Source of the DNA: Alphaproteobacteria bacterium
Lineage (GTDB): Bacteria; Pseudomonadota; Alphaproteobacteria; Rs-D84
Length of the DNA stretch: 64,000 bases
NCBI GenBank assembly: GCA_017615655.1
Contig: JAFZZS010000003.1
Location: forward strand, 1-64,000
Reading direction: 5' to 3'
Shown here: piece after piece, positions 1 through 64,000 of the stretch
Layout of the letters: each line of letters starts with the position of its first letter
Position numbering within the stretch: position 1 is the first letter of the stretch
Position numbers and translations under genes: made by a program
The notes under the pieces: model-generated
Databases searched by the model: none
What the model was told of the DNA's origin: nothing
The model's input: the letters and a program-made list of their open reading frames with translations, nothing else

Positions 1-2
1 CG

Positions 3-3000
3 TTGTATAAAAAGACAGATTTGACCCAGTGGTACAGTAATAACACATGTTCGACTGCGGTTACGACGACCCCTGCCCCATCAAAAACGAATGCAACATT
101 TAGTGGATATTACACTGCGTCAGATAATACGACGACATCTGTTGGGTCAAATGCGACCCCCAGTGTGTTAAGTACAACATGGACGGTTAATGCACCAACG
201 ACAGTATACGCACACTATAATTGTAATGCGAATTATAACCAGGGTGGAACCGACATTGCAGGTGTCTGTAACGCGAACACGTACACAGTAACCTACGCAT
301 GCGGGACGGGGGCGACCGGTGATGCACCTGCGGATGATACTGCGACATATAATGCGGCATTCAATGCGGCGGCGAATACCTGTGAAAAGACCGGATATAC
401 ATTTGCGGGATGGTTACCAGACGGTGCAAACAGTAATTGGGTTAATGGAACGACCTGGACATACACAACAAACAAAACATTCACTGCACAATGGACGGCG
501 AATTGCAATGCGGTTACATTGAACACAAATGGTGGTACTGCGGGCAGTATCGCAACGTTATATAAAATAACTGATGATACCAGATGGTTTAGTGATAATA
601 CCTGCACAACAGAATATACAGCAACCACAGATGTTATTCCAACACGCAGTGGATATACGTTTCGTGGTTTTCATGGGCAGGTCGTTAGAGATGTAAACAT
701 CGATACCGCAGCTAATATATTACAATACATAACCACAATTGGCGCAATCAGTACAAGTGGGGCCACATGGACGGTTAATGCACCAACAACAATATATGCG
801 GCGTGGGCAAAAAATTGTGCTACGGTGTCACACGGGTCGTGTAGTTTGAATGTTAGTGAAAATGGTGCTGTTGATTATAGGACGGTATGTAATTTAGGAT
901 ACACAATTATTAAGCCTGACACATACAAACCATCATGTGAAGCAAATTGTAATACAATTAGATTGAATTCCAATGGGGGTACTGCGGGCAGAATTACAAC
1001 ATTATATAAATTGACTGATAGTACCACATGGTACACTGACAGTGCCTGCACAACAGAATATACAACAACCACAGATGTTATTCCGACACGCAGTGGATAT
1101 ACCTTCCGCGGATTTTATAGTGCAACATTAGCTGATGCGACCAGTGATACAGACGATGGAACACAATATATAGATAAAAAAGGTGCAATAACTGCTGACG
1201 GTAATTTTGTTATGTCAGTAATGGTTCGTAATATATATGCGGCGTGGGCGCAGAATTGCACCAGTGTGACAAATGGATCGTGTAGTTTGGATGTATCCAC
1301 AGGTGGTGTTGTAGATTATACAGATCGATGTGATATAGGGTACACCATAAGTGGTGATAACACATATAACCCCGTGTGTAATGCGAACACGATAACAATA
1401 AATTATAATAATGGTGGTCATGGCACAACACCGGCATCGACAACATGTGTATATGATCAAACCTTTGATTTGCCGGCGGCGTTAACAGAACCAGGTTATG
1501 CGTTTGATAACTGGACCGTTGCAAATAATGAGTTTGATGCCGAGGAAACAATAGCATGTACCGAAGCGAATCTTGGGGTGTCATCGGGTGCAACCACAAT
1601 AACGGCAACGTGGAATTTTGATCCGAAATTTACGATTATAACTACGAACATGACGGCAAACGATACGTTCAGATTCTATACATACGCAAAGGGAACATTC
1701 ATCGTTGATTGGGGGGATGGAACGGTTGATACATATACGGTATCAACTGTGTCGAAACGAGCAATAGAGCACACATACACAACCGCGGGTGTTCATAATA
1801 TACGTGTTGGTGGAATTGCCACAGAATACAGCCCCGAAGGCAGTCAGGCCGGTAGCGCGCCATCTGTGGTAAATCCTGCGATATTCTTCTATAATGCGGG
1901 TGGTGGTAATATTGGAACACCAACCAAAGTTGCCCAGGTAACGGGTTCAATTGGCGCGGTATTTCCAACATTAGGGTCGGCGACAAACCAAATACCAAAA
2001 TTCACCAGAATCTTTGATGGTGCGACAAATTTAACATCGGTTTCGTCAACACTGTTTAATGGGGCCACCGGTGCAATACCACGTATGTTTATGGGGGCAT
2101 TTAAAAATTGTTCATCGTTGACGGAAATACCGTCCGGACTGTTTGATGGAGTTTCAGGTGCAGCATATAGTATGTTTGGTTCTACGTTCGAGGGATGCTC
2201 ATCATTAACAAGTATACCATCCGGCTTGTTTGATGGTGTAACTGGTGCGGCGGAAAAATTGTTTGTTGATACGTTTTATAATTGTACAAATTTAACAACA
2301 ATCCCCAGTGGCCTATTCCGTAATGTGTCTGGTGGTGCAACTGAAATGTTCATTTATACATTCAGTGATTGTCCACGTTTAGCATCGATACCGGCGGGGT
2401 TATTTAATGGCGTTACAACCGCGGCGGAAAATATATTTGCAGGAACATTTATGAACGATGTTGCGTTGACATCTGTGCCAAATGGGTTATTTGCAAATGT
2501 ATCGGGTGGTGCACCGGGCGCATTCTGGGCGACGTTCTATGGGTGTTCCGGATTACAGTCTATCCCAAGTAATTTGTTCGCCGGTATTGATACCGCGGCG
2601 GAAAATATATTTGCATGGGTATTCTATGGTGCGACTAGTTTGGGTAGCATACCAAGTGGTTTGTTTGCAAATGTATCAGGTGGTGCGGTACATGCATTTA
2701 CTGGTATATTCAGTGGTTGCACTGGTTTAACTGGGACTATACCGGGTGATTTATTTGAAAGTGTCACAGATGCAGAAGACGGTGAATTTGAAGAGGCGTT
2801 TGATGGTGCATCGGGCTTGTCCGGGTATGTGCCACCAGAATTATTTGCGGGATTGAATGGCGAAACGGCCGAAAGTTTGATGGAGAATGTATTTCGTGGA
2901 ACCGGACTTGCGGAAACTTGTCCATGCGGAACCCATCAATTCATTACTGGATACGAAGATGATTGGTCCAACAAGGTATCATGCGAGATTGGCGTCAAAG

Positions 3001-3269
3001 ATAATGAAGTTTGGTATAACAATCAGTGTGTAATATTGTGTGATACGGGTATTACAAGCTTGAAAACAAGTGGTGGTTTAAGCCTGGCTGTATTAAAAGA
3101 GCCACAGACAACACCAACACTAAGTATTAAATACAATAATCAGGTTTGTTATGTTCCAGTGGAAACAGGAAACATAAGTGGTACGATAAACTTCAAGCAT
3201 AATAATTCAAGATATCATGCTGTTGGAGCAACCCAAACACCACCAGCGAATTGGAATCCACAGCCATAA
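3..3269 (+). CDS. Large secreted surface protein, InlB-type plus BspA-type repeats (5' end outside window)
   Basis: The reading frame is already open at the window edge, so the start and any signal peptide are missing; about 1,088 residues are visible. The first ~530 residues hold InlB/Listeria-Bacteroides-type repeats (motifs such as RSGYTFRGF and KTGYTFAGW ending in AQW or AAW). Between them are two Cys-rich segments with GSCSL, VDY and C-x-x-GYTI spacing that resemble sushi domains. From about residue 540 an Ig/PKD-like head with VDWGDGT is followed by BspA-type leucine-rich repeats (IPSGLFDGVSG and TFEGCSSLT motifs) and a tail with ITGYEDDWSNKVSC. The last ~75 residues form a C-terminal domain also found in the giant protein at 33594. 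Members of these families are usually adhesins. No LPXTG motif or membrane anchor is visible. A terminator follows directly. The surface role is inferred. Confidence 0.85.
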   Translation: MYKKTDLTQWYSNNTCSTAVTTTPAPSKTNATFSGYYTASDNTTTSVGSNATPSVLSTTWTVNAPTTVYAHYNCNANYNQGGTDIAGVCNANTYTVTYACGTGATGDAPADDTATYNAAFNAAANTCEKTGYTFAGWLPDGANSNWVNGTTWTYTTNKTFTAQWTANCNAVTLNTNGGTAGSIATLYKITDDTRWFSDNTCTTEYTATTDVIPTRSGYTFRGFHGQVVRDVNIDTAANILQYITTIGAISTSGATWTVNAPTTIYAAWAKNCATVSHGSCSLNVSENGAVDYRTVCNLGYTIIKPDTYKPSCEANCNTIRLNSNGGTAGRITTLYKLTDSTTWYTDSACTTEYTTTTDVIPTRSGYTFRGFYSATLADATSDTDDGTQYIDKKGAITADGNFVMSVMVRNIYAAWAQNCTSVTNGSCSLDVSTGGVVDYTDRCDIGYTISGDNTYNPVCNANTITINYNNGGHGTTPASTTCVYDQTFDLPAALTEPGYAFDNWTVANNEFDAEETIACTEANLGVSSGATTITATWNFDPKFTIITTNMTANDTFRFYTYAKGTFIVDWGDGTVDTYTVSTVSKRAIEHTYTTAGVHNIRVGGIATEYSPEGSQAGSAPSVVNPAIFFYNAGGGNIGTPTKVAQVTGSIGAVFPTLGSATNQIPKFTRIFDGATNLTSVSSTLFNGATGAIPRMFMGAFKNCSSLTEIPSGLFDGVSGAAYSMFGSTFEGCSSLTSIPSGLFDGVTGAAEKLFVDTFYNCTNLTTIPSGLFRNVSGGATEMFIYTFSDCPRLASIPAGLFNGVTTAAENIFAGTFMNDVALTSVPNGLFANVSGGAPGAFWATFYGCSGLQSIPSNLFAGIDTAAENIFAWVFYGATSLGSIPSGLFANVSGGAVHAFTGIFSGCTGLTGTIPGDLFESVTDAEDGEFEEAFDGASGLSGYVPPELFAGLNGETAESLMENVFRGTGLAETCPCGTHQFITGYEDDWSNKVSCEIGVKDNEVWYNNQCVILCDTGITSLKTSGGLSLAVLKEPQTTPTLSIKYNNQVCYVPVETGNISGTINFKHNNSRYHAVGATQTPPANWNPQP

Positions 3270-3270
3270 A

Positions 3271-3309
3271 AATACCGACATAATTATTAGTGTCGGTATT
3301 TTAATTTTT
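3271..3309. terminator. Rho-independent terminator, probably bidirectional
   Basis: A perfect 10-bp stem (3271-3280 with 3291-3300) is followed by a T-rich run on the plus strand. On the minus strand the stem is followed by TTTTTAT, so it can also end the minus-strand gene at 3351-4004. Confidence 0.85.
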
Positions 3310-3350
3310 GGTGTCGTATTAATGCGTTATCTAATACTATTTATAGGTTT

Positions 3351-4004
3351 CTAATGAGATCTATCAGCACGCAATACCCGGTATCCATTATAGTGTGGTG
3401 GAATCACAGATTTTAACGGTGCCCCCGACCGTCTAACCAAATAACCATGATCGGCAAACCATGCACTGTCGCATGCGGTCATGCCAAGTTTTGTCATTGT
3501 TAATGAGTCTTCGCATGGAATGCTGGCACCACCATAATCTTTGTTAACACGAATTAATCCGCCACCAAAAATTTTAGGTGATAATGCAAAGCGTATCTTT
3601 AGGTTTTCGCGCGGATAGATAAACGAACTTGGGGTCCATGAACACGTGCTGCCCGGGGAAATTCCCCATTTTATGAATATACTATCGCATCCTGGGTGTG
3701 CGGCATAATACTCTAATGAATCAATTGATGGGTAAATGTGATTGCTGGTATACGGATCTAATGTAACCCAAAACTCAACTTTGCGTCCTGGTATTGTATC
3801 GTATTCTGGGGTTGGAATAATTGTATCGTTTGGGGTTGGTGTTATTGTATCACCAGGGGTTGGAATAATTGTGTCTCCAATGGGTGTTATTGTATCAGTT
3901 GGCGTGGGCGGAACTGGTGTCGGTTCCGGAATTGGTGGTTTTTTGCAAGTGGTAACAAATGCCATAAGTCCCGCTAGTGCAAGTATCTTTTGTTTGTTAT
4001 TCAT
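3351..4004 (-). CDS. Exported protein with Pro/Thr repeat linker, possible lipoprotein, function unknown
   Basis: This 217-residue protein starts with a short basic N-terminus and a hydrophobic segment ending FVTTC, followed by KK. That resembles a lipoprotein signal peptide, but Thr before the Cys is not a usual lipobox residue. Residues ~22-70 are a low-complexity linker built from the unit DTIxPTPG, a typical cell-wall or periplasm-spanning stalk. The C-terminal ~145 residues form a globular domain with several Cys (HPGCDS, GSTCSW, PCEDS, TACDS) that may pair as disulfides. I do not recognise the domain. AAAGGA lies a suitable distance upstream of the ATG. It stands alone and converges with the surface gene at its left. 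Export is well supported; function is unknown. Confidence 0.75.
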   Translation of the reverse strand: MNNKQKILALAGLMAFVTTCKKPPIPEPTPVPPTPTDTITPIGDTIIPTPGDTITPTPNDTIIPTPEYDTIPGRKVEFWVTLDPYTSNHIYPSIDSLEYYAAHPGCDSIFIKWGISPGSTCSWTPSSFIYPRENLKIRFALSPKIFGGGLIRVNKDYGGASIPCEDSLTMTKLGMTACDSAWFADHGYLVRRSGAPLKSVIPPHYNGYRVLRADRSH

Positions 4005-4050
4005 TTAGAATCCTTTTGTAAAATAATGTGTTAAATCAAAAGGTTGTGCT

Positions 4051-4266
4051 TTATTTGTGCTCACCCATTTTTTTAGCAGCGCGCAACGCAGTGCGTAAAG
4101 ACTCTTTGGCTATTTCGCATATGCGTCCCGAAAAAGTGCGCATGTTCATAGAATCAGCGAAGTTTTTACTAAAAACGCCGGCGATATAATCAAGCTGTGC
4201 CGGCGAAATGATGAAAACATCGCTAGTTATATTTATTGGATTAAGTTGTTTAACTGCTTCTTTCAT
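4051..4266 (-). CDS. Small protein, function unknown
   Basis: This 71-residue gene has a strong ribosome binding site (GAGGGGG) 6 nt before its ATG, which is the main reason to accept it. The product has no signal peptide or membrane segment. It has a central SPAQLDYIAGVFSKNFAD segment and a basic helical C-terminus (ESLRTALRAAKKMGEHK). It is 46 bp upstream of the exported protein at 3351-4004 on the same strand, so the two may be cotranscribed, and it diverges from secA. I recognise no family. Confidence 0.65.
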   Translation of the reverse strand: MKEAVKQLNPINITSDVFIISPAQLDYIAGVFSKNFADSMNMRTFSGRICEIAKESLRTALRAAKKMGEHK

Positions 4267-4345
4267 GGCGTTACCCCCTCTTTTTATGTAAATTTTATTT
4301 TATTGTCTTGTTTATTCTTTCTAATGCATTATATCATAAAGTATC

Positions 4346-4375
4346 TTGACCGCAAGGCACAAAATTTGCTATACC
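4346..4375 (+). promoter_or_regulatory. secA promoter
   Basis: TTGACC (-35) and TATACC (-10) are separated by 18 bp, with TGC just before the -10 box (extended -10). Transcription would start near 4382 and include the AAGGA ribosome binding site of secA. Confidence 0.7.
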
Positions 4376-4399
4376 AGTAAATAACACAAGGAAAAAGTT

Positions 4400-7009
4400 A
4401 TGGGAAAAAATATTATTCAACGAATTTTAGGGTCTGCAAATGACCGTATTGTTAAATCTTATGATAAAACTGTTTCAATAATAAATGATTTGGAACCTAA
4501 ATATCACGCAATGTCTGACGATGAATTGCGTGCACAAACTGATATTTTGCGGGCAAGATTGCGTGATGGTGAAAAAGAGAAAAATGTTTTGCCCGATGCG
4601 TTTGCTCTTGTGCGCGAGGCATCAATTAGAACTATCGGGTTGCGACACTTTAATGTTCAGATGATTGGTGGTATGGTTTTGAATAATGGGCAAATTGCCG
4701 AAATGAAAACCGGCGAAGGCAAAACCCTTGTCGCAACATTAGCACTGTACCTTAAGGCGCTGTATGGTAAGGGGGCGCATTTGATTACGGTTAATGATTA
4801 TCTAGCATCGCGTGACGCAAAGTGGATGGGGCAAATTTATACGTTTTTAGGGTTGTCGGTTGGCATTATTCAACATGATATGACCGACGAAGAACGGCGT
4901 GCAGCGTATGCATGTGATATTACCTATGTTACCAATTCTGAACTGGGCTTTGATTATTTGCGCGATAATATGAAGTTTTCCAAAGAACAACAAGTATTGC
5001 GCCCGTTGTTTTATGGTATTGTTGACGAAGTTGATAGTATTTTAATTGACGAGGCACGCACGCCCCTTATTATCTCGGGACCATCCGAAGATATCAGTGA
5101 GCTTTATGCCAAAGTTGATGATGTTGTAAAAAAATTGAACCCTGATGATTATAAAAAAGACGAAAAAGATCGGCATGTTACATTGACTGAAACAGGTGTT
5201 GATTCTGTAACACATTTGCTATCGGATGCAGGGTTATTGGTTGGCGACAATTTGTACGCACCAGAAAACGCGGCACTGGTTATGCATATTCAACAATCTT
5301 TGCTAGCGCATCATTTGTTTCAAAAGAATGTAAATTATGTTGTGCGTGATGGCGAGGTTCTGATTGTAGATGAGTTTACTGGTCGTGTTATGACTGGGCG
5401 TCGTTTTGGACGCGGATTACACCAGGCGATTGAGGCCAAAGAACATGTGCGTGTTCAACCAGAAAATCAAACCGTATCAAGTATTTCATACCAAAATTTG
5501 TTCCGTTTATATCAGACACTGGCAGGTATGACAGGGACTGCAATGACCGAAGCCGCGGAATTCGAAGAAATTTACAAATTGCGCGTGGTTTCTATTCCTA
5601 CTAATCGTCCGGTGGCACGTGCTGATCATCATGACGAGATATATCTTAATAAACAGGAAAAATATGCGGCTATTATTAAGCAAATAGATGAATGTCTTAA
5701 AAAGCAACAACCTGTTTTGGTTGGTACAGTTTCAATTGAAAAATCTGAAGAACTTGCAGAAATTGTTCGCAAGGAATTGAAAATCAATCCGGCTGTATTA
5801 AATGCCAAGCATCATGAATCCGAAGCAAAAATTGTTGCACAAGCCGGTGCACCGGGTTCTGTAACAATCGCGACAAATATGGCAGGACGTGGAACAGATA
5901 TTAAATTGGGTGGAAATGCCGAAGATTTGATTGCTAATTTGGACAAGGATGCGCCAGATTTTGAAGAAAAAAAGAAAGAAATTTATGAAACCATAGAGCA
6001 AAATAGAAAGGTTGTACTTGATGCGGGTGGTTTGTATGTTATCGGAACCGAGCGTCATGAGTCACGTCGCATAGATAATCAGCTGCGTGGGCGCTCTGGA
6101 CGCCAAGGAGATCCAGGCGATTCAAAGTTCTTTTTAGCATTAGATGATGATTTAATGCGTATATTTGGGGCTGCACGCCTTAGTAGTATGCTAACAACCC
6201 TTGGTTTAAAACCGGGCGAAGCAATTACACATCCATGGATAACCAAGGCGTTAGAGAAAGCACAAAAGCGCGTCGAGGCACGGTATTTCGAGGCACGTAA
6301 AGAATTGCTAAAGTATGATGACGTCATGAATGAGCAACGCGGCGTTGTGTATAAGCAACGTGATGACTTGATGGTAAGTACAGATTTGGGACCGTTAGCC
6401 AAGGAAATGATAGGTGACGTTGTGGAAATTATATGCGAAAATAATATTCCAGAAAAGGCACAGCCAGCAGATTGGAATATCAAGGGATTACATGACGCAA
6501 TGGCGCGTATATTCGCTCTGGATATAACGGATATTGAAAACTGGAAGTCTGATGAAAATATAAATGAACGCAAGGCTTACAATGCACTTTATGAACTGGC
6601 AATGCAACGTTATCAAAGTCAGGCGAATAAATATGGTCCAGAAATGATGCAGATGGCAACACGGCAGATGATGTTAGGTGCATTAGATTCTGTGTGGAAA
6701 CAGCATTTACAACAGATGGATTATTTGCAGACAGGTATAGGTTTGCGTGGATATGCCCAAAAGAATCCGTTATATGAATATAAGCGTGAGGCGCTTGGAT
6801 TATTCAAAAACACGATAAATAATTTCAAGATAATGTCTGTTGCGTACATTTCTCGCATGGAATTGACGCGTGCGGATGTTGATGCCACCGAACAGCAACG
6901 TAACGAACATGACAGAAGTCTTAATGTTGCTGGTGAGGCGCGGCGTAATGCGCCCTGCCCATGCGGATCTGGTCTAAAATATAAGCACTGTCATGGGAAA
7001 TTAAAATAG
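4400..7009 (+). CDS. secA: Preprotein translocase ATPase SecA
   Basis: SecA is the cytoplasmic ATPase that pushes unfolded preproteins through SecYEG. The 869-residue length is normal. Visible landmarks are the Walker A region TGEGKT (~residues 103-109), VNDYLASRDA, the Walker B/DEAD-like DEVDSILIDEART (~209-221), ATNMAGRGTDI and GRSGRQGDPG of the second nucleotide-binding fold, and a C-terminal zinc-binding SEC-C tail (CPCGSG...KHCHG, ~852-865) that contacts SecB or phospholipid in known SecAs. The start is supported by AAGGA and by the family-typical N-terminus. It is monocistronic: promoter at 4346, hairpin terminator just after the stop. The many exported proteins in this window would depend on it. 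Confidence 0.98.
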   Translation: MGKNIIQRILGSANDRIVKSYDKTVSIINDLEPKYHAMSDDELRAQTDILRARLRDGEKEKNVLPDAFALVREASIRTIGLRHFNVQMIGGMVLNNGQIAEMKTGEGKTLVATLALYLKALYGKGAHLITVNDYLASRDAKWMGQIYTFLGLSVGIIQHDMTDEERRAAYACDITYVTNSELGFDYLRDNMKFSKEQQVLRPLFYGIVDEVDSILIDEARTPLIISGPSEDISELYAKVDDVVKKLNPDDYKKDEKDRHVTLTETGVDSVTHLLSDAGLLVGDNLYAPENAALVMHIQQSLLAHHLFQKNVNYVVRDGEVLIVDEFTGRVMTGRRFGRGLHQAIEAKEHVRVQPENQTVSSISYQNLFRLYQTLAGMTGTAMTEAAEFEEIYKLRVVSIPTNRPVARADHHDEIYLNKQEKYAAIIKQIDECLKKQQPVLVGTVSIEKSEELAEIVRKELKINPAVLNAKHHESEAKIVAQAGAPGSVTIATNMAGRGTDIKLGGNAEDLIANLDKDAPDFEEKKKEIYETIEQNRKVVLDAGGLYVIGTERHESRRIDNQLRGRSGRQGDPGDSKFFLALDDDLMRIFGAARLSSMLTTLGLKPGEAITHPWITKALEKAQKRVEARYFEARKELLKYDDVMNEQRGVVYKQRDDLMVSTDLGPLAKEMIGDVVEIICENNIPEKAQPADWNIKGLHDAMARIFALDITDIENWKSDENINERKAYNALYELAMQRYQSQANKYGPEMMQMATRQMMLGALDSVWKQHLQQMDYLQTGIGLRGYAQKNPLYEYKREALGLFKNTINNFKIMSVAYISRMELTRADVDATEQQRNEHDRSLNVAGEARRNAPCPCGSGLKYKHCHGKLK

Positions 7010-7014
7010 AAATT

Positions 7015-7047
7015 AAATCTGGGGCTGATTATTGCCCCAGATTTTTT
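7015..7047. terminator. Bidirectional terminator between secA and the S41 protease
   Basis: An 11-bp stem (7015-7025 with 7034-7044) is flanked by A and T runs, serving the convergent genes on both strands. Confidence 0.85.
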
Positions 7048-7061
7048 CGGGTTTCTTTAAT

Positions 7062-8432
7062 TTATTGTTTGTCTTTTTCAGATGCGGTTTTAGCGTGCTC
7101 TGCCATTTTTGACATTGCGATTACCATTTCCATACCGCGTTGCAATTGATAGTCTTTTGCATCTTTTTCTTCGTCGGTTAAATTTTCATCGTCGTCGTCA
7201 GTGTTTTTGACGTCTGTTTTATCAGCTTTCTTCTTAGCCTTTTTTTCTGCGGCTTCATTCTTTAAAGAGTTTCGAAACGACGCTTCGGAATAATTGCTTT
7301 CGCGTTTTTCAATTACTTCCAGTTTGCTTTGTAATACTTCTACATCTGGTGTGATTCCCGTATTTTGAATAGAAGTGCCACTTGGTGTGTAATAACGTGC
7401 AATTGTAATATGAATTGCAGTTCCGTCCCCCAAGGGTTTTTGTTGCTGTACACTGCCTTTACCAAAGCTTTGTGAACCCATTATGACACCACGACCATTA
7501 TCTTGAATTGCGCCTGCAACAATTTCTGATGCTGATGCTGAGCCGTGGTTTATAAGTACAACAAGTGGCTTACCGTTGGTTAAATCTCCGGGATTTGCAA
7601 AACTATGCTCTATATCATTCTTATCTTTTCCGCGTGTCGAGACTATTTCGCCACCATCAAGAAAAGCATCCGCAACATCGATTGCGGCTGTTAAATATCC
7701 ACCGGGATTGTTGCGCACATCAAGCAAGTATCCGGCAACATTCTTTTTTTCAAGTTTTGTAATTGCATCGCGTAAATCTTTAGCGGTTGTTGCCCCAAAG
7801 TCAGATATACGAATATACCCAATAACCGGGGTTTCGTCTTCAGCATCCGCAAGTTTTTTTTCACTAAACTTTACAGATTGAACTTTGATGATTGCGCGTT
7901 TAAGTGTGATTGTTTTTGGTTCTTTGTCTCCTGATATAACAGTTAGTTTGACTTTGGTCCCGGGGCGCCCTTTCATTTTCTTGACAGCTTGGTTCAGTGT
8001 TAAATCAAAGACAGGCTCATCGTCTATATGTGTTATGTAATCCCCTGCTTTGATACCAGCTTTTTGTGCAGGGGTGTCGTCTATTGGTGAAATAACACGG
8101 ACGGCGCCACGATCTGATGTAATTTGTATCCCCAGACCACCAAATTCACCATGTGATTTATCATTAAAATCTTTAAATTCATCTTTGGATAAATATGAAG
8201 AGTGTGGATCCAAGGCGCCAAGCATACCGTTCATGGCTCCTTCAAGCATTTTACGTTCGTCTGCTTCTTCTACAAAATTGTCGCGTGATACCTCAAATAC
8301 TAACGCCAATTTTTTTAATTCATCATAGATTTGCTCATCTGTTAAATGCTCTATTGGTTCAGTCTTTTTTTCTGCGCCGTTGACAACAAATGGAACAAAT
8401 AATGCAACAAGTATTAATAATTTCTTAATCAT
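7062..8432 (-). CDS. ctpA: C-terminal processing peptidase (S41 family, CtpA/Prc type)
   Basis: This is a 456-residue periplasmic serine protease. A signal peptide (residues 1-19, ending VNGA) is followed by the S41 N-terminal region, a PDZ domain (~95-170, GLGIQI and AGIKAGDYI), and the catalytic core. Family knowledge places the Ser-Lys dyad at Ser302 in GSASASEI and Lys325 in SFGKGSVQ; both are present. LLDVRNNPGG is the conserved core strand. The C-terminal ~70 residues are a highly charged Lys/Asp/Glu segment unlike the usual family end. The family trims or degrades exported proteins by their C-termini. AGGGG lies before the ATG. It is probably monocistronic. The symbol ctpA is by family; the substrate is unknown. 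Confidence 0.95.
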   Translation of the reverse strand: MIKKLLILVALFVPFVVNGAEKKTEPIEHLTDEQIYDELKKLALVFEVSRDNFVEEADERKMLEGAMNGMLGALDPHSSYLSKDEFKDFNDKSHGEFGGLGIQITSDRGAVRVISPIDDTPAQKAGIKAGDYITHIDDEPVFDLTLNQAVKKMKGRPGTKVKLTVISGDKEPKTITLKRAIIKVQSVKFSEKKLADAEDETPVIGYIRISDFGATTAKDLRDAITKLEKKNVAGYLLDVRNNPGGYLTAAIDVADAFLDGGEIVSTRGKDKNDIEHSFANPGDLTNGKPLVVLINHGSASASEIVAGAIQDNGRGVIMGSQSFGKGSVQQQKPLGDGTAIHITIARYYTPSGTSIQNTGITPDVEVLQSKLEVIEKRESNYSEASFRNSLKNEAAEKKAKKKADKTDVKNTDDDDENLTDEEKDAKDYQLQRGMEMVIAMSKMAEHAKTASEKDKQ

Positions 8433-8530
8433 TTCTTACCCCTGTGTTTTTTTTAGTGTATGGCATTTTATAATAAAAAAAATGCATCTGCAACTCGTTT
8501 TTGTGTTTTGGAAAGCCTGGGAATAAAACC

Positions 8531-8559
8531 TTGCTTTGATTTATATAATATTGTATAAT
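8531..8559 (+). promoter_or_regulatory. Promoter for mini-ORF and phosphotransferase-like gene
   Basis: TTGCTT and a perfect TATAAT are separated by 17 bp. The first downstream ATG (8567) is 7 nt beyond the -10 box, where transcription itself should begin, so the transcript is predicted to be leaderless. Confidence 0.65.
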
Positions 8560-8566
8560 TTTCCTG

Positions 8567-8590
8567 ATGATATTACGAAATAAATTATGA
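8567..8590 (+). CDS. Putative leaderless 7-codon mini-ORF
   Basis: ATG at 8567 opens MILRNKL and stops with TGA at 8588-8590, overlapping the next gene's ATG (8587) as ATGA. It lies at the predicted transcription start, and the next gene has no clear Shine-Dalgarno sequence. A ribosome finishing the mini-ORF could restart on the main gene. This is inferred from position only. Confidence 0.35.
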   Translation: MILRNKL

Positions 8591-9312
8591 GTAAAGTACC
8601 TTTCTATATCGGAAATTTTGTAGCGTGTTTTGTCCCTAATAACCGACGCAGGCAACGTGTTAGGGGTAATATAAATATAATGCTTTACCGTCCGCATATA
8701 TTTTCGTTGGTTAGGCGCGTATATGGAATAAAACCGATTAGTATAAAATTTATACGTCAGATAACATTAAATAGGGTTGTGTGCGTTGTTAATGATGAAT
8801 ATTATGTCAAGATTTTTCGTAACATTACTGTAAAGCAATTACAAAACTATAAATTCTTACTAGATTTTATACGCCCACACCTTAATGTTGAAATTCCAAA
8901 TATTACGGTTGACAACCGTATTCCAATGTACGTATGCAAAAAATTACCTGGGCGCGATATAAACGAATTTGATAAAGAATTTGTATTAAAACATGAAGAT
9001 AATATATTGAAACAAGTATTTAAAATAATTTCTGACTTACAAAGTGTTCCGGTGAATTCTGTACCAAATAGCGAAAGATTTTTGTTAAGTATGCAACCAG
9101 AACGGACAAAGGAAAAGCCCTCTATTCCATGTCCAGTATTAGCGCACTTTGATATGAATGAAACAAACTTTTTGTTTGATGATAAATTGAATATAATAAG
9201 TGTCATAGACTGGGACACAATTGCAATTGCGCAGAATCCTGATACAGATCGTAATATCTTTCTAAAATACTGGTCTGCTTATAAAAAACGTCAACCGAAA
9301 CGTATCAAGTAA
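8587..9312 (+). CDS. APH/choline-kinase-like phosphotransferase
   Basis: The 241-residue protein has the small-molecule kinase signature: Lys75 in EYYVKIF (ATP-binding position), Brenner motif H187-x-D189-x4-N194 (LAHFDMNETN) and the metal-binding DWD at 208-210 (ISVIDWDT). These are the catalytic loop and DFG equivalents of aminoglycoside phosphotransferase and choline kinase families. The substrate cannot be read from sequence; sugars, choline or lipopolysaccharide precursors are all possible. The N-terminal ~35 residues are basic with a pattern (FVACFVPN...RRQRVRGNI) that I recall from the start of some lipopolysaccharide sugar-transfer enzymes; that is memory, not a search. It is shorter than most APH proteins, with a reduced helical C-lobe. 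The ATG overlaps the mini-ORF stop, so translation may be coupled. dnaE follows 56 bp downstream from its own promoter. Confidence 0.75.
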   Translation: MSKVPFYIGNFVACFVPNNRRRQRVRGNINIMLYRPHIFSLVRRVYGIKPISIKFIRQITLNRVVCVVNDEYYVKIFRNITVKQLQNYKFLLDFIRPHLNVEIPNITVDNRIPMYVCKKLPGRDINEFDKEFVLKHEDNILKQVFKIISDLQSVPVNSVPNSERFLLSMQPERTKEKPSIPCPVLAHFDMNETNFLFDDKLNIISVIDWDTIAIAQNPDTDRNIFLKYWSAYKKRQPKRIK

Positions 9313-9331
9313 ATTTTTTCAAAATATCTGC

Positions 9332-9361
9332 TTTACACATATTCTATATTTTTGCTAGTGT
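9332..9361 (+). promoter_or_regulatory. dnaE promoter, predicted leaderless start
   Basis: TTTACA and TAGTGT are separated by 18 bp, with TGC before the -10 box. The dnaE ATG (9369) begins 7 nt after the -10 box, and there is no Shine-Dalgarno sequence. Confidence 0.55.
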
Positions 9362-9368
9362 TCAATAC

Positions 9369-12300
9369 ATGAACAAACAATTTATTCATCTTCATACACA
9401 CAGCCGTCTTTCCATAGGTGCAAGTACTTTGCAGGTCAAGGAAATTCCTGAGTTGTGTAAACAGAATAATATGTTTGCATGTGCACTAACAGACACGAAT
9501 ATGATGTCTGGGTGTGCAGAGTTTTCTGATGTTATGCCAAATGCTAAACTTCAGCCTATTGTTGGGGTTGAAATCACCCTAAATCATCATAATGCTGATC
9601 CGAAAATATTGCGCCAATCATCTTTGGCAAAAATTGTTTTGTTGGCGCAAAATCACAACGGATACCTTAATTTGTGTGAACTTAGTCGAATAATGTACAT
9701 GCGTGACGAGAATCATCACCTTGGACCATATATAACGTTTGATGAATTACAGGCGCACTCGGATGGAATAATATGTTTGTCGGGGGCTCACGTAGGTCCG
9801 TTGGGATTGGCGGTATTAAATAATCAAAACGGGCTTGCCCAGGAATATGCTAAAAAACTGGAAGATATTTTTCCAGAACGATTTTATATTGAAATTCAAA
9901 GGCATGGATTAGAAGATGAGATAAAAACGGAACCTGCCTTTCTTGATATTGCTAGTCGGTTAAATATACCAATTGTTGCCACAAATGATGTTTGCTTTGC
10001 TAGTGCATCTGGTTACGAGGCCATGGATGCATTGACCTGTGTATTGGGTCAAACAAAAGTGATTGATCCGGATAGATCAAGAAAATCTTCGGAACAATAT
10101 TTTAAATCCCCAGAAGAAATGTGCGATTTGTTTTCAGATTTACCCGAGGCCATCGAGAATACCGTCCAAATTGCCAAACGATGTGCGTTTTTTGTAAATG
10201 TTAAAGAAAAACCATTGTTGCCACGTTTTGGGGATAATTTCGAAGCAGAATGCCAAATGTTGCGCGACAATACCATGCGGGGTTTAACCGCGCGATTAAA
10301 GCAATTCGATATAAAAGATACAGAACCTTATTTTGAACAAGCAAAATATGAGTTGGATGTTATTATTGGTATGGGTTTCCCAGGTTATTTTCTGATAGTT
10401 GCAGATTATATAGACTGGTGCCGTAAACATGATATTTTGACAGGTCCAGGACGCGGTTCTGGTGCAGGATCTATTGTGGCATGGGCCCTGGGGATAACAC
10501 ACGTCAACCCCCTGCAATATGGGCTGTTGTTTGAACGTTTCTTGAACCCTGATCGTATTTCTATGCCAGATTTTGATGTTGATTTTGAACCTAGTGGCAT
10601 TGAACAAGTGTTGGCGTATATTTGTGATAAGTATGGTCATGATTCTGTGTGTCGAATAATAACATTTGGCAGTTTGCAGGCGCGTGGTGCTATTCGTGAC
10701 GTAGGTCGTGTTTATGGAATACCGTATTCTAAGTCGGACAAGCTTTCTAAAATGATACCACAAGATGCCAAGAAGTTAAAACAAGCGGTTGATACATCGC
10801 AAGAAATTCAAAATGTATTAAATACTGATTCTGATATGAACAAAGTGGTATCAATTGCTGAAGAGCTAGAAGGTTCATTCAGAAATTTGGGACAACATGC
10901 GTGCGGTGTTGTCATAGGTGACCGACCAACAACCATGATAGCGCCCGTGTATCGTGATCCTGCAAACCCATTACCATCGTGCCAATTTGATGGACATTAC
11001 TTGGAATCTGCCGGACTTATTAAATTTGACTTTTTAGGGCTGGAAACATTGGTGGTATTAAAGTACGCGACTAAATTGATTCAGAAAACCCAGCAAAAAA
11101 ATATAAATTTAGATGATATCCCGACTGATGATCCAAAAACTTTAGAGCTTTGGCAATCCGGTATGACCGAAGGTATATTCCAATTCGATGCCCCGTTTGT
11201 TCAGCAAACTTTACGTAAAATGCATCCGACGAATTTCTTGGAAATTTCTGCGTTGAACGCGTTAAATCGTCCGGGGCCCATCGCCTTTATTCCACAGTTT
11301 ATTGCACGTATGCATGGCGAAGAAAAAATAAAATATGTACACCCCAAGGCAGAGCCGATTTTAAAAGAAACATACGGTATCATAGTTTACCAAGAGCAAG
11401 TTATGCAATTAACGCGGGCTTTGGCAGGATTTACGCGCGGTGAATCTGATACTGTGCGCAAAGCAATGGGTAAAAAGAAGTTAGAGTTGTTGGCTAAACT
11501 AGAGGTAAAATTCCTAGAAGGGTGCAAAAAAGAAGGAACTTTGGACGAGGCAACCGCAAAAGATTTGTGGGAAAAGTTTAAAGAGTTTGCTAAGTATGCA
11601 TTTAATAAGTCGCATGCTATTGCTTATTCTATCGTTGCTAACCAGTGTGCATATCTTAAGGCGCACTTCCCTGCGGAATTTCTGGCAGCATCGATGTCCA
11701 GTAATATGAGTGATACAGATCAACTAGCGTTATTTGTTGATGATGCGAAATCTAATTTTGGTATTCAAATTGTTCCGCCAGACATTAATCAAAGCGAATC
11801 GTTATTCACGGTAAAAAATGGTAAAATTATATATGCATTAGCAGCGATAAAGGGTGTGGGTGTTTCTGCAACAGACGCGTTGATTGCGGAGCGCGCCAAG
11901 GGACCGTTCAAGAATATAACTGATTTTGCAAAGCGTTGTGCACCGATCATAAACAAGAGGATTCTGGAAGCCTTTGCACGTGTCGGTGTTTTGGATTCAA
12001 TAAATCCAAATCGTGCTGAAATATTTGTAAATGCAGATATGATTTTATCGTATGCCGCAAAATCCAAGGATAGCGCGAATACATTGTCACTTTTTGCAAA
12101 TACTGTTGAAGATGATGTAAGTGAAGACAGACTCGCCAAGAATTTAGTCAAGACAGCACCGTGGACATTTGGTCAAAAACTGGAAAACGAACTTTCGGCA
12201 CTTGGATTCTATATATCTGCACATCCATTGGATCAATACAAACACCTAATCACGCGTGAGCATTTGGCGACAAGTGCGACATTGATTGATATGCCTGACC

Positions 12301-12776
12301 GTGCAAGTGTACGTATCGCTGCAAATGTAAATTCTTTTTCGCATCGTAGGACCAAAGCCGGTAAAGATATGTTAACACTAAGCGCATCGGATAGTTTTGG
12401 TAATATTGATGCGGTTGCATTTGGTGATGCAGTATCAAATGCATCTGCAGTGCTTGCCACCGAAAATACTGTCGTGATGTCTGGGCGACTTTCAAATCGT
12501 GATGATAGGGTTTCTGTGTTTATTGATTCGGTTATACCACTTGCACAATGGGTGGCCCAGATTGCGAACAAGATTACATTGGATATTCGTAATAAAAACG
12601 TTTTGACCGATATTAAAAAGGCATTAAGCACCCTGCCCGTTGGTAAAACCAAGGTTGTTTTGAATCTTTATTCTGGTGATAAAAAAACAAGTCTTGAATT
12701 AAAGGGTGGTGTTGAACTTGGCAAAACAACTATTGCGGATTTCACAGGGCTAGGCATAAGGGTAAATATAGAATGA
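9369..12776 (+). CDS. dnaE: DNA polymerase III alpha subunit
   Basis: This is the replicative polymerase catalytic subunit, 1,135 residues (E. coli 1,160). The N-terminal PHP domain is visible (HLHTHSRLS, TDTNMMSG). The palm starts at GPGRGSGAGS and MPDFDVDF (~residues 398-405), giving the two adjacent catalytic Asp residues of family C polymerases. NRPGPIAFIPQF, YGIIVYQEQVMQ and AYSIVANQCAYLKAH mark the fingers region. The C-terminus holds the helix-hairpin and OB-fold region (ISAHPLDQYKHL). The start has no Shine-Dalgarno sequence and sits 7 nt after a -10 box, so a leaderless mRNA is likely. The stop overlaps the rsmH start (ATGA), indicating a two-gene operon. Confidence 0.98.
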   Translation: MNKQFIHLHTHSRLSIGASTLQVKEIPELCKQNNMFACALTDTNMMSGCAEFSDVMPNAKLQPIVGVEITLNHHNADPKILRQSSLAKIVLLAQNHNGYLNLCELSRIMYMRDENHHLGPYITFDELQAHSDGIICLSGAHVGPLGLAVLNNQNGLAQEYAKKLEDIFPERFYIEIQRHGLEDEIKTEPAFLDIASRLNIPIVATNDVCFASASGYEAMDALTCVLGQTKVIDPDRSRKSSEQYFKSPEEMCDLFSDLPEAIENTVQIAKRCAFFVNVKEKPLLPRFGDNFEAECQMLRDNTMRGLTARLKQFDIKDTEPYFEQAKYELDVIIGMGFPGYFLIVADYIDWCRKHDILTGPGRGSGAGSIVAWALGITHVNPLQYGLLFERFLNPDRISMPDFDVDFEPSGIEQVLAYICDKYGHDSVCRIITFGSLQARGAIRDVGRVYGIPYSKSDKLSKMIPQDAKKLKQAVDTSQEIQNVLNTDSDMNKVVSIAEELEGSFRNLGQHACGVVIGDRPTTMIAPVYRDPANPLPSCQFDGHYLESAGLIKFDFLGLETLVVLKYATKLIQKTQQKNINLDDIPTDDPKTLELWQSGMTEGIFQFDAPFVQQTLRKMHPTNFLEISALNALNRPGPIAFIPQFIARMHGEEKIKYVHPKAEPILKETYGIIVYQEQVMQLTRALAGFTRGESDTVRKAMGKKKLELLAKLEVKFLEGCKKEGTLDEATAKDLWEKFKEFAKYAFNKSHAIAYSIVANQCAYLKAHFPAEFLAASMSSNMSDTDQLALFVDDAKSNFGIQIVPPDINQSESLFTVKNGKIIYALAAIKGVGVSATDALIAERAKGPFKNITDFAKRCAPIINKRILEAFARVGVLDSINPNRAEIFVNADMILSYAAKSKDSANTLSLFANTVEDDVSEDRLAKNLVKTAPWTFGQKLENELSALGFYISAHPLDQYKHLITREHLATSATLIDMPDRASVRIAANVNSFSHRRTKAGKDMLTLSASDSFGNIDAVAFGDAVSNASAVLATENTVVMSGRLSNRDDRVSVFIDSVIPLAQWVAQIANKITLDIRNKNVLTDIKKALSTLPVGKTKVVLNLYSGDKKTSLELKGGVELGKTTIADFTGLGIRVNIE

Positions 12777-13621
12777 TAAAGCATATTCCTGTTCTTGTTG
12801 ATGCGGTTATGAATACAATCGGCAATATAAAAGATGCACGTGTTTTAGATGCGACTTTTGGTGCTGGTGGCTATACACGCAGATTTTTAGAGTCGGGCGC
12901 AAATGTGACCGCGTTTGATCGTGATCCAAACGTTGTTGCGGATGCGGATATTATAAAAAAAGAATTTGATAATAAATTTGATTTTATACCAAAAACTTTT
13001 TCGCATATGGCTGATTTAACCGAGAAATTTGATGCTATCGTTTTTGATTTGGGAATTTCATCGATGCAGATTGATAATCCAGAACGTGGTTTTTCTTTTC
13101 GGGCGGATGCGCCACTTGATATGCGCATGTCATTTGATGGACCAACGGTGTGTGATATGTTCGATAAATGGACAATTGCCGATATAACAAAAATTTTGCG
13201 TGACTTTGGTGATATAAAGCCTGCAGGGGCAATTGCTAATGCAATAAAACAATTTAAACCGCGCACCACATTCGAATTAAAAGATTTAATTCATAATCCG
13301 CGTGATATTGCGCCTGTGTTTCAGGCATTACGTATTGCGGTAAATGATGAAATGGGTGAATTGGTTCGAGCACTGGATGCGGTTCCAAATTTGTTGCAAA
13401 TGGGCGGACGTTGCATTTGTGTTACGTTTCATTCTGTTGAAGATAGGATTGTTAAAAATACTTTTCGTAAATGGACCAGTATTGAAGGTGATCCAAGAAT
13501 TCTTGTTAATACATCTGCGCCATTTAAATTGTTGCCTGCCAAGGTACCAACCCAAAAAGAAATTCAACAAAATCCACGCGCCCGAAGTGCGCATATGCGC
13601 GGTGTTGTAAAATCATGTTGA
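12773..13621 (+). CDS. rsmH: 16S rRNA (cytosine-1402-N4) methyltransferase
   Basis: RsmH (MraW) methylates N4 of C1402 in the ribosomal decoding centre using S-adenosylmethionine. The 282-residue protein shows HIPVLVDAV at the N-terminus, the cofactor loop DATFGAGGYTR (~residues 24-34), FDLGISSMQID, PERGFSFR, PLDMRM and the C-terminal CVTFHSVEDRIVK; all are family landmarks. The ATG overlaps the dnaE stop by 4 nt, so translation is probably coupled. In most bacteria this gene sits at the head of the division and cell-wall cluster with mraZ, ftsL and ftsI. None of those are near, so it has moved to dnaE. Confidence 0.97.
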   Translation: MIKHIPVLVDAVMNTIGNIKDARVLDATFGAGGYTRRFLESGANVTAFDRDPNVVADADIIKKEFDNKFDFIPKTFSHMADLTEKFDAIVFDLGISSMQIDNPERGFSFRADAPLDMRMSFDGPTVCDMFDKWTIADITKILRDFGDIKPAGAIANAIKQFKPRTTFELKDLIHNPRDIAPVFQALRIAVNDEMGELVRALDAVPNLLQMGGRCICVTFHSVEDRIVKNTFRKWTSIEGDPRILVNTSAPFKLLPAKVPTQKEIQQNPRARSAHMRGVVKSC

Positions 13622-13647
13622 CCTGCATAAAAAGATTTTTGTAGAAT
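13618..13647 (+). promoter_or_regulatory. Promoter for the CPVC membrane protein operon
   Basis: TTGACC overlaps the rsmH stop codon; TAGAAT follows after 18 bp. The leader then carries AAGGAAAGG just before the ATG at 13680. Confidence 0.65.
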
Positions 13648-13679
13648 AAACGACAACTAAGGAAAAGGAAAGGAAAAAA

Positions 13680-14222
13680 ATGAAAAACAAATTGTTTTTA
13701 TTGACTTTTTTGGCAACGGCGTTGTTCGTGGGAACGGCTGATGCGGTGTGTCCGGTATGCACAATTGCTATCGGTGCGGGTCTTGAAGGCATGCGTATGA
13801 TGGGTGTCAAAGATGTGATCAGTGGCATTTGGGCGGGGGGATTAACTTTCTCGCTGATTGGATGGACCGCGAACTATATGCATGCACATGGTATAAAAAG
13901 TAAATTTTGGTATTTCTTAAATCCTGTGGTTTACCTTGTATTGTTATGCAGTGTGTATTTTATACCGCATGGTCATCCTATTGTTCAGTGGTGGGAAAAT
14001 TGTATGTGGGGTGTAGACCAATTTATGTTGGGTGCAATTGTTGGTGCAGTTGTATTTGTATTAATGGAATTGTGGTATATGCGCATCAAACGTAACCATG
14101 GTGGGCATGCGTTGTTCCCATTTCAAAAGGTTGTTATGCCGTTTGTGGGGTTGTTGGTGGCAACTGGAATATTTTGGTTGATAGTTAGTTATCTGCCAAA
14201 GTTCGGCATCATCTTGTGCTAA
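13680..14222 (+). CDS. Polytopic membrane protein with periplasmic CPVC motif, function unknown
   Basis: This 180-residue protein has a hydrophobic N-terminus ending TADA, which could be a cleaved signal peptide. It is followed at once by V-C24-P-V-C27, a CxxC pair like those of thiol oxidoreductases or metal sites. About four further membrane segments follow (roughly residues 46-66, 78-96, 112-131, 150-172). HGHP and NHGGH may add metal ligands. I recall similar proteins (CP[LV]C..A.GAG, then SGLW.GG) in uncultured bacteria including candidate phyla, without a known function; this is memory, not a search. The ATG has a good AAGGAAAGG. The soluble protein at 14254 starts 31 bp downstream, so they probably form a pair. 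Confidence 0.85.
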   Translation: MKNKLFLLTFLATALFVGTADAVCPVCTIAIGAGLEGMRMMGVKDVISGIWAGGLTFSLIGWTANYMHAHGIKSKFWYFLNPVVYLVLLCSVYFIPHGHPIVQWWENCMWGVDQFMLGAIVGAVVFVLMELWYMRIKRNHGGHALFPFQKVVMPFVGLLVATGIFWLIVSYLPKFGIILC

Positions 14223-14253
14223 GGTTTTATCTATTGAAAGAAAGGAGAAAATA

Positions 14254-14841
14254 ATGGAAAAAGGCAGTAAAAAAATGTCTTTGGAAGAAATGATAAAAAA
14301 GGTGGATGATTCCAAGAAAGTAAATCCACTTGATTTGTCGTCTGATCAAGATTTATCTATCGCCCTTATGAATTTAGTGTCACTTGAAGAGCATTTCTTT
14401 TTTAGCGGTGCAAAAACAAAAAAGCCAGGATTTTATGATCTGATAAATGTCGTTCGCGAAATGCGCAAAGAATTGATGGAAAGAATTGTTGATAAAAATG
14501 CGGCCCAGGGTGGCGAAGTTTGGTGTATATCTAAACATTTGTTGGCGGCATCAATGCGCTTATACGAGGTGGGCACCAAGGCAATGGGCGCCGGAAATAA
14601 AAAAGATGCGTACAAGATGTTTGAAAAAGCATATGAGCTGTATTCTTTGTTCTGGGGTCTGAATATGAAGATGATAGATTTGGCAGGGGTAAAGCAGATG
14701 GAGCCCGAGCTTTATGGGGTCGCTGTAACAAGTTCCGACAAAAAGGAAAAAGATGTTAAAACCCAAATGTCTGAATCTAAATCTACAGTACGAAAACTGG
14801 GCGAATGGGTAAGGAATGCGGTTAATTGTTGTATAGAATAA
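14254..14841 (+). CDS. Soluble helical protein paired with the CPVC membrane protein
   Basis: The 195-residue protein has no signal peptide. It is predicted mostly helical from residue ~30 to 155, with LVSLEEHFFFSGAKTKKP, a charged REMRKELMERI helix, VWCISKHLLAASMRLYEVG and a TPR-like DAYKMFEKAYELYSLFWGLN segment. The last ~40 residues are a charged linker and an amphipathic end. I do not recognise a named family; I recall EEHFFF / SKHLLAASMRL-type proteins beside the same membrane gene in other uncultured lineages, which would make this a conserved pair. AAAGGAGAA lies 6 nt before the ATG. Role unknown; binding the cytoplasmic face of its partner is a guess. Confidence 0.85.
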   Translation: MEKGSKKMSLEEMIKKVDDSKKVNPLDLSSDQDLSIALMNLVSLEEHFFFSGAKTKKPGFYDLINVVREMRKELMERIVDKNAAQGGEVWCISKHLLAASMRLYEVGTKAMGAGNKKDAYKMFEKAYELYSLFWGLNMKMIDLAGVKQMEPELYGVAVTSSDKKEKDVKTQMSESKSTVRKLGEWVRNAVNCCIE

Positions 14842-14860
14842 AAATCGGTGAAATTTGATG

Positions 14861-14890
14861 TTGACTCAAATTATTGAAAAATATTATAAT
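14861..14890 (+). promoter_or_regulatory. Strong promoter of the fibre-protein operon
   Basis: TTGACT and a perfect TATAAT are separated by 18 bp. Transcription would start near 14897, leaving a very short leader that holds the GGGAGA ribosome binding site. No further promoter of similar quality was seen before the terminator at 26828. Confidence 0.8.
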
Positions 14891-14910
14891 CGCAACAGAA
14901 GGGAGAAAGT

Positions 14911-17307
14911 TTGAGCACACAAGAAAGATTTTTTTCTTGTTTTCTTGGCGTATTAGCAATATTAAGCCTTGGGTTTGGCGCGCATGGGGCGTCGCCAACT
15001 AACCCGCGTGCATCCGATTCGGACACCGCCCCCAGACAAATAGAAAATGAAAATATTGTACGTCGTGCAATGGTTGGCACTACGCGTATTCGTTCGGGTC
15101 AAACCCGCACAGGAACTGCGGTTGTTGGACGTGGTGCGATGATTAATTCTGCGGCAAGATTGGCGTCACCGGCAACACGCGTACGCGTGCGTACCGCCAC
15201 TGTGCCTGCGGATACATCACGTGTTGCACGCAGTGCAAAGCCAAATGCACGTTCTGGTAAGAATTCCGTACTTAGTACATCAAACATATCGCGCAGTGCG
15301 GTGGTACGTGCAACTGCCCTTTTCAATGACGTTAGCAAGATTGGCTCGGGGTATGCCGGTTGTCGCGAATCGTACGCAACTTGTATGGATCAGATATGTG
15401 GTCAGGCAAACGATACATATCGTCGCTGTTTCTGCAGTGACCGTTTTACACAGTTCCGCAAGACCGAGGATGCATTAGACAAGGCGGTATTGTTACTGCA
15501 ACAATTCCAAGATAATAATTTAAATGCAGTTGATAAAACCGCGGCGGAAGTAAATGCGATGTATTCCGCAACGGTTGGTGAACAGGCTATTAAAAAAGAT
15601 ACCAGTGCGTCTGCAAAATTATTGAACGAGATAAATGATTTGTTGTCTGGGAAATCATCTTCGGTTACGACATCAAAGTCTACTTCATTAGGTGTATTAG
15701 ATTTGGATTTCTCTACGGATATGGGTGATATATGGTCTGGTGATGGTGGTGGGTCGTTATTTTCATCTTCTGGCCAAGATTTATCGGGGCTAGAGGGTGC
15801 CGCATTGTTTAATGCGGCGCAAAAGCAATGTTCACGGTTAACACAAAGTATGTGCGAGAATGATGCGGTGTTTTCAATGTCCAAATCTTCGTATAACATA
15901 TTGATATCCCAAGATTGCAATGCATATGAAAAGTCTTTAAGTAAAAAGCGCGAATCTGTGGCTCAGTCTGTTCGTACCGCTGAAAAATATTTGCGCGAGG
16001 CACGTTTAGAGGAATATCGTTCACATAATTCCCAGGATGTTAATGAATGTATTGCCAAGGTTCGTTCGGCTGTATTGGCTGACACCGCGTGTGGTGAAAA
16101 TTACAAACGTTGTTTGGATCCGACTGGCGCGTACATTAATGGTGCCACGGGCGAGGCAATTTACTCACCGCGTCTGTTCAAATTGGAACAAACTATTGAC
16201 ATTTCCGGTGATATTTCTGGCGATGTATTAAAAGATAATAAAGATTATGATAAATTCTTGGATGTTTATCGCAAGTATGTGACGCGTGAATTAGACACTT
16301 GTCGGGACATTGCTGATTTTGTTTGGACCGAATTCAAACGTAATGCAATTATTGAAATTGCACAGGCACAAACAAATAAAATCGAAGAAGTTAAAATGTC
16401 CTGTGTTAGTACCATGGCAGAGTGCTATGATACACAGACCCAGGCATTGATAGATTTCGACAAGAATACTGCAACCGCGGCGGGTGCATTGGGTCGTTAT
16501 ACGGCGCGCGATATGTGTCGCGAGAAGGTTATTGCCTGTGCTGCACTATACGGTAATAATGATGGTAATAAATGTTCGTTTGATCAACGCGGACATCTGG
16601 TCGGTGATAATGCAACCTGTGGTTTACAGGGATTAATTAATTACGTTTCAACTGTCGATTCATTAAATGTTGTTGAGAAGTGCAACGCGGCCATAGATGA
16701 ATATGTCGAAAAACTTTGCACACCTGATGATGGCAAGTATGAATATCCATATAAGTGCAAAGGAATGTCACCTGTTTACCAAAAAGACAATAATATGAGT
16801 CTGCCATATGTTATTCAGCAATATGCGGCGGCAAACTGTTCTGATATTTCGACCAATCCGGACAAAAAGTATGACTTACTTGACGCACAGATAAAAACAC
16901 GTATTGATTCGGCAGTTGCAGATATAAATAATGGTGTGCGTATGGCCTTGCGTGAGGTCTGCGAGGAGATGGAGGGTCACTGGTATAGTTCTGATGCGAA
17001 TGGTACCCCACCAAATGATAGTACTATTGGGGCAAACAGACTTGGTGCGTTTTATAATGCAGTTTCTGGTCGTGGGGTACAAGATTCCACACTTGAAAAG
17101 TGGGGTGTCTGCTATGAAAACAGCAGGATGCTTGCGTGTCTTGCATATAATTCCAACGAAGGTGCTGATGGCGAAGTAACCACCACCAACGTTGCAACAT
17201 GGGATTCCACACGTGAACAATGTACGTTTACGGAATCCTGGTACGAAAACAAATGTCAGGAGCTTGGCGGATATTACGCGAATAGCAACTGTTATATCGG
17301 AGATTAA
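14911..17307 (+). CDS. Cys-rich exported protein, first gene of the fibre operon
   Basis: The product is ~798 residues. The start is TTG at 14911, chosen because GGGAGA lies just upstream and an export signal follows (hydrophobic core FLGVLAILSLGFGAHGA). After the signal there is an Arg/Ala/Ser/Thr-rich low-complexity stretch (residues ~25-140, motifs such as VARSAK and SRSAVVRA). The rest is helical with paired Cys: G-C-RESYATC-MDQIC (~149-163), RRCFCSD, CSRLTQSMC, ACGENYKRC, SCVSTMAEC, MCREKVIAC, KCNAAIDEY..LC, and WYENKCQELGGYYANSNC at the end. I recognise no family. Three fibre-like genes follow on the same transcript (38-50 bp gaps), suggesting a role in assembling or displaying them. 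That role is inferred. Confidence 0.85.
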   Translation: MSTQERFFSCFLGVLAILSLGFGAHGASPTNPRASDSDTAPRQIENENIVRRAMVGTTRIRSGQTRTGTAVVGRGAMINSAARLASPATRVRVRTATVPADTSRVARSAKPNARSGKNSVLSTSNISRSAVVRATALFNDVSKIGSGYAGCRESYATCMDQICGQANDTYRRCFCSDRFTQFRKTEDALDKAVLLLQQFQDNNLNAVDKTAAEVNAMYSATVGEQAIKKDTSASAKLLNEINDLLSGKSSSVTTSKSTSLGVLDLDFSTDMGDIWSGDGGGSLFSSSGQDLSGLEGAALFNAAQKQCSRLTQSMCENDAVFSMSKSSYNILISQDCNAYEKSLSKKRESVAQSVRTAEKYLREARLEEYRSHNSQDVNECIAKVRSAVLADTACGENYKRCLDPTGAYINGATGEAIYSPRLFKLEQTIDISGDISGDVLKDNKDYDKFLDVYRKYVTRELDTCRDIADFVWTEFKRNAIIEIAQAQTNKIEEVKMSCVSTMAECYDTQTQALIDFDKNTATAAGALGRYTARDMCREKVIACAALYGNNDGNKCSFDQRGHLVGDNATCGLQGLINYVSTVDSLNVVEKCNAAIDEYVEKLCTPDDGKYEYPYKCKGMSPVYQKDNNMSLPYVIQQYAAANCSDISTNPDKKYDLLDAQIKTRIDSAVADINNGVRMALREVCEEMEGHWYSSDANGTPPNDSTIGANRLGAFYNAVSGRGVQDSTLEKWGVCYENSRMLACLAYNSNEGADGEVTTTNVATWDSTREQCTFTESWYENKCQELGGYYANSNCYIGD

Positions 17308-17345
17308 AAAACAAAAAAAACAAAAAACAACCAAAGGACGAAACC

Positions 17346-20300
17346 ATGTTTGATAAAAAAGCATTTATTGGAATAGTTGCGGTAACACTTTGTGCGCAAA
17401 GCGCACTGGGTGCGGCAAGTGTGCGGACAGTTGGCGGTCAGAATGCCACCACAAGTACCGCTGCGCGTGCGGGCAGCCTGCGGGCTAATCCGACCAAGAC
17501 GGCGTCTTCGGCAACGTCGCAGCCGTCATTGTCGCAAAGTTATTCATCTAGCAGTGCAGACACATCGCGTTTGGCGACCGCATATGCCCCAAGCATCGGA
17601 ATTAAAACGAACAAGCTTGTAAGCAGTACGTCAAGCACAGGTTTAGCCCTGGACGAATTGGAACGTCGTATTAATGAATTGTCCGGCGAAGTCGAAGAAA
17701 AGTTGGATACCGGTGAATTCGAAAGCGCGTTTGATACACGTGCCGAACAAAGACAATTGGCCGACCAACCATACGTTCGTGACTACGTTGATACCAGTTC
17801 ACCTGACCTTAGTAGTTATGCTACAAAAGAATTTGCTACTGAAAAGGCAACAACAGCGCAAAGATCTGCGGAAACGACCGCAAAGTCTTATACCGATGAA
17901 AAATCGGCAACTGTTCAGCGTGCCGCCGAGGCAAATGCAAAATCTTATGCTGATACAACCTTTGCAACCAAGACAAACACATATACCAAGGCCGAGGTTG
18001 ATGCAAAAATTCCAGACGAAGTGGATTTATCAAATTACTATACAAAGTCCCAGGTTTATAACAAAGGCGAAGTAGAGGCAATGATTCCGGACGATGTAGA
18101 TTTATCGAATTACTATACAAAATCTCAGTCTGATGGCAGATATGCCGCCGCGGGTTCATCATATACCAAGTCTGAATCTGATGCGAAATACCCTGCTGCA
18201 AGTAATGTTTATACAAAATCACAAGTTTATACCAAGGCCGAAGTTGATAGTTTGACACCAAATGTTGATTTATCAAACTATTATAACAAGTCCGAAGTTG
18301 ACGACAAAATTGATGACGCTATTACCGGTGGTCAGGTTGACTTGTCTAATTACTACAAGAAATCTGAAACTTACAGTAAGACAGAAGCAAATAACTTGCT
18401 TAGTTCAAAGTTAGATTCTACAACAGCGGCAAGCACATATGAAACCAAAGGAACCGCATACAGCAAATCCCAAACAGATAATTTGTTAAGCGGTAAACTT
18501 TGCGCGAATCCGGACTTTTCAGTTCAACATACCGAAGGTGCAACTACCGCGACAGTTACCGTTAAATGTAACAATGTAACCCAGGGTTCATTTGTTGTTC
18601 CGGTTGGTTCTGGCACCGGTGGTGGCGAGGCATGTGGTGTTACAATGACCAAGACCGCGTTGAAACAAGATACAACAGATCCAACCAAGATTACTGGTTA
18701 CAGATTACAATTCAAAGATTGCAATGGCCAATCAGTTGGCGATCCAATCGATATAAATCATGGTGTTGACGGTGCAGATGGTCAAGATGCCGAGGCCCCA
18801 GATCCATGCGAACCTGTATTTACGACTGCCCAGATTACAGAAGGCACCAGAACAGGTTTCCAAATCACGATGAAGAGTTCTTGTAATCCAAGTGCCACAG
18901 GCAAAACGTTCAAGATTTATAATGGTGAACAAGGTGCGGCAGGAACGGGTATAGAATACCAAGGTATCGTTGCTAATTGTACTGAATTAAAGACCCATAA
19001 TGGTGCACCACAGGGTCATGCATGGTATAAAGCAGATAACAAATTGATGTATATATCTGATGGAACATCCACATCGTTTAATGACTGTCCGAATGGTGGT
19101 GTAGACTTCCAGGGTCAGCCAGGAACCGACGGATGCAGTCCGACATTGGATATTAGCGATAAAGTTTCCGGTTGCTATACCGTAACATTAACTCCATTCT
19201 CGCTGAATTCGTCTGGTGTATGCGCGCCGGGAACCGCAATCACAAGACAACTTTGTGATTCTGATCCGTCATGCGCCCCGGTTGCTCAGATGGTTACAAA
19301 CCGCGATGCGACCAAAAAGTGCAAGACATTATCAATACAAAAGATGAAATGGAACAAAACCGCACAACGTTGTGATGAAGATGGTGATCCGACAAGTACA
19401 CCTGTCTGTGAACCATGTCCTGCAACCAAGATTGTAGATAGTGCACCAAAGACAAATGGCTGTATCGACAGAACGACGACACAGTATACGTTTAATGAAA
19501 CAACGCAACAGTGTGACGAAAGTTCGACAACAGTTGAACGTTGCCCGATTCCATCATGTCCGGCAGTTGCGCAAATGGTTCAAGATCGTGCTTTGTCACA
19601 GTGTACTATATTCAGAGTGCAGAAACAAAAATTGAATGCAAGCAAGCAATGTGTTGACGATGGTGATCCAACAGATACACCAATCTGTGATCCATGTCCG
19701 GCACCGGTTATTACAAAAAATCTAAAGACCAATGGGTGCTATGACTTGGTAACAACCAGTTATACCTTGAATTCAACAACACATCAATGTGATGCCAGTA
19801 CATCAACAGTTGAACATTGTCCGTGTCCGACGGTTGCTCAGATTGTTACGAACCGCGATTCAACAAAGTGTCGTGTTCTTAAAGTAACTCCACAGAAATT
19901 GAATTCTAGCAACCAGTGTGTTGACGATGAAAGTGCATCAACAGAAACTCAAATCTGTGATTCATGTCCGGCACCGGAAATCACATATAGTGAACCGAAT
20001 GCGACTACAGGATGCCGTACCCGTACAACAAAAACGTACACGCTTAATGCAACAACGCACCAGTGTGATGCATCAACATCGACATTCCAGGAATGCCCAA
20101 TACAACCATTGCATGCATGTGCTGCATCGGTTGCAATTGAAAATGTTCGCGCAGGCGGAACGGTGTGTAAGCAGTTGAGTGTCCAGGAAAGAACATATAA
20201 TCCGACCACCCAAAAGTGTGAAGATGCTGATACAGATCCACAGGTGACAACACTTTGTGATTCATGTCCGGCCTCGACTACAACACAAGGCAATCTGAAA

Positions 20301-20792
20301 TCGAATGGCTGTTATGATATTACAACGACGAATTACGCATATAATTCTTCGACCAATCAGTGTGATGCGACTACTTCTACCAAGGAAGTGTGTAATGGTC
20401 ATGCGATTGCATGTGCGACAGCTATAAGTGCAGTGGAAACGACACGCGGTGACGCTGGTCAAACAAGAACCAAATGCTATCAGATAACCACACAGGCCCA
20501 AAAGGTTAATAGCGCGGGAACCGCATGCGTACCTGATGGTGATGAGGTGGTGACAAACATTTGTGATGGTCAGGATGGTGTAACCCCAACAGTATCATTT
20601 AGAACTGAAACAGATTCTGAGGGTAAGGTTCACATAATTTCTTCTGTTAATAATGTTGAACAGGAAATTGGAACTATAGAAAAACCGACATTGGCATCTG
20701 CGTGTCCAGCAGGAACACATCTGGCAACTGAAACCCGCCAAGAAAGTGGCTCAACCAGAGCAAATATTACTCTTGTCTGCGTTGAGGATTAA
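17346..20792 (+). CDS. Fibre-like exported protein with phage-tail-type and Cys-rich repeats
   Basis: This is a 1,148-residue exported protein (signal peptide to ~residue 21, ending ALGA). An Ala/Ser/Thr/Arg linker leads into repeats of the form YYTKSQVYxKxEVDxxIP and DLSNYY (~155-375), a pattern known from trimeric phage tail fibres. Next comes a domain with a conserved Cys, then a Gly-rich stretch and the module GTGIEYQG...NCTEL...HAWYK...CPNGG (~535-590), shared with the next two genes. The second half is ~6 Cys-rich repeats of ~65-75 residues built from C-D-x-CPAPxIT...GCYDxxTTxYxLN...QCD, alternating with VAQMVxxRD...C units. Trimeric fibre structure is inferred. RBS AAAGGA. No anchor is visible at the C-terminus (ITLVCVED). 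Confidence 0.88.
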   Translation: MFDKKAFIGIVAVTLCAQSALGAASVRTVGGQNATTSTAARAGSLRANPTKTASSATSQPSLSQSYSSSSADTSRLATAYAPSIGIKTNKLVSSTSSTGLALDELERRINELSGEVEEKLDTGEFESAFDTRAEQRQLADQPYVRDYVDTSSPDLSSYATKEFATEKATTAQRSAETTAKSYTDEKSATVQRAAEANAKSYADTTFATKTNTYTKAEVDAKIPDEVDLSNYYTKSQVYNKGEVEAMIPDDVDLSNYYTKSQSDGRYAAAGSSYTKSESDAKYPAASNVYTKSQVYTKAEVDSLTPNVDLSNYYNKSEVDDKIDDAITGGQVDLSNYYKKSETYSKTEANNLLSSKLDSTTAASTYETKGTAYSKSQTDNLLSGKLCANPDFSVQHTEGATTATVTVKCNNVTQGSFVVPVGSGTGGGEACGVTMTKTALKQDTTDPTKITGYRLQFKDCNGQSVGDPIDINHGVDGADGQDAEAPDPCEPVFTTAQITEGTRTGFQITMKSSCNPSATGKTFKIYNGEQGAAGTGIEYQGIVANCTELKTHNGAPQGHAWYKADNKLMYISDGTSTSFNDCPNGGVDFQGQPGTDGCSPTLDISDKVSGCYTVTLTPFSLNSSGVCAPGTAITRQLCDSDPSCAPVAQMVTNRDATKKCKTLSIQKMKWNKTAQRCDEDGDPTSTPVCEPCPATKIVDSAPKTNGCIDRTTTQYTFNETTQQCDESSTTVERCPIPSCPAVAQMVQDRALSQCTIFRVQKQKLNASKQCVDDGDPTDTPICDPCPAPVITKNLKTNGCYDLVTTSYTLNSTTHQCDASTSTVEHCPCPTVAQIVTNRDSTKCRVLKVTPQKLNSSNQCVDDESASTETQICDSCPAPEITYSEPNATTGCRTRTTKTYTLNATTHQCDASTSTFQECPIQPLHACAASVAIENVRAGGTVCKQLSVQERTYNPTTQKCEDADTDPQVTTLCDSCPASTTTQGNLKSNGCYDITTTNYAYNSSTNQCDATTSTKEVCNGHAIACATAISAVETTRGDAGQTRTKCYQITTQAQKVNSAGTACVPDGDEVVTNICDGQDGVTPTVSFRTETDSEGKVHIISSVNNVEQEIGTIEKPTLASACPAGTHLATETRQESGSTRANITLVCVED

Positions 20793-20833
20793 TCTCGGGG
20801 AATAAAAGATAAAATACAATAAGGGGTAGGAAT

Positions 20834-22717
20834 ATGTATAAAAAAATATCTTTTGGAGTAATGTTAGCGACGGTGGCGACGTTGATGGCACCACGGGTTG
20901 TATCCGCAGATGATACGGTAACGCTTGCTCAATTTGACCTGGATTTGTCGGGACTTGTGGGACCTGCTGGTCCCCAGGGGCCCGCCGGAACCGGTATTAA
21001 TTACAAGGGCGAAGTTGAAAACTGTACTGAATTGGCGGCGTTAACAGGTATGGCTGATGGCGATGCCTGGTATAATAGACAGGATACCCTGCTCTATATT
21101 TACGAAGGTAAATTTCCATCATGCCCGGACGGTGGTGTGCCATTTCGTGGTCCCGAAGGACCCCAGGGTAAACCCGGTGATGATGGTAAACCGGCTTGTG
21201 CGCCAAAGGCTTCTAGCACTCAGTCCCTGGATCTAAGCGCTGGTGTAAGATGTGTTACAACGACACTAACCCCGATGGTTTGGTCGTCACAATCAAGATC
21301 TTGTATCGTTGACCTAAAACAAGAAGTGGTTGAATCAAAAGTTTGTGATGGTGCAAAGGGACTAACAACATGCCCACCGACAACTGTTGAAACAACAGAA
21401 ACGACCAAAGAAGTAAATGGTCAAACGCTTACCTGCTCGCTTGTGCGTGAATATGCAATGGAATTAGATTCCAAGGGCAAGTGTTCCAAAGTTGACCCAT
21501 CAACCCCGACAAAAGAATCTGAAATCTGCCAGGGGTTAAAGGGACAGGACGCCGAGAAAGTTTGTGCACCGAAACTTGTAATGTCGTCCAAGGATGCGAA
21601 TGGTTGTGTTATGATAACACGGACTGAAACATCGGCGATTGGCGATAATTGTATTGATGGTGCGACAACAACCGAAACGGTCTGCGATGCCGAAGAAAAA
21701 TGTCCGGTAAAGGTTACAAAGACCGAATCTACGGAACGCGTAAACGGCCAAGATGTTGACTGTGCAACGATAACTACGCGGAACCAGGTGTTTTCAAAAA
21801 CATCAAACAAGTGTGTTGACGATCCAAACAGCACCGCGGAAAGCACAAAAATGTGCGCCGGCGCAAACGGTACAAATGGTGGCGACGGTACTTCCTGCAG
21901 CACAACGCAAAAAGAACTTGCCGAAGGTGTGTTCAAAATTGGAACCAAGTGTGGTAATAACCCAGTGGAAGAAACCATAATTAAAACACCGTGCGATAAT
22001 GCGGTTAAAGTTACTGATACAACAGTCGAAGGTAAAACATGCAAATTCACCCAAGTGTTACCGCAAACCAGAGATGATAAGGGTACTTGTGCGGTAGAGG
22101 TTGGGGCAAACCCAATCACCAGTTACACGACATGTAATGGCACTGATGGTAAGGACCCAGAATGTCCGAACAGTATTACAACATCGACCGTTACACAAAG
22201 TGGTAAACAGTGTACCAAAGTTACAGAAGTGGCTCAGAAAATTGGTAAAAATGGTTGTGCCATAGATAGCAGTGCTACCGCCAAAGAATCTGTAATCTGC
22301 CCGGGTGACAATGGTGAAGATGCACCATGTCCGAACGAGACCGCGGTAACCGAATCCAGCAAGGAAGTTGATGGCAAAACAGTAACCTGTGCTAATTTGA
22401 CTACGTATCGTGCATCGCGTGTAAATGGATCGTGCGTAGCTGATTACACTCAGCAAGTTAGTGCTAAACAGGTTTGCGACGGTAAAGATGCACCTGACAC
22501 AATATTCACTGCTGAAACTGATTCTGATGGCTCGGTAAAGTTCTATGCCAAGACAGGTAACGCAGAAAAGGTTCTGATGGGTTCATCGGCACCACAAACG
22601 ACCTGCCCGGCAACGTATCCATATGGACCGTATACAGCCGCAAGACAGAGTGTTGACAGCGAGGCTGATACTAATACAGTCCATGTAGAAGTGTACTGTT
22701 CGAAAACCGCGCAATAA
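20834..22717 (+). CDS. Collagen-like, Cys-rich exported fibre protein
   Basis: This 627-residue protein has a signal peptide (cleavage near VVSA, residue ~25). A short lead LAQFDLDLSGL enters Gly-X-Y triplets (GPAGPQGPAG), then the Cys-stapled module GTGINYKGEVENCTEL...GDAWYN...CPDGGVPF, then more triplets (GPEGPQGKPGDDG). The remainder is Cys-rich repeats of ~60-70 residues: CPxxxTxTExxxxxNGQxxxC..., ending ICxGxxG or CDGxxG, often with a Gly-X-Y remnant between repeats. The C-terminus (TIFTAETDSDGSVKF..., VHVEVYCSKTAQ) resembles the end of the gene before it. Its first ~60 residues are close to those of the next gene, so the two are paralogues. RBS GGGG/TAGGAA. Collagen-like trimerisation is inferred from the triplets. 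Confidence 0.88.
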   Translation: MYKKISFGVMLATVATLMAPRVVSADDTVTLAQFDLDLSGLVGPAGPQGPAGTGINYKGEVENCTELAALTGMADGDAWYNRQDTLLYIYEGKFPSCPDGGVPFRGPEGPQGKPGDDGKPACAPKASSTQSLDLSAGVRCVTTTLTPMVWSSQSRSCIVDLKQEVVESKVCDGAKGLTTCPPTTVETTETTKEVNGQTLTCSLVREYAMELDSKGKCSKVDPSTPTKESEICQGLKGQDAEKVCAPKLVMSSKDANGCVMITRTETSAIGDNCIDGATTTETVCDAEEKCPVKVTKTESTERVNGQDVDCATITTRNQVFSKTSNKCVDDPNSTAESTKMCAGANGTNGGDGTSCSTTQKELAEGVFKIGTKCGNNPVEETIIKTPCDNAVKVTDTTVEGKTCKFTQVLPQTRDDKGTCAVEVGANPITSYTTCNGTDGKDPECPNSITTSTVTQSGKQCTKVTEVAQKIGKNGCAIDSSATAKESVICPGDNGEDAPCPNETAVTESSKEVDGKTVTCANLTTYRASRVNGSCVADYTQQVSAKQVCDGKDAPDTIFTAETDSDGSVKFYAKTGNAEKVLMGSSAPQTTCPATYPYGPYTAARQSVDSEADTNTVHVEVYCSKTAQ

Positions 22718-22767
22718 TAAAACAACGAGATTCAAGAAAAAATAATTAAAACGAAAGGAGAAAACAC

Positions 22768-25700
22768 ATGATCAAAAAACTATCACTTGGGGTAATGCTG
22801 GCGACCGTGGCCACATTGACGACATCCCATGTGTCTTGGGCGGCTGATACGTTCACGCTTGCTCAATTTGACCTGGATTTGTCGGGACTGCAAGGTCCGG
22901 CGGGAACCGGTATTAATTACAAGGGCGAGGTTGAAAATTGTACCGAATTGGCGGCAAAGACGGGCATGGTCGATGGCGATGCATGGTATAACCGCGATGA
23001 TACCCTGCTCTATATTTACGAAACCGAACGTGGTGGTTTCCCATCCTGTCCAAATGGTGGTGTTCCGTTCCGCGGTCCCCAGGGTGAACAAGGCCCAACA
23101 GGACCAGCCGGTCCGACGGGGCCCACTGGCCCGCAGGGACCTAAGGATTGTGCAAAGAAAATTGTTGCAACCGCAACAACAGTTGACACAACGAGGGGCA
23201 CTCAAATCATTCAGAAAAACTGCACTCAAATTGAAACATATGCTATGAGATATAATAACTCTACCAAAGAGTGCGAACAGGTAAGTCAAAAACCAGAAGA
23301 CACCCAAACTGTATGTGATGGTGACCAAGGTAATGATGGTAATGACGGTACAAATGGTTGTGGTGATATCGTAGAGATACAAGAAACTTCAAAAACTGTT
23401 AGTGGTAAAACAGTTGCTTGCAAGAAAGCGAATTACTTCAAGGCAAAAATGAACACTGCAGGTACAGCGTGTGAGAAAGCCGCCACAACAGCATATACAT
23501 CCGCAGAAACTTGTGATGGTCCCGCAGGTACTGATGGTAATGACGGTTTAACCAAATGTTCGCATGCGGTTATACCAACTGCTACAACACAATCTGTTGA
23601 AAGAGATGGTAAAGCAGAAACACTAGATTGTGTGAGACTTGATGAATTTGAAGCAGATTATGATGACAATTCCAAAAAGTGCGTCGTCAAATCAGGTGCC
23701 ACAGCAATAAGTTCAAATACTGTATGTAGTGGTAAACAAGGACAAGATGGTAATAATGGTACAAATGGTTGTGGTGATATCGTAGAGATACAAGAAACTT
23801 CAAAAACTGTTAGTGGTAAAACAGTTGCTTGTAAGAAAGCGAATTACTTCAAGGCGAAGATGAACACTGCAGGTACCGCATGTGTAAAAGCCGCCACGAC
23901 AGCGTATACATCTGCAGAAACTTGTGATGGTCCCGCAGGTAATGATGGTAATGACGGTACAAATGGTTGTGGTGATATCACAGAAGTAACGAACACCACA
24001 AAAACTGTTAGTGGTAAAACTGTGAATTGTAAAAAAGCTAGCTACTTCAAGGCGAAGATGAACAGCGCAGGTACAGCATGTGAGAAAGCCGCCACAACAG
24101 CATATACATATGCAGAAACTTGTGATGGTCTAGCAGGTAATGATGGTAGAGATGGTTGTGCTCCTAGGGTTACTCAAGGTGAGATAGATCCAAAAACTGG
24201 GTGCTATGATATAACAACACAGAATATGGCCCTTGTAAATGGTGTTTGTGTGGCAGATGGAGACCCGATAGTCAAAAAAATGTGCAGTTCATGTCCTGCA
24301 TTGCTAACAACCGCACAAGTTCAAGTTACAGATCGTGCAGATTCAAATGTAAAACTAAATTGTACAAGAATTACAAGCACTCCACAAGTGATGACCAGCG
24401 ATGGTTGCGCCACTGATGCCAATGCAGATTCAATCGTAACGGACGTTTGTGAAGGTAAACCTGGTACTGATGGTAATAACGGTACAAATGGTTGTGGTGA
24501 TATCGTAGAGATACAAGAAACTTCAAAAACTGTTAGTGGTAAAACAGTTGCTTGTAAGAAAGCGAATTACTTCAAGGCGAAGATGAACACTGCAGGTACC
24601 GCATGTGTAAAAGCCGCCACAACAGCATATACATCCGCAGAAACTTGTGATGGTCCCGCAGGTACTGATGGTAATGACGGTACAAATGGTTGTGCGGATA
24701 TCACGGAAGTAACAAATACAACACAAACTGTCGATGGTAAGACGGTAAATTGTAAGAGAGCTAACTACTTCAAGGCTAAGATGAACACCGCAGGTACCGC
24801 ATGTGAGAAAGCCGCCACAACAGCATATACATATGCAGAAACTTGCGACGGTAAACCGGGTGACACCGGACCGGCATGTCCGTTGACATTCACAACAACA
24901 ACTGGATCTGACAGCACTGGTGCGTACACCAAGGTCACTTTGAAAGATTGCAATGGCACAACTGCCGGCCAAGACTTCAAAGTGTATGATGGTCAACCTG
25001 GTACTGCTGGCGAGGGGTGCAATACCTTCACGGGTCAGAAAGTTGATCCAACTGGCTCGGTTACATTAAGTGCTGCCGGATTGACATCTAGTGATATTAA
25101 TAATCAGTCAACGTTGTATGCAGCGCCTGGTGGATTTAAAACAACAAAAAATGACACCTGCAACAACGTAACGACAACAGAATATGCTCCGGATGCCTGT
25201 GCATTGATAAAGGTATCAAGAAAGAATGCATCCAGCAACGCATATTCGTTGTATGAATGTACAAGTCATAAACAATGCACTGGCACAACATGTACCGCCG
25301 AAAAATATTATGTTGCAACGCAGAACGCAGTTGCGACCAAGGTATTGACCGCAGATGCCAAAGCGGATGCAGCACAATCCGCAGCCGATGCAGCACAAGA
25401 AACTGCGAACGGTGCATTGCAAGCAGACAGTAATGGTAAATTGCCATCCAGTAAGTTACCAGCGAACACCGTGGTAGACGCAGATTACGCAACGGTTAAA
25501 GCTAATGCGAATTCTGCATTGCAGTCTTTGCCATCAAATGTTGTTACAACAGAAACTAGTGGTACGATAGCATTAAGTAAGATACCAACACTCACATCTG
25601 CTAAGTTACCGAGTGGAACTGTAATTGACAGCACATATTCAAGTGTTAAGACAAAGGCGAATAATTCGTTGCAGAAAGATAGCACTACTGGAAAGTTGTC

Positions 25701-26805
25701 TGCCAGTGATTTACCAGCAAACACCGTAGTAGATGCAGATTATGCAACGGTTAAAGCTAATGCAAATTCTGCATTGCAGTCTTTGCCATCAAATGTTGTT
25801 ACAACAGAAACTAGTGGTACGATAGCATTAAGTAAGATACCAACACTTACATCTGCTAAGTTACCGAGTGGAACTGTAATTGACAGCACATATTCAAGTG
25901 TTAAGACAAAGGCGAATAATTCGTTGCAGAAAGATAGCACTACTGGAAAGTTGTCTGCCAGTGATTTACCAGCAAATACTGTAATTGATGCAGATTACGC
26001 AACGGTTAAAGCTAATGCGAATTCTGCATTGCAATCTATACCGTCTACGTATGTTCAGACAACCAATGGTAAGATTGCGGATAGTTTGATATCTGATACT
26101 ATCAAGAATGGCGCTGCGGCTGGTGCAACAGCGTTACAACCAGACAGCAGTGGTAAATTGCCAGCCAATAAATTGCCATCAACTGCGGTTACAACAAGCA
26201 CATTTGGTACTCAGTTGACTAATAATTCAACATTTACAACTGTACAGGCCAATGCGGCAAAAGCAGCGGATGATGCAGCAGAGGCGTTAGAAGAAGCGAC
26301 AAGCGCATCATCCTTGGCAAGTCAAGCAAAGGCTACGGCGGATACAGCGTTGCAACCAGATAGCAATGGTAAATTGCCAGCTGCTAAATTGCCGGCAAAC
26401 ACCGTAGTAGACAGCTCATACTCAACTGTCAAAACTAATGCAAATAATGCATTGCAACCGGATAGCAGTGGTAAATTGCCAGCCAATAAATTGCCATCAA
26501 CTGCGGTTACAACAAGCACATTTGGTACTCAGTTGACTAATAATTCAACATTTACAACTGTACAGACCACAGCAAATGGTGCAGTACAGAGTTCAGGACT
26601 TGAAAATGCTATTATTGCTCTCTTGAACGCTGATACATGTAACCCGCAGGTTAGTTCAAGTGAAGGTGGTGGAAGTGGATTGGGGACTTCTGGTAAGACA
26701 ACGTATGACCCAAATTGCGGTGACGGATTGTTAAACGCAATTGCTGAAAAGTTGGCACCACTGTTTGACCAAGCTGCGTCTAACGTACACCCGGCAGAAA
26801 GATAA
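22768..26805 (+). CDS. Long collagen-like exported fibre protein with tandem duplications
   Basis: The 1,345-residue protein has a signal peptide ending VSWA-A, then LAQFDLDLSGL, Gly-X-Y triplets, the NCTEL...CPNGG module, and a longer triplet run (GPQGEQGPTGPAGPTGPTG). Five Cys repeats of the GCGDI(V/T)E type follow (~residues 195-700); three are nearly identical at DNA level. After a GEGC-NTF domain the C-terminal third (~865-1310) has no Cys and consists of repeats LQPDSxGKLPAxKLPANTVVD and TVKxNAN of phage-tail-fibre type, including a 255-bp tandem duplication. Short Ala-rich coiled-coil-like segments are present (AKADAAQSAADAAQETA; EALEEATSASSLASQAKA). It ends the operon, followed by a terminator. 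RBS AAAGGAGAA. Surface role is inferred; no anchor is visible. Confidence 0.88.
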   Translation: MIKKLSLGVMLATVATLTTSHVSWAADTFTLAQFDLDLSGLQGPAGTGINYKGEVENCTELAAKTGMVDGDAWYNRDDTLLYIYETERGGFPSCPNGGVPFRGPQGEQGPTGPAGPTGPTGPQGPKDCAKKIVATATTVDTTRGTQIIQKNCTQIETYAMRYNNSTKECEQVSQKPEDTQTVCDGDQGNDGNDGTNGCGDIVEIQETSKTVSGKTVACKKANYFKAKMNTAGTACEKAATTAYTSAETCDGPAGTDGNDGLTKCSHAVIPTATTQSVERDGKAETLDCVRLDEFEADYDDNSKKCVVKSGATAISSNTVCSGKQGQDGNNGTNGCGDIVEIQETSKTVSGKTVACKKANYFKAKMNTAGTACVKAATTAYTSAETCDGPAGNDGNDGTNGCGDITEVTNTTKTVSGKTVNCKKASYFKAKMNSAGTACEKAATTAYTYAETCDGLAGNDGRDGCAPRVTQGEIDPKTGCYDITTQNMALVNGVCVADGDPIVKKMCSSCPALLTTAQVQVTDRADSNVKLNCTRITSTPQVMTSDGCATDANADSIVTDVCEGKPGTDGNNGTNGCGDIVEIQETSKTVSGKTVACKKANYFKAKMNTAGTACVKAATTAYTSAETCDGPAGTDGNDGTNGCADITEVTNTTQTVDGKTVNCKRANYFKAKMNTAGTACEKAATTAYTYAETCDGKPGDTGPACPLTFTTTTGSDSTGAYTKVTLKDCNGTTAGQDFKVYDGQPGTAGEGCNTFTGQKVDPTGSVTLSAAGLTSSDINNQSTLYAAPGGFKTTKNDTCNNVTTTEYAPDACALIKVSRKNASSNAYSLYECTSHKQCTGTTCTAEKYYVATQNAVATKVLTADAKADAAQSAADAAQETANGALQADSNGKLPSSKLPANTVVDADYATVKANANSALQSLPSNVVTTETSGTIALSKIPTLTSAKLPSGTVIDSTYSSVKTKANNSLQKDSTTGKLSASDLPANTVVDADYATVKANANSALQSLPSNVVTTETSGTIALSKIPTLTSAKLPSGTVIDSTYSSVKTKANNSLQKDSTTGKLSASDLPANTVIDADYATVKANANSALQSIPSTYVQTTNGKIADSLISDTIKNGAAAGATALQPDSSGKLPANKLPSTAVTTSTFGTQLTNNSTFTTVQANAAKAADDAAEALEEATSASSLASQAKATADTALQPDSNGKLPAAKLPANTVVDSSYSTVKTNANNALQPDSSGKLPANKLPSTAVTTSTFGTQLTNNSTFTTVQTTANGAVQSSGLENAIIALLNADTCNPQVSSSEGGGSGLGTSGKTTYDPNCGDGLLNAIAEKLAPLFDQAASNVHPAER
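23350..24664 (+). repeat. Three near-identical 181-bp repeats inside the fibre gene
   Basis: Copies start at 23350, 23761 and 24484 and are each 181 bp long with only a few base differences, encoding the GCGDIVEIQETSK Cys repeat. Two more diverged copies lie at about 23962 and 24685. The near-identity points to recent duplication or gene conversion. Confidence 0.85.
25481..26045 (+). repeat. 255-bp tandem repeat inside the fibre gene
   Basis: Two consecutive 255-bp units (from 25481 and 25736) differ at only a few, mostly synonymous, positions; a third, partial unit starts at 25991. Each unit encodes 85 residues. The period keeps the reading frame, so copy-number change would alter fibre length without breaking the gene. 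Confidence 0.9.
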
Positions 26806-26827
26806 TTATATGTCGGTCTAAACAAAA

Positions 26828-26855
26828 AAACACCGGTCGTTTGATCGGTGTTTTT
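26828..26855 (+). terminator. Terminator of the fibre-protein operon
   Basis: An 11-bp stem with a GTTT loop and one G-T pair is followed by TTTTT, 22 bp after the last operon gene. Confidence 0.85.
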
Positions 26856-26885
26856 ATTGTTTTACTTTATTATACAAACGGTATG

Positions 26886-26925
26886 GTAAATAAAAAAAGA
26901 CACCCCGGCGTTTGCCGGGATGCTA
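26886..26925 (-). terminator. Terminator of the XRE regulator gene
   Basis: Read on the minus strand, a GC-rich stem around CCCGGC/GCCGGG with a four-base loop is followed by CTTTTTTT, about 35 bp after the regulator stop. Confidence 0.7.
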
Positions 26926-26957
26926 TATTACTATTCACTTACCAATTACACTACCAA

Positions 26958-27371
26958 CTAATCACTTACTGTAAAACTTTTTAATATGTTCATAATCGCC
27001 TCGCGCTGTGCATCGTTTGGCAATTTCCAATACAGTTTTATTAACTCAAGACTTTCTGTGCGTGTCAATGGGTCATCATCGCTTGGTTGATGCGCACGCA
27101 TTGAACGGGTCGCCTTGGTCTCGTCCGGTAAATTTCCTGGTAGCCCAGTAAAGAAAAACGATACCGGTGTCTGCAGCGCCAAGCCTATTTCAAATAAACG
27201 TGACGCAGATACACGATTGTCCGCGGTCTCGTATTTTTGGACCTGTTGAAACGTAACACCGCACGCCACCGCCAAATCTTTCAGCGACATGCCCATCATC
27301 GTGCGCCGTAACTGCATGCGGTGACCAATGTGTTGATCAATTGCATTTGGAAGAACTGCTTTGCCTGACAT
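26958..27371 (-). CDS. XRE-family helix-turn-helix transcription regulator
   Basis: The 137-residue protein has an N-terminal XRE/Cro-C1 DNA-binding domain (~residues 12-70): HIGHRMQLRRTMMGMSLKDLA, the turn CGVTFQQVQKYE, and NRVSASRLFEIGLAL. A C-terminal helical region (EXLELIKLYWKL and REAIMNILKSF patterns) probably serves dimerisation. This length and layout are typical of many alphaproteobacterial XRE regulators of unknown regulon. AGGGG precedes the ATG. It diverges from gpmI across a compact region in which both promoters use the same palindromic -35 hexamer, so binding there could control both genes; autoregulation is inferred. Confidence 0.92.
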   Translation of the reverse strand: MSGKAVLPNAIDQHIGHRMQLRRTMMGMSLKDLAVACGVTFQQVQKYETADNRVSASRLFEIGLALQTPVSFFFTGLPGNLPDETKATRSMRAHQPSDDDPLTRTESLELIKLYWKLPNDAQREAIMNILKSFTVSD

Positions 27372-27409
27372 TTCATTTCCCCTTTTATGTTTTGTGTCCT
27401 ATGATTTGT

Positions 27410-27461
27410 TTTATACTATTTTTCTTTTTGCTTTGCAATTAAAAAAGCCATGTGCTATCGT
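27410..27461. promoter_or_regulatory. Back-to-back promoters sharing one palindromic -35 hexamer
   Basis: TTGCAA (27433-27438) is its own reverse complement. Rightward it is followed after 17 bp by TATCGT (27456-27461) for gpmI. Leftward it is followed after 17 bp by TATAAA (27410-27415, minus strand) for the XRE gene. Only one polymerase could use it at a time. Confidence 0.6.
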
Positions 27462-27495
27462 TTGTGCAACAAAGTTATAAAATGGAGAAAAAGAA

Positions 27496-28968
27496 ATGGG
27501 AAAACCAATCGTTTTGTGTATTCTTGATGGCGTCGGATATCGCCCAGAACGTGCGCATAATGCCGTTCAATTGGCAAAAATGCCGTTTTTTAATAAACTA
27601 ATACGGCAATATCCGAATTCATTCCTGCGCGCCAGTGGAACCGCCGTTGGTTTGCCCGGAAACCTGATGGGAAATTCCGAAGTCGGACATATTTGCATCG
27701 GTGCCGGACGCGTCGTGATGCAATATCTGTTGCGGTTCGCACGCGAAGATTGGACGCAAAACAAGCCGTTAAATAATTTTATCGCCGCAGTAAAACATGA
27801 TGGCGGTATTGTGCATTTCGCAGGTCTGATGTCTGATGGGCGGGTGCATTCTGATGTGTGCGATGAAATGAAAATTGCAAAGTATATTCTGGATTCAGGG
27901 CTGCGCGTTTGTATTCACTTTATTGGCGATGGGCGCGATACACCGCCAAAGTCCGCAATGAAATATGTCCGCACAATTAAGCGAATATTGGCACCCTATT
28001 TCGCAAATGGTCGCGCATTTTTTGGAACACTGTCGGGACGGTATTGGACCATGGATCGTAACAAAAATATGGATCGGACAGAACTGGCGTTTGATGCATT
28101 GGCGCATGCAAAATCTGATCAGACGGCGGCAACAATCGAAGATGCAATCAAAGAATCCTATGCAAAGGGTGTAACCGATGAATTCTTTAAACCGACCGTC
28201 ATTAAACCAACCCCAATAACAAAACGTGATGGGTTCATATTCGGAAACTATCGCAGTGATCGCGCCCGTCAAATTGTTCGCGCAATGCTGAATACAGGGG
28301 CGCATATGCTGTGTTTTTCACAATATGGCGAAGGATTAAACGAACACTGTCCGGCACTGTTGTCCGATATTCCTGTAAATAATACATTGGGTGATGTTAT
28401 CGCGGAATCTGGTCTTTCACAGTTACGAATTGCCGAAACTGAAAAATATAATCATGTAACCTATTTCATGGATGCAGAACGTACAATCGATTTCAAAAAC
28501 GAAGAAAAAGTCTTGATCGATTCTCCGGCGGTTGCCACATTTGATATGAAGCCTGAAATGTCCGCAAATGAAATTACAGCGGCATTGTTACCACGACTTT
28601 CAAAATTTGATGTCGTGATGATGAACTTTGCCAATGGTGATATGGTCGGACATACTGGAAATGAATCCGCGGCAATTCGTGCCATGGAATGTTTAGATAA
28701 ACAGTTGGGAACAATCGTCCCCGAGGTATTAAAACTTGGTGGTGAAATGCTGATTATTGCCGATCATGGTAATGCAGAAACCATGTGGGACGACAAACAC
28801 AACACACCATGGACCGCCCACACAAATAACAAGGTACGGGCAATTCTGGTATCAAAACCAAAATATAAAAAAATTAAAAATGGCGGTCTGGCGGACGTTG
28901 CACCGACAATTTTAAAGATGCTGGGTGTCAACCAACCCGTTGATATGACAGGTAAATCGTTAATTTAA
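27496..28968 (+). CDS. gpmI: 2,3-bisphosphoglycerate-independent phosphoglycerate mutase
   Basis: The enzyme interconverts 3- and 2-phosphoglycerate in glycolysis, using Mn2+ and a phosphoserine intermediate. The 490-residue protein belongs to the alkaline phosphatase superfamily: ILDGVGYR with metal ligand Asp11, and MGNSEVGH with nucleophile Ser61. GDGRDTPP and SGRYWTMDR are substrate-loop motifs. NFANGDMVGHTG and ADHGNAETM supply the remaining metal ligands. AATGGAGAAAAAG lies before the ATG. It is monocistronic with a terminator after the stop, and diverges from the XRE regulator. With the phosphofructokinase at 52617 it supports a working glycolytic route. Confidence 0.97.
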   Translation: MGKPIVLCILDGVGYRPERAHNAVQLAKMPFFNKLIRQYPNSFLRASGTAVGLPGNLMGNSEVGHICIGAGRVVMQYLLRFAREDWTQNKPLNNFIAAVKHDGGIVHFAGLMSDGRVHSDVCDEMKIAKYILDSGLRVCIHFIGDGRDTPPKSAMKYVRTIKRILAPYFANGRAFFGTLSGRYWTMDRNKNMDRTELAFDALAHAKSDQTAATIEDAIKESYAKGVTDEFFKPTVIKPTPITKRDGFIFGNYRSDRARQIVRAMLNTGAHMLCFSQYGEGLNEHCPALLSDIPVNNTLGDVIAESGLSQLRIAETEKYNHVTYFMDAERTIDFKNEEKVLIDSPAVATFDMKPEMSANEITAALLPRLSKFDVVMMNFANGDMVGHTGNESAAIRAMECLDKQLGTIVPEVLKLGGEMLIIADHGNAETMWDDKHNTPWTAHTNNKVRAILVSKPKYKKIKNGGLADVAPTILKMLGVNQPVDMTGKSLI

Positions 28969-28991
28969 TTGTTAGTGTAAGTGGTTAGTAA

Positions 28992-29019
28992 AAATCCCGC
29001 AACCGCGGGATTTGTTTTT
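28992..29019. terminator. Bidirectional terminator after gpmI
   Basis: A 9-bp stem AAATCCCGC/GCGGGATTT with a four-base loop is flanked by A and T runs. It also follows directly on the stop of the minus-strand gene ending at 29018. Confidence 0.85.
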
Positions 29020-29530
29020 AGTGTTGTCTTTGTGAGTTAAAGAATTCGGCTATCTGTTTTTCTATTGTAAAATTACGCAGAATCTTATAATCATTGTTCT
29101 TGTTGTCTGGGCCAACGTCCGGTCTAACCAAAACGGTATGGTTTAATTTTGTAGGATAAAACTTCCATTGCCATGCGCATTCAATATCGTTGGCCAGGTC
29201 CAAGGTTTGCAGACCAAACTTTTTACCCATAACCCGCAATTGTTTTACACTGTTATTATCGAAAACATCTTCGCCGATGACCAACATTATATCACATTTG
29301 CGCATGTCATATTTAACCGGTTTTATGGTGCCTTTGCGGCTAAGCCACACCAGGTCACCTATAGAAAGCGGTGTCCAGTTGTGTGAACCCTTAAAGGTCA
29401 GAGTTTTGGGTTCATAGTCCAATGTTGGAACCAATGTTATTTGCTGTGTGGATTGGTTCGGGTATTTTTTATCCGCAATTATGTATTCGTTATACAGCAT
29501 ATATTCTTCTTTTGATGTGAATGTGTCCAT
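29018..29530 (-). CDS. Protein of unknown function downstream of tadA
   Basis: The start is set at 29530 (MDTFTSKEEY) because AAGGAT lies 7 nt upstream; a longer frame exists but would overlap tadA and lacks an RBS. The 170-residue product has no signal peptide. It has a lead helix, a beta-rich middle (LVPTLDYEPKTLTFKGSHNW, GDLVWLSRKG) and a C-terminal segment with CDIMLVIGEDVFDNNSV, VLVRPDVGP and FTIEKQIAEFFN. The IMLVIGED segment looks like a Rossmann-type strand, but I recognise no family. It follows tadA by 10 bp, so it is likely cotranscribed. Confidence 0.7.
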   Translation of the reverse strand: MDTFTSKEEYMLYNEYIIADKKYPNQSTQQITLVPTLDYEPKTLTFKGSHNWTPLSIGDLVWLSRKGTIKPVKYDMRKCDIMLVIGEDVFDNNSVKQLRVMGKKFGLQTLDLANDIECAWQWKFYPTKLNHTVLVRPDVGPDNKNNDYKILRNFTIEKQIAEFFNSQRQH

Positions 29531-29540
29531 TTTATATCCT

Positions 29541-29993
29541 TTATTTTTTATTTTCACGGCGTTCGGCAAAGAATTCACGCAGTAATTCGGCGGACTCTTC
29601 GGCGTATTCTGGAATTTGTATGATATTTGGGCGCCACAAGTGCTTGTCATTTTCAAAAACACGCGCATTTGCCGTTATTCCCCCACCCTTTTCGTCCACT
29701 GCGGCAAAATAAATGTTGCGAATGCGCGCAAAAGATATCGCCGTTGCACACATTGCACATGGTTCCAATGATACATATATATCACAATCATCCAGGAATT
29801 TTGTCCCCAGTTTTTTGCACGCCCGATTTATTGCGACTATTTCCGCGTGCAATGTCGGATTTTGCCTGCGTTGAACCATATTTGCACCACGTGCAACGAT
29901 TTTTCCATTACGAACAATCGCCGCCGCAATGGGAACATCACCGGCTATACCGGTCCGCTTTGCCAAATTTAAAACTTGCTTCATTACATTCAT
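29541..29993 (-). CDS. tadA: tRNA adenosine-34 deaminase
   Basis: TadA converts the wobble adenosine of tRNA-Arg(ACG) to inosine. The 150-residue protein has the zinc deaminase signature: His49-Ala-Glu51 (zinc ligand and proton shuttle) and Pro78-Cys79-Ala-Met-Cys82 (zinc ligands), plus the family-typical GDVPIAAAIV and YFAAVDEKGGG. The related cytosine and guanine deaminases share this fold, but the motif spacing fits TadA best. A second ATG at 29984 (MKQVLN) is equally possible. It diverges from rsmD with only 17 bp between starts. Confidence 0.92.
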   Translation of the reverse strand: MNVMKQVLNLAKRTGIAGDVPIAAAIVRNGKIVARGANMVQRRQNPTLHAEIVAINRACKKLGTKFLDDCDIYVSLEPCAMCATAISFARIRNIYFAAVDEKGGGITANARVFENDKHLWRPNIIQIPEYAEESAELLREFFAERRENKK

Positions 29994-30010
29994 CGTTGTA
30001 AAATTACTAT

Positions 30011-30568
30011 ATGAATTCCAATTTGCAAGTTATTTCTGGGGCATATCATGGTCGGAAATTGTTTCTGCCAGATGGTGCACGTCCAACGCAAAATCGTGCA
30101 CGCGCAGCGGTATTTAATATGCTGGCTGGAATTTTAACCCCTGGGGATGAAATATTCGCGTGGGATGCCTTTGGTGGCAGTGGCGCAATGGGAATTGAAA
30201 CCCTGTCTCGCTATGATAATTCCAGGGTTATTTTTACTGATACCTCTGATAAATCAATTAAAAGTATCCAAAAGAACACAACTGGTATTGCGGCAAATCG
30301 TATCTGTATTACCAAGACTGACGCGACAAAGGTAATTAAAAATCATGTCAATACAGTGAATTTGATCTTTGTCGATCCGCCTTATGAAGACGCAAATGTT
30401 GGTATTAGTTTTGTTGCCACTTTGGGACGTCTTGCTGTGCCGGGGACCATCGTTGTCCAAGAAATTGAAAACACAAATCAATATACCCCCGATGGTAATA
30501 AATGGGATATTTTGCGCGATAAAGTTTACGGGCGTGCACGCTTTATAATATTACGTAAGAAAAAGTAA
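30011..30568 (+). CDS. rsmD: 16S rRNA (guanine-966-N2) methyltransferase
   Basis: RsmD methylates N2 of G966 in the 30S subunit. The 185-residue protein shows the family's opening VISGAYHGRKL and the segment TQNRARAAVFNML. The S-adenosylmethionine loop AWDAFGGSGAMGIETLSR differs slightly from the usual DLFAGSGALG form. The catalytic IFVDPPYE lies near residue 122. No Shine-Dalgarno sequence precedes the ATG and only 17 bp separate it from the divergent tadA start, so its promoter must lie inside tadA or the mRNA is leaderless. Confidence 0.94.
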   Translation: MNSNLQVISGAYHGRKLFLPDGARPTQNRARAAVFNMLAGILTPGDEIFAWDAFGGSGAMGIETLSRYDNSRVIFTDTSDKSIKSIQKNTTGIAANRICITKTDATKVIKNHVNTVNLIFVDPPYEDANVGISFVATLGRLAVPGTIVVQEIENTNQYTPDGNKWDILRDKVYGRARFIILRKKK

Positions 30569-30576
30569 TAAATAAC

Positions 30577-30605
30577 TTGCTTTTTTATTAGATTTGATAA
30601 ATAAT
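30577..30605 (+). promoter_or_regulatory. Probable rplY promoter
   Basis: TTGCTT and AATAAT are separated by 17 bp; transcription would start near 30612 and include the hairpin before rplY. Confidence 0.5.
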
Positions 30606-30613
30606 ACCGCCTG

Positions 30614-30635
30614 CACAACACCCTTGGAGGTTGTG
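30614..30635 (+). promoter_or_regulatory. Hairpin in the rplY leader
   Basis: CACAAC (30614-30619) pairs with GTTGTG (30630-30635) around a 10-base loop. It sits near the predicted 5' end of the rplY mRNA, 35 nt before the start codon. It could be an autoregulatory site of the kind known for ribosomal protein genes; nothing here proves it. Confidence 0.35.
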
Positions 30636-30669
30636 TACAAATCAAAATTGCAAATAAAAAGGATTGAAA

Positions 30670-31296
30670 ATGGCAATTGAATTAAAAGCAGAAATTCGCA
30701 ATGTTGCTGGCAAGGGGGCCGCACGTGCAATTCGTAAAAACAAAAATATCCCTGCCGTTATCTATGGTGAAAAGAAAGATCCAATCGCAATTGAAATTGC
30801 AGGTCGTGATTTTGCACCGATTGTTCAGATTCCGGCATTACGAACAAAACTTTTTCATATTACAACCAAAAATGGCACAGAAGACGCGATGTTAATGGAT
30901 GTCCAATATCATCCTGTCTCTGACAAAATTGTCCATGTCGACTTTAAGCGTATCGATGTTAAAAAACCGGTATGCGTTTCGGTTCCGGTCGAAGTTATCA
31001 ATGCAGATACGTCCAAGGGGTTGAAATTGGGCGGTGTTTTGAACTTTGCGGTTCGTAAAGTCGCATTGGTCGCATTGGTTGATAAATTACCAGAAAAGAT
31101 CATATTAGACTTGCAGGATTTAACCATCGGCGATACCGTACACGGTTCTGATTTGGTGTTGCCAGACGGTGTATCTTTGGGCTTGCACCAGGCAGAATTA
31201 GCATTTGCAACCATTGGTGGTAAGATGCCAGAAGAAGCCGATGCAAAGAAACCTGCCGCTGATGCTGCCGCTGCTGCCGCACCGGCTAAGAAATAG
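30670..31296 (+). CDS. rplY: 50S ribosomal protein L25 (CTC/TL5 type)
   Basis: L25 binds 5S rRNA in the large subunit. The 208-residue form has the L25 RNA-binding domain (~1-93, ELKAEIRNVAGKGAARAIR, IPAVIYGEKK, LMDVQYHPVSDKIVHVDF) and a C-terminal beta domain (TL5-C, ~95-185). It ends in an Ala/Lys-rich tail (KKPAADAAAAAAPAKK). The start is ATG 30670 with AAGGA 6 nt upstream, not the in-frame TTG at 30664. In many genomes it is next to pth; here it is monocistronic between rsmD and dnaK. Confidence 0.96.
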   Translation: MAIELKAEIRNVAGKGAARAIRKNKNIPAVIYGEKKDPIAIEIAGRDFAPIVQIPALRTKLFHITTKNGTEDAMLMDVQYHPVSDKIVHVDFKRIDVKKPVCVSVPVEVINADTSKGLKLGGVLNFAVRKVALVALVDKLPEKIILDLQDLTIGDTVHGSDLVLPDGVSLGLHQAELAFATIGGKMPEEADAKKPAADAAAAAAPAKK

Positions 31297-31325
31297 TAGT
31301 AATTGTAAGTTATTAGTAATTAGTG

Positions 31326-31356
31326 AAACGGCGCATAATGCGCCGTTTTTATTTTT
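31326..31356 (+). terminator. rplY terminator
   Basis: A perfect 10-bp stem (31326-31335 with 31339-31348) is followed by TTTTTATTTTT. Confidence 0.88.
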
Positions 31357-31399
31357 CTCCGTCCTAAAACAACTAACCACTAATTTTTATTCCTATGGT

Positions 31400-31429
31400 C
31401 TTGAAATGGTTTTTTAGGTAACTATATTT
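31400..31429 (+). promoter_or_regulatory. Candidate heat-shock (sigma-32 type) promoter of dnaK
   Basis: CTTGAAA (31400-31406) followed after 15 bp by CTATATTT resembles the known RpoH consensus (CTTGAAA, then CCCATnT). No CIRCE inverted repeat is visible. Assignment by pattern only. Confidence 0.5.
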
Positions 31430-31464
31430 GTGTCATACAAGAAGAATTCAAATAGGAGTGAATT

Positions 31465-33363
31465 ATGTCAAAAGTATTAGGTATCGATTTGGGTACAACA
31501 AATTCCGCCATGGCTTTTATGGACGGATCCGATCCAAAAATTATTGAAAATGCCGAAGGTGGTCGTACAACACCGTCCGTGGTGGCGATTACATCAAATG
31601 GTGAACAGTTAGTTGGTATAACCGCCAAGAATCAGGCGGTCACAAATCCTGAAAATACCATCTATGAAATTAAACGTTTAATGGGGTTGCGTTTTGACAG
31701 CCCTGCGGTCAAAGAAATTATGGGTCGTGTGCCATATAAAGTTGTTGCCGGTGATAATGGCGACGCATGGGTCGAGATAGGAGATAAAAAGTATGCCCCG
31801 TCACAGATTTCCGCAATGATTTTGGCAAAATTAAAGAAAGATGCCGAAAGTTATTTGGGTGAAACTGTCACTGATGCTGTTATTACAGTACCGGCGTATT
31901 TTAATGATTCACAACGTCAGGCAACCAAAGATGCCGGACGTATTGCTGGATTAAATGTGTTACGTATCGTTAATGAACCTACGGCGGCCGCATTGGCATA
32001 TGGTTTGGACAAGAACAAAGATGGAACAATCATTGTGTATGACCTTGGTGGTGGAACATTTGATGTTTCCGTTTTGGAAATTGTTGACAGCGTGTTCGAA
32101 GTTAAATCAACTAATGGTGATACCGCACTTGGTGGTTCCGACTTTGATGCCCGTGTTTTGAAATATTTAATTGAAGAATTCAAATCGCAAACTGGCATCG
32201 ACCTCTCGGGCGACAAATTGGCGTTACAACGTTTAAAAGAAGCTGCCGAGAAAGCGAAAATTGAATTATCATCTAAAACATCTACGGACATTAACCTGCC
32301 GTTCTTGACCGCGGATGCATCCGGTCCAAAGCATTTCAATACAACATTGACACGTGCGAAACTGGAATCGTTGGTCGATGATCTGATTCAACGCACTATT
32401 GAACCATGTCGCAAGGCATTAAAGGACGCAGGCATTGAAAAATCTCAAATTAGCGAAGTTATTTTGGTTGGTGGTCAAACCCGTATGCCAAAGGTCGTAG
32501 AAACCGTCAAAGAATTCTTTGGTCGCGAACCTCACAAGGGTGTTAACCCGGACGAAGTGGTCGCAATGGGTGCGGCAATTCAGGGCGGTGTATTAAAGGG
32601 TGACGTGAAAGACGTGCTGTTGTTGGACGTTACGCCATTGTCACTGGGAATTGAAACATTGGGTGGCGTGTTTACGCGTCTTATCGATCGGAATACGACA
32701 ATTCCAACCAAAAAGTCCCAAGTTTTCTCAACCGCCGAAGATAACCAATCGGCTGTGACCATCCGCGTATTCCAAGGCGAACGCGATATGGCCGCCGATA
32801 ACAAATTGCTCGGTCAGTTTAACTTGGAAGGTATCGCACCTGCCCCACGTGGTATGCCACAAATCGAAGTATCATTTGATATCGATGCAAATGGTATTGT
32901 TCATGTGTCAGCCAAAGACAAAGGAACCGGCAAAGAACAGGCAATTTCTATTAAATCTGATGGCGGTTTATCCGAAGATGAAATCAAACGCATGGTTGAC
33001 GAAGCCGCTGCCAATGCCGAGGCCGATAAAAAGAAACGAGAATTGGCCGAAGCAAGAAATACCGGTGAATCAGCAATAAATGCAATTGAAAAGTCATTAA
33101 AGGAACATGGCGACAAAATCAGCGCTGCTGATCGTGATGCTATCGAAGCTGCCAAGAAAGAATTGGCAGATGAATTGGCAAAATCTGACGCAACAGCTGA
33201 AAGTCTTAAGGCAAAAACAGATGCACTTACCGAAAAAGCCATGAAACTTGGCGAGGCGGTTTACAAAGCGCAACAAGAGGCACAAAATGCCGCTGGTGCA
33301 AACACAGAATCATCTGATAACACGTCAGATAACACACGTGATGCCGACTTTTCGGAAAAATAA
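31465..33363 (+). CDS. dnaK: Chaperone Hsp70 (DnaK)
   Basis: DnaK is the ATP-driven chaperone that binds exposed hydrophobic segments of proteins with DnaJ and GrpE. The 632-residue length is typical. The ATPase domain shows [12 protein letters not shown] (phosphate loop), [44 protein letters not shown] and [10 protein letters not shown]. The linker [15 protein letters not shown] leads to the substrate-binding domain, and a charged lid and Asn/Ser/Asp-rich tail end the protein. TAGGAG lies 8 nt before the ATG. dnaJ and grpE do not accompany it: a terminator follows and the next gene is the giant surface protein. Confidence 0.98.
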
Positions 33364-33380
33364 TCATTAATGGGTTAGTT

Positions 33381-33407
33381 ATGCGGGGCATCTGCCCCGC
33401 ATTTTTT
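33381..33407 (+). terminator. dnaK terminator
   Basis: A GC-rich stem (ATGCGGGG with CCCCGCAT) is followed by TTTTTT, 17 bp after the dnaK stop. Confidence 0.88.
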
Positions 33408-33447
33408 ATGCCAAATAAAAAATTTGAAAAAAATCGTAAAAATTTAC

Positions 33448-33477
33448 TTGCCCCGCCTTTGTCGATTTTGCTAGGCT
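33448..33477 (+). promoter_or_regulatory. Candidate promoter of the giant surface-protein gene
   Basis: TTGCCC and TAGGCT are 18 bp apart with TGC before the -10 box, matching the layout seen at secA, dnaE and 53736. The predicted start falls at the ATG of a 37-codon leader ORF. Confidence 0.5.
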
Positions 33478-33483
33478 TAAAGT

Positions 33484-33597
33484 ATGAAAGGAAGTGAAAT
33501 TCAACACAACCCGCGCAAATCAGGCCGTTTTTGCGGGTTTTGGCGTTTGATTTTACCGACACATTTCATAACACAGGTCTTCGGAGGGACACTATGA
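33484..33597 (+). CDS. Putative 37-codon leader ORF overlapping the giant gene start
   Basis: ATG at 33484 lies 6 nt after the candidate -10 box; the frame stays open for 37 codons and stops with TGA overlapping the giant gene's ATG as ATGA. The peptide is basic and aromatic (RKSGRFCGFWRLILPTHF). An inverted repeat AACCCGC/GCGGGTT followed by TTTT (about 33508-33542) lies inside it, as in attenuators. Unlike the other mini-ORF, the downstream gene has its own strong GGAGGG. No coding evidence beyond the frame and position. Confidence 0.35.
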   Translation: MKGSEIQHNPRKSGRFCGFWRLILPTHFITQVFGGTL

Positions 33598-36500
33598 GAC
33601 GGTTTTTAGGTATATTGTCATTTGGTTTGATTGCGTTATTTGCGAATGCAACTTATGCTACAAACTATAGCATCAGTTACGTATATAACGATCCCAAGTT
33701 TACTGGATATTCTTATGTTAGCTATATCAGAGGTACCGGTACACAATATATAAACACCGGGTATAATCCAACCGCGACCACAAGAACAGAAATTGATTTA
33801 CGTTTTTCATCGGACACATATAAATCAAGTGGTGGCAATACGATATTCGGCGTGACCGGTACCAGTGATAGCTATTATGTAAATTTTGGTAATGATTCAA
33901 ATCAAGGACTCATAATTTTTCCATGGACCTGTAAGTATCAGGTAAATGGATGCGCAGCAAATAATTTTAGTATCGCGTCAAACTTAAAAACCTCTAAACA
34001 AACATTGGTATTGGATGCTAAAAATAAGATCGCATTGTATGGATCAACAACGAAGTCTTTAACACAAACACCTGTTGTGCCGACGAATGCACCAATATAC
34101 TTATTCGCCTTGAACCATGCAGACAATAACTCAGCCACTATCTATGCTCGCAATAATTCGATGGATGTATATGGTACAAGAATTATTGAAAATGGAACAT
34201 TAAGACACAACTTCGTTCCTATGATGCGCAATTCAGATGGGGTCTGCGGTTTGTATGACATGATAGATCAAGAATTTTTCCCAAGCGAGACATCAACTGA
34301 TTTCATTTGTGGTGACGCGCTAGATGGTTTCCCAACCAGTTATATATCTGGCAATGGCGTGCATATAACGGGGCAACCAACACGCGCAGGATACGCCTTT
34401 GCGGGTTGGTGCACAGATTCGGCATTAACCGATTGTGCAATGACACAAACTATTTCAACAAGTGCCACCGGGAATAAAGTATTTTATGCTAAATGGGCGC
34501 AGTTAAACGACGTTGGTTATGTTTTGGGATACGGAAACCATACTACACCAGAATATTTATACTCTGGTGATGTTGTTCCAAGTGACTATTCACCGACCGC
34601 ATATATTCAAAACATATCATCAACCAGAAATGATACAAACACCATAGATCTTGGGTTTACGGGATATGGCCGCTGGTTGATTGATGCCCAGGGTATGACC
34701 GCACCATCAGGTTATAATTCAGTGCTGTTTGGCTATAATACCAGCAGTCCGATTGGATGGTTTGGGGCAAACCCCGATGGTTTCTGGGCGGCACCAAACG
34801 TGCTAGTATTTTCAACTTTATTTACAACACGTACCACAATTGATGCGACATATTCATCAGGTTCGGCCACTATTACCATTGGTGATCAAACAAAAACTCA
34901 AACTTTGTCCGCACTATCCCAGGGAACATGGCGATTCTTTAATTACGAAGGTAATAATCCAACACTTGCCAAAATGTTCAGTGCAAAGTTTTATCAAAAT
35001 AATGAATTGAAATTTAATGGTATACCCGTTCGACGCAATAGTGATAATGTTTGTGGTATATATGATACAGTATCCAAGGCGTTCTTTACCAGCAGTGCAA
35101 AAACCAATTTTGTTTGCCCCGAATCGCGTACCCCCGACCAGTATGCCAGTGGCATTGCCAAAACAATTACATATATTCCACAAAGCGAAAACCAAAATCT
35201 TGAATTTGCGGGATGGTGTACGGATGCGACATTGACAGATTGTTCAATGAACCCAACAATTCCGACAAATGCAACCGGTCCACAAATATTTTATGCAAAA
35301 TGGTCATCTGGTGTGATAACTTATGTCACCAACGGGGGCAGCGTTTATAACACATCTGTTGTTCCCACCGCAGATTATACGCCAGTTGAATATTTGCAGA
35401 GTAACAGTTATTCATATATAAACACTGGTATTACCGGGCTTAACAGTGGAACATGGGAAATATATATCAAATGGATGATGACAAATGTTCCGCGCACAAC
35501 TAATGCATGGATTGTTGGTGAATATTATAATAATGGCAATACTTCGTCGTATCGTGTTGCCGCTATGAACAAACGGACAGATTATTATTATATTGATGCG
35601 GGTAACCGGTATAATCAAGCAAAGGGCATTACACTTTATCCAAATAAAATTCACGAGGTAACGTTAAAAAATAGATCATTTGTTGCGGACGGTGTAACAA
35701 CATCAGCGTCAACCGATTCAGCAAATGCTATATCGGCCAGTACACCAATCATGATATTTGCAAGTACGTCCAGTGGTGGCGATGCCGGCGTATATGGTCG
35801 TTTGTATGCATCATGGGCCAAGAAAGGTGGTGTATTACAATATAACTATGTTCCTGTGCGTCGTAACAGTGATGGTGTTTGCGGTATGTATGATACGGTT
35901 ACCGCAACATTTAAACCAAGTTCAAACGGAATTAATTTTTCATGTCCAAACACCGCTGTGTCTACGCCAGCAACATATACATACGGCGTTGCAACGACAA
36001 TATCGGGTGGTGCAACAAACTTGCATGGAACATTGGATGGATGGTGCACCGATGCGGCATTAACTAATTGTGCAGCCAGTCAAACAATTCCTGCAAATTC
36101 GACCGAAAACCAAACATTCTATGCAAAATGGATTTGTGATGATGGGTATCATATGGATTCTGTAACCCACGAATGTGTTCCGAACACAATTACCATGACA
36201 TTTGCAAATGGTGGACATGGAACTGCACCTGCATCAATGACATGCACATATGGTTCATCGGTTACTTTGCCGGCGGCGATTGATGATGCAACCGGGTATA
36301 ATTTCCGCGGATGGAAGATTAATGGTAAATGGTTTACGGCAAATACCGCATATATTTGCAGTTATGAAAATTTTGGGGTTTATGATACAACTGCTAACTT
36401 TGTTGCCGATTGGTATGAATGTATGGATCCGGGCGATGGTTCATGCGTTGACACTAAATTTAGTGTCACAACAACGCCACTGGGGGCAGACACAACATTT

Positions 36501-39500
36501 AGTTTCAAGATAGGTGCCAAAGGTACGTTTTATATTGATTGGGGCGACGGCAGCCAGGTTGAAACCATAACTCGTACTGGAACAACCCCGACATTATATT
36601 CACACGTTTATAATGAAAATGGTGATGCCGAAGATGATCCAGTTTCCTATACCGTCCGATTTGGTGGTGTTGCAACCGGATACGCAACTGTTGCCAAAGG
36701 CGCAAATACTGATGCACGTCTGGCCGCATCCGCGATAAATTTTTATAGTGGCACCCCTGCACTTGTGAAAAATATATCTGGCTCGCTGGGTAAATTGTTT
36801 CCAACCATTAGTAATAGTGCAACAGATGGTCAACAACCAAGATTCTATTATACATTTCTAAACTGTACAAATTTGGAATCTATTCCTGCGGGATTGTTTA
36901 ATGGTGTTTATGGCGCACCACACAGATATATGTTTCAATCAACATTTAACGGGTGCAGCAAAATTACATCAATTCCCGAAGATTTATTTGCAACACTATA
37001 TGGCACCATAAATACAGATCATGTGGCTGTTTTTGTGGGAACATTTGCAAACATGCCCGCATTAACCACAATACCGGCTGGATTATTCAGAACCATTACC
37101 TCGGATCCAGTTGAAAGTTTGTTCTATCAAACATTCTATAACGATACAGGGTTAACAAGTATTCCTGCGGATTTGTTTAACAGTATTTCGGGCGCGCCCG
37201 CAGCCAGTATGTTCTATCAAACATTTTATGGTTGTACCGGATTAACCAGTATTCCAGGAACGTTGTTTAGTAATATCCGTGGCGCACCTGCCGGGTCCAT
37301 GTTCGCAGGTACATTCCAGGGTTGTACAGGCCTGACCGGACCAATCCCAGCAAACTTGTTTAGTGGTATCTCGGGCGCATCAACGGCCAATATGTTTGAA
37401 AACACATTTAATGGATGTTCAAATTTGTCAGGTTATGTGCCAACTAGCTTGTTCAAAAATATTACCAGCAGTGCGGCAACAAATATTATGAAAGATATTT
37501 TTGTGGGAACAAACTTGGATACCACCTGCCCCACCGGGACATCGCAATATACGACCGGATTCGAATCATGGTGGTCGGGCAAAGTTGCCTGTGGACCCGA
37601 GGTTGATACATCAAACCTTGGCAATGAAAAATTCACCATTACCACAACGAATTTAGCCGCCAATACCACATTTAAATTTAGTTTGTCCGCCGCCGGTACA
37701 TTCGCAGTTGATTGGGGCGATGGCATAACCGAAGAAATTGTGCGCAGTGGTGTCGCCGCAAATACCTATCAACATACATATACAACCGCCGGTTCATATC
37801 AGATTAAATTCTATGGAACTGGAACCGCCTATGCGACCTCGGCTACAGTTCCCGCAATCGGTTTCTTTAATGGAACACGTGCAAATCAATCCAGTGCGAT
37901 CACCGCACGCGGTACTGAACAATACATTGCTGGAATTTCTGGATCATTGGGTGCATTATTCCCAACAATCGGTGACGGCGTTGCATCTGGAACGCAACCA
38001 CGATTCTATCAGACCTTTGCCGGTGCAATAAACATGACCAGTTCGATACCTGAAACATTGTTTAGTGGTATAACCGGAAAACCAGCAAGTTATATGTTCG
38101 ATAACACATTCTATGGATGCACGGGATTAACTGGTTCAATACCTGCAACATTATTTAGCGGTCTATCTGGAACGCCGGCAGATTATCTGTTCTATTATAC
38201 GTTCTATGGATGCGCGGGATTAACCGGTTCAATTCCTGCAACGTTGTTTAGTGGTGTCCAAGGCGCCCCAGGGGCACAGATGTTTGCAAACACATTTTAT
38301 GGATGCACCGGGTTAAGTGGCTCTATACCGGCGACATTGTTTAGTAGTATACGTGGTGCACCAACAAACTATTTATTTGCAGGCACATTCGAGGGCTGTA
38401 CAGGCCTGACTGGATCAATTCCCGAAGACTTATTCAGTGGTATTTCCGGGGCAACCGCAGATTATATGTTCAGTCAAACATTTATGGGATGTACGGGGCT
38501 AACTGGTTCGATACCGGCTGGGTTGTTTAGAAATATTACTGGGAACTCTAATACCAGTACTGGTATGTTCTATAGAACATTCAAAGGATGTTCAGGGCTA
38601 ACTGGATCGGTTCCGTCACGTTTGTTTAGATACAGCACGGGATTTAGACGTTCATATGTGTTCTATGAAACATTCAATGGATGTTCAGGCTTGACCGGAT
38701 ATATTCCGTATGATGTATGGCCATTAGATCCAACGGGGCAATTGAATTGGTCTACGCTAAGCAATACATCAGATTTCTATACAAACATGTTTGCTGGTGC
38801 GACCAGTTTAGCAACCGAATGTCCAACTGGAATGTTGCGGTATAATGCAGGAATTGATTCCAGTATTTCACCATACGTTATGTGCATTGACCCAAGCAAT
38901 TGGGGTGATGCCAAGTTCACCGTTACCACAACCGAAATGGCGGCAAACACAACATTCTCGGTAACATTTGCGTTTGCAGGAACTATTTATATTGATTGGG
39001 GTGATGGATCCGGATCGCGTTACTATTATGCGACATCGAATACAAGTTTCAGCGCCTATACCATGAGTCATAAATATACAACCGCGGGTTCGTATCAGAT
39101 TAAATTCTATGGTGCAGGAACCAAATATCGCAGTAATGGGTACGCAATATCATTCAAAAATAATACAAATGTTGCGGGAATATCTGGCAACTTGGGCGCA
39201 TTGTTGCCGGCTGCAAACGGCACAACGCCATGGTTCCAAGAAGTGTTCAGTGGCTGTACCAGCCTTACTGGCACAATCCCAGATTACTTGTTTGGCAATC
39301 CGGCATCATCCTCGGCACCAAATAAGTTTAATGCGGCGTTCCAGGGATGCACCGCATTGAACACGTTCATCCCACCGACCTTGTTCAAGGGTTATAGTGG
39401 AACCTATAGTAATCAATTTACCAATGTGTTTGCGGATTCTGCGGTGCTAACGGAATGCCCCACCGGCTATGTACAGTATACGACCGGGCTGGAATCATAT

Positions 39501-42500
39501 TTTTCAGGTCGTGTTGCGTGCGTTCCAGAACGGACTGCGGTTGAATTGGGCGATGCAAAGTTTACCGTCACCACAACGGAATTAGCGGCAGATACAATAT
39601 TCAGTTTCAAACTGTCTGCGGCAGGTACATTCTATGTTGATTGGGGCGATGGCAGCGATATTCAAACTATATCTGACGCGCGCACAACCGAACGTACATA
39701 TTCACATACATATGCAAATGCCGGTTCATATCAAATTAAATTCTGGGGCGAGGCAACCGCGTATTCCACAACAGATATGGTCGCCGCAATAAGATTCTTT
39801 ACTGGGTCGTATAACAATAATTCCACATTTAACAGTATAACCACACGTGGCAGTGAACAATATATTGCCGGAATTTCTGGGTCTTTGGGCGCCCTATTCC
39901 CGACGATTGGTACTGGCGCGGTCAATGGTCAACAACCACGATTCACAGAAACATTTTCTGGTGCAATTAATTTAACAAGTTCAATACCAGTGAATCTGTT
40001 TAACGGTATTGTTGGAAAACCCGTATCAAATATGTTCTTCTTGCTGTTTGATGCGTGCACAAATTTATCGGGAACAATTCCGGCACATATGCTGGGAAAC
40101 CTTTCTGGTGCGCCGGCAGAAAATGCATTTAATGGTATATTCAGAAATTGCAGCAGCCTAACTGGCACCATACCTGCAGATATGTTTAGTGGGGTATCTG
40201 GTGCGCCACAAAATTATACATTTGCGAATATATTCTCGGGTTGTACGGGACTTTCTGGTTCAATACCGGCGACGCTGTTTAGTGGCGTAACTGGTGCTGT
40301 CAAAGAAGGGGCATTTGAAAACACATTTGGCGGATGCACAGGTTTGTCTGGGTATGTGTCCCCCACATTGTTCGCAGGTATTACTGGGACGGCGACTAAA
40401 TTTATGAACAATGTATTTGTTAATTCTGGTCTGTCCACGACATGTCCAGATAATATGGTGCAATATATAACCGGATTGGAATCTTACTGGTCCAGCAAGG
40501 TTGCCTGTGTTGAACCATTTATAACACCTGTGGTCTTGAATTATGGTACCGCGACAACTGCAGGTGTGCCCGCTGCGGTCTATTTGAAATACGGTACAGG
40601 ATTTTATTCTGATTCAAATGCGACAACCCAATTTACACAAATGTCTACATTGCCGGCGCAATCTGGAATGGGATTCAATGGATATTGGACTGGCGATGCT
40701 GGCACTGGGACCCAGGTTATTGATGCAAACGGCAACATCATCAGCAACGCAACAACGTTAAGATTGGCAAAACTGGGCGATGAAAGCATAACGCTGTATG
40801 CAGATATGCCAGATCGATATACTGTGACATACAATTGTGGCGAAGGAACCGGAACCGCACCAGCAAATGACTATATATTAGATGGGCACTCATTTACCCC
40901 CGCCGGCAGTACATGTTCACGTGATGGATACGTATTTAAGGGCTGGGCGGTTAGTGGCACCAACGATATTGTTTTTGGTGCATTTACATGGAATTATAAC
41001 GAAAGCAAGGCATTTATGGCGCAATGGACAGAAGAAAAATTTGCTGTCACCACAACAAATTTATCAGCAAATACGGCATTTAGTTTCAAACTATCTGCAG
41101 CGGGTACATTCTATGTTGATTGGGGTGATGGCACGATGCAGAAAATAACTCGCACCAATACAACCGAAACCACATACACACATACATATGAAAATGCCGG
41201 AACATACCAGATTAAATTCGGCGGTGTTGCAACGGGATATTCAACAGATTCGTCATCTGCTGTAATAAATTTCAGTGGCAACACCAAGATTGCCGAAATT
41301 TCTGGATCTTTGGGGGCCTTGTTTCCAACCATTTTACCGGCAACAACTAATGGAAATCAACCAAGGTTTACTAACACATTCTCTAATTGCACCAACCTTA
41401 CTGGAACAATCCCTGCAACCCTGTTCAGTGGTATTTCCGGCGCACCAGTAACAGGTATGTTCAATTCAACATTCTATGGATGCACGGGATTAACTGGTTC
41501 AATACCTGCAACATTATTTAGCGGTCTGTCTGGAACGCCGGCAGATTATCTGTTCAGTTACACATTTTATGGATGCACGGGATTGACTGGCTCTATACCG
41601 GCCACATTATTTAGTGGTATTTCAGGTACACCGGCACGCGCTATGTTCGCTTACACGTTTCAGGCTTGTACTGGGCTAAGCGGTTCAATACCGGCCACAT
41701 TATTTAGTGGTATTTCAGGTACACCGGCACAAGGTATGTTCCAGGGCACCTTCAGTAATTGTACTGGGCTAAGCGGTTCAATACCGGCCACATTGTTTAG
41801 TGGTATTTCAGGTACACCGGCATCACATATGTTCCGTGAGACATTCACGGGTTGCAGTGGATTAAGCGATTCAATACCGGCCACATTATTTAGTGGTATC
41901 TCAGGTGCTGCGGCAGAATATATGTTCAAAGAAACATTCCGGGGGTGTACCGGGCTGACCAGTTATATTTCACCAAAATTGTTCGCAAGAATTACCGGGA
42001 CCGCCGACAGCATGATGGACAGGATATTCAATAACACGGGACTGGCGACGTCATGCGGTAATTATGCCAAGATGCAATATATAACCGGTTTTGAATCATC
42101 ATGGGATTCTAAGGTTTCATGTGGCGATTTTGTTACACCAATTGATTTGAATAACGAAAATGCCGATACCGGTTCGGATCCAACAAGAATATATTTAAGA
42201 TGGGGCCTTAGGTTCACTACTGATGAGCATGCAAATCTACAGGATTTTCTGCGAATGACCACCCTGCCCACAAAATCTGGCAAAAGATTTAATGGATATT
42301 GGACTGGCGAAAATGCCACGGGAACCAAGATTATTGATGCAAATGGTGAACTTATCAATACAGCCGAAAACAAAAAAATAACAAAGGTAACCGACGAAAC
42401 TTTCACCCTGTATGCCGGATTTAGTGATTCATATAATGTTACATACAGTTGTGGCGATGGCACCGGAGATGCGCCTGCGGCAGATATCGCGGCTGAACAT

Positions 42501-45500
42501 TTCTCATTTACACCAGCAGAAAACACATGTGTGCGCGATGGATATTCATTTAATGGTTGGGCCATCAGTGGCACCAATACGGTTGTTTCAGATACATTTG
42601 AATGGACATATACCGAGGATAAAACCCTTACTGCCCAATGGCGCGAAGGTAAATTTATCATCACTACAACAAATTTATCAAGCAATAGTACTTTTAGTTT
42701 CAAACTAAGTGCCAAGGGAACCTTTACGGTTGATTGGGGTGATGGTTCAGCGGTTCAAACAATTACACGCGACTCTACTAGCGTTGGTACCTATTCACGT
42801 AAATATACAAGTGCCGGGGTTCGAACAATTATATTTAATGGTGTCGCAACGGGATATTCAACAAACTCTGCGGCAATTAGTTTTTCTGGTAACACTTACA
42901 TTGCTGGAATTTTGGGGTCTTTGGGTGCGTTGTTCCCGACAATTTCACCGGCGTCTACTGCTGGGAACCAACCAAGATTCAACAGCACATTCTATAATTG
43001 CACTAACCTTGCCGGAACAATACCTGTAAATCTGTTTAGTGGTATTTCGGGTGCACCAGTACAGTATATGTTCGGTGGCACGTTCTATGGTTGCAGTAAG
43101 TTAACAGGTTCAATCCCTGCGAACTTGTTCAGTGGTATTTCTGGCACACCAGCAAACAATATGTTCTATCAAACATTCTATGGTTGCAGTAAGTTAACAG
43201 GTTCAATCCCTGCGAACTTGTTCAGTGGTATTTCGGGTGCACCAGCATCATATATGTTCCAAGAAACATTCCGGGGTTGTACCGGGCTGACCAGCATACC
43301 TGCAACCCTGTTCAGTGGTATTTCCGGCACACCAGCAGACAGTATGTTCTATGAGACATTCTATGGTTGTACTGGGTTAACAGGTGAAATCCCGGCAACA
43401 TTGTTTAGTCGTATTTCTGGCGCACCAGCAGGCAGTATGTTCTATCAGACGTTCAAGGGGTGCACTGGGCTAAGCGGTTCAATACCAGCAACATTATTTA
43501 GTGGTATCTCGGGCGCACCAGGATATTCTATGTTCTTTGAAACATTCTATGGTTGTACTGGGCTAAGCGGTTCAATCCCAGGAAACCTGTTTGGTGGCAT
43601 TTATGGACCGGCGGCAACAAATATGTTTTATCAAACGTTCAGGGATTGCACTGGGCTGTCCAGTTATGTTCCACCGCAACTGTTTGCAAGGATTACCGGA
43701 TCTGCGGCCAGCATGATGTCCAATGTGTTTTATAACACTGGGTTGGCGACATCATGTGATGATTATGATTTAACACAATATATTACCGGGTTTGAATCAT
43801 TATGGAATTCCAAGGTATCATGTGTCGAACCATATGTTACACCAATTACATTGAATGATATGGATGCAACAACATCATCCGCACCGGGAACAATCTATGT
43901 TAAATATCGTGACGGATTCTATTCTAATGTTGGTGCGACAAGTGTCCTGGCCGCGTTAAGCACATTACCGACCAAAACCGATAGATTCTTTAATGGATAC
44001 TGGACCGCAACCGAGGGTTCCGGAACACAAATCATTGATGCCAACGGTGATATTATCAGCAACGATACCACAACCCAGGTTGCCAAGATCAATGATGAAA
44101 GTGTAACCCTGTATGCAGACTGGTTAATCAACTATAATGTTACATACAACTGTGGCGGTGGCACCGGGGACGCACCCACCGCAACAACGGTATTAACACG
44201 TGAAAAGTTTGTTCCGGCGACAAATACATGTACCAAAGATGGATACTTCTTTGCCGGATGGGCGGTCAGTAATACTGATGATGTTATCCGAGAACCCAGC
44301 ATCCAGTGGAAATATACCGAAGATAAAACACTGACGGCGCAATGGATCGAAGATAAGTTTACCGTTACCACAACAAATCTATCAGCGAATGATAGTTTCA
44401 GTTTCAACATGAGTGCCATAGGTACATTCTATGTTAACTGGGGCGATGGTAATATTCAGGTAATTACACGCAACAGCACCAGTAATAATACATATTCACA
44501 CACCTATACCGATGCCGGTACATATCAGATTAAATTTGGTGGTATCGCGACAGGATATTTAACAAGCTATGCGGCAATTAGTTTTTCTGGTAACACCAAA
44601 GTTGCCGGAATTTCTGGATCTTTGGGTGCATTGTTCCCGACAATTTCACCGGCATCAACCAGTGGCAATCAACCAAGATTCAGCAGCACATTCTATAATT
44701 GCACGAACCTTGCCGGAACAATACCGGAAAATCTGTTTAGTGGTATTTCGGGACAGCCAATATCGTATATGTTTTCTCAAACATTCTTTGGTTGTTCAAA
44801 TTTAACAGGCTCAATCCCTGAAAATCTGTTTGGCAATTTATCAGGCGCACCAGCAAGCTATATGTTCGATAGCACATTCTATAATTGCAGTAAGTTGACC
44901 GGTTCAATCCCTGCGAACTTGTTTGCCAATTTATCGGGTGAATGGAGTTATTATGGATTTTATCGGATGTTCTATGGGTGCAGTCGATTATCAGGTTATA
45001 TTTACCCGCAATTATTTGCAAATATTAAAAACCAGAGTTCACAATATAGACCTATGACCGATATATTCTATAATTCAGGCATATCGACATCTTGTCCAAG
45101 CAACATGGTACAATATTTGACCGGTTTTGAATCATACTGGAATGGCAAGGTTTCATGTATTGAACCAAAAGATGTTTCGGATATGGGTGATGCGAAATTT
45201 ACCGTAACAACAACAAATATGCCGGCAGATTCGAATTTCAATTTCAATTTGTCCGCGGCGGGTGAATTCTTGGTTGATTGCGGAAATACGATAACCGAAA
45301 TTGACGAATATATAGATAAAGAAACCGGTCAAATGGTTACCGAGGAACACACATATCCCCAGACGATATATATCGCACGTAACACAATATCAAATCAAAC
45401 ATATTCTTGCTATTACGAAGACGCAGGTGTGCACCAGATAACATTCTATGGAACGGGAACCGGGTATTCGGCATCATACGACAACATCGCCGCAATCAGT

Positions 45501-48500
45501 TTTGCAAATAATTCGTATCTTGCCGGAATTTCCGGATCGTTGGGTGCACTGTTCCCGACCATTTCACCGGCATCAACCATGGGTAATCAACCGCGATTCT
45601 ATCAAACATTCTATAATTGCACGAACCTTGCCGGTTCAATTCCCGAAAATCTGTTTAGTGGAATTTGGGGTTACCCAACATATCGTATGTTCGTCAGCAC
45701 ATTCCAAAGTTGTTCAAAGTTAACAGGTTCAATCCCTGAAAATCTGTTTGGTAATATTGCTGGAAATATGGATTACGAGACATTCACCTCAACATTCGGT
45801 GATTGCAGTGGCTTGTCCGGGTATGTTCCAAAGTCATTGTTCGAAAATATCACTGGCAATAGTTATTATATGAATGGTATATTCTACCATACGAATTTGT
45901 TAACCAAATGTCCGGTCGGAACCAAGCAATATACAACCGGATTTGAATCACGCTGGAATTCCAAGGTTGCATGTGAACCAGGTATATCAGATGATGATGC
46001 AGAATTCAGTGTTTATATTGAAACCCCACAACCAGAAAAACCCGAAAATCTCGAGGATGAACCTATCAGCGCCGTAATGTCGTTTACCTTGTCGGCGGCG
46101 GGAACATTCTGGGTTGATTGGGGCGATGGCACAGTTGACAAGATTGAACGTACCAATGTAACCCCAACCGTATATTCACATACGTATTATTGGGGGGGCG
46201 AACATCGTATTAACTTTATCCATGAATCTATCACAGGATACAGCACTAATATGATAACCCCGGCGATCAGTTTTGCAAATAATGAATACATGTATGAGTT
46301 CTCGGGATCTTTGGGTGCATTGTTCCCAACAGTCCAGGTTGCAAACACCGTACAGCAGCCACGATTCTATCAGACGTTCAAGGGTTGCACAAATCTTGAC
46401 ATGAGAATCCCAGAAGGTCTGTTTAGTGGAATATATGGCGCACCAGTATCCCACATGTTCGAAGGGTTATTCCAGGGCTGTACCGGATTGGTCAGTCGAA
46501 TTCCGGGTGATTTGTTTGCCGGTTTATCCGGTGCGCCGACAATCGGTCTGTTTGCAAACACATTTAACGGATGCAACCGATTAGATGGGTATATACCATC
46601 CGGGTTATTCGCCGGCATCAATGGTACCCCGGCAATCAGTATGTTCGAAGGCACATTCAAAGGGTGCAGTCAGTTGTCCGATGAAATCCCAGAAGATTTA
46701 TTCAGTGGAATCCAGGGTGCACCGGCGGAACGCATGTTCTTTGAAACATTTGATGGGTGCAGCAGCCTGTCCGGATATATCTATCCACAAACATTTGCCG
46801 GCATTGCACGTGTGAATGTTCAAAACATGATGACAAACATATTTAACAACAGTGGTCTGGATACATCCTGTCCGAGTGGCACGACAATATTCCTGACCGG
46901 GTTCGAAGATTACTTTGGTGGCAAGGTTTCATGCAAGGCGCAAAATTGGCCGGACAGCACGAGCCTATACATTCTTACCGATGTGCTGGGTGTGGGTGAT
47001 ACGGTTACATTCGCGCTGTCGGCGGTTGGAACATTCTCAGTTGATTGGGGTGACGGTAGCAGCGATTTGATAGAACGCACCAATACGACACCAACCACCT
47101 ATTCCCACACATATGCGGGTGGCGACGAATACACAATTCAAATCGGCAGTACGAATGTCACCGCATATTCAACCGATGAAACAACCGCCGCGATTAGTTT
47201 TGAAAACAATACGCATATTGTCGGTGTTTTTGGGGCATTATTCAGACTGATGCCGATTTTAGGTAATGGAAATAGCAACATACCGCGATTCTATCGCACA
47301 TTCCGCAACTGCACCGCATTAGAATCGTTTAATAGGGAATTACTGAGTCCTGGTGAACTCGCATACCCTGATGGGTTAACCAGCACATATGTATCGCATA
47401 TGTTTGACGGCATGTTCGAAGGGTGCACATCGTTGGATATGTCCAAGGATGGTTCTGGGTCGCCGTTTATAGATCCGTACCTGTTCGATTACCTGGGTGG
47501 AACACCGGCGGCATATACATTTGCCAATATGTTCAAGGGCTGCACAAGCCTGGCCGGATATATACCACCAGATTTATTCAAGAATGCACATATGGATGGA
47601 ACGGCAAGCAACCTGATGACCGATATATTCGCAAATTCTGGGTTGGATACAACCTGTCCAAATGATATGTCACAATTTACAACCGGGTTTGAATCATCAT
47701 TCTCGGGCAAGGTATCATGTATGTCTGCATGGGATATGCCACACATTAGTTTTCAAACAATTGATTTGGGACCAAACGAAAGTATGACGTTTAGTTTCAA
47801 ACTGTCCGCCAAGGGAACATTTATGGTCGATTGGGGCGATGGCACAACCCAGGAAATAGACCGCAACAGCACAACCGAAACTACATACACACATACGTAT
47901 ACGAATGACAGCGAGAAGGAAGATCGGGAATATACAATTACACTTTATGGAACGGCAACCGAATATTCAACCAGTGAAACAACCGCCGCAATCAGTTTCG
48001 CGGGCAATGAAAATCTGGCGTTGGTATGGGGCACATTCAGTAATGTATTCCCAACAATCGGTAACGGAACAGTTGCGGGTCAACAACCACGATTCTATCA
48101 GACATTCAAAGATTGTGTAAATATGGATAATGATGGAATATCCTTTAGTACTCTGCGTGGCGCACCGGTATCGCATATGTTTGATGGAACATTCGAAAAC
48201 ACCAGTCTTTCATGGATTGATTCTTATATGTTTACCAATGAATGGATTAATGATAGTGGTGACCAAGATGTCCTGGTAATTGATGGTGGTATATCGGGCG
48301 CACCGGCGGCATATGTATTTGCGAATACATTTGCCGGAACGCGTATTAGCGACATTCCAGAAAATCTGTTCTGGGGGCTTTCCGGCGCACCGGCGGCACA
48401 TATGTTTGAAAACACGTTCGCCGGAACTCCTGTAACCGGGGTATCAAGTTATCTGTTTACCCGTCCATTATACAGATATTCTGATGATAGCCAAATCGGC

Positions 48501-51500
48501 GTTGTGGGTATATCGGGCGCACCGGCGGCATACATGTTTGCCGGAACATTCGCAGATACCCGGTTATATAGTCTGCCAGATGGAATATTCGACGGTATAT
48601 CGGGCGCACCGGCACCATATATGTATTACGGAACATTTTCTGGGTGTGGGAATCATTGGAGTGGTTTAAACGATGGATTCTTTGGTAATATATCTGGCGC
48701 CGCCGCCGAGGGTATGTTCAAGGAAACATTTACCAAGAACACAGGTCTGGGTGGTTATGTTCCACCATATCTGTTCAAGAATATTACCGGAACCGCAACC
48801 GATATGATGACCCAGATATTCCATGACACCAGTTTGACCGAAGATTGTACAAAATGGGACAGCGCCCTGGCACAATATATAACCGGATTTGAATCTTGGT
48901 GGGAAGGTAAAGTTGCGTGTTTTGACGGTGGTGATATGCCATGGATACAATTTGGAACAGTCAGTGTAGAACCCGAAGAAAGTATGACATTTAGTTTCAA
49001 ACTGTCCGCCAAGGGTAACTTTGTGATTACTTGGGGTGATGGCACGATGCAGGAAATAACCCGCACCAATACAACCGAAACTACATACACACATACGTAT
49101 ACGAATGACGACGAGAAGGAAGACCGGGAATATACAATTACACTTTATGGAACGGCAACCGAATATTCAACCAGTGAAACAACCGCCGCAATCAGTTTCA
49201 CCGGGAACGAGGGACTGGCATGGGCGTGGGGTGTATTTGGTAATGTATTCCCGGTAATTGGTAATGGCACAGTTGCGGGTCAACAACCACGATACTATCA
49301 GACATTTAAGAATTGCGTTAATATGACGTATAGTGGTGTGTTCTTCCGGGGTGACGATAGAAATACGTGGCATGCTGCACCGGTATCGCATATGTTTGAT
49401 GGGACATTCGAAAACACCGGTATAACAGGCGTATTCAGTGATATGTTTAGCAGTGACATATATGGGGATGATATTATTGGTATTTCGGGCGCACCGGCAC
49501 CATATATGTTCGCAAATACGTTCAAAAGTTCTGCATTGCAATCTGTGTCAAGTGACCTATTCCGTGGAATATCGGGCGCACCGGCGGCACATATGTTTGA
49601 AAACACATTCGCCGGATGCGAAGATTTGAATATGGAATTAGATAGCAATCTGTTTAGTGGTATTTCGGGCGCACCCGCCGAATATATGTTCGCCGGAACA
49701 TTTGCTGGATGCGAAAGTTTGTATAACAGTATCCCAGAAAACATGTTCAGCGGTATTGATGGCGCACCGGCGGCACATATGTTTGAAAGAACATTTGCCG
49801 GATGCAGTCTCCTTGGTGGTGAAATCCCTGCAGACCTGTTCAGCGGTGTTGCCGGAACCGCCGCCGCCGATATGTTCCATGAAACCTTTGCGGGATGCAG
49901 TGGGTTGTATGGCAGCCTGCCTGCGAACCTGTTTATCGGTATTACCGGTTCCGCCGCCGAGATGTTCGCCGGAACATTTGATGGTTGTAGCAATTTATCT
50001 GGGTACATACCACCGACCATGTTCCAAAATATAACCGGAACCGCAACCGATATGATGACCGATATATTTGCAAATACTAATTTGGTCGAAGATTGCGCGG
50101 AATATGACAGCGAATTGACCGAATATACAACCGGGTTTGAATCATATTGGGATGGCAAGGTTTCATGTGTACCAGATGAAATTGAAGAATTAAATAATGC
50201 AAAACTTTATTTAAGTACCACCGGATTGGGAATTGGCGACACGTTTAGTTTCAAACTGTCCGCCAAAGGTGAATTTATGGTTGATTGGGGCGATGGAACG
50301 CCAATTCAAGTAATTATCCGCAACAATACAACCGAAACCACATATTCGCACACATATGAAAATGAACCCGCATGGTGCAGTGACAGTGGTGGTGGCAAGA
50401 AAGGCGGATGCGAAGAAGGTGCAGACTATTGGTTGGCGTTTGATGGGTTGGCAACCGGATATTCAACAAATGAAACAACCGCCGCAATCAGTTTTGCAAA
50501 CAATCCGTACATCGCCGATACCGAAGGATTGGCTTTGGGCAGAATGTTCCCAACAATTGGCAAAGGAACTCTCAGCGGTCAACAGCCACGATTCTACCAA
50601 ACATTCAAGAATTGTACGAACTTTAAAATAGATGCCAGAAGATCGGTGTTTGGCGAATGCAATGTATCTGCTGGTGGCATAATTGTGGACGAGAAAAAAG
50701 GTGTTTCAGATAATTGCATGGGTATATTCACCGGCGTCTTTGGTCAACCGGTATCACATATGTTTGATGCCACCTTCGAAGGAACCAAGATATATGGCAC
50801 ACTGCCACTGGGATTGTTCATTGATATATATGGAACACCGGTTCCATATGTATTCGCAAACACGTTCAAAGGGTGCACAAACCTGGGGTTAGATGAGAAT
50901 GGTGATGTCCTAGACAGTTCTGCATTGCCATCTGGACTGTTTGCGGGGTTGGTCGGCGCACCGGCGGCACACATGTTCGAAAGTACATTTGAAAACTGTT
51001 CCAACATGCGTGGCAGCATACCGCACCTGTTCAATGTTGCGAAATACGGATTATCATCGGGCAGTAGCATTAGCATTGGTGATATATCTGAAGTGGCGGC
51101 ACGTAAGTCCAGTGTGCAGAGGACAACAAGTGTGGCACGTAATGCAACCGGTGCACGTGGCGCATTGAATGCACGTGGTGCGGTGGCACGTAATGCAATA
51201 AATGCACGTGGCGCATCCGCGATATCACGCAGTCCAAGTGTCCGCGGGGGTGCTGAGGAGGTGGTTGAAGAAATTGTAAATGTGCCCGGATCTTCGTCTA
51301 TATCTTCGTCTATATCGGCGGATATGTTTAGTGGTATTTCCGGCGCACCGGCGGCATATATGTTCTCGAAAACATTCAAGGGGTGCAGTAATTTAACCGG
51401 TGGTATACCACAAACGCTGTTTGCGGGCGTTGCCGGCGCACCGGCGGCATATATGTTCGAAGAAACATTCGCCGGATGCAGCGGTCTGGAAAGCATACCG

Positions 51501-52574
51501 TCGTGCCTGTTTAGTGGTATATCGGGTGCACCTGCCGAAGGTATGTACAGTGGAACATTCGATGGATGCAGCAATGTCGTTTGGGAATACAACCCAACCA
51601 CAAATCTATCATCGGGCGGTTCGATAAGTAGCGGTGATGGTCCAATCAAAGATGTGATAAAATCTGCAACGAACAGAAAGATACGTGGTGCATCGATACG
51701 TGGTGCAATGATAAAGGCCACCGAGCGTAAAGCATCCAGTCTGCGCGAGGCGGTAATGAAAGGTCTTACCCGCGGTGGTTCGTCAATATCGGTACGTGGT
51801 GTTGGCGATGGGGACGAAGAAGAATATACCATTACATACGCAATGCCATCACTGTTTGGTAAATTCACTGGCAGCGCCCAACCATATATGTTCGCGAATA
51901 CTTTCCGCGACTGTGCGAAACTTGACGGATTTATACCACCGTTAATGTTCGATGGTATAACCGGTGTCGCAAACAGTATGATGCAGAATGAATTCCAAAA
52001 TTCTGGCATCGCAACCAGTTGCCCGGTCGGATACAGAAACGCCACAACCGGATTTGAATCATGGTGGGATGGTCGCGTGGCATGCACAACCAGCAATATG
52101 ATTTGCTTCTATGACGAAGAATCTCAGTCTGATAATCCGTACACCTGTGCCGAAGGATGTGAATTTACCAGCAAACTGATGATGAACAGTCCGTCATGGG
52201 ATGAATTCGGTGGATTCCCAGGATATCCATTGATGGCGACCAAGGAAACTGAACGCGCACTGTGCATCAGTAATGGTTCAACGACATGTTATCTGCCACT
52301 GGGGTCGGGAACGAATTGGGGATTACATGCGACTGTTGCCGGCGATATATATCACGCAATATTCGCCCAATCTGAATCCAGTGACGCCCAGTGGGCTTAC
52401 TGTGATGGTACGTATGGCGGGTCATCGGCTGCGCAGTGTAATACTGATTCTGATTGTAATAGCAGTGGTGGCTTTGACGTCATCAAAGGTAATCGCGATA
52501 CCATATATTCATGCGTGAATCATATGTGTGTTGCATCGGGAATGAGTAGTGACAGAGGGGTTCAAAGTAAATAA
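33594..52574 (+). CDS. Giant modular surface protein (~6,326 residues): LamG-like, InlB-type and BspA-type repeats
   Basis: The ATG at 33594 is chosen because GGAGGG lies 5 nt upstream and a signal peptide follows at once (RRFLGILSFGLIALFANATYA). Three LamG-like segments (~33690-34330, 34560-35130, 35370-35950) each end in RxNSDxVCGxYD and are followed by an InlB-type GWCTDxxLTxC...FYAKW repeat. Then come 13 compound modules (36458-52090): an Ig/PKD-like head with xVDWGDG and YSHTY, an ISGSLGALFPTI segment, BspA-type leucine-rich repeats (IPxxLFSGISGxPxxxMFxxTFxGCxxLTG), and a tail TGFESxWxGKVxC. InlB-type repeats also follow modules 4, 5 and 6. Two Ser/Arg/Ala inserts interrupt the last module. 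The end (~52150-52370) is a domain shared with the protein at window start. No LPXTG, beta-barrel or type IX sorting signal is visible. An adhesin role is inferred. Confidence 0.92.
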   Translation: MRRFLGILSFGLIALFANATYATNYSISYVYNDPKFTGYSYVSYIRGTGTQYINTGYNPTATTRTEIDLRFSSDTYKSSGGNTIFGVTGTSDSYYVNFGNDSNQGLIIFPWTCKYQVNGCAANNFSIASNLKTSKQTLVLDAKNKIALYGSTTKSLTQTPVVPTNAPIYLFALNHADNNSATIYARNNSMDVYGTRIIENGTLRHNFVPMMRNSDGVCGLYDMIDQEFFPSETSTDFICGDALDGFPTSYISGNGVHITGQPTRAGYAFAGWCTDSALTDCAMTQTISTSATGNKVFYAKWAQLNDVGYVLGYGNHTTPEYLYSGDVVPSDYSPTAYIQNISSTRNDTNTIDLGFTGYGRWLIDAQGMTAPSGYNSVLFGYNTSSPIGWFGANPDGFWAAPNVLVFSTLFTTRTTIDATYSSGSATITIGDQTKTQTLSALSQGTWRFFNYEGNNPTLAKMFSAKFYQNNELKFNGIPVRRNSDNVCGIYDTVSKAFFTSSAKTNFVCPESRTPDQYASGIAKTITYIPQSENQNLEFAGWCTDATLTDCSMNPTIPTNATGPQIFYAKWSSGVITYVTNGGSVYNTSVVPTADYTPVEYLQSNSYSYINTGITGLNSGTWEIYIKWMMTNVPRTTNAWIVGEYYNNGNTSSYRVAAMNKRTDYYYIDAGNRYNQAKGITLYPNKIHEVTLKNRSFVADGVTTSASTDSANAISASTPIMIFASTSSGGDAGVYGRLYASWAKKGGVLQYNYVPVRRNSDGVCGMYDTVTATFKPSSNGINFSCPNTAVSTPATYTYGVATTISGGATNLHGTLDGWCTDAALTNCAASQTIPANSTENQTFYAKWICDDGYHMDSVTHECVPNTITMTFANGGHGTAPASMTCTYGSSVTLPAAIDDATGYNFRGWKINGKWFTANTAYICSYENFGVYDTTANFVADWYECMDPGDGSCVDTKFSVTTTPLGADTTFSFKIGAKGTFYIDWGDGSQVETITRTGTTPTLYSHVYNENGDAEDDPVSYTVRFGGVATGYATVAKGANTDARLAASAINFYSGTPALVKNISGSLGKLFPTISNSATDGQQPRFYYTFLNCTNLESIPAGLFNGVYGAPHRYMFQSTFNGCSKITSIPEDLFATLYGTINTDHVAVFVGTFANMPALTTIPAGLFRTITSDPVESLFYQTFYNDTGLTSIPADLFNSISGAPAASMFYQTFYGCTGLTSIPGTLFSNIRGAPAGSMFAGTFQGCTGLTGPIPANLFSGISGASTANMFENTFNGCSNLSGYVPTSLFKNITSSAATNIMKDIFVGTNLDTTCPTGTSQYTTGFESWWSGKVACGPEVDTSNLGNEKFTITTTNLAANTTFKFSLSAAGTFAVDWGDGITEEIVRSGVAANTYQHTYTTAGSYQIKFYGTGTAYATSATVPAIGFFNGTRANQSSAITARGTEQYIAGISGSLGALFPTIGDGVASGTQPRFYQTFAGAINMTSSIPETLFSGITGKPASYMFDNTFYGCTGLTGSIPATLFSGLSGTPADYLFYYTFYGCAGLTGSIPATLFSGVQGAPGAQMFANTFYGCTGLSGSIPATLFSSIRGAPTNYLFAGTFEGCTGLTGSIPEDLFSGISGATADYMFSQTFMGCTGLTGSIPAGLFRNITGNSNTSTGMFYRTFKGCSGLTGSVPSRLFRYSTGFRRSYVFYETFNGCSGLTGYIPYDVWPLDPTGQLNWSTLSNTSDFYTNMFAGATSLATECPTGMLRYNAGIDSSISPYVMCIDPSNWGDAKFTVTTTEMAANTTFSVTFAFAGTIYIDWGDGSGSRYYYATSNTSFSAYTMSHKYTTAGSYQIKFYGAGTKYRSNGYAISFKNNTNVAGISGNLGALLPAANGTTPWFQEVFSGCTSLTGTIPDYLFGNPASSSAPNKFNAAFQGCTALNTFIPPTLFKGYSGTYSNQFTNVFADSAVLTECPTGYVQYTTGLESYFSGRVACVPERTAVELGDAKFTVTTTELAADTIFSFKLSAAGTFYVDWGDGSDIQTISDARTTERTYSHTYANAGSYQIKFWGEATAYSTTDMVAAIRFFTGSYNNNSTFNSITTRGSEQYIAGISGSLGALFPTIGTGAVNGQQPRFTETFSGAINLTSSIPVNLFNGIVGKPVSNMFFLLFDACTNLSGTIPAHMLGNLSGAPAENAFNGIFRNCSSLTGTIPADMFSGVSGAPQNYTFANIFSGCTGLSGSIPATLFSGVTGAVKEGAFENTFGGCTGLSGYVSPTLFAGITGTATKFMNNVFVNSGLSTTCPDNMVQYITGLESYWSSKVACVEPFITPVVLNYGTATTAGVPAAVYLKYGTGFYSDSNATTQFTQMSTLPAQSGMGFNGYWTGDAGTGTQVIDANGNIISNATTLRLAKLGDESITLYADMPDRYTVTYNCGEGTGTAPANDYILDGHSFTPAGSTCSRDGYVFKGWAVSGTNDIVFGAFTWNYNESKAFMAQWTEEKFAVTTTNLSANTAFSFKLSAAGTFYVDWGDGTMQKITRTNTTETTYTHTYENAGTYQIKFGGVATGYSTDSSSAVINFSGNTKIAEISGSLGALFPTILPATTNGNQPRFTNTFSNCTNLTGTIPATLFSGISGAPVTGMFNSTFYGCTGLTGSIPATLFSGLSGTPADYLFSYTFYGCTGLTGSIPATLFSGISGTPARAMFAYTFQACTGLSGSIPATLFSGISGTPAQGMFQGTFSNCTGLSGSIPATLFSGISGTPASHMFRETFTGCSGLSDSIPATLFSGISGAAAEYMFKETFRGCTGLTSYISPKLFARITGTADSMMDRIFNNTGLATSCGNYAKMQYITGFESSWDSKVSCGDFVTPIDLNNENADTGSDPTRIYLRWGLRFTTDEHANLQDFLRMTTLPTKSGKRFNGYWTGENATGTKIIDANGELINTAENKKITKVTDETFTLYAGFSDSYNVTYSCGDGTGDAPAADIAAEHFSFTPAENTCVRDGYSFNGWAISGTNTVVSDTFEWTYTEDKTLTAQWREGKFIITTTNLSSNSTFSFKLSAKGTFTVDWGDGSAVQTITRDSTSVGTYSRKYTSAGVRTIIFNGVATGYSTNSAAISFSGNTYIAGILGSLGALFPTISPASTAGNQPRFNSTFYNCTNLAGTIPVNLFSGISGAPVQYMFGGTFYGCSKLTGSIPANLFSGISGTPANNMFYQTFYGCSKLTGSIPANLFSGISGAPASYMFQETFRGCTGLTSIPATLFSGISGTPADSMFYETFYGCTGLTGEIPATLFSRISGAPAGSMFYQTFKGCTGLSGSIPATLFSGISGAPGYSMFFETFYGCTGLSGSIPGNLFGGIYGPAATNMFYQTFRDCTGLSSYVPPQLFARITGSAASMMSNVFYNTGLATSCDDYDLTQYITGFESLWNSKVSCVEPYVTPITLNDMDATTSSAPGTIYVKYRDGFYSNVGATSVLAALSTLPTKTDRFFNGYWTATEGSGTQIIDANGDIISNDTTTQVAKINDESVTLYADWLINYNVTYNCGGGTGDAPTATTVLTREKFVPATNTCTKDGYFFAGWAVSNTDDVIREPSIQWKYTEDKTLTAQWIEDKFTVTTTNLSANDSFSFNMSAIGTFYVNWGDGNIQVITRNSTSNNTYSHTYTDAGTYQIKFGGIATGYLTSYAAISFSGNTKVAGISGSLGALFPTISPASTSGNQPRFSSTFYNCTNLAGTIPENLFSGISGQPISYMFSQTFFGCSNLTGSIPENLFGNLSGAPASYMFDSTFYNCSKLTGSIPANLFANLSGEWSYYGFYRMFYGCSRLSGYIYPQLFANIKNQSSQYRPMTDIFYNSGISTSCPSNMVQYLTGFESYWNGKVSCIEPKDVSDMGDAKFTVTTTNMPADSNFNFNLSAAGEFLVDCGNTITEIDEYIDKETGQMVTEEHTYPQTIYIARNTISNQTYSCYYEDAGVHQITFYGTGTGYSASYDNIAAISFANNSYLAGISGSLGALFPTISPASTMGNQPRFYQTFYNCTNLAGSIPENLFSGIWGYPTYRMFVSTFQSCSKLTGSIPENLFGNIAGNMDYETFTSTFGDCSGLSGYVPKSLFENITGNSYYMNGIFYHTNLLTKCPVGTKQYTTGFESRWNSKVACEPGISDDDAEFSVYIETPQPEKPENLEDEPISAVMSFTLSAAGTFWVDWGDGTVDKIERTNVTPTVYSHTYYWGGEHRINFIHESITGYSTNMITPAISFANNEYMYEFSGSLGALFPTVQVANTVQQPRFYQTFKGCTNLDMRIPEGLFSGIYGAPVSHMFEGLFQGCTGLVSRIPGDLFAGLSGAPTIGLFANTFNGCNRLDGYIPSGLFAGINGTPAISMFEGTFKGCSQLSDEIPEDLFSGIQGAPAERMFFETFDGCSSLSGYIYPQTFAGIARVNVQNMMTNIFNNSGLDTSCPSGTTIFLTGFEDYFGGKVSCKAQNWPDSTSLYILTDVLGVGDTVTFALSAVGTFSVDWGDGSSDLIERTNTTPTTYSHTYAGGDEYTIQIGSTNVTAYSTDETTAAISFENNTHIVGVFGALFRLMPILGNGNSNIPRFYRTFRNCTALESFNRELLSPGELAYPDGLTSTYVSHMFDGMFEGCTSLDMSKDGSGSPFIDPYLFDYLGGTPAAYTFANMFKGCTSLAGYIPPDLFKNAHMDGTASNLMTDIFANSGLDTTCPNDMSQFTTGFESSFSGKVSCMSAWDMPHISFQTIDLGPNESMTFSFKLSAKGTFMVDWGDGTTQEIDRNSTTETTYTHTYTNDSEKEDREYTITLYGTATEYSTSETTAAISFAGNENLALVWGTFSNVFPTIGNGTVAGQQPRFYQTFKDCVNMDNDGISFSTLRGAPVSHMFDGTFENTSLSWIDSYMFTNEWINDSGDQDVLVIDGGISGAPAAYVFANTFAGTRISDIPENLFWGLSGAPAAHMFENTFAGTPVTGVSSYLFTRPLYRYSDDSQIGVVGISGAPAAYMFAGTFADTRLYSLPDGIFDGISGAPAPYMYYGTFSGCGNHWSGLNDGFFGNISGAAAEGMFKETFTKNTGLGGYVPPYLFKNITGTATDMMTQIFHDTSLTEDCTKWDSALAQYITGFESWWEGKVACFDGGDMPWIQFGTVSVEPEESMTFSFKLSAKGNFVITWGDGTMQEITRTNTTETTYTHTYTNDDEKEDREYTITLYGTATEYSTSETTAAISFTGNEGLAWAWGVFGNVFPVIGNGTVAGQQPRYYQTFKNCVNMTYSGVFFRGDDRNTWHAAPVSHMFDGTFENTGITGVFSDMFSSDIYGDDIIGISGAPAPYMFANTFKSSALQSVSSDLFRGISGAPAAHMFENTFAGCEDLNMELDSNLFSGISGAPAEYMFAGTFAGCESLYNSIPENMFSGIDGAPAAHMFERTFAGCSLLGGEIPADLFSGVAGTAAADMFHETFAGCSGLYGSLPANLFIGITGSAAEMFAGTFDGCSNLSGYIPPTMFQNITGTATDMMTDIFANTNLVEDCAEYDSELTEYTTGFESYWDGKVSCVPDEIEELNNAKLYLSTTGLGIGDTFSFKLSAKGEFMVDWGDGTPIQVIIRNNTTETTYSHTYENEPAWCSDSGGGKKGGCEEGADYWLAFDGLATGYSTNETTAAISFANNPYIADTEGLALGRMFPTIGKGTLSGQQPRFYQTFKNCTNFKIDARRSVFGECNVSAGGIIVDEKKGVSDNCMGIFTGVFGQPVSHMFDATFEGTKIYGTLPLGLFIDIYGTPVPYVFANTFKGCTNLGLDENGDVLDSSALPSGLFAGLVGAPAAHMFESTFENCSNMRGSIPHLFNVAKYGLSSGSSISIGDISEVAARKSSVQRTTSVARNATGARGALNARGAVARNAINARGASAISRSPSVRGGAEEVVEEIVNVPGSSSISSSISADMFSGISGAPAAYMFSKTFKGCSNLTGGIPQTLFAGVAGAPAAYMFEETFAGCSGLESIPSCLFSGISGAPAEGMYSGTFDGCSNVVWEYNPTTNLSSGGSISSGDGPIKDVIKSATNRKIRGASIRGAMIKATERKASSLREAVMKGLTRGGSSISVRGVGDGDEEEYTITYAMPSLFGKFTGSAQPYMFANTFRDCAKLDGFIPPLMFDGITGVANSMMQNEFQNSGIATSCPVGYRNATTGFESWWDGRVACTTSNMICFYDEESQSDNPYTCAEGCEFTSKLMMNSPSWDEFGGFPGYPLMATKETERALCISNGSTTCYLPLGSGTNWGLHATVAGDIYHAIFAQSESSDAQWAYCDGTYGGSSAAQCNTDSDCNSSGGFDVIKGNRDTIYSCVNHMCVASGMSSDRGVQSK
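36458..52090 (+). repeat. Array of 13 compound DWGDG/BspA modules
   Basis: Module ends, marked by TGFES-type tails and a conserved Cys, fall near 37593, 38890, 39523, 40512, 42124, 43835, 45160, 45980, 46940, 47725, 48925, 50170 and 52090. Length ranges from ~0.6 to ~1.9 kb because the number of leucine-rich units differs. Nearly identical DNA occurs between copies, for example the IPANLFSGIS units near 43085 and 43165. Confidence 0.85.
47871..49199 (+). repeat. Direct repeat of 129 bp, 1,200 bp apart
   Basis: Bases 47871-47999 and 49071-49199 are almost identical, differing at a handful of positions, and lie at the same point of modules 11 and 12 (TYTHTYTND...TAAISF). This indicates a recent duplication or conversion between neighbouring modules. 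Confidence 0.85.
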
Positions 52575-52602
52575 AAAAATGGGGCAAAATGCCCCATTTT
52601 TT
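52575..52602. terminator. Bidirectional terminator between giant gene and pfkA
   Basis: A 10-bp stem AAAATGGGGC/GCCCCATTTT with a five-base loop lies between two convergent genes, with A and T runs on both sides. Confidence 0.88.
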
Positions 52603-52616
52603 ATATTTTATAATTG

Positions 52617-53696
52617 CTATTTTATATCACCAATATATATATTCATTGCAATTGCAACATCCAATAATGGATCATCCGGTTCAATGTACGCGTTCGATGT
52701 GCACAATTCACGAATGTTAGGATCACGTGACAAATCACCCGCCGCATAAAATTCTGATAACGGAACCGTAACACATGAATTACCCCGCAATGCCGTCATA
52801 ACATTTGTTTCGCGGTTTTCAATTGCATCCAATGCACATGTCGCCATTTTTGCCGCCAAAATTCTGTCTGCGGCGGTTGTATCGCCAGCACGTTGAATAT
52901 AATCAGGAAAAGCCGCACGATTTTGTATGCCTGATGCCGACAATTTACGTGATATCATATCCGCTGGACGTCCCGAATGCCCGCGCAATGTAACACCTTC
53001 GGATACCATAATAATTCCATAATCACGCCCCACCCTGTTAATATGGCGAACTAAATCATCAACATTAAATTTTATTTCGGGAACAATTATCGCATCGGCA
53101 CCTACCGCAACACCCGCACTTAGTGCCAGACGACCACAATCGCGACCCATTGTCTGGACAACAAACCAACGATGATGACTGCGCGCAGTTAATAATAACT
53201 GGTCGCAATAACGTGTTAATTCATTCACCGCCGTATCAAAACCAATCGTCTTGTCCGTCAAGGGTATATCAAAATCAATCGTCTTTGGAATACAAACAAG
53301 TGACAGCCCACTATAAATCGCCGCATTTTTGTACGATAATGAAAAACTGCCGTTACCACCAATCAATACTAATGCATCAAGTTTCAATGCCGCCAGTGAA
53401 TCTTTTAGCATCTTGTTAAAACGCGTCAAATGCCCAGTTTCTGCGGCATTTTCAAAATTCATCATATGTGCATTACCATTGTGCAGGAAACTGCCCGCGA
53501 TACGCGCAATTTCTACCGGTAATGTGGCTGGTGTCATCTCAATAACATTTGGTGGACATGTGCAAAGACCGTCTGTACCATCAACAATGCCAAAAACCTG
53601 CCATCCGCGGTTCGTCGCGCCCAAAACAACGCGATTAATCACACTATTCAGGCCGCTGCAATCGCCACCTGTGGTCATAATTCCTATCTTTTTCAT
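52617..53696 (-). CDS. pfkA: Divergent 6-phosphofructokinase
   Basis: The start is ATG 53696 (MKKIGIMTTGGD), with GGGGGA upstream; 359 residues. The PfkA fold is clear: GGDCSGLN (10-17), GGNGS (113-117), PKTIDFDI (137-144), IGFDTAVNE and MGRDCGRLA. It phosphorylates fructose 6-phosphate. Known determinants: Gly after GGD (E. coli Gly104) favours ATP and is kept here (Gly116), while Lys138 takes the place of E. coli Gly124, as in PPi enzymes and plant ATP enzymes. Unusually, E. coli Asp103 is Asn115 and the Asn of IDND is Phe142; catalytic Asp (141) is kept. ATP use is more likely, but donor and activity are uncertain. It diverges from the LysM gene. Confidence 0.88.
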   Translation of the reverse strand: MKKIGIMTTGGDCSGLNSVINRVVLGATNRGWQVFGIVDGTDGLCTCPPNVIEMTPATLPVEIARIAGSFLHNGNAHMMNFENAAETGHLTRFNKMLKDSLAALKLDALVLIGGNGSFSLSYKNAAIYSGLSLVCIPKTIDFDIPLTDKTIGFDTAVNELTRYCDQLLLTARSHHRWFVVQTMGRDCGRLALSAGVAVGADAIIVPEIKFNVDDLVRHINRVGRDYGIIMVSEGVTLRGHSGRPADMISRKLSASGIQNRAAFPDYIQRAGDTTAADRILAAKMATCALDAIENRETNVMTALRGNSCVTVPLSEFYAAGDLSRDPNIRELCTSNAYIEPDDPLLDVAIAMNIYIGDIK

Positions 53697-53735
53697 AATT
53701 TCCCCCAATTACAGCCAAATTATATCATAAATAAG

Positions 53736-53765
53736 TTGACAAAGAAAACTTTTTTATGCTATTTT
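53736..53765 (+). promoter_or_regulatory. Promoter of the Ig-LysM gene
   Basis: A perfect TTGACA is followed after 18 bp by TATTTT, with TGC before the -10 box. A ~35-nt leader with CAAGGAG precedes the ATG at 53807. Confidence 0.72.
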
Positions 53766-53806
53766 GTCTAGTGATAAAATAATCCTCGATCCAAGGAGAT
53801 ACAAAT

Positions 53807-54973
53807 ATGGCAAATAATAACACCATGGTTATCGGCAAGACAAAACGCTCGACTGATAATATGATAGATGACGCAATCGCGCAACAGGACAGTTGGCTTG
53901 CACGCAGACGCAGTTTTACACGTCGCTTTTTGCGGTCACGTAATGCGGCAGTAGCGGAAAAACCCGCACCACAAAAAACACAGCCAGTGCAACCACGTCA
54001 GACAGATGGCAAATCAGATAATCGTTCTGTGTTGCGTGATTACTGGTTTCCAATACTCTGTGCGTTCATTGTATTGTTGGTAACAATTTGGGTTATATTT
54101 GCACGAACATCGGCACCACAAAAAATTGTCGTATTAAATGGTGCAAAATCTGTTCCAGTAGAAACTGTATCCAAGGGTACAGTGAAGAAAATTTCTGAAC
54201 CAAGCGACATACCAACATTTGATATTGTTCGGGTTAGCCAAGATGGTCTTGTCGTTATCGGTGGTCGTTGGTTACCAAATAAAACTATTTCATTGGTTGT
54301 GAATGATAAAATTGTTTCTACTCAAAGCACAGATAAAAATGGTGAGTTTGTTTATTCGCCAAAATTTGCACCAGGTAATTATACGGTTTCTTTGTTAGGT
54401 GCAAAACCAGAAATGAAATCACAAGACAAAGTATTCTTGTATATTTCTGATACAGATTATCGCAATTCCGTATCATTGCTTTTAACCCCAGATGGCAGTC
54501 AAATTTTACAATCACCGTCTGTATTAAAAGACGGCGATTTGATAGTATCAAAAATAGACTATCTAGACACAGGTCGTATTGTGGTTACTGGTGACGCATT
54601 GCCACGTCTGCGTGTTTCATTATCACTGGATGATAAATACATTGGATACTCACGCGTGTCTGATCATAAACACTTTGGTGTTGGTGCAGATGTTGGTGAA
54701 TTGAAACCAGGTACCGAATATAATTTGACAGTGCGTTTACACGATGACGCGGGACGCACAGTTGCAACCGTCAATCATAACTTCGTTATGCCTGAAATGA
54801 CCGGCGACAACGATACATTTTATACCGTTCGTCGTGGCGATTGCCTGTGGGTGATTGCACGTAACTTTTTACGCAAAGGTGTTTTGTTTAGTATTATCGC
54901 AGAACGTAACAATATTGAAAATCCTGATTTAATTTATCCAAAACAATTATTGCAAATTCCAACAAAAAAGTAA
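53807..54973 (+). CDS. Membrane-anchored LysM peptidoglycan-binding protein with Ig-like domains
   Basis: The 388-residue protein has a cytoplasmic basic N-terminus (~80 residues, with RRRSFTRRFLRSR), a single membrane helix (~84-104, FPILCAFIVLLVTIWVIFA) and a periplasmic part. That part has two beta-rich Ig-like domains (~140-220 and ~240-325, DKNGEFVYSPKFAPGNYTV and LKPGTEYNLTVRLHDDAGR) and a C-terminal LysM (~340-386, YTVRRGDCLWVIARN, NPDLIYPKQLLQIP). This layout is common in Alphaproteobacteria. LysM binds peptidoglycan glycan chains, so it probably ties the inner membrane to the wall. It is followed by the HNH gene 19 bp downstream, likely one operon. Confidence 0.92.
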   Translation: MANNNTMVIGKTKRSTDNMIDDAIAQQDSWLARRRSFTRRFLRSRNAAVAEKPAPQKTQPVQPRQTDGKSDNRSVLRDYWFPILCAFIVLLVTIWVIFARTSAPQKIVVLNGAKSVPVETVSKGTVKKISEPSDIPTFDIVRVSQDGLVVIGGRWLPNKTISLVVNDKIVSTQSTDKNGEFVYSPKFAPGNYTVSLLGAKPEMKSQDKVFLYISDTDYRNSVSLLLTPDGSQILQSPSVLKDGDLIVSKIDYLDTGRIVVTGDALPRLRVSLSLDDKYIGYSRVSDHKHFGVGADVGELKPGTEYNLTVRLHDDAGRTVATVNHNFVMPEMTGDNDTFYTVRRGDCLWVIARNFLRKGVLFSIIAERNNIENPDLIYPKQLLQIPTKK

Positions 54974-54992
54974 TTGTAAGGCGGACATAGTT

Positions 54993-55424
54993 ATGACAGA
55001 AGCAGAAATAAAAACGATTTTAATTGGGATATCTCATTTTTGGAACACCCTGACTCCGAATGAAGTTAAAAGTTTATTACGCATTCTTGCATCACATGGC
55101 GAATTTCCGACATGTTCTGCATGCGGTAAACCGATTACAGATTTTAAAGAATTTTCATGGGATCATATTGTCGCAAAATCCCAGGGTGGTCCAAACGAAA
55201 TTGGAAATATGACACCAATGCATGTGAAATGCAACGGTGCCAAAGGTTCCAAAATGGATGAAGCGGTTCTTTGCCATGTTGATCCAGAATTATTAAAAAC
55301 GATGGAACCTATTTGTAAAAGTTCACCAAAAAAACCGAAGAAAAAACATTACGAAGATGTGCATAAACATCGCAATCACCTGCGCATCAAAGGATGGACT
55401 GATTTTAACGGTTACAGAAGATAG
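54993..55424 (+). CDS. HNH-type nuclease-like protein
   Basis: The 143-residue protein has an HNH/ββα-metal core at ~37-90: zinc knuckle Cys41-x-x-Cys44 (FPTCSACGKPI), the catalytic-type Asp57-His58 in SWDHIVAKSQGGPNE, Asn72 in IGNMTP, and His77-x-x-Cys80-Asn81. An N-terminal helical region and a basic Lys-rich C-terminus flank it. HNH domains cut nucleic acid in restriction, homing and repair contexts, but a stand-alone chromosomal copy like this has no assigned role. It follows the LysM gene by 19 bp and ends in a terminator. Cleavage is inferred from the motif. Confidence 0.85.
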   Translation: MTEAEIKTILIGISHFWNTLTPNEVKSLLRILASHGEFPTCSACGKPITDFKEFSWDHIVAKSQGGPNEIGNMTPMHVKCNGAKGSKMDEAVLCHVDPELLKTMEPICKSSPKKPKKKHYEDVHKHRNHLRIKGWTDFNGYRR

Positions 55425-55446
55425 AGTTTTAATTTATCTGAAATAC

Positions 55447-55474
55447 AACCGGCATTATGCCGGTTTAATTTTTG
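55447..55474 (+). terminator. Terminator of the LysM-HNH operon
   Basis: The inverted repeat AACCGGC/GCCGGTT (55447-55465) is followed by a T-rich run. Confidence 0.8.
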
Positions 55475-55650
55475 GTGCGGGCGAAGGGAATGTAATTCCC
55501 ACTCACTGTGTTTCGTGGGCCCCTTTCACTGCGCTGCGCTTGTTCCGAACCCTCGTCGCTGCGCGACTTCTCGGGTTCGCTTCCGTCATCGCAATCCAAC
55601 AATTAAATCGGCACAAGGCCGATTAAATTTTTGGTGCGGGCGAAGGGAAT
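55465..55650. repeat. Direct repeat of the tRNA-Gly 3' end flanking a GC-rich palindromic insert
   Basis: A ~27-bp sequence (55465-55491) matches 55623-55650 almost exactly; the second copy is the 3' end of tRNA-Gly with its flank. The ~130 bp between them are GC-rich in an AT-rich setting and contain nested palindromes, notably CGAACCC...GGGTTCG with GTCGC-TGC-GCGAC inside (55546-55579). It resembles a mobile palindromic element or decayed tRNA remnant. Confidence 0.65.
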
Positions 55651-55705
55651 CGAACCCTCGTCTAAAGCTTGGGAAGCTTTCGTGCTGCCATTATACCACG
55701 CCCGC
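55632..55705 (-). tRNA. tRNA-Gly (anticodon CCC)
   Basis: The minus strand gives a 74-nt cloverleaf: acceptor GCGGGCG pairs with CGCCCGC, the D-loop contains TATAATGGCAG, and the anticodon arm AAAGC-TTCCCAA-GCTTT has CCC at 55671-55673. The T arm is GAGGG-TTCGATT-CCCTT, and CCA is encoded. It reads GGG codons. A promoter lies upstream at 55721-55749, and a stem near 55606-55624 may end the transcript. Confidence 0.95.
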
Positions 55706-55720
55706 AAATTTTGTGTTTGC

Positions 55721-55749
55721 ATTCTAGACGCTGTACATGTCTTTGTCCA
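55721..55749 (-). promoter_or_regulatory. tRNA-Gly promoter
   Basis: Read on the minus strand, TGGACA and TAGAAT are separated by 17 bp and end 15 nt before the tRNA. Confidence 0.65.
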
Positions 55750-55765
55750 GCAGAAAAATTTCTAT

Positions 55766-55794
55766 TTGATTTTTTACGCGTATGGGCGTATACA
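55766..55794 (+). promoter_or_regulatory. gdhA promoter
   Basis: TTGATT and TATACA are separated by 17 bp; a ~24-nt leader carries ATAGGAG before the ATG at 55824. Confidence 0.6.
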
Positions 55795-55823
55795 TTTGTT
55801 GTTCAATGCATAGGAGAATATAA

Positions 55824-57077
55824 ATGGCAAATGAAAATACTAATCCATTGGTTGCCGCACAGGCACGTGTAAAGTCTGCGTGCGAAAAGTTAGGCATGGA
55901 TAAAAATATTTACGAAATTCTTAAGAACCCGGCACGTATTGTAGAAGTTCAGATTCCTGTAAAGATGGATGATGGTTCAATTAAGACGTTTACTGGATTT
56001 CGCGCGCAACATAATACCGCACTTGGTCCCAGCAAAGGGGGTATTCGATTTCACCCAATGGTATCACGTGACGAAGTGTCCGCGCTTTCTATTTGGATGA
56101 CATTTAAGTGCGCGGTAACCGGCCTGCCCTATGGTGGTGGCAAAGGCGGAATAATTGTTGATCCGAAAACATTGTCTGATGGGGAATTAGAACGTCTATG
56201 TCGCGGTTACGTGGATGCAATATACCCTATTTTAGGCGAAAAATGTGATGTCCCGGCTCCTGACGTTAATACTAATGGTCAGATTATGTCATGGATGATT
56301 GATGAATACATCAAATTATCAGGCGAAAATTCGTTTGGAACATTTACTGGTAAGCCAGTGGAATTAAATGGTTCATTGGGGCGCACCAAAGCCACAGGTC
56401 TTGGTATTTCTATTACCATTGCATCTGCATTAAAAACAATGGGCAAAGATATTAATGGTGCAAAAATTGCCATCCAAGGTTTTGGTAATGTAGGCAGTTT
56501 TACCGCCAAATGCAGCCATGATATGGGCGGGAAAATTATTGCTATTGCCGAATGGAATACAATTTTGTTTAATGAACAAGGTATTGATATTGATATATTG
56601 ATGCAATATAAAAACGACAACAAGGGCAGCATCAAAGATTTTCCCGGCGCAAAAGAAATATCTGCAGATGAATTTTGGGGATTAGATGTAGATGTTTTGG
56701 CACCATGTGCAATGGAAAACACTATTAACAAAGATACTGCGCCATTGATCAAGACAAAACTTATTGTCGAAGGTGCCAATGGGCCAACCACACTGGATGG
56801 CGAAGAAATGTTGTTGCACAATGGCGTTATGATTGTACCCGATATTTTGGCAAATGCAGGTGGTGTAACTGTTTCGTACTTTGAATGGGTTCAAAATCGT
56901 TACGGATATTACTGGACCGAGGCCGAAGTTGAAGACAAAGAACGCAACGCGATGATTACCGCATTTGACGCAATATATAAAATCAAATGTGAATACAATG
57001 TTAGCATGCGTGAAGCCGCATATATGTATTCAATTAAACGTGTCGCAACCGCAATGAAATTACGTGGTTGGTGCTAA
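55824..57077 (+). CDS. gdhA: Glutamate dehydrogenase
   Basis: The enzyme interconverts glutamate with 2-oxoglutarate and ammonia. The 417-residue length fits the small hexameric class (~420). The N-terminal domain has TGFRAQHNTALGPSKGGIRF, the Lys-rich PYGGGKGGI site and PAPDVNTNGQ with the catalytic Asp. The dinucleotide fold starts near IAIQGFGNVGSFTA. APCAMENTINKDTA and VEGANGPTT are conserved. The GxGxxG pattern and the small size suggest NAD rather than NADP, but this is not certain. ATAGGAG precedes the ATG. It is monocistronic with its own promoter and terminator. Confidence 0.96.
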   Translation: MANENTNPLVAAQARVKSACEKLGMDKNIYEILKNPARIVEVQIPVKMDDGSIKTFTGFRAQHNTALGPSKGGIRFHPMVSRDEVSALSIWMTFKCAVTGLPYGGGKGGIIVDPKTLSDGELERLCRGYVDAIYPILGEKCDVPAPDVNTNGQIMSWMIDEYIKLSGENSFGTFTGKPVELNGSLGRTKATGLGISITIASALKTMGKDINGAKIAIQGFGNVGSFTAKCSHDMGGKIIAIAEWNTILFNEQGIDIDILMQYKNDNKGSIKDFPGAKEISADEFWGLDVDVLAPCAMENTINKDTAPLIKTKLIVEGANGPTTLDGEEMLLHNGVMIVPDILANAGGVTVSYFEWVQNRYGYYWTEAEVEDKERNAMITAFDAIYKIKCEYNVSMREAAYMYSIKRVATAMKLRGWC

Positions 57078-57085
57078 TGCTTATT

Positions 57086-57110
57086 ATGGGGGTGTTTACC
57101 CCCATTTTTA
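57086..57110 (+). terminator. gdhA terminator
   Basis: The stem ATGGGGGT/ACCCCCAT around a five-base loop is followed by TTTTTATTT. Confidence 0.88.
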
Positions 57111-57123
57111 TTTGACCATCTGC

Positions 57124-57152
57124 TTGACTTTCCAATATTTTTATTACATAAT
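57124..57152 (+). promoter_or_regulatory. Promoter of the rpsP operon
   Basis: TTGACT and CATAAT are separated by 17 bp. It predicts a leader of ~130 nt before rpsP, long for this window. Confidence 0.68.
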
Positions 57153-57157
57153 ACCCC

Positions 57158-57290
57158 ATGCAAATCCCAAAGATTGCCATTTGAATCAACCCTGTATGCG
57201 GTATGCATAAGGAACATCATCCGTTGAGTTTCAACCTTGATGTAGGTTTTCTTTGTGGATTAAACAGTTCTATAACAAAGGAGTAAAAAC
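57158..57290 (+). promoter_or_regulatory. Structured leader of the rpsP operon
   Basis: The leader contains a TATGC-GGTAT-GCATA hairpin (about 57197-57211) and an AACCT-TGATGT-AGGTT hairpin (about 57234-57249). An 8-codon frame (MQIPKIAI) begins 5 nt after the -10 box. Ribosomal protein leaders often bind their own product; that is only a possibility here. AAAGGAG serves rpsP. Confidence 0.35.
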
Positions 57291-57752
57291 ATGGCAACTG
57301 TTATTCGTTTGGCGCGCTTTGGTGCAAAAAAACGTCCGTATTATCATATTGTCGTCACAGATTCACGTAATGCACGTAATTCTGGGAACATCCTTGGGGT
57401 TGTTGGAAAATACGATCCAATGTTGGCCAAGACAAATGAAAAACGCGTAATCTTGAAAATTGATGAAATCAAAGAATGGATGGCCAAAGGTGCAAAACCA
57501 TCTGACCGCGTATATCGTTTCTTGGCGAATGCAGGCGTAGTTGCAAAACGTGAAATTCCAAACCAAACCAAGAAAAATCAAAAGTCTGAAAAAACACTGC
57601 AAAAAATCAAAGACAAAGAAGATAAGTTGGCTAAATTAGCCGAAGAAAAAGCCGCTGCAGAAGCTGCCGCAAAGGCTGCAACAGAAGCCCCAGCCGAAGC
57701 ACCTGCTGAAGCCCCGGCCGCAGAAACAGCAACCGAAGCAACCGCTGAATAA
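57291..57752 (+). CDS. rpsP: 30S ribosomal protein S16 with long Ala-rich tail
   Basis: S16 is a small-subunit assembly protein. The first ~80 residues are the conserved domain (IRLARFGAKKRPYYHIVVTD, GKYDP, EWMAKGAKPSDRV). The family is usually 80-100 residues, but this one has 153. A Lys/Glu helical segment (~88-120, KSEKTLQKIKDKEDKLAKL) is followed by an Ala/Glu/Pro/Thr tail (EAPAEAPAEAPAAETATE). Such low-complexity tails are known in some Alphaproteobacteria. It heads the operon with rimM, trmD and rplS. Confidence 0.96.
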   Translation: MATVIRLARFGAKKRPYYHIVVTDSRNARNSGNILGVVGKYDPMLAKTNEKRVILKIDEIKEWMAKGAKPSDRVYRFLANAGVVAKREIPNQTKKNQKSEKTLQKIKDKEDKLAKLAEEKAAAEAAAKAATEAPAEAPAEAPAAETATEATAE

Positions 57753-57772
57753 CACCCGAAAACGATACAGCA

Positions 57773-58024
57773 ATGCAACACAAAAACAAGACATTTAGCC
57801 CATATCCAAACTACTTGTGTCGAAAGGCACTGCGATTTGTATTCAATACAGTAAAGTTTGATGATCCATATATGGCCTGCCTTGTATACGATAGCTATTT
57901 GTGGAATCTGGGAATTATGCGTGAATATGCCCGTGACCACAATATTGATGAAATGGCGTATATACTAAGCATACGCGATACGTTGCTGAAATCGTTCAAT
58001 GTTCACGACTATGAATACAAATAA
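57773..58024 (+). CDS. Small protein of unknown function inserted between rpsP and rimM
   Basis: This 83-residue frame starts 20 bp after rpsP and overlaps the start of rimM, which fits coupled translation. The protein is basic and aromatic at the start (YPNYLCRKALRFVFNTVKF), then has DDPYMACLVYDSYLWNLGIMREYA and a helical C-terminus. No signal or membrane segment is visible. No strong Shine-Dalgarno sequence is present. I recognise no family; the standard operon has no gene here. Confidence 0.6.
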   Translation: MQHKNKTFSPYPNYLCRKALRFVFNTVKFDDPYMACLVYDSYLWNLGIMREYARDHNIDEMAYILSIRDTLLKSFNVHDYEYK

Positions 58025-58475
58025 ACGCATTTTGGTTGGAAAAATTGTCGCCCCACAAGGTATTCGTGGCGAGGTGCGTGTACAGACATTTACCGCGCAC
58101 CCTATTGATATGAAAAACTTGGCGATATTTGGTGAAAATGTTCCTCAAAATGCGTTTCATTTTGTACGCACCGTGCCACACAGTAATGTTATTATTGCAC
58201 GAATTGACGGTGTTGATAATCGCAATACTGCGGAAATATTGCGCGGGGTTGAATTGTTTGTTGAACGCTATAATCTGCCACCAGTACAAAACGGTGAATA
58301 CTACCAGGCAGATTTGCTTGGTATGAAAGTTGTACGTAATGATGACATTCTTGGTATTGTCGCATGTTTTCAAAATTTTGGTGCAGGCGATATTATCGAA
58401 TTGGATAATGGTGAAATGGTATCATTTAATGGCGCACTGGTAGATTTTGAAACAAATACTATAAAGGTAAAGTAA
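57999..58475 (+). CDS. rimM: Ribosome maturation factor RimM
   Basis: RimM helps 30S head assembly by binding S19. The 158-residue protein shows the N-terminal beta-barrel signature VGKIVAPQGIRGEVRV and the PRC-barrel domain (GEYYQADLLGMKVVRND, ILGIVACFQNFGAGDIIELDNG). The start may be 57999 or 58011 (MNTNKRILV); neither has a Shine-Dalgarno sequence, and both lie inside the preceding gene. It keeps the usual order between rpsP and trmD, apart from the extra small genes. Confidence 0.93.
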   Translation: MFTTMNTNKRILVGKIVAPQGIRGEVRVQTFTAHPIDMKNLAIFGENVPQNAFHFVRTVPHSNVIIARIDGVDNRNTAEILRGVELFVERYNLPPVQNGEYYQADLLGMKVVRNDDILGIVACFQNFGAGDIIELDNGEMVSFNGALVDFETNTIKVK

Positions 58476-58477
58476 TT

Positions 58478-58717
58478 ATGGTAAAAAAATGGTACATGTA
58501 CGCAGGCAAAGAATTTATAACGCAATCTAATGAATGTGGTGTTCGAATGCAAGATTGCCCGGCAATTGAATATGTCGACAGTATTGATATCAAGGTTGTA
58601 TATGAACCGGTTATAAATCGTGGATTTAATGTCTATTTTAAATCTATCGAAGAACCAATAGCATTAAAAAATAAAATTTTAAGTATCTGTAATACTTGTC
58701 CGAACAAATCAAAATAA
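58478..58717 (+). CDS. Small Cys-containing protein of unknown function between rimM and trmD
   Basis: The 79-residue frame begins 2 bp after the rimM stop and ends 1 bp before the trmD start, so it is packed tightly in the operon. The product has Cys at NECGVRMQDCP and ICNTCPNK, four in all, which could bind a metal. The middle is beta-like (VDSIDIKVVYEPVINRGFNV). I recognise no family. Confidence 0.68.
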   Translation: MVKKWYMYAGKEFITQSNECGVRMQDCPAIEYVDSIDIKVVYEPVINRGFNVYFKSIEEPIALKNKILSICNTCPNKSK

Positions 58718-58718
58718 A

Positions 58719-59408
58719 ATGCATTTTCATATACTGACCGTTTTTCCAGAAATGTTTCCCGGAACCCTTGGTGCCGGGGTTGTTGGTCGCGCACTTGCTG
58801 ATGGAATCTGGTCATATGATGTAATAAACATTCGTGATTTTGCAATCAATGATTATGGCAGTGTAGATGATGCCCAATTTGGCGGTGGCGCCGGGATGGT
58901 TATGCGTCCAGATGTATTGGGGAATGCGTTAGATTCTATTAAAAATCCGGGGCAAATTATATACTTTTCGCCACGCGGTCCTCGTTTAAACCAAAAAATG
59001 GTACGCGAATTTGTATCTGCACCAGAAAACAAAGTATTTACCCTGCTCTGTGGTCGATACGAAGGCATCGACCAACGCGTCATTGATGTATACAATATTA
59101 TGGAATTATCTGTTGGTGATTATATATTATCTGGTGGCGAAATTGCCGCGCAAGTTTTTGTTGACAGTTGCGTTCGCTTGATAGATAATGTACTCGGCGG
59201 TGGTGCAGAATCCACCAACGAAGAAAGTTTTGAAATCGGGGGGTTAGAATGGCCATTATATACCCGCCCGTCAGTATGGCGTGGACAAAGTGTCCCAGAA
59301 GTCCTGCTGTCCGGTCACCATGGCAACATTGAACGGTGGCGGAAAGAACAATCGGACGAAATAACAAGACAAAGGCGTCCAGATTTAATAAAGGAAAATA
59401 AAAAATGA
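58719..59408 (+). CDS. trmD: tRNA (guanine-37-N1) methyltransferase
   Basis: TrmD methylates G37 next to the anticodon and prevents frameshifting. The 229-residue protein (E. coli 255) is a SPOUT enzyme. It shows [53 protein letters not shown] and the knot segment [21 protein letters not shown], then [25 protein letters not shown]. It starts 1 bp after the preceding small gene, and its TGA stop overlaps the rplS ATG. Confidence 0.97.
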
Positions 59409-59794
59409 ATATTATTAAGAAAATAGAACAACAAAATGTTGAAAAAATGAAAGCTGGTAAAAAAATTCCTGCGTTCAAAGCGGGGGATACTTTACGCGTT
59501 CATGTTAAAATTAAAGATGGCGACAAATTCCGTATTCAATTGTTTGAAGGCGTCGTTATTGCTCGTGATGGTGGCGAAGGCAACACAGCTTCTTTCACCG
59601 TCCGTCGTGAATCATATGGTGTCGGCGTAGAACGCAAGTTTCCACTTTACAGCCCAGCAATTGAGAAAATTGAAAAGGTTCGTATTGGTCGCGTTCGCCG
59701 TGCAAAATTATTCTTTTTGCGCAAACTTTCGGGTAAAAAGGCACGTATTGTTGAAGATTTGTCTGCAACATCAGCAGAGAAAAACGCAAAATAA
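59405..59794 (+). CDS. rplS: 50S ribosomal protein L19
   Basis: L19 lies at the subunit interface of the ribosome. The 129-residue protein shows [41 protein letters not shown] and [25 protein letters not shown], all typical. Its ATG overlaps the trmD stop (ATGA), so translation is likely coupled. It is the last gene of the operon and is followed by a strong terminator. Confidence 0.97.
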
Positions 59795-59812
59795 GAACCA
59801 CTTCTTGGTTAA

Positions 59813-59842
59813 GATCCCGCATCAGCGGGATTTTTTCTTTTT
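59813..59842 (+). terminator. Terminator of the rpsP-rplS operon
   Basis: The stem ATCCCGC/GCGGGAT (59814-59831) is followed by TTTTTTCTTTTT. Confidence 0.88.
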
Positions 59843-59857
59843 AAAAATATTAATAGT

Positions 59858-59886
59858 TTGACTTGTATCAAATATGACATTATCAT
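59858..59886 (+). promoter_or_regulatory. Promoter of the DUF2155 operon, predicted leaderless start
   Basis: TTGACT and TATCAT are separated by 17 bp. The gene's ATG (59894) starts 7 nt after the -10 box. Confidence 0.65.
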
Positions 59887-59893
59887 ATCTTAT

Positions 59894-60250
59894 ATGAAAA
59901 AGTTAATTTATATTTTAACACTCGTTTATTTCACCATTCTTGGTTCATCTGGCGCGATGGCATATACAGAACGCAGAACCGCAACTCTGCGCGTGATGGA
60001 CAAGGCCGCTGGAAAGACACAGACTTTGGTGGCATCAGTGGGAACCCCCATAGAATTTGAAAAAATATCTATTCTTGTACGTTCCTGTCGGCAAACTGAT
60101 CCTTTTAAAGCAGAAAATTTTTATGCATTCACAGAAATAACAAAATCCGATGGCGAAATAATTTTTAGTAACTGGATGGATCGTAACAACCCAGGAAATA
60201 ATCCCGTACAAAACCCGGACTATGATGTATGGGTGGTTGGATGTGAGTAA
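59894..60250 (+). CDS. DUF2155 exported protein
   Basis: The start is ATG 59894, where a signal peptide begins (KKLIYILTLVYFTILGSSGAMA, cleaved near residue 23); a longer frame upstream would run through the promoter. The 118-residue product matches DUF2155 of Alphaproteobacteria: LRVMDKAAGKTQTL, the FEKISILVRSC strand, FYAFTEI, FSNWMDRNNP and the final NPDYDVWVVGC. The two Cys may pair. Function is unknown; the family is periplasmic. The mRNA appears leaderless. Two more envelope genes follow. Confidence 0.88.
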   Translation: MKKLIYILTLVYFTILGSSGAMAYTERRTATLRVMDKAAGKTQTLVASVGTPIEFEKISILVRSCRQTDPFKAENFYAFTEITKSDGEIIFSNWMDRNNPGNNPVQNPDYDVWVVGCE

Positions 60251-60269
60251 ACTTTTTATGGGGGGCAAT

Positions 60270-60581
60270 ATGAAAAAATTCATAAAAAAATATCTGAAAT
60301 TTATAATTGGTATTTGTGTACTGTTGCTGGCTGTATTCTTGTTTGCCACCATGTCACGCAAATCAACGTCATTGGAAACGGGAACATTGAAAGATTGGCG
60401 TGATGCGTCTGTGGAACGCCGGATTGCCGCCGCTAAAATTTTAACAGCATCTGAAAATGATCTTAATTTATTGGTTTCGTGCGTAGATAAAATGGCAACG
60501 TTGCCTGAATCGTCCAATATGCCCGTGCGTGATGCAACCGAACTTTGTTTTGTTGGTATCAAATTAAAAGAAAATATTTAA
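60270..60581 (+). CDS. Small membrane-anchored protein, function unknown
   Basis: The start ATG 60270 follows GGGGGC at a good distance. The 103-residue product has a basic start (MKKFIKKYLK), one membrane helix (~11-31, FIIGICVLLLAVFLF), and a ~70-residue outer part (DWRDASVERRIAAAKILTASE, VSCVDKM, CFVGIKL). The C-terminal part has helix patterns but no family I know. It lies 19 bp after the DUF2155 gene and its stop overlaps the next ATG (TAATG), so all three are probably one operon. Confidence 0.75.
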   Translation: MKKFIKKYLKFIIGICVLLLAVFLFATMSRKSTSLETGTLKDWRDASVERRIAAAKILTASENDLNLLVSCVDKMATLPESSNMPVRDATELCFVGIKLKENI

Positions 60582-61273
60582 TGTGGCGCATATTATTATT
60601 TACAATTCTTGTTGGGTGTTCATACCACGGCACAGGCGAGTATTTTGGTGCGAACTATTTAGGTGTCCCGTATGTGCTAGATCCACTTGGTGAAGAGGTG
60701 TCTCCGGATACTGATCCACTTATACGCTATGATGCCTTTGACTGTACCACTTTCGTAGAAACAGTATTAGCCAATAACGATGTTAACAAATTAAATAAAA
60801 TCAGATATGTTGGTGGTGTACCGAACATATTAAATCGTAATCATTTTATTGAAACAGACTGGTTAGAAAACAATTCCAATTTGGTTGTCAATGTTAGTGC
60901 CAATTATGCTCCGACAAAAATACGAACTGTTACAGTTGACAAGAAAAAATGGTTTAAAACTGTTTATGATCTTGACACAGATTTTACAACACGCACAATT
61001 GATCTGGAATATATTCCTTATACGTACGCGCATAATATTAAAATATCAAAACCGATGATTGTATTGTTTATTATCGACAACCCCAAAATCCGCCGAAAAC
61101 TTGGTACAGATTTGGCAGTTCGGCATATGGGGTTCTTGTTGCCTGATGGGCGATTGCGCCATGCATCACGCAGCAAAAAACAGGTACTTGATACAAATTT
61201 TGATAAATATGTCAATAGATTAGTGGAAAATAAAAATAATTTGGGTATAATGCTGCTGGAAATAAAAAAATGA
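60581..61273 (+). CDS. DUF1460-like lipoprotein, putative amidase of the NlpC/P60 fold
   Basis: The start at 60581 gives a lipoprotein signal (WRILLFTILVGC, lipobox LVGC, Cys13); 230 residues. The catalytic-type segment YDAFDCTTFVETVLA (Cys55) is followed by RYVGG...NRNHFIETDWL, and a His in RHMGFLLPDGRLRHAS near the end. These match the DUF1460 family, NlpC/P60-type cysteine hydrolases whose characterised members act on N-acetylmuramoyl-L-alanine or cell-wall peptides. The Cys-His pair is visible; a third residue is not assigned. Its last codons overlap tsaD (ATGA), linking wall turnover genes to tsaD transcription. Substrate is inferred. Confidence 0.8.
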   Translation: MWRILLFTILVGCSYHGTGEYFGANYLGVPYVLDPLGEEVSPDTDPLIRYDAFDCTTFVETVLANNDVNKLNKIRYVGGVPNILNRNHFIETDWLENNSNLVVNVSANYAPTKIRTVTVDKKKWFKTVYDLDTDFTTRTIDLEYIPYTYAHNIKISKPMIVLFIIDNPKIRRKLGTDLAVRHMGFLLPDGRLRHASRSKKQVLDTNFDKYVNRLVENKNNLGIMLLEIKK

Positions 61274-62400
61274 TAACGAATGATGCGATCATTAAGATGG
61301 ATATGGGCCCAGTCAGCAGTGATATAAACTCACAACCTGGGACTGCAACTATTTGTCTGGGCATTGAATCTTCGTGTGATGAAACAAGTGCCGCAATTGT
61401 TGATTCAAATAAAAACATTTTATCGCATATAATTTATTCACAAATTCCTGAACATCAAAAATATGGTGGGGTTGTGCCTGAACTGGCCGCACGCGCACAT
61501 ATTCTTGCCATAGATGCTGTTATAAAACAAACACTGGAACGCGCAAACCTTACCATTGACGATATTGACGTTATCGCGGCAACCGCGGGACCAGGGCTTA
61601 TTGGTGGCGTTTTGATTGGGTGGATGGCTGCAACTGGGATTGCACAATCAACCAAGAAACCATTGATTGCAGTAAATCACCTTGAGGGTCATGCGTTGGT
61701 TCCGCGCCTTGCGGCGACTGCTGCTGATAATTCTAATGCGCCAACTGATGTTAAGTTTCCGTATTTGCTGATGTTGGCATCAGGCGGTCATTGTCAGATT
61801 TTGTTGGTACGCGGTGTTGGCAAATATGAAATGATTGGTCAAACATTGGATGACAGCGCAGGCGAAGCTTTTGACAAGGTATCAAAAATGTTAGGACTTG
61901 GGTATCCTGGGGGTCCGATTGTCGATAAACGCGCGGCCACGGGTAATCCAAAGGCATTCAGTTTTCCACGACCATTGACAGATAAACCTGGATGTGATTT
62001 CAGTTTTAGTGGTATTAAAACTGCCGCGCGAACATTCTTGTCAAAATATACACCGCCCTATTCTGATGGGTTTATAAATGATTTTTGCGCATCGTTTCAG
62101 GCGTCTGTAGTTGATTGTATAACAAACCGCCTGGGGAATGCGTTAAAAAGTCAAATTGTGCGCGCCACACAACCAAAAACATTGGTTGTGGCTGGTGGTG
62201 TTGCAAAAAACAGTGCCATACGCGCAGCAATGGAAAAACTTGCGAAACAACATGATATGATTTTTGCCGCCCCACCAATGAGTTTGTGTACCGATAACGG
62301 CGCCATGATTGCGTGGGCGGGATTGGAAAACTATAAAATTGGAAATATTGTCCATGAACCTATTGCGCCACGTCCACGTTGGCCGTTGACAGAATTATAA
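61270..62400 (+). CDS. tsaD: tRNA N6-threonylcarbamoyladenosine transferase subunit TsaD
   Basis: TsaD transfers the threonylcarbamoyl group to A37 of ANN-decoding tRNAs with TsaB and TsaE. The 376-residue protein has CLGIESSCDETSAA (residues ~29-42), PELAARAH, ATAGPGLIGGVLIG and the metal site NHLEGH (His-x3-His). Later come MLASGGHCQILLV, TLDDSAGEAFDKVSKMLGLGYPGGP and CTDNGAMIAWAG. The first ~27 residues are an extension not usual in the family; ATGs at 61297 and 61303 would shorten it. The 4-nt overlap with the preceding gene favours 61270. Confidence 0.95.
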   Translation: MITNDAIIKMDMGPVSSDINSQPGTATICLGIESSCDETSAAIVDSNKNILSHIIYSQIPEHQKYGGVVPELAARAHILAIDAVIKQTLERANLTIDDIDVIAATAGPGLIGGVLIGWMAATGIAQSTKKPLIAVNHLEGHALVPRLAATAADNSNAPTDVKFPYLLMLASGGHCQILLVRGVGKYEMIGQTLDDSAGEAFDKVSKMLGLGYPGGPIVDKRAATGNPKAFSFPRPLTDKPGCDFSFSGIKTAARTFLSKYTPPYSDGFINDFCASFQASVVDCITNRLGNALKSQIVRATQPKTLVVAGGVAKNSAIRAAMEKLAKQHDMIFAAPPMSLCTDNGAMIAWAGLENYKIGNIVHEPIAPRPRWPLTEL

Positions 62401-62412
62401 TGTAGGCTTTTG

Positions 62413-62441
62413 TTGATTTTTTGCGTATTCTGTATTATAAT
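62413..62441 (+). promoter_or_regulatory. Promoter with predicted leaderless start
   Basis: TTGATT and a perfect TATAAT are separated by 17 bp. The next ATG (62449) lies exactly 7 nt after the -10 box. Confidence 0.68.
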
Positions 62442-62448
62442 TTCACAC

Positions 62449-62958
62449 ATGAAAAACCAAAAACAATTTTATGAAAATGCAACCAAAAACCTGTTATCAA
62501 AATTAAATGATATGGGGCTTTCTGATACAGATAAAAAAAAGGCCATATTTTATACCAAGCTTTTACGTGAATCATTTAAATATGATGAAATCAAGAAATT
62601 TACCTTTCTTAGCGGGGAAAATGACATATGGGATTTTGGATACGATTCCGCAGGATTTTGCCGTATTGCTAGTATAACATTCTCACTGGCTATGGGTTTT
62701 CAAGATTGGCGACTGATGTGTATTGATAAAATGAAATGGCCAGGTAAAATGGATCATCATTATCTGCAGCATGTCCCCAGTGGCACATTTTTTGATATAA
62801 CGTATGACCAATTTGAAGTATATGGTGAAAAGGTTCCTTATGAAATTGGGACCCCCACTACGTTTGGTCTTGTGCCTGGTGATTCTGTATTACGATTTGC
62901 CAAGGCCATGGATATAGATATTTTTGGAATGTTAAAAGGTAAAACCAAGACAGTATAA
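62449..62958 (+). CDS. Unknown protein with possible Cys-His-Asp triad
   Basis: The start is ATG 62449 because the promoter occupies the longer frame upstream; 169 residues, no signal peptide. The N-terminal ~50 residues are helical and charged. The rest has FGYDSAGFCRIASITFSLAMG with Cys71 at the start of a hydrophobic helix, DHHYLQHVP with His103/His104, and FFDITYDQF with Asp116. That order (Cys, His, Asp) is the one used by transglutaminase-like and papain-like folds. I do not recognise the family, and catalysis is a guess from spacing. No Shine-Dalgarno sequence; the mRNA is probably leaderless. xseA starts 2 bp after its stop. Confidence 0.75.
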   Translation: MKNQKQFYENATKNLLSKLNDMGLSDTDKKKAIFYTKLLRESFKYDEIKKFTFLSGENDIWDFGYDSAGFCRIASITFSLAMGFQDWRLMCIDKMKWPGKMDHHYLQHVPSGTFFDITYDQFEVYGEKVPYEIGTPTTFGLVPGDSVLRFAKAMDIDIFGMLKGKTKTV

Positions 62959-62960
62959 AT

Positions 62961-64000
62961 ATGCAAAAACCAGAACCGTTTGTTAAGCCTGATATGATTT
63001 TTAGCGTAAGTGACGCATCTGCATTACTTAAAAATGTTGTAGAAACCGCATTTCCGGTAATCAAAATTCGTGGTGAATTATCACAGATTACGCGTGCAAC
63101 ATCTGGTCATATGTATATGACTATCAAAGATTCAGGGGCTGCGATGTCTGTAATAATATGGCGTGGAACCCCGATTAATTTTGCACTGGTCGATGGACTA
63201 GAAGTTATAATCACGGGTCGCCTGACCACGTATCCTGCACGCAGTAATTATCAAATTGTGGCAAATGAAATTGAAATGGCAGGGGTTGGCGCAATTCTTA
63301 AAATGCTGGAAGAACGCAAACAAAAACTTGCCGCAGAAGGCTTGTTTGATGCATCACGCAAGAAACCTATACCCAAATTACCAACAACTATTGGGGTTGT
63401 CACTAGCCCAACTGGTGCCGCATTTCAGGATATTCAAAATCGTTTACGTGAACGGTTTCCGGTTCATGTTATACTCTATCCTGCCACCGTCCAAGGTCAA
63501 ACTGCTGCCGCAGAAGTTGCCGCAGGTGTTGAATATTTTAATCGTGCAAAAAATGTTGATGTAATTATTGTTGCACGTGGTGGCGGATCACTTGAAGACT
63601 TGTTGCCTTTTTCCGAAGAAATTGTTGTACGTGCCGTCGCAAATAGCAAAATACCGGTAATAACCGGTGTTGGACACGAACCCGATTGGATGTTAGTTGA
63701 TTTTGCTGCAGATTGTCGTGCACCTACACCAACTGGGGCCGCCGAAGCCGTCGTTCCGACAAAAATCTCGCTGATTCAAGAAATTGATAATTTGGCGCAT
63801 CGCATGACGGCAAATATTACAACACGACTTCAACATGCGCACAAACACATTGAAACAATAAGTATTAAAAGCCCACGTCAAATGGTTATGGAACACACAC
63901 AACGCATAGATGATATAACACGAACACTGGGTATTATCATCAATGCGAAGATATCTGATGCGCGGCATAAAATGGAAATTGTCTCTAAAATGCCAGATAT
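62961..64000 (+). CDS. xseA: Exodeoxyribonuclease VII large subunit (3' end outside window)
   Basis: XseA with XseB degrades single-stranded DNA. The frame is open from ATG 62961 to the window edge, 346 residues of the usual 400-500. The N-terminal OB-fold region is clear (FSVSDASALLKNVVE, IKIRGELSQITRATSGHMYMTIKD, GLEVIITGRLTTYPARSNYQI). The catalytic domain follows (TIGVVTSPTGAAFQDI, VIIVARGGGSLEDLLPFSEE, ITGVGHEPDW, ADCRAPTPTGAAE). The rest is the start of the long coiled-coil region. It follows the preceding gene by 2 bp, so it is probably cotranscribed. Confidence 0.96.
   Translation, partial: MQKPEPFVKPDMIFSVSDASALLKNVVETAFPVIKIRGELSQITRATSGHMYMTIKDSGAAMSVIIWRGTPINFALVDGLEVIITGRLTTYPARSNYQIVANEIEMAGVGAILKMLEERKQKLAAEGLFDASRKKPIPKLPTTIGVVTSPTGAAFQDIQNRLRERFPVHVILYPATVQGQTAAAEVAAGVEYFNRAKNVDVIIVARGGGSLEDLLPFSEEIVVRAVANSKIPVITGVGHEPDWMLVDFAADCRAPTPTGAAEAVVPTKISLIQEIDNLAHRMTANITTRLQHAHKHIETISIKSPRQMVMEHTQRIDDITRTLGIIINAKISDARHKMEIVSKMPD

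Follow-up and report, generated by a model that had tools for sequence, protein, structure and literature searches.

In mycobacteria, in which leaderless initiation is common, leaderless small ORFs of 5 to 50 codons are coupled to the following gene by an RTGA overlap. Shell et al. (2015, PMC4633059) measured transcription start sites and ribosome occupancy there and reported that the class is overrepresented, with the linkage preserved across species in some cases. In Escherichia coli, rhaB is preceded by an 8-codon frame that lies 1 nt from the 5′ end and overlaps the gene as ATGA; the frame is reported to be translated at 2.2% of the level of the gene, and knocking out its 5′ AUG changed expression by +4% (Beck et al. 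2016, PMC4965119). For genes that overlap as ATGA, termination-reinitiation is described as widespread, and the contribution of the Shine-Dalgarno (SD) site differs from pair to pair (Huber et al. 2019, PMC6728339).

A layout comparable to these was found before a kinase-like gene in the window, i.e., the whole 64,000-nucleotide stretch of DNA analyzed, which comes from a genome of 954,905 bases (13 contigs; 94.6% complete). The features of the locus are as follows.

8520 to 8525, + strand: GGAATA box, 5 nt 5′ of the −35; the box plus CTTG recurs in orthologs
8531 to 8536, + strand: −35 hexamer TTGCTT, aligned with TCTTG of relatives
8554 to 8559, + strand: −10 hexamer TATAAT, 17 bp after the −35
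8566 to 8567, + strand: predicted transcription start, G8566 or A8567, placed from the −10 position
8567 to 8590, + strand: mini-ORF MILRNKL, 7 codons, with a TGA that overlaps the next start as ATGA
8587 to 9312, + strand: APH-fold kinase-like gene (PF01636), 241 aa, without an SD site

The arrangement is as originally predicted: the mini-ORF runs from an ATG at 8567 to 8569 to a TGA at 8588 to 8590, which shares an ATGA with the ATG of the kinase-like gene (8587 to 8589). The two ATGs are 20 nt apart and in different frames, which rules out an N-terminal extension of the kinase-like gene from 8567. The kinase-like identity also held, with a Pfam score for PF01636 of 35.3 bits against a gathering cutoff of 23.2. 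Residues H187, D189, N194, D208, and D210, which we take to be those of the HxDxxxxN / DxD motif of APH phosphotransferases, are invariant across nine aligned sequences. The solved relatives recovered by profile are only distant ones (the APH domain of AAC/APH).

To place the locus among its relatives, we assembled 33 ortholog loci and then added four distinct upstream regions, giving 37 other orthologs plus the window (38 rows, de-duplicated by the last 40 upstream bases). The added search covered 156 genus genomes, 37 of which matched at 1e-50, the window's own genome included. Two loci were left out of the count, L169 with its start missing and L167 without an ATG near the start; a second search returned further matches without loci, several from genomes already in the set. 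By their titles, most records are of uncultured (alpha)proteobacteria and two are of Rickettsiales; many were sampled from rumen or gut. The nearest orthologs are 62% identical to the kinase-like protein.

The start of the kinase-like gene is secure because its N terminus aligns in nine orthologs. The claim that this gene lacks a ribosome binding site was borne out by an SD duplex energy with the anti-SD core of −0.7 kcal/mol, the second weakest of the 38 rows; most of the best-aligned relatives have SD-like sites. A leaderless start of the kinase-like gene itself was rejected: by eye, no −10-like hexamer ending in T lies ~7 nt before 8587, and relatives with a clear promoter have leaders of ~25 to 36 nt past the −10. 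As for the surroundings, the gene order in the window is secA (4400 to 7009), an S41 peptidase gene (7062 to 8432), and the kinase-like gene. In 20 of the 37 other orthologs, the SEC-C end of secA lies at most 1,500 bases upstream, and in 17 of these the distance is at most 132 bases; in the window, the S41 peptidase gene intervenes on the other strand.

We then asked whether the mini-ORF begins where the transcript does, as the original prediction held. Its ATG starts 7 nt past the −10 of a conserved promoter, which puts the predicted +1 at G8566 or A8567, at the same spacing as the genus-wide peak of leaderless genes described below. This part of the claim therefore stands for a predicted start site. 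The −35 matches TTGACA at 3/6 positions, and a simple promoter scan missed the window promoter for this reason. Given this modest −35 and a second TATAAT hexamer 10 bp upstream (8544 to 8549), transcription might instead begin elsewhere, from the upstream hexamer or with another sigma factor, and the ATG would then be an unread, SD-less codon inside the leader. However, a −35 at a spacing of 17 bp precedes the downstream TATAAT alone, and in the alignment these two hexamers match TCTTG...TATAAT of relatives; we regard a start elsewhere as improbable.

The −35, the −10, and the upstream box all recur when the upstream regions of the orthologs are compared. A TTG/−10 pair was identified by rule in 26 of the 38 rows, and the best-aligned group has the GGAAT box, CTTG, and −10 in common. 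Strict GGAATA-type boxes occur in seven rows (window included), with a TGAAT variant in two more. The form that includes the −35, GGAAT[AT]-N3-[TC]CTTG (window positions 8520 to 8534), is also present in L030, L031, L033, L036, L037, and L039, and the TGAAT form in L040 and L041; the box-bearing relatives show ~52 to 61% protein identity. The box is rare outside the kinase promoter: the 1.864-Mb genus sample (defined below) holds seven strict matches, and the one followed by a −10 is that of the window. This conserved motif is possibly a regulator site. A genome-wide regulon was rejected: of six matches across the window's genome, only two have a plausible gene behind them. Folding of the leader does not exceed that of its shuffles (z, +0.8), and a search of the window for riboswitches or other known RNAs in Rfam matched only a tRNA.

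The promoter is shared, and the mini-ORF is not. Among the 38 rows, only the window, L031, and L041 have an upstream ATG, at most 60 nt away, whose frame ends in an ATGA overlap with the gene. The L031 frame opens at −14, within the SD of its gene and 12 nt past its −10, and the L041 frame opens at −47, 5′ of its −10. One of the 37 other orthologs (L031) thus has such a mini-ORF within the predicted transcript, at a position different from that in the window, and none of the 37 has one at the start site. An ATG at offsets 6 to 7 past the −10 is likewise confined to the window; at offset 5, ATGs occur in L036 (in frame with the gene), L050 (AUG-stop), and L163 (two codons), none of them with an ATGA overlap. 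The original prediction expected relatives to keep the distance to the ATG and the overlap while the peptide changed, and named their loss as evidence against it. Neither is kept in the orthologs, and we reject a conserved peptide or device.

Whether 5′-terminal AUGs are used in this genus was examined in a 1.864-Mb sample of 11 genus genomes, with mechanical gene calls. It comprised the window, a 200-kb segment of a different contig from the window's genome, and 80 pieces of 20 kb each drawn from ten further genomes of the genus. At 1,794 intergenic-like sigma-70 promoters, ATGs opening frames of at least 100 codons numbered 48 at offset 7 and 18 at offset 6, against a background of about 5 per offset (3 to 8) at offsets 11 to 17, and leadered genes formed a broad peak at offsets of ~20 to 32. 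The excess of long ORFs at offsets 6 to 7 was seen in the own-genome sample (9 versus 2.2 expected; P = 4e-4) and, over the initial 800 kb of sequence, in the other genomes (40 versus 10.8 expected; P = 8e-12). Because long ORFs peak 6 to 7 nt past the −10, the genus very probably uses leaderless initiation as a matter of course, and this habit makes ribosome entry at the 5′ AUG of the mini-ORF probable. Leaderless candidates in the window itself are found at 30011 (PF03602), 59894 (DUF2155), and 62449.

Before SD-led genes, the same offsets are poor in out-of-frame ATGs. At offsets 6 to 7, we counted 0 out-of-frame ATGs versus 61 ATA, ATT, or ATC triplets, compared with 60 versus 292 elsewhere (P = 4.5e-5; 271 promoters), a contrast that overstates the avoidance. 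A check by column frequencies gave a milder figure: in 293 promoters, 8.7 ATGs were expected at offsets 6 to 7, ~5.8 of them out of frame (two thirds of 8.7, by hand), and three in-frame and no out-of-frame ATGs were seen. The avoidance is present in both halves of the other-genome sample (P = 0.026 and 0.009) and shows weakly in a promoter set without a −35; the own genome alone, with 0 ATG versus 5 ATA/ATT/ATC at offsets 6 to 7, has too few cases. A literature search for published avoidance of 5′-terminal AUGs found nothing on point, which is a weak negative.

This scarcity suggests that 5′-terminal AUGs are read and are usually selected against, presumably at a cost in expression. The window, where the gene behind the AUG no longer has an SD, would be an exception. 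The scarcity raises the odds that the mini-ORF and the kinase-like gene are translated jointly, although one case cannot show selection. A bolder reading is that the leaderless habit purges 5′ out-of-frame AUGs throughout this genus of ~1-Mb gut alphaproteobacteria and that the kinase-like gene tolerates one because the AUG and the ATGA frame took over from an SD that was given up. We consider it unlikely.

How often would such a frame arise by chance? In shuffled versions of the 27-nt leader, an ATG...ATGA frame appeared anywhere in 8.2% and at exactly −20 in 0.9%. Of the 148 genes called mechanically in 264 kb from the window's genome, 60 have an ATGA start. In 9 of these, an ATG frame that opens no more than 30 nt upstream overlaps the start; Markov shuffling predicts 7.0 ± 2.3. 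Coupled mini-ORFs are not enriched at start sites either: among the 10 short frames at offsets 6 to 7 with a long gene behind them in the 1.864-Mb sample, one is coupled (that of the window), versus 30/232 elsewhere (Fisher P = 1). In the genus sample, 26/309 leadered starts have an SD energy at or above −0.7, and reinitiation is therefore not required to explain translation of the kinase-like gene. Long gene pairs coupled by ATGA have a median SD energy of −4.4, with 9/34 weaker than −2. A further SD statistic, for starts chosen mechanically, is biased toward strong SDs because SD guided the choice, and its proportions were left unused. Contig C9 of the own genome (sample 1 to 200000) carries two near-identical promoter regions on the + strand, at ~90371 and 113461, in which an ATG 4 nt past TATAAT opens an ATGA-overlapping 9-codon frame with SD-led genes behind. 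This pair is apparently a duplicated gene.

These rates bear on the possibility that the frame has no role, with the kinase-like gene started directly and SD independently in an AU-rich region and the mini-ORF read little or not at all. The 8% of shuffled leaders that yield a frame, the chance level of overlapping frames in the own-genome sample, the frequency of SD-less leadered starts, and the lack of conservation would all fit. On the other hand, the AUG sits at precisely the spacing seen for leaderless genes, and out-of-frame AUGs are scarce there before SD-led genes, which makes an inert one less expected. We hold a frame without a role to be quite possible.

The mini-ORF layout had also been said to recur before the giant gene of the window, which exceeds 6,300 codons and carries a Listeria-Bacteroides repeat close to its start. 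The relevant features are as follows.

33484 to 33597, + strand: 37-codon frame with an ATGA overlap with the ATG at 33594 and a terminator-like hairpin inside
33583 to 33588, + strand: GGAGGG, a strong SD 5 nt ahead of the ATG of the giant gene

The strong SD sets this gene apart from the mini-ORF layout, and TAGGCT, the would-be −10, is a weak one; the claim was dropped. With its internal hairpin, the 37-codon frame might encode a leader peptide that acts by attenuation. A DNA search with 33380 to 33760 against 96 genus genomes returned, besides the window, no matches other than short ones within the first 72 bases of the query.

The original prediction interpreted the layout as a device in which a leaderless start loads the ribosome and reinitiation starts the main gene. 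The physical layout and the leaderless habit of the genus support it, and conservation and enrichment do not. In its broad form, a conserved load-and-hand-over device like that of mycobacteria and recurrent in the genus, it could draw on the frequency of leaderless starts and on the second ATGA-overlapping mini-ORF in L031. It is very improbable given the absence of the layout at the start site in 37 other orthologs, the 1/10 versus 30/232 comparison, and the SD of the giant gene. The layout is a real sequence with a plausible mechanism in one species and is neither conserved nor recurrent.

We favor, at a probability of roughly 45%, a species-specific, nonconserved upstream frame at the 5′ end, with ribosome entry there and partial reinitiation on the kinase start. 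The promoter would be ancestral; in the window species, the SD of the kinase-like gene would have decayed, and an AUG would stand at the first or second base of the transcript. Ribosomes would probably begin at this AUG, read seven codons, and terminate at the overlapping UGA, and some of them may reinitiate on the kinase AUG; the remaining expression would come from direct, SD-independent initiation on the A/U-rich leader. In favor of this reading count the layout itself, the orthologs (which keep the promoter, have an SD, and lack the start-site AUG), the genus-wide peak of leaderless starts, the scarcity of out-of-frame ATGs before SD-led genes, and a leader folded no more than its shuffles. 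Against it stand the 8% chance rate, the frequency of SD-less leadered starts, the SDs that ATGA-coupled long pairs usually bear, and the independence of rhaB from its 5′ AUG, although rhaB has an SD.

If the kinase-like gene is fed by its 5′-terminal frame, the locus would be a small natural example of an initiation mode replaced between sister species. The leaderless starts, which appear common in the genus, and the apparent avoidance of 5′-terminal AUGs before SD-led genes bear on the annotation of gene starts and may matter more than the mini-ORF itself.

Compared with the coupled ORFs reported from mycobacteria (PMC4633059), the window has the small ORF (7 codons, within the 5 to 50 range), the TGA-start overlap of the RTGA type, and an organism that, on statistical grounds, uses leaderless initiation. 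Its ATG lies at offset 7 of a conserved promoter, where the transcript is predicted to start, as against measured starts in mycobacteria. It differs in that the class is not overrepresented at start sites, and the orthologs are without the layout, i.e., the linkage is not kept between species. The likeness to rhaB, as described in PMC4965119, lies in the length of the frame (7 codons here), its distance of 0 to 1 nt from the predicted 5′ end, and the ATGA overlap; rhaB, however, has an SD and is independent of its 5′ AUG, whereas the window gene has no SD. With the ATGA pairs covered in PMC6728339, the window shares the stop and start joined in ATGA, but those are ordinary gene pairs and the window has a 7-codon, predicted leaderless frame. 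The layout belongs, at most, to a kind already described in other bacteria.

Follow-up and report, generated by a model that had tools for sequence, protein, structure and literature searches.

A recombining cassette of exported phage- and collagen-type fibre genes behind a core gene of Candidatus Enterousia

The operon and its genomic setting

We analysed a window of 64,000 nucleotides (64 kb) that belongs to a 0.95 Mb genome of Candidatus Enterousia (order Rs-D84), a gut alphaproteobacterium with a reduced genome and, in this case, probably a rumen species. Candidatus Enterousia has been described as having a genome of about 1 Mb with many biosynthetic pathways missing, and as presumably reliant on a so far unidentified partner (PMC12306168). 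No published surface system for Candidatus Enterousia was found in the literature, this paper included. The window contains four genes, here called A to D, with the following features in and around them:

13680..14222, + strand: membrane protein whose signal-like segment is closely followed by a CxxC motif (upstream context, two genes before A)
14254..14841, + strand: conserved 195-aa protein with no assigned function, adjoining A (upstream context)
14861..14890, + strand: probable sigma-70-type promoter TTGACT-18-TATAAT before gene A (motif scan; recurrence in relatives)
14911..17307, + strand: gene A, helical exported protein of 798 aa with a signal-peptide-like N-terminus and 29 Cys; genus-wide core gene
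17346..20792, + strand: gene B, exported fibre of 1148 aa, conserved at both ends and variable between them, with tail-fibre-like repeats and Cys modules
17973..18470 (approximate limits, read from the translation), + strand: phage-tail-fibre-like YTKxEVD repeats of B
18942..19115, + strand: NCTEL...CPNGG module of B
20834..22717, + strand: gene C, exported fibre of 627 aa with Gly-X-Y triplets, a trimer-type module and Cys modules
20987..21151, + strand: NCTEL...CPDGG module of C, between Gly-X-Y stretches
22768..26805, + strand: gene D, exported fibre of 1345 aa, last gene of the operon
22903..23076, + strand: NCTEL...CPNGG module of D, its fold predicted to be similar to that of the collagen XV/XVIII trimerization domain
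23359..24852, + strand: stretch of D in which a 54-aa four-Cys module occurs five times, mostly flanked by GXY-like linkers
25448..26037, + strand: 85-aa tail-fibre-like tandem repeat of D, 2.3 copies, 95% alike
26826..26855, + strand: intrinsic terminator with a 13-pair stem
26958..27371, - strand: HTH_3 regulator gene kept in congeners, right boundary of the variable slot

A sequence-only reading of this DNA had proposed a single operon with one strong promoter, short gaps, one terminator and a signal peptide on every product, and the layout that we found agrees with it. The four open reading frames lie at the positions given there, the gaps measure 38 nt (A-B), 41 nt (B-C) and 50 nt (C-D), each start is preceded by a Shine-Dalgarno-like sequence, and a 13-pair terminator stem lies behind D, none of the three gaps containing a + strand terminator-like site. 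All four N-termini look Sec-type when judged on sequence and hydropathy, the one of D falling below the hydropathy cut-off used for signal peptides. The promoter box before A is the best-scoring one of the region (11 of 12 positions), although such promoter-like sites, taken together, show no excess (20 compared to 29.6 expected from shuffled sequence). Since such matches are no commoner than in shuffles, recurrence is better evidence than a single match: TTGA(C/T)T-18-TATAAT stands 15-23 nt before gene A in most of the clade members checked, and distant species carry a weaker box (TTGATT with TAAAAT or TACAAT). The box recurs at a similar distance from the start of A, and the promoter is thus probably real. 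Its -35 element starts 20 nt past the stop of the upstream gene with no terminator between, so that read-through from upstream is possible. An Rfam search of positions 14000-27500 gave no match.

In the congener loci that we compared, the gene order dnaE-rsmH-(CxxC membrane protein)-(195-aa protein)-A-[slot]-HTH-gpmI is widely kept. The genes flanking A to D are dnaE, rsmH, gpmI and dnaK, not phage structural genes. The CxxC motif of the upstream membrane protein is present in 61 of 62 orthologs, and it is a guess that this protein could serve disulfide formation. Two further long frames lie on the + strand of the window. The first (3-3269) is open at the window edge and reads, over 1088 aa, like a Cys-containing exported repeat protein. 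The second (33531-52574), between dnaK and pfkA, is one frame of 6347 aa with a signal-like start, 132 Cys and Listeria-Bacteroides (InlB B-type) repeats within its first 1490 aa (PF09479, E 2.8e-22), and is predicted to be a giant surface protein; slots near it also hold long frames in congeners.

Gene A and the variable slot behind it

Among the 147 genomes searched, ortholog-level matches to A were obtained in about 79 of 86 congeners. The remaining seven, whose assemblies are mostly fragmented or incomplete, gave only paralog-level matches, and within Rs-D84 faint relatives extend to other families. In named records, the search for gene A returned 80 loci, several of them labelled Candidatus Enterousia, and the usual place of A in congeners is dnaE-rsmH-A-HTH-gpmI. 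Most of its 29 Cys are invariant genus-wide. About ten A paralogs are scattered among the housekeeping genes of its own genome, three of them in tandem after clpP/clpX-like genes on contig C9 (L096:5489-12924). Searches of A against Pfam, NCBIfam and PHROGs yielded nothing significant. The structure model of A is helical and overall of low confidence (pLDDT 68.5, pTM 0.41), its Foldseek search against the PDB gave no match better than E 1.9, and helical PDB entries with Z values of up to 8.6 were discarded as lying inside the background for helical proteins.

What follows A varies. In a census of the loci in named records, the slot behind A holds an about 400-aa Cys-rich exported family in roughly 55 loci, fibre genes in 13 (the window locus included) and a small family of ~280 aa in 3, and is empty in 7. 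In a dnaE+rsmH tree from a quick search, all ten fibre-bearing rows that it holds fall in one clade of 15 rows (SH-aLRT 100), together with four empty slots and one slot of the 400-aa type; samples of this clade are mostly from rumen or reticulum, or belong to the rumen genome (RUG) series. The order B-C-D behind A recurs in five other species, L103, L104, L105, L109 and L110, the third frame of L104 as read being without a signal segment, and in L101 it is cut by the contig end. In L106 and L107, a single long gene begins like B and ends like D, which links the genes as parts of one system. The species of L112 (G050) has a longer B plus three further genes, and B is between 269 and 1870 aa long in the members of the clade. 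Since A is kept without fibres and several clade members are fibreless, the fibres are dispensable. A simple replacement of the ~400-aa slot protein by fibres would be an incomplete account, as contig C4 of this genome (L214) still encodes a relative of that protein at 32%.

These data bear on the role of A, which the sequence-only reading had taken for a dedicated first gene of the fibre operon. If A to D formed one obligate complex with A as its dedicated assembly or anchor factor, one would expect A directly before the fibre genes under one promoter, as observed, and the B-type start gene does follow A in the fibre-bearing clade members. However, A occurs with the unrelated 400-aa protein or with nothing downstream, its closest ortholog (L098, 68%) has no fibre genes behind it, and a lone B-type gene stands on another, 11-kb contig of the same genome that has no A; we therefore regard an obligate complex as unlikely. 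Being kept genus-wide and having many paralogs, A is a core exported protein and not a fibre-specific gene, and the idea of a dedicated first gene is not supported. It had also been proposed that finding the four genes apart in related genomes would speak against a common system. On this point the outcome is divided: A exists without B-D, and so does a lone B-type gene without A on its contig. The four genes are a real operon carrying a lineage-specific, recombining cassette of exported phage/collagen-type fibres behind a core gene.

Architecture, phage relationship and recombination of the fibre proteins

As the sequence-only reading had noted, B, C and D share one module, its end reading CPDGG in C. 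The consensus, GxGIxYxGxVxNCTELx...GDAxYNRxxxLLYIYxGxFPxCPxGGVPFxG, applies to B, C and D as well as to the C-type genes of relatives. The collagen-type triplets reported for two of the proteins were recovered: the longest Gly-X-Y run exceeds that of shuffled sequences in C (2 of 1000 shuffles reaching it) and D (0 of 1000), and in B only the total does so (1 of 1000). The runs are short, with at most 8 triplets. C reached 9.9 bits with the Pfam model Collagen (PF01391, cut-off 27.2) and D 29.8 bits with the NCBIfam model SclB (cut-off 325), both scores lying below the cut-offs, that of D by far.

The tandem repeats of D have units of 198 bp, in two arrays (82-85%), and of 255 bp (95%); its five near-identical 54-aa modules and the 95% 255-bp repeat point to recent internal duplication. 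B orthologs agree over ~110 residues at the N-terminus and in a 'CPxG...Y.LVC' motif at the C-terminal end, and differ in the middle. The lone second B-type gene, near tyrS (L202:9625-11332, contig C12) has a nearly identical signal segment and a different middle. The genome holds many other Cys-rich exported proteins without known role, and a multi-copy exported family with tail-fibre-like wording and varied ends starts MKKILLTSI...KVTSKNYVDT (L213:7578-8825, L212:1373-1870 and L179:10521-11501).

The relationship of the NCTEL...CPxGG module to phage tail proteins is shown at the level of sequence. PHROG tail-fibre families were matched by C (3.6e-9) and D (1e-22), both to PHROG 3904, in matches that include the collagen stretches. 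The tail-fibre-like repeats that had been described for two of the proteins are present in B and D, but on their own they gave only weak phage matches. By tblastn against phage genomes, B had one weak match, to a Providencia phage (residues 255-354), and D had none. Collagen-rich proteins of three viral contigs (L203-L205) have the same module core, flanked by collagen triplets and without the two Cys; in L203, the module gene lies beside a gene reading like a large terminase. Giant exported proteins of 1313-1846 aa at other loci, L093, L091 and L092 (G061, G015 and G013), contain a module of the same kind in a more phage-like form.

Residues 40-262 of D were modelled as a monomer from 12 sequences, with a pLDDT of 77 overall and about 90 in the module. 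Foldseek hits of the D model in BFVD were mainly viral collagen-like and tail proteins, and a sequence search of the PDB with the module gave nothing significant. In a VIA-align comparison of the D module, Geobacillus virus E2 ORF18 and five collagen XV/XVIII trimerization entries were the top six of 998 chains (Z 5.2 to 4.4), the collagen entries being covered over nearly their full length with Z 4.4-5.0, which for this 54-residue domain is below the trusted range. A Z near 5 is not high and might stem from an arrangement found in many proteins. The phage K1 lyase, a depolymerase of solved structure, is trimeric and has one domain with the trimerization fold of collagen XVIII (PMC8822698). 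By analogy, we infer that the module would trimerize the protein in the manner of collagen XVIII and that its Cys pair would stabilise it after export.

Phage-type modules and PHROG tail matches would also be expected if B, C and D were prophage tail-fibre remnants kept in the chromosome with no role for the bacterium. We consider this highly improbable, since each gene has a signal-peptide-like start for which a phage tail fibre has no need, the interval bounded by conserved housekeeping genes contains no other phage gene, the long frames are intact with conserved ends in several species, and the Cys pair suits an oxidising compartment.

Recombination has left its trace between species. Between L110 and L105, identity is 98-100% along about 2 kb (end of B plus C), compared to about 90% in dnaE and A and 68-82% in D; likewise, a 252-nt segment of B is 98.8% identical between L110 and L101, with upstream flanks at 83-86%. 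This mosaic identity, with segments of 98-100% inside flanks of 83-90%, shows that fibre segments were recently exchanged between species. Parts of one operon thus differ in recent ancestry, as expected for exchanged receptor-binding parts.

Proposed function and comparison with known systems

The sequence-only reading had suggested a coordinated surface fibre system. What stands of it is the recurring B-C-D cassette with trimer- and phage-tail-type modules; the dedicated A does not, and the terms 'surface' and 'coordinated' would be presumptive. On balance, we favour B, C and D being secreted, trimeric, adhesive surface fibres in a variable slot, varied by recombination, and adhesion and surface display are likely. 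B, C and D would be Sec-exported and probably homotrimeric fibrous proteins, in which short collagen-like Gly-X-Y stalks may be nucleated by the phage-tail-type trimerization module with its Cys pair, with Cys-rich beta modules and then tail-fibre-like repeats following. The fibres would most likely be exposed on the bacterial surface, or shed from it, and attach to that of a partner or host, A may provide anchoring or assembly, and species would alter binding by gain, loss, lengthening and recombination of fibre segments. The analysis establishes the layout of the genes, their distribution over the clade, the phage relationship of the module and the mosaic exchange; that the fibres are trimers, cross the outer membrane through a pore, reach the surface and adhere, and what A contributes, is inferred.

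The genome encodes BamA, TolC-family proteins and a secretin next to a TcpQ-like protein, so that the outer membrane could be crossed. Beyond the signal peptide, no outer-membrane anchor or secretion signal was found in B, C or D: the YadA anchor model matched none of A to D, only a gene on contig C9, and LPXTG is absent from the C-terminus of D. The 1658-aa product of that gene (L213:2366-7342) combines Chlamydia PMP repeats with the YadA anchor and is a candidate trimeric autotransporter. Since no outer-membrane anchor was recognised, B, C and D may be located in the periplasm, and periplasmic or secreted structural proteins of envelope or matrix, rather than adhesins, would also accord with a genome rich in other Cys-rich exported proteins of no known role. 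However, a very variable length and recombination of segments between species typify exposed binding proteins, and we judge a purely structural role to be improbable.

Returning to adhesive surface fibres, a wider and more tentative proposal is a so far undescribed, recombining fibre system in gut alphaproteobacteria that depend on a partner, consisting of the genus-wide Cys-rich exported A and an exchangeable cargo slot downstream, in which disulfide-stabilised, phage-derived trimeric fibres might set partner specificity in the rumen clade. B, C and D are exported, change fast and occupy a fixed locus, and as such are direct candidates for partner recognition by Candidatus Enterousia; they are also a tractable recombinant target. 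Their make-up suggests that bacteria have reused a phage-type trimer module next to collagen triplets and have added cysteines to it.

Among known systems, B, C and D resemble phage collagen-like tail fibre and spike proteins, in the predicted fold of the module, which would be like that of the N-terminal domain of the Klebsiella phage K1 lyase (PMC8822698), in its position beside Gly-X-Y stretches and in the sequence match to viral contig proteins. Unlike the K1 lyase type, they have a signal-peptide-like start and a Cys pair in the module, and they lie in a bacterial locus without phage genes and with no lyase domain seen. The E. coli proteins EPclA-D are prophage-encoded collagen-like proteins whose PCoil and PfC domains trimerize (PMC3368898); they share phage-type modules with collagen and coiled-coil stretches with B, C and D, but sit in prophages and have other end domains. 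Legionella Lcl is secreted by a type II system, binds host glycosaminoglycans and promotes attachment to protozoa (PMC6617341, PMC11162425). Like Lcl, B, C and D are exported collagen-type proteins of a diderm bacterium, with a predicted adhesive role, but they are several large multi-modular proteins of one operon with short collagen runs, in which no Lcl-like C-terminal domain was identified. Streptococcal adhesins of the Scl1/Scl2 type have collagen-type repeats as well, whereas here there is no LPXTG anchor and the envelope is that of a diderm.
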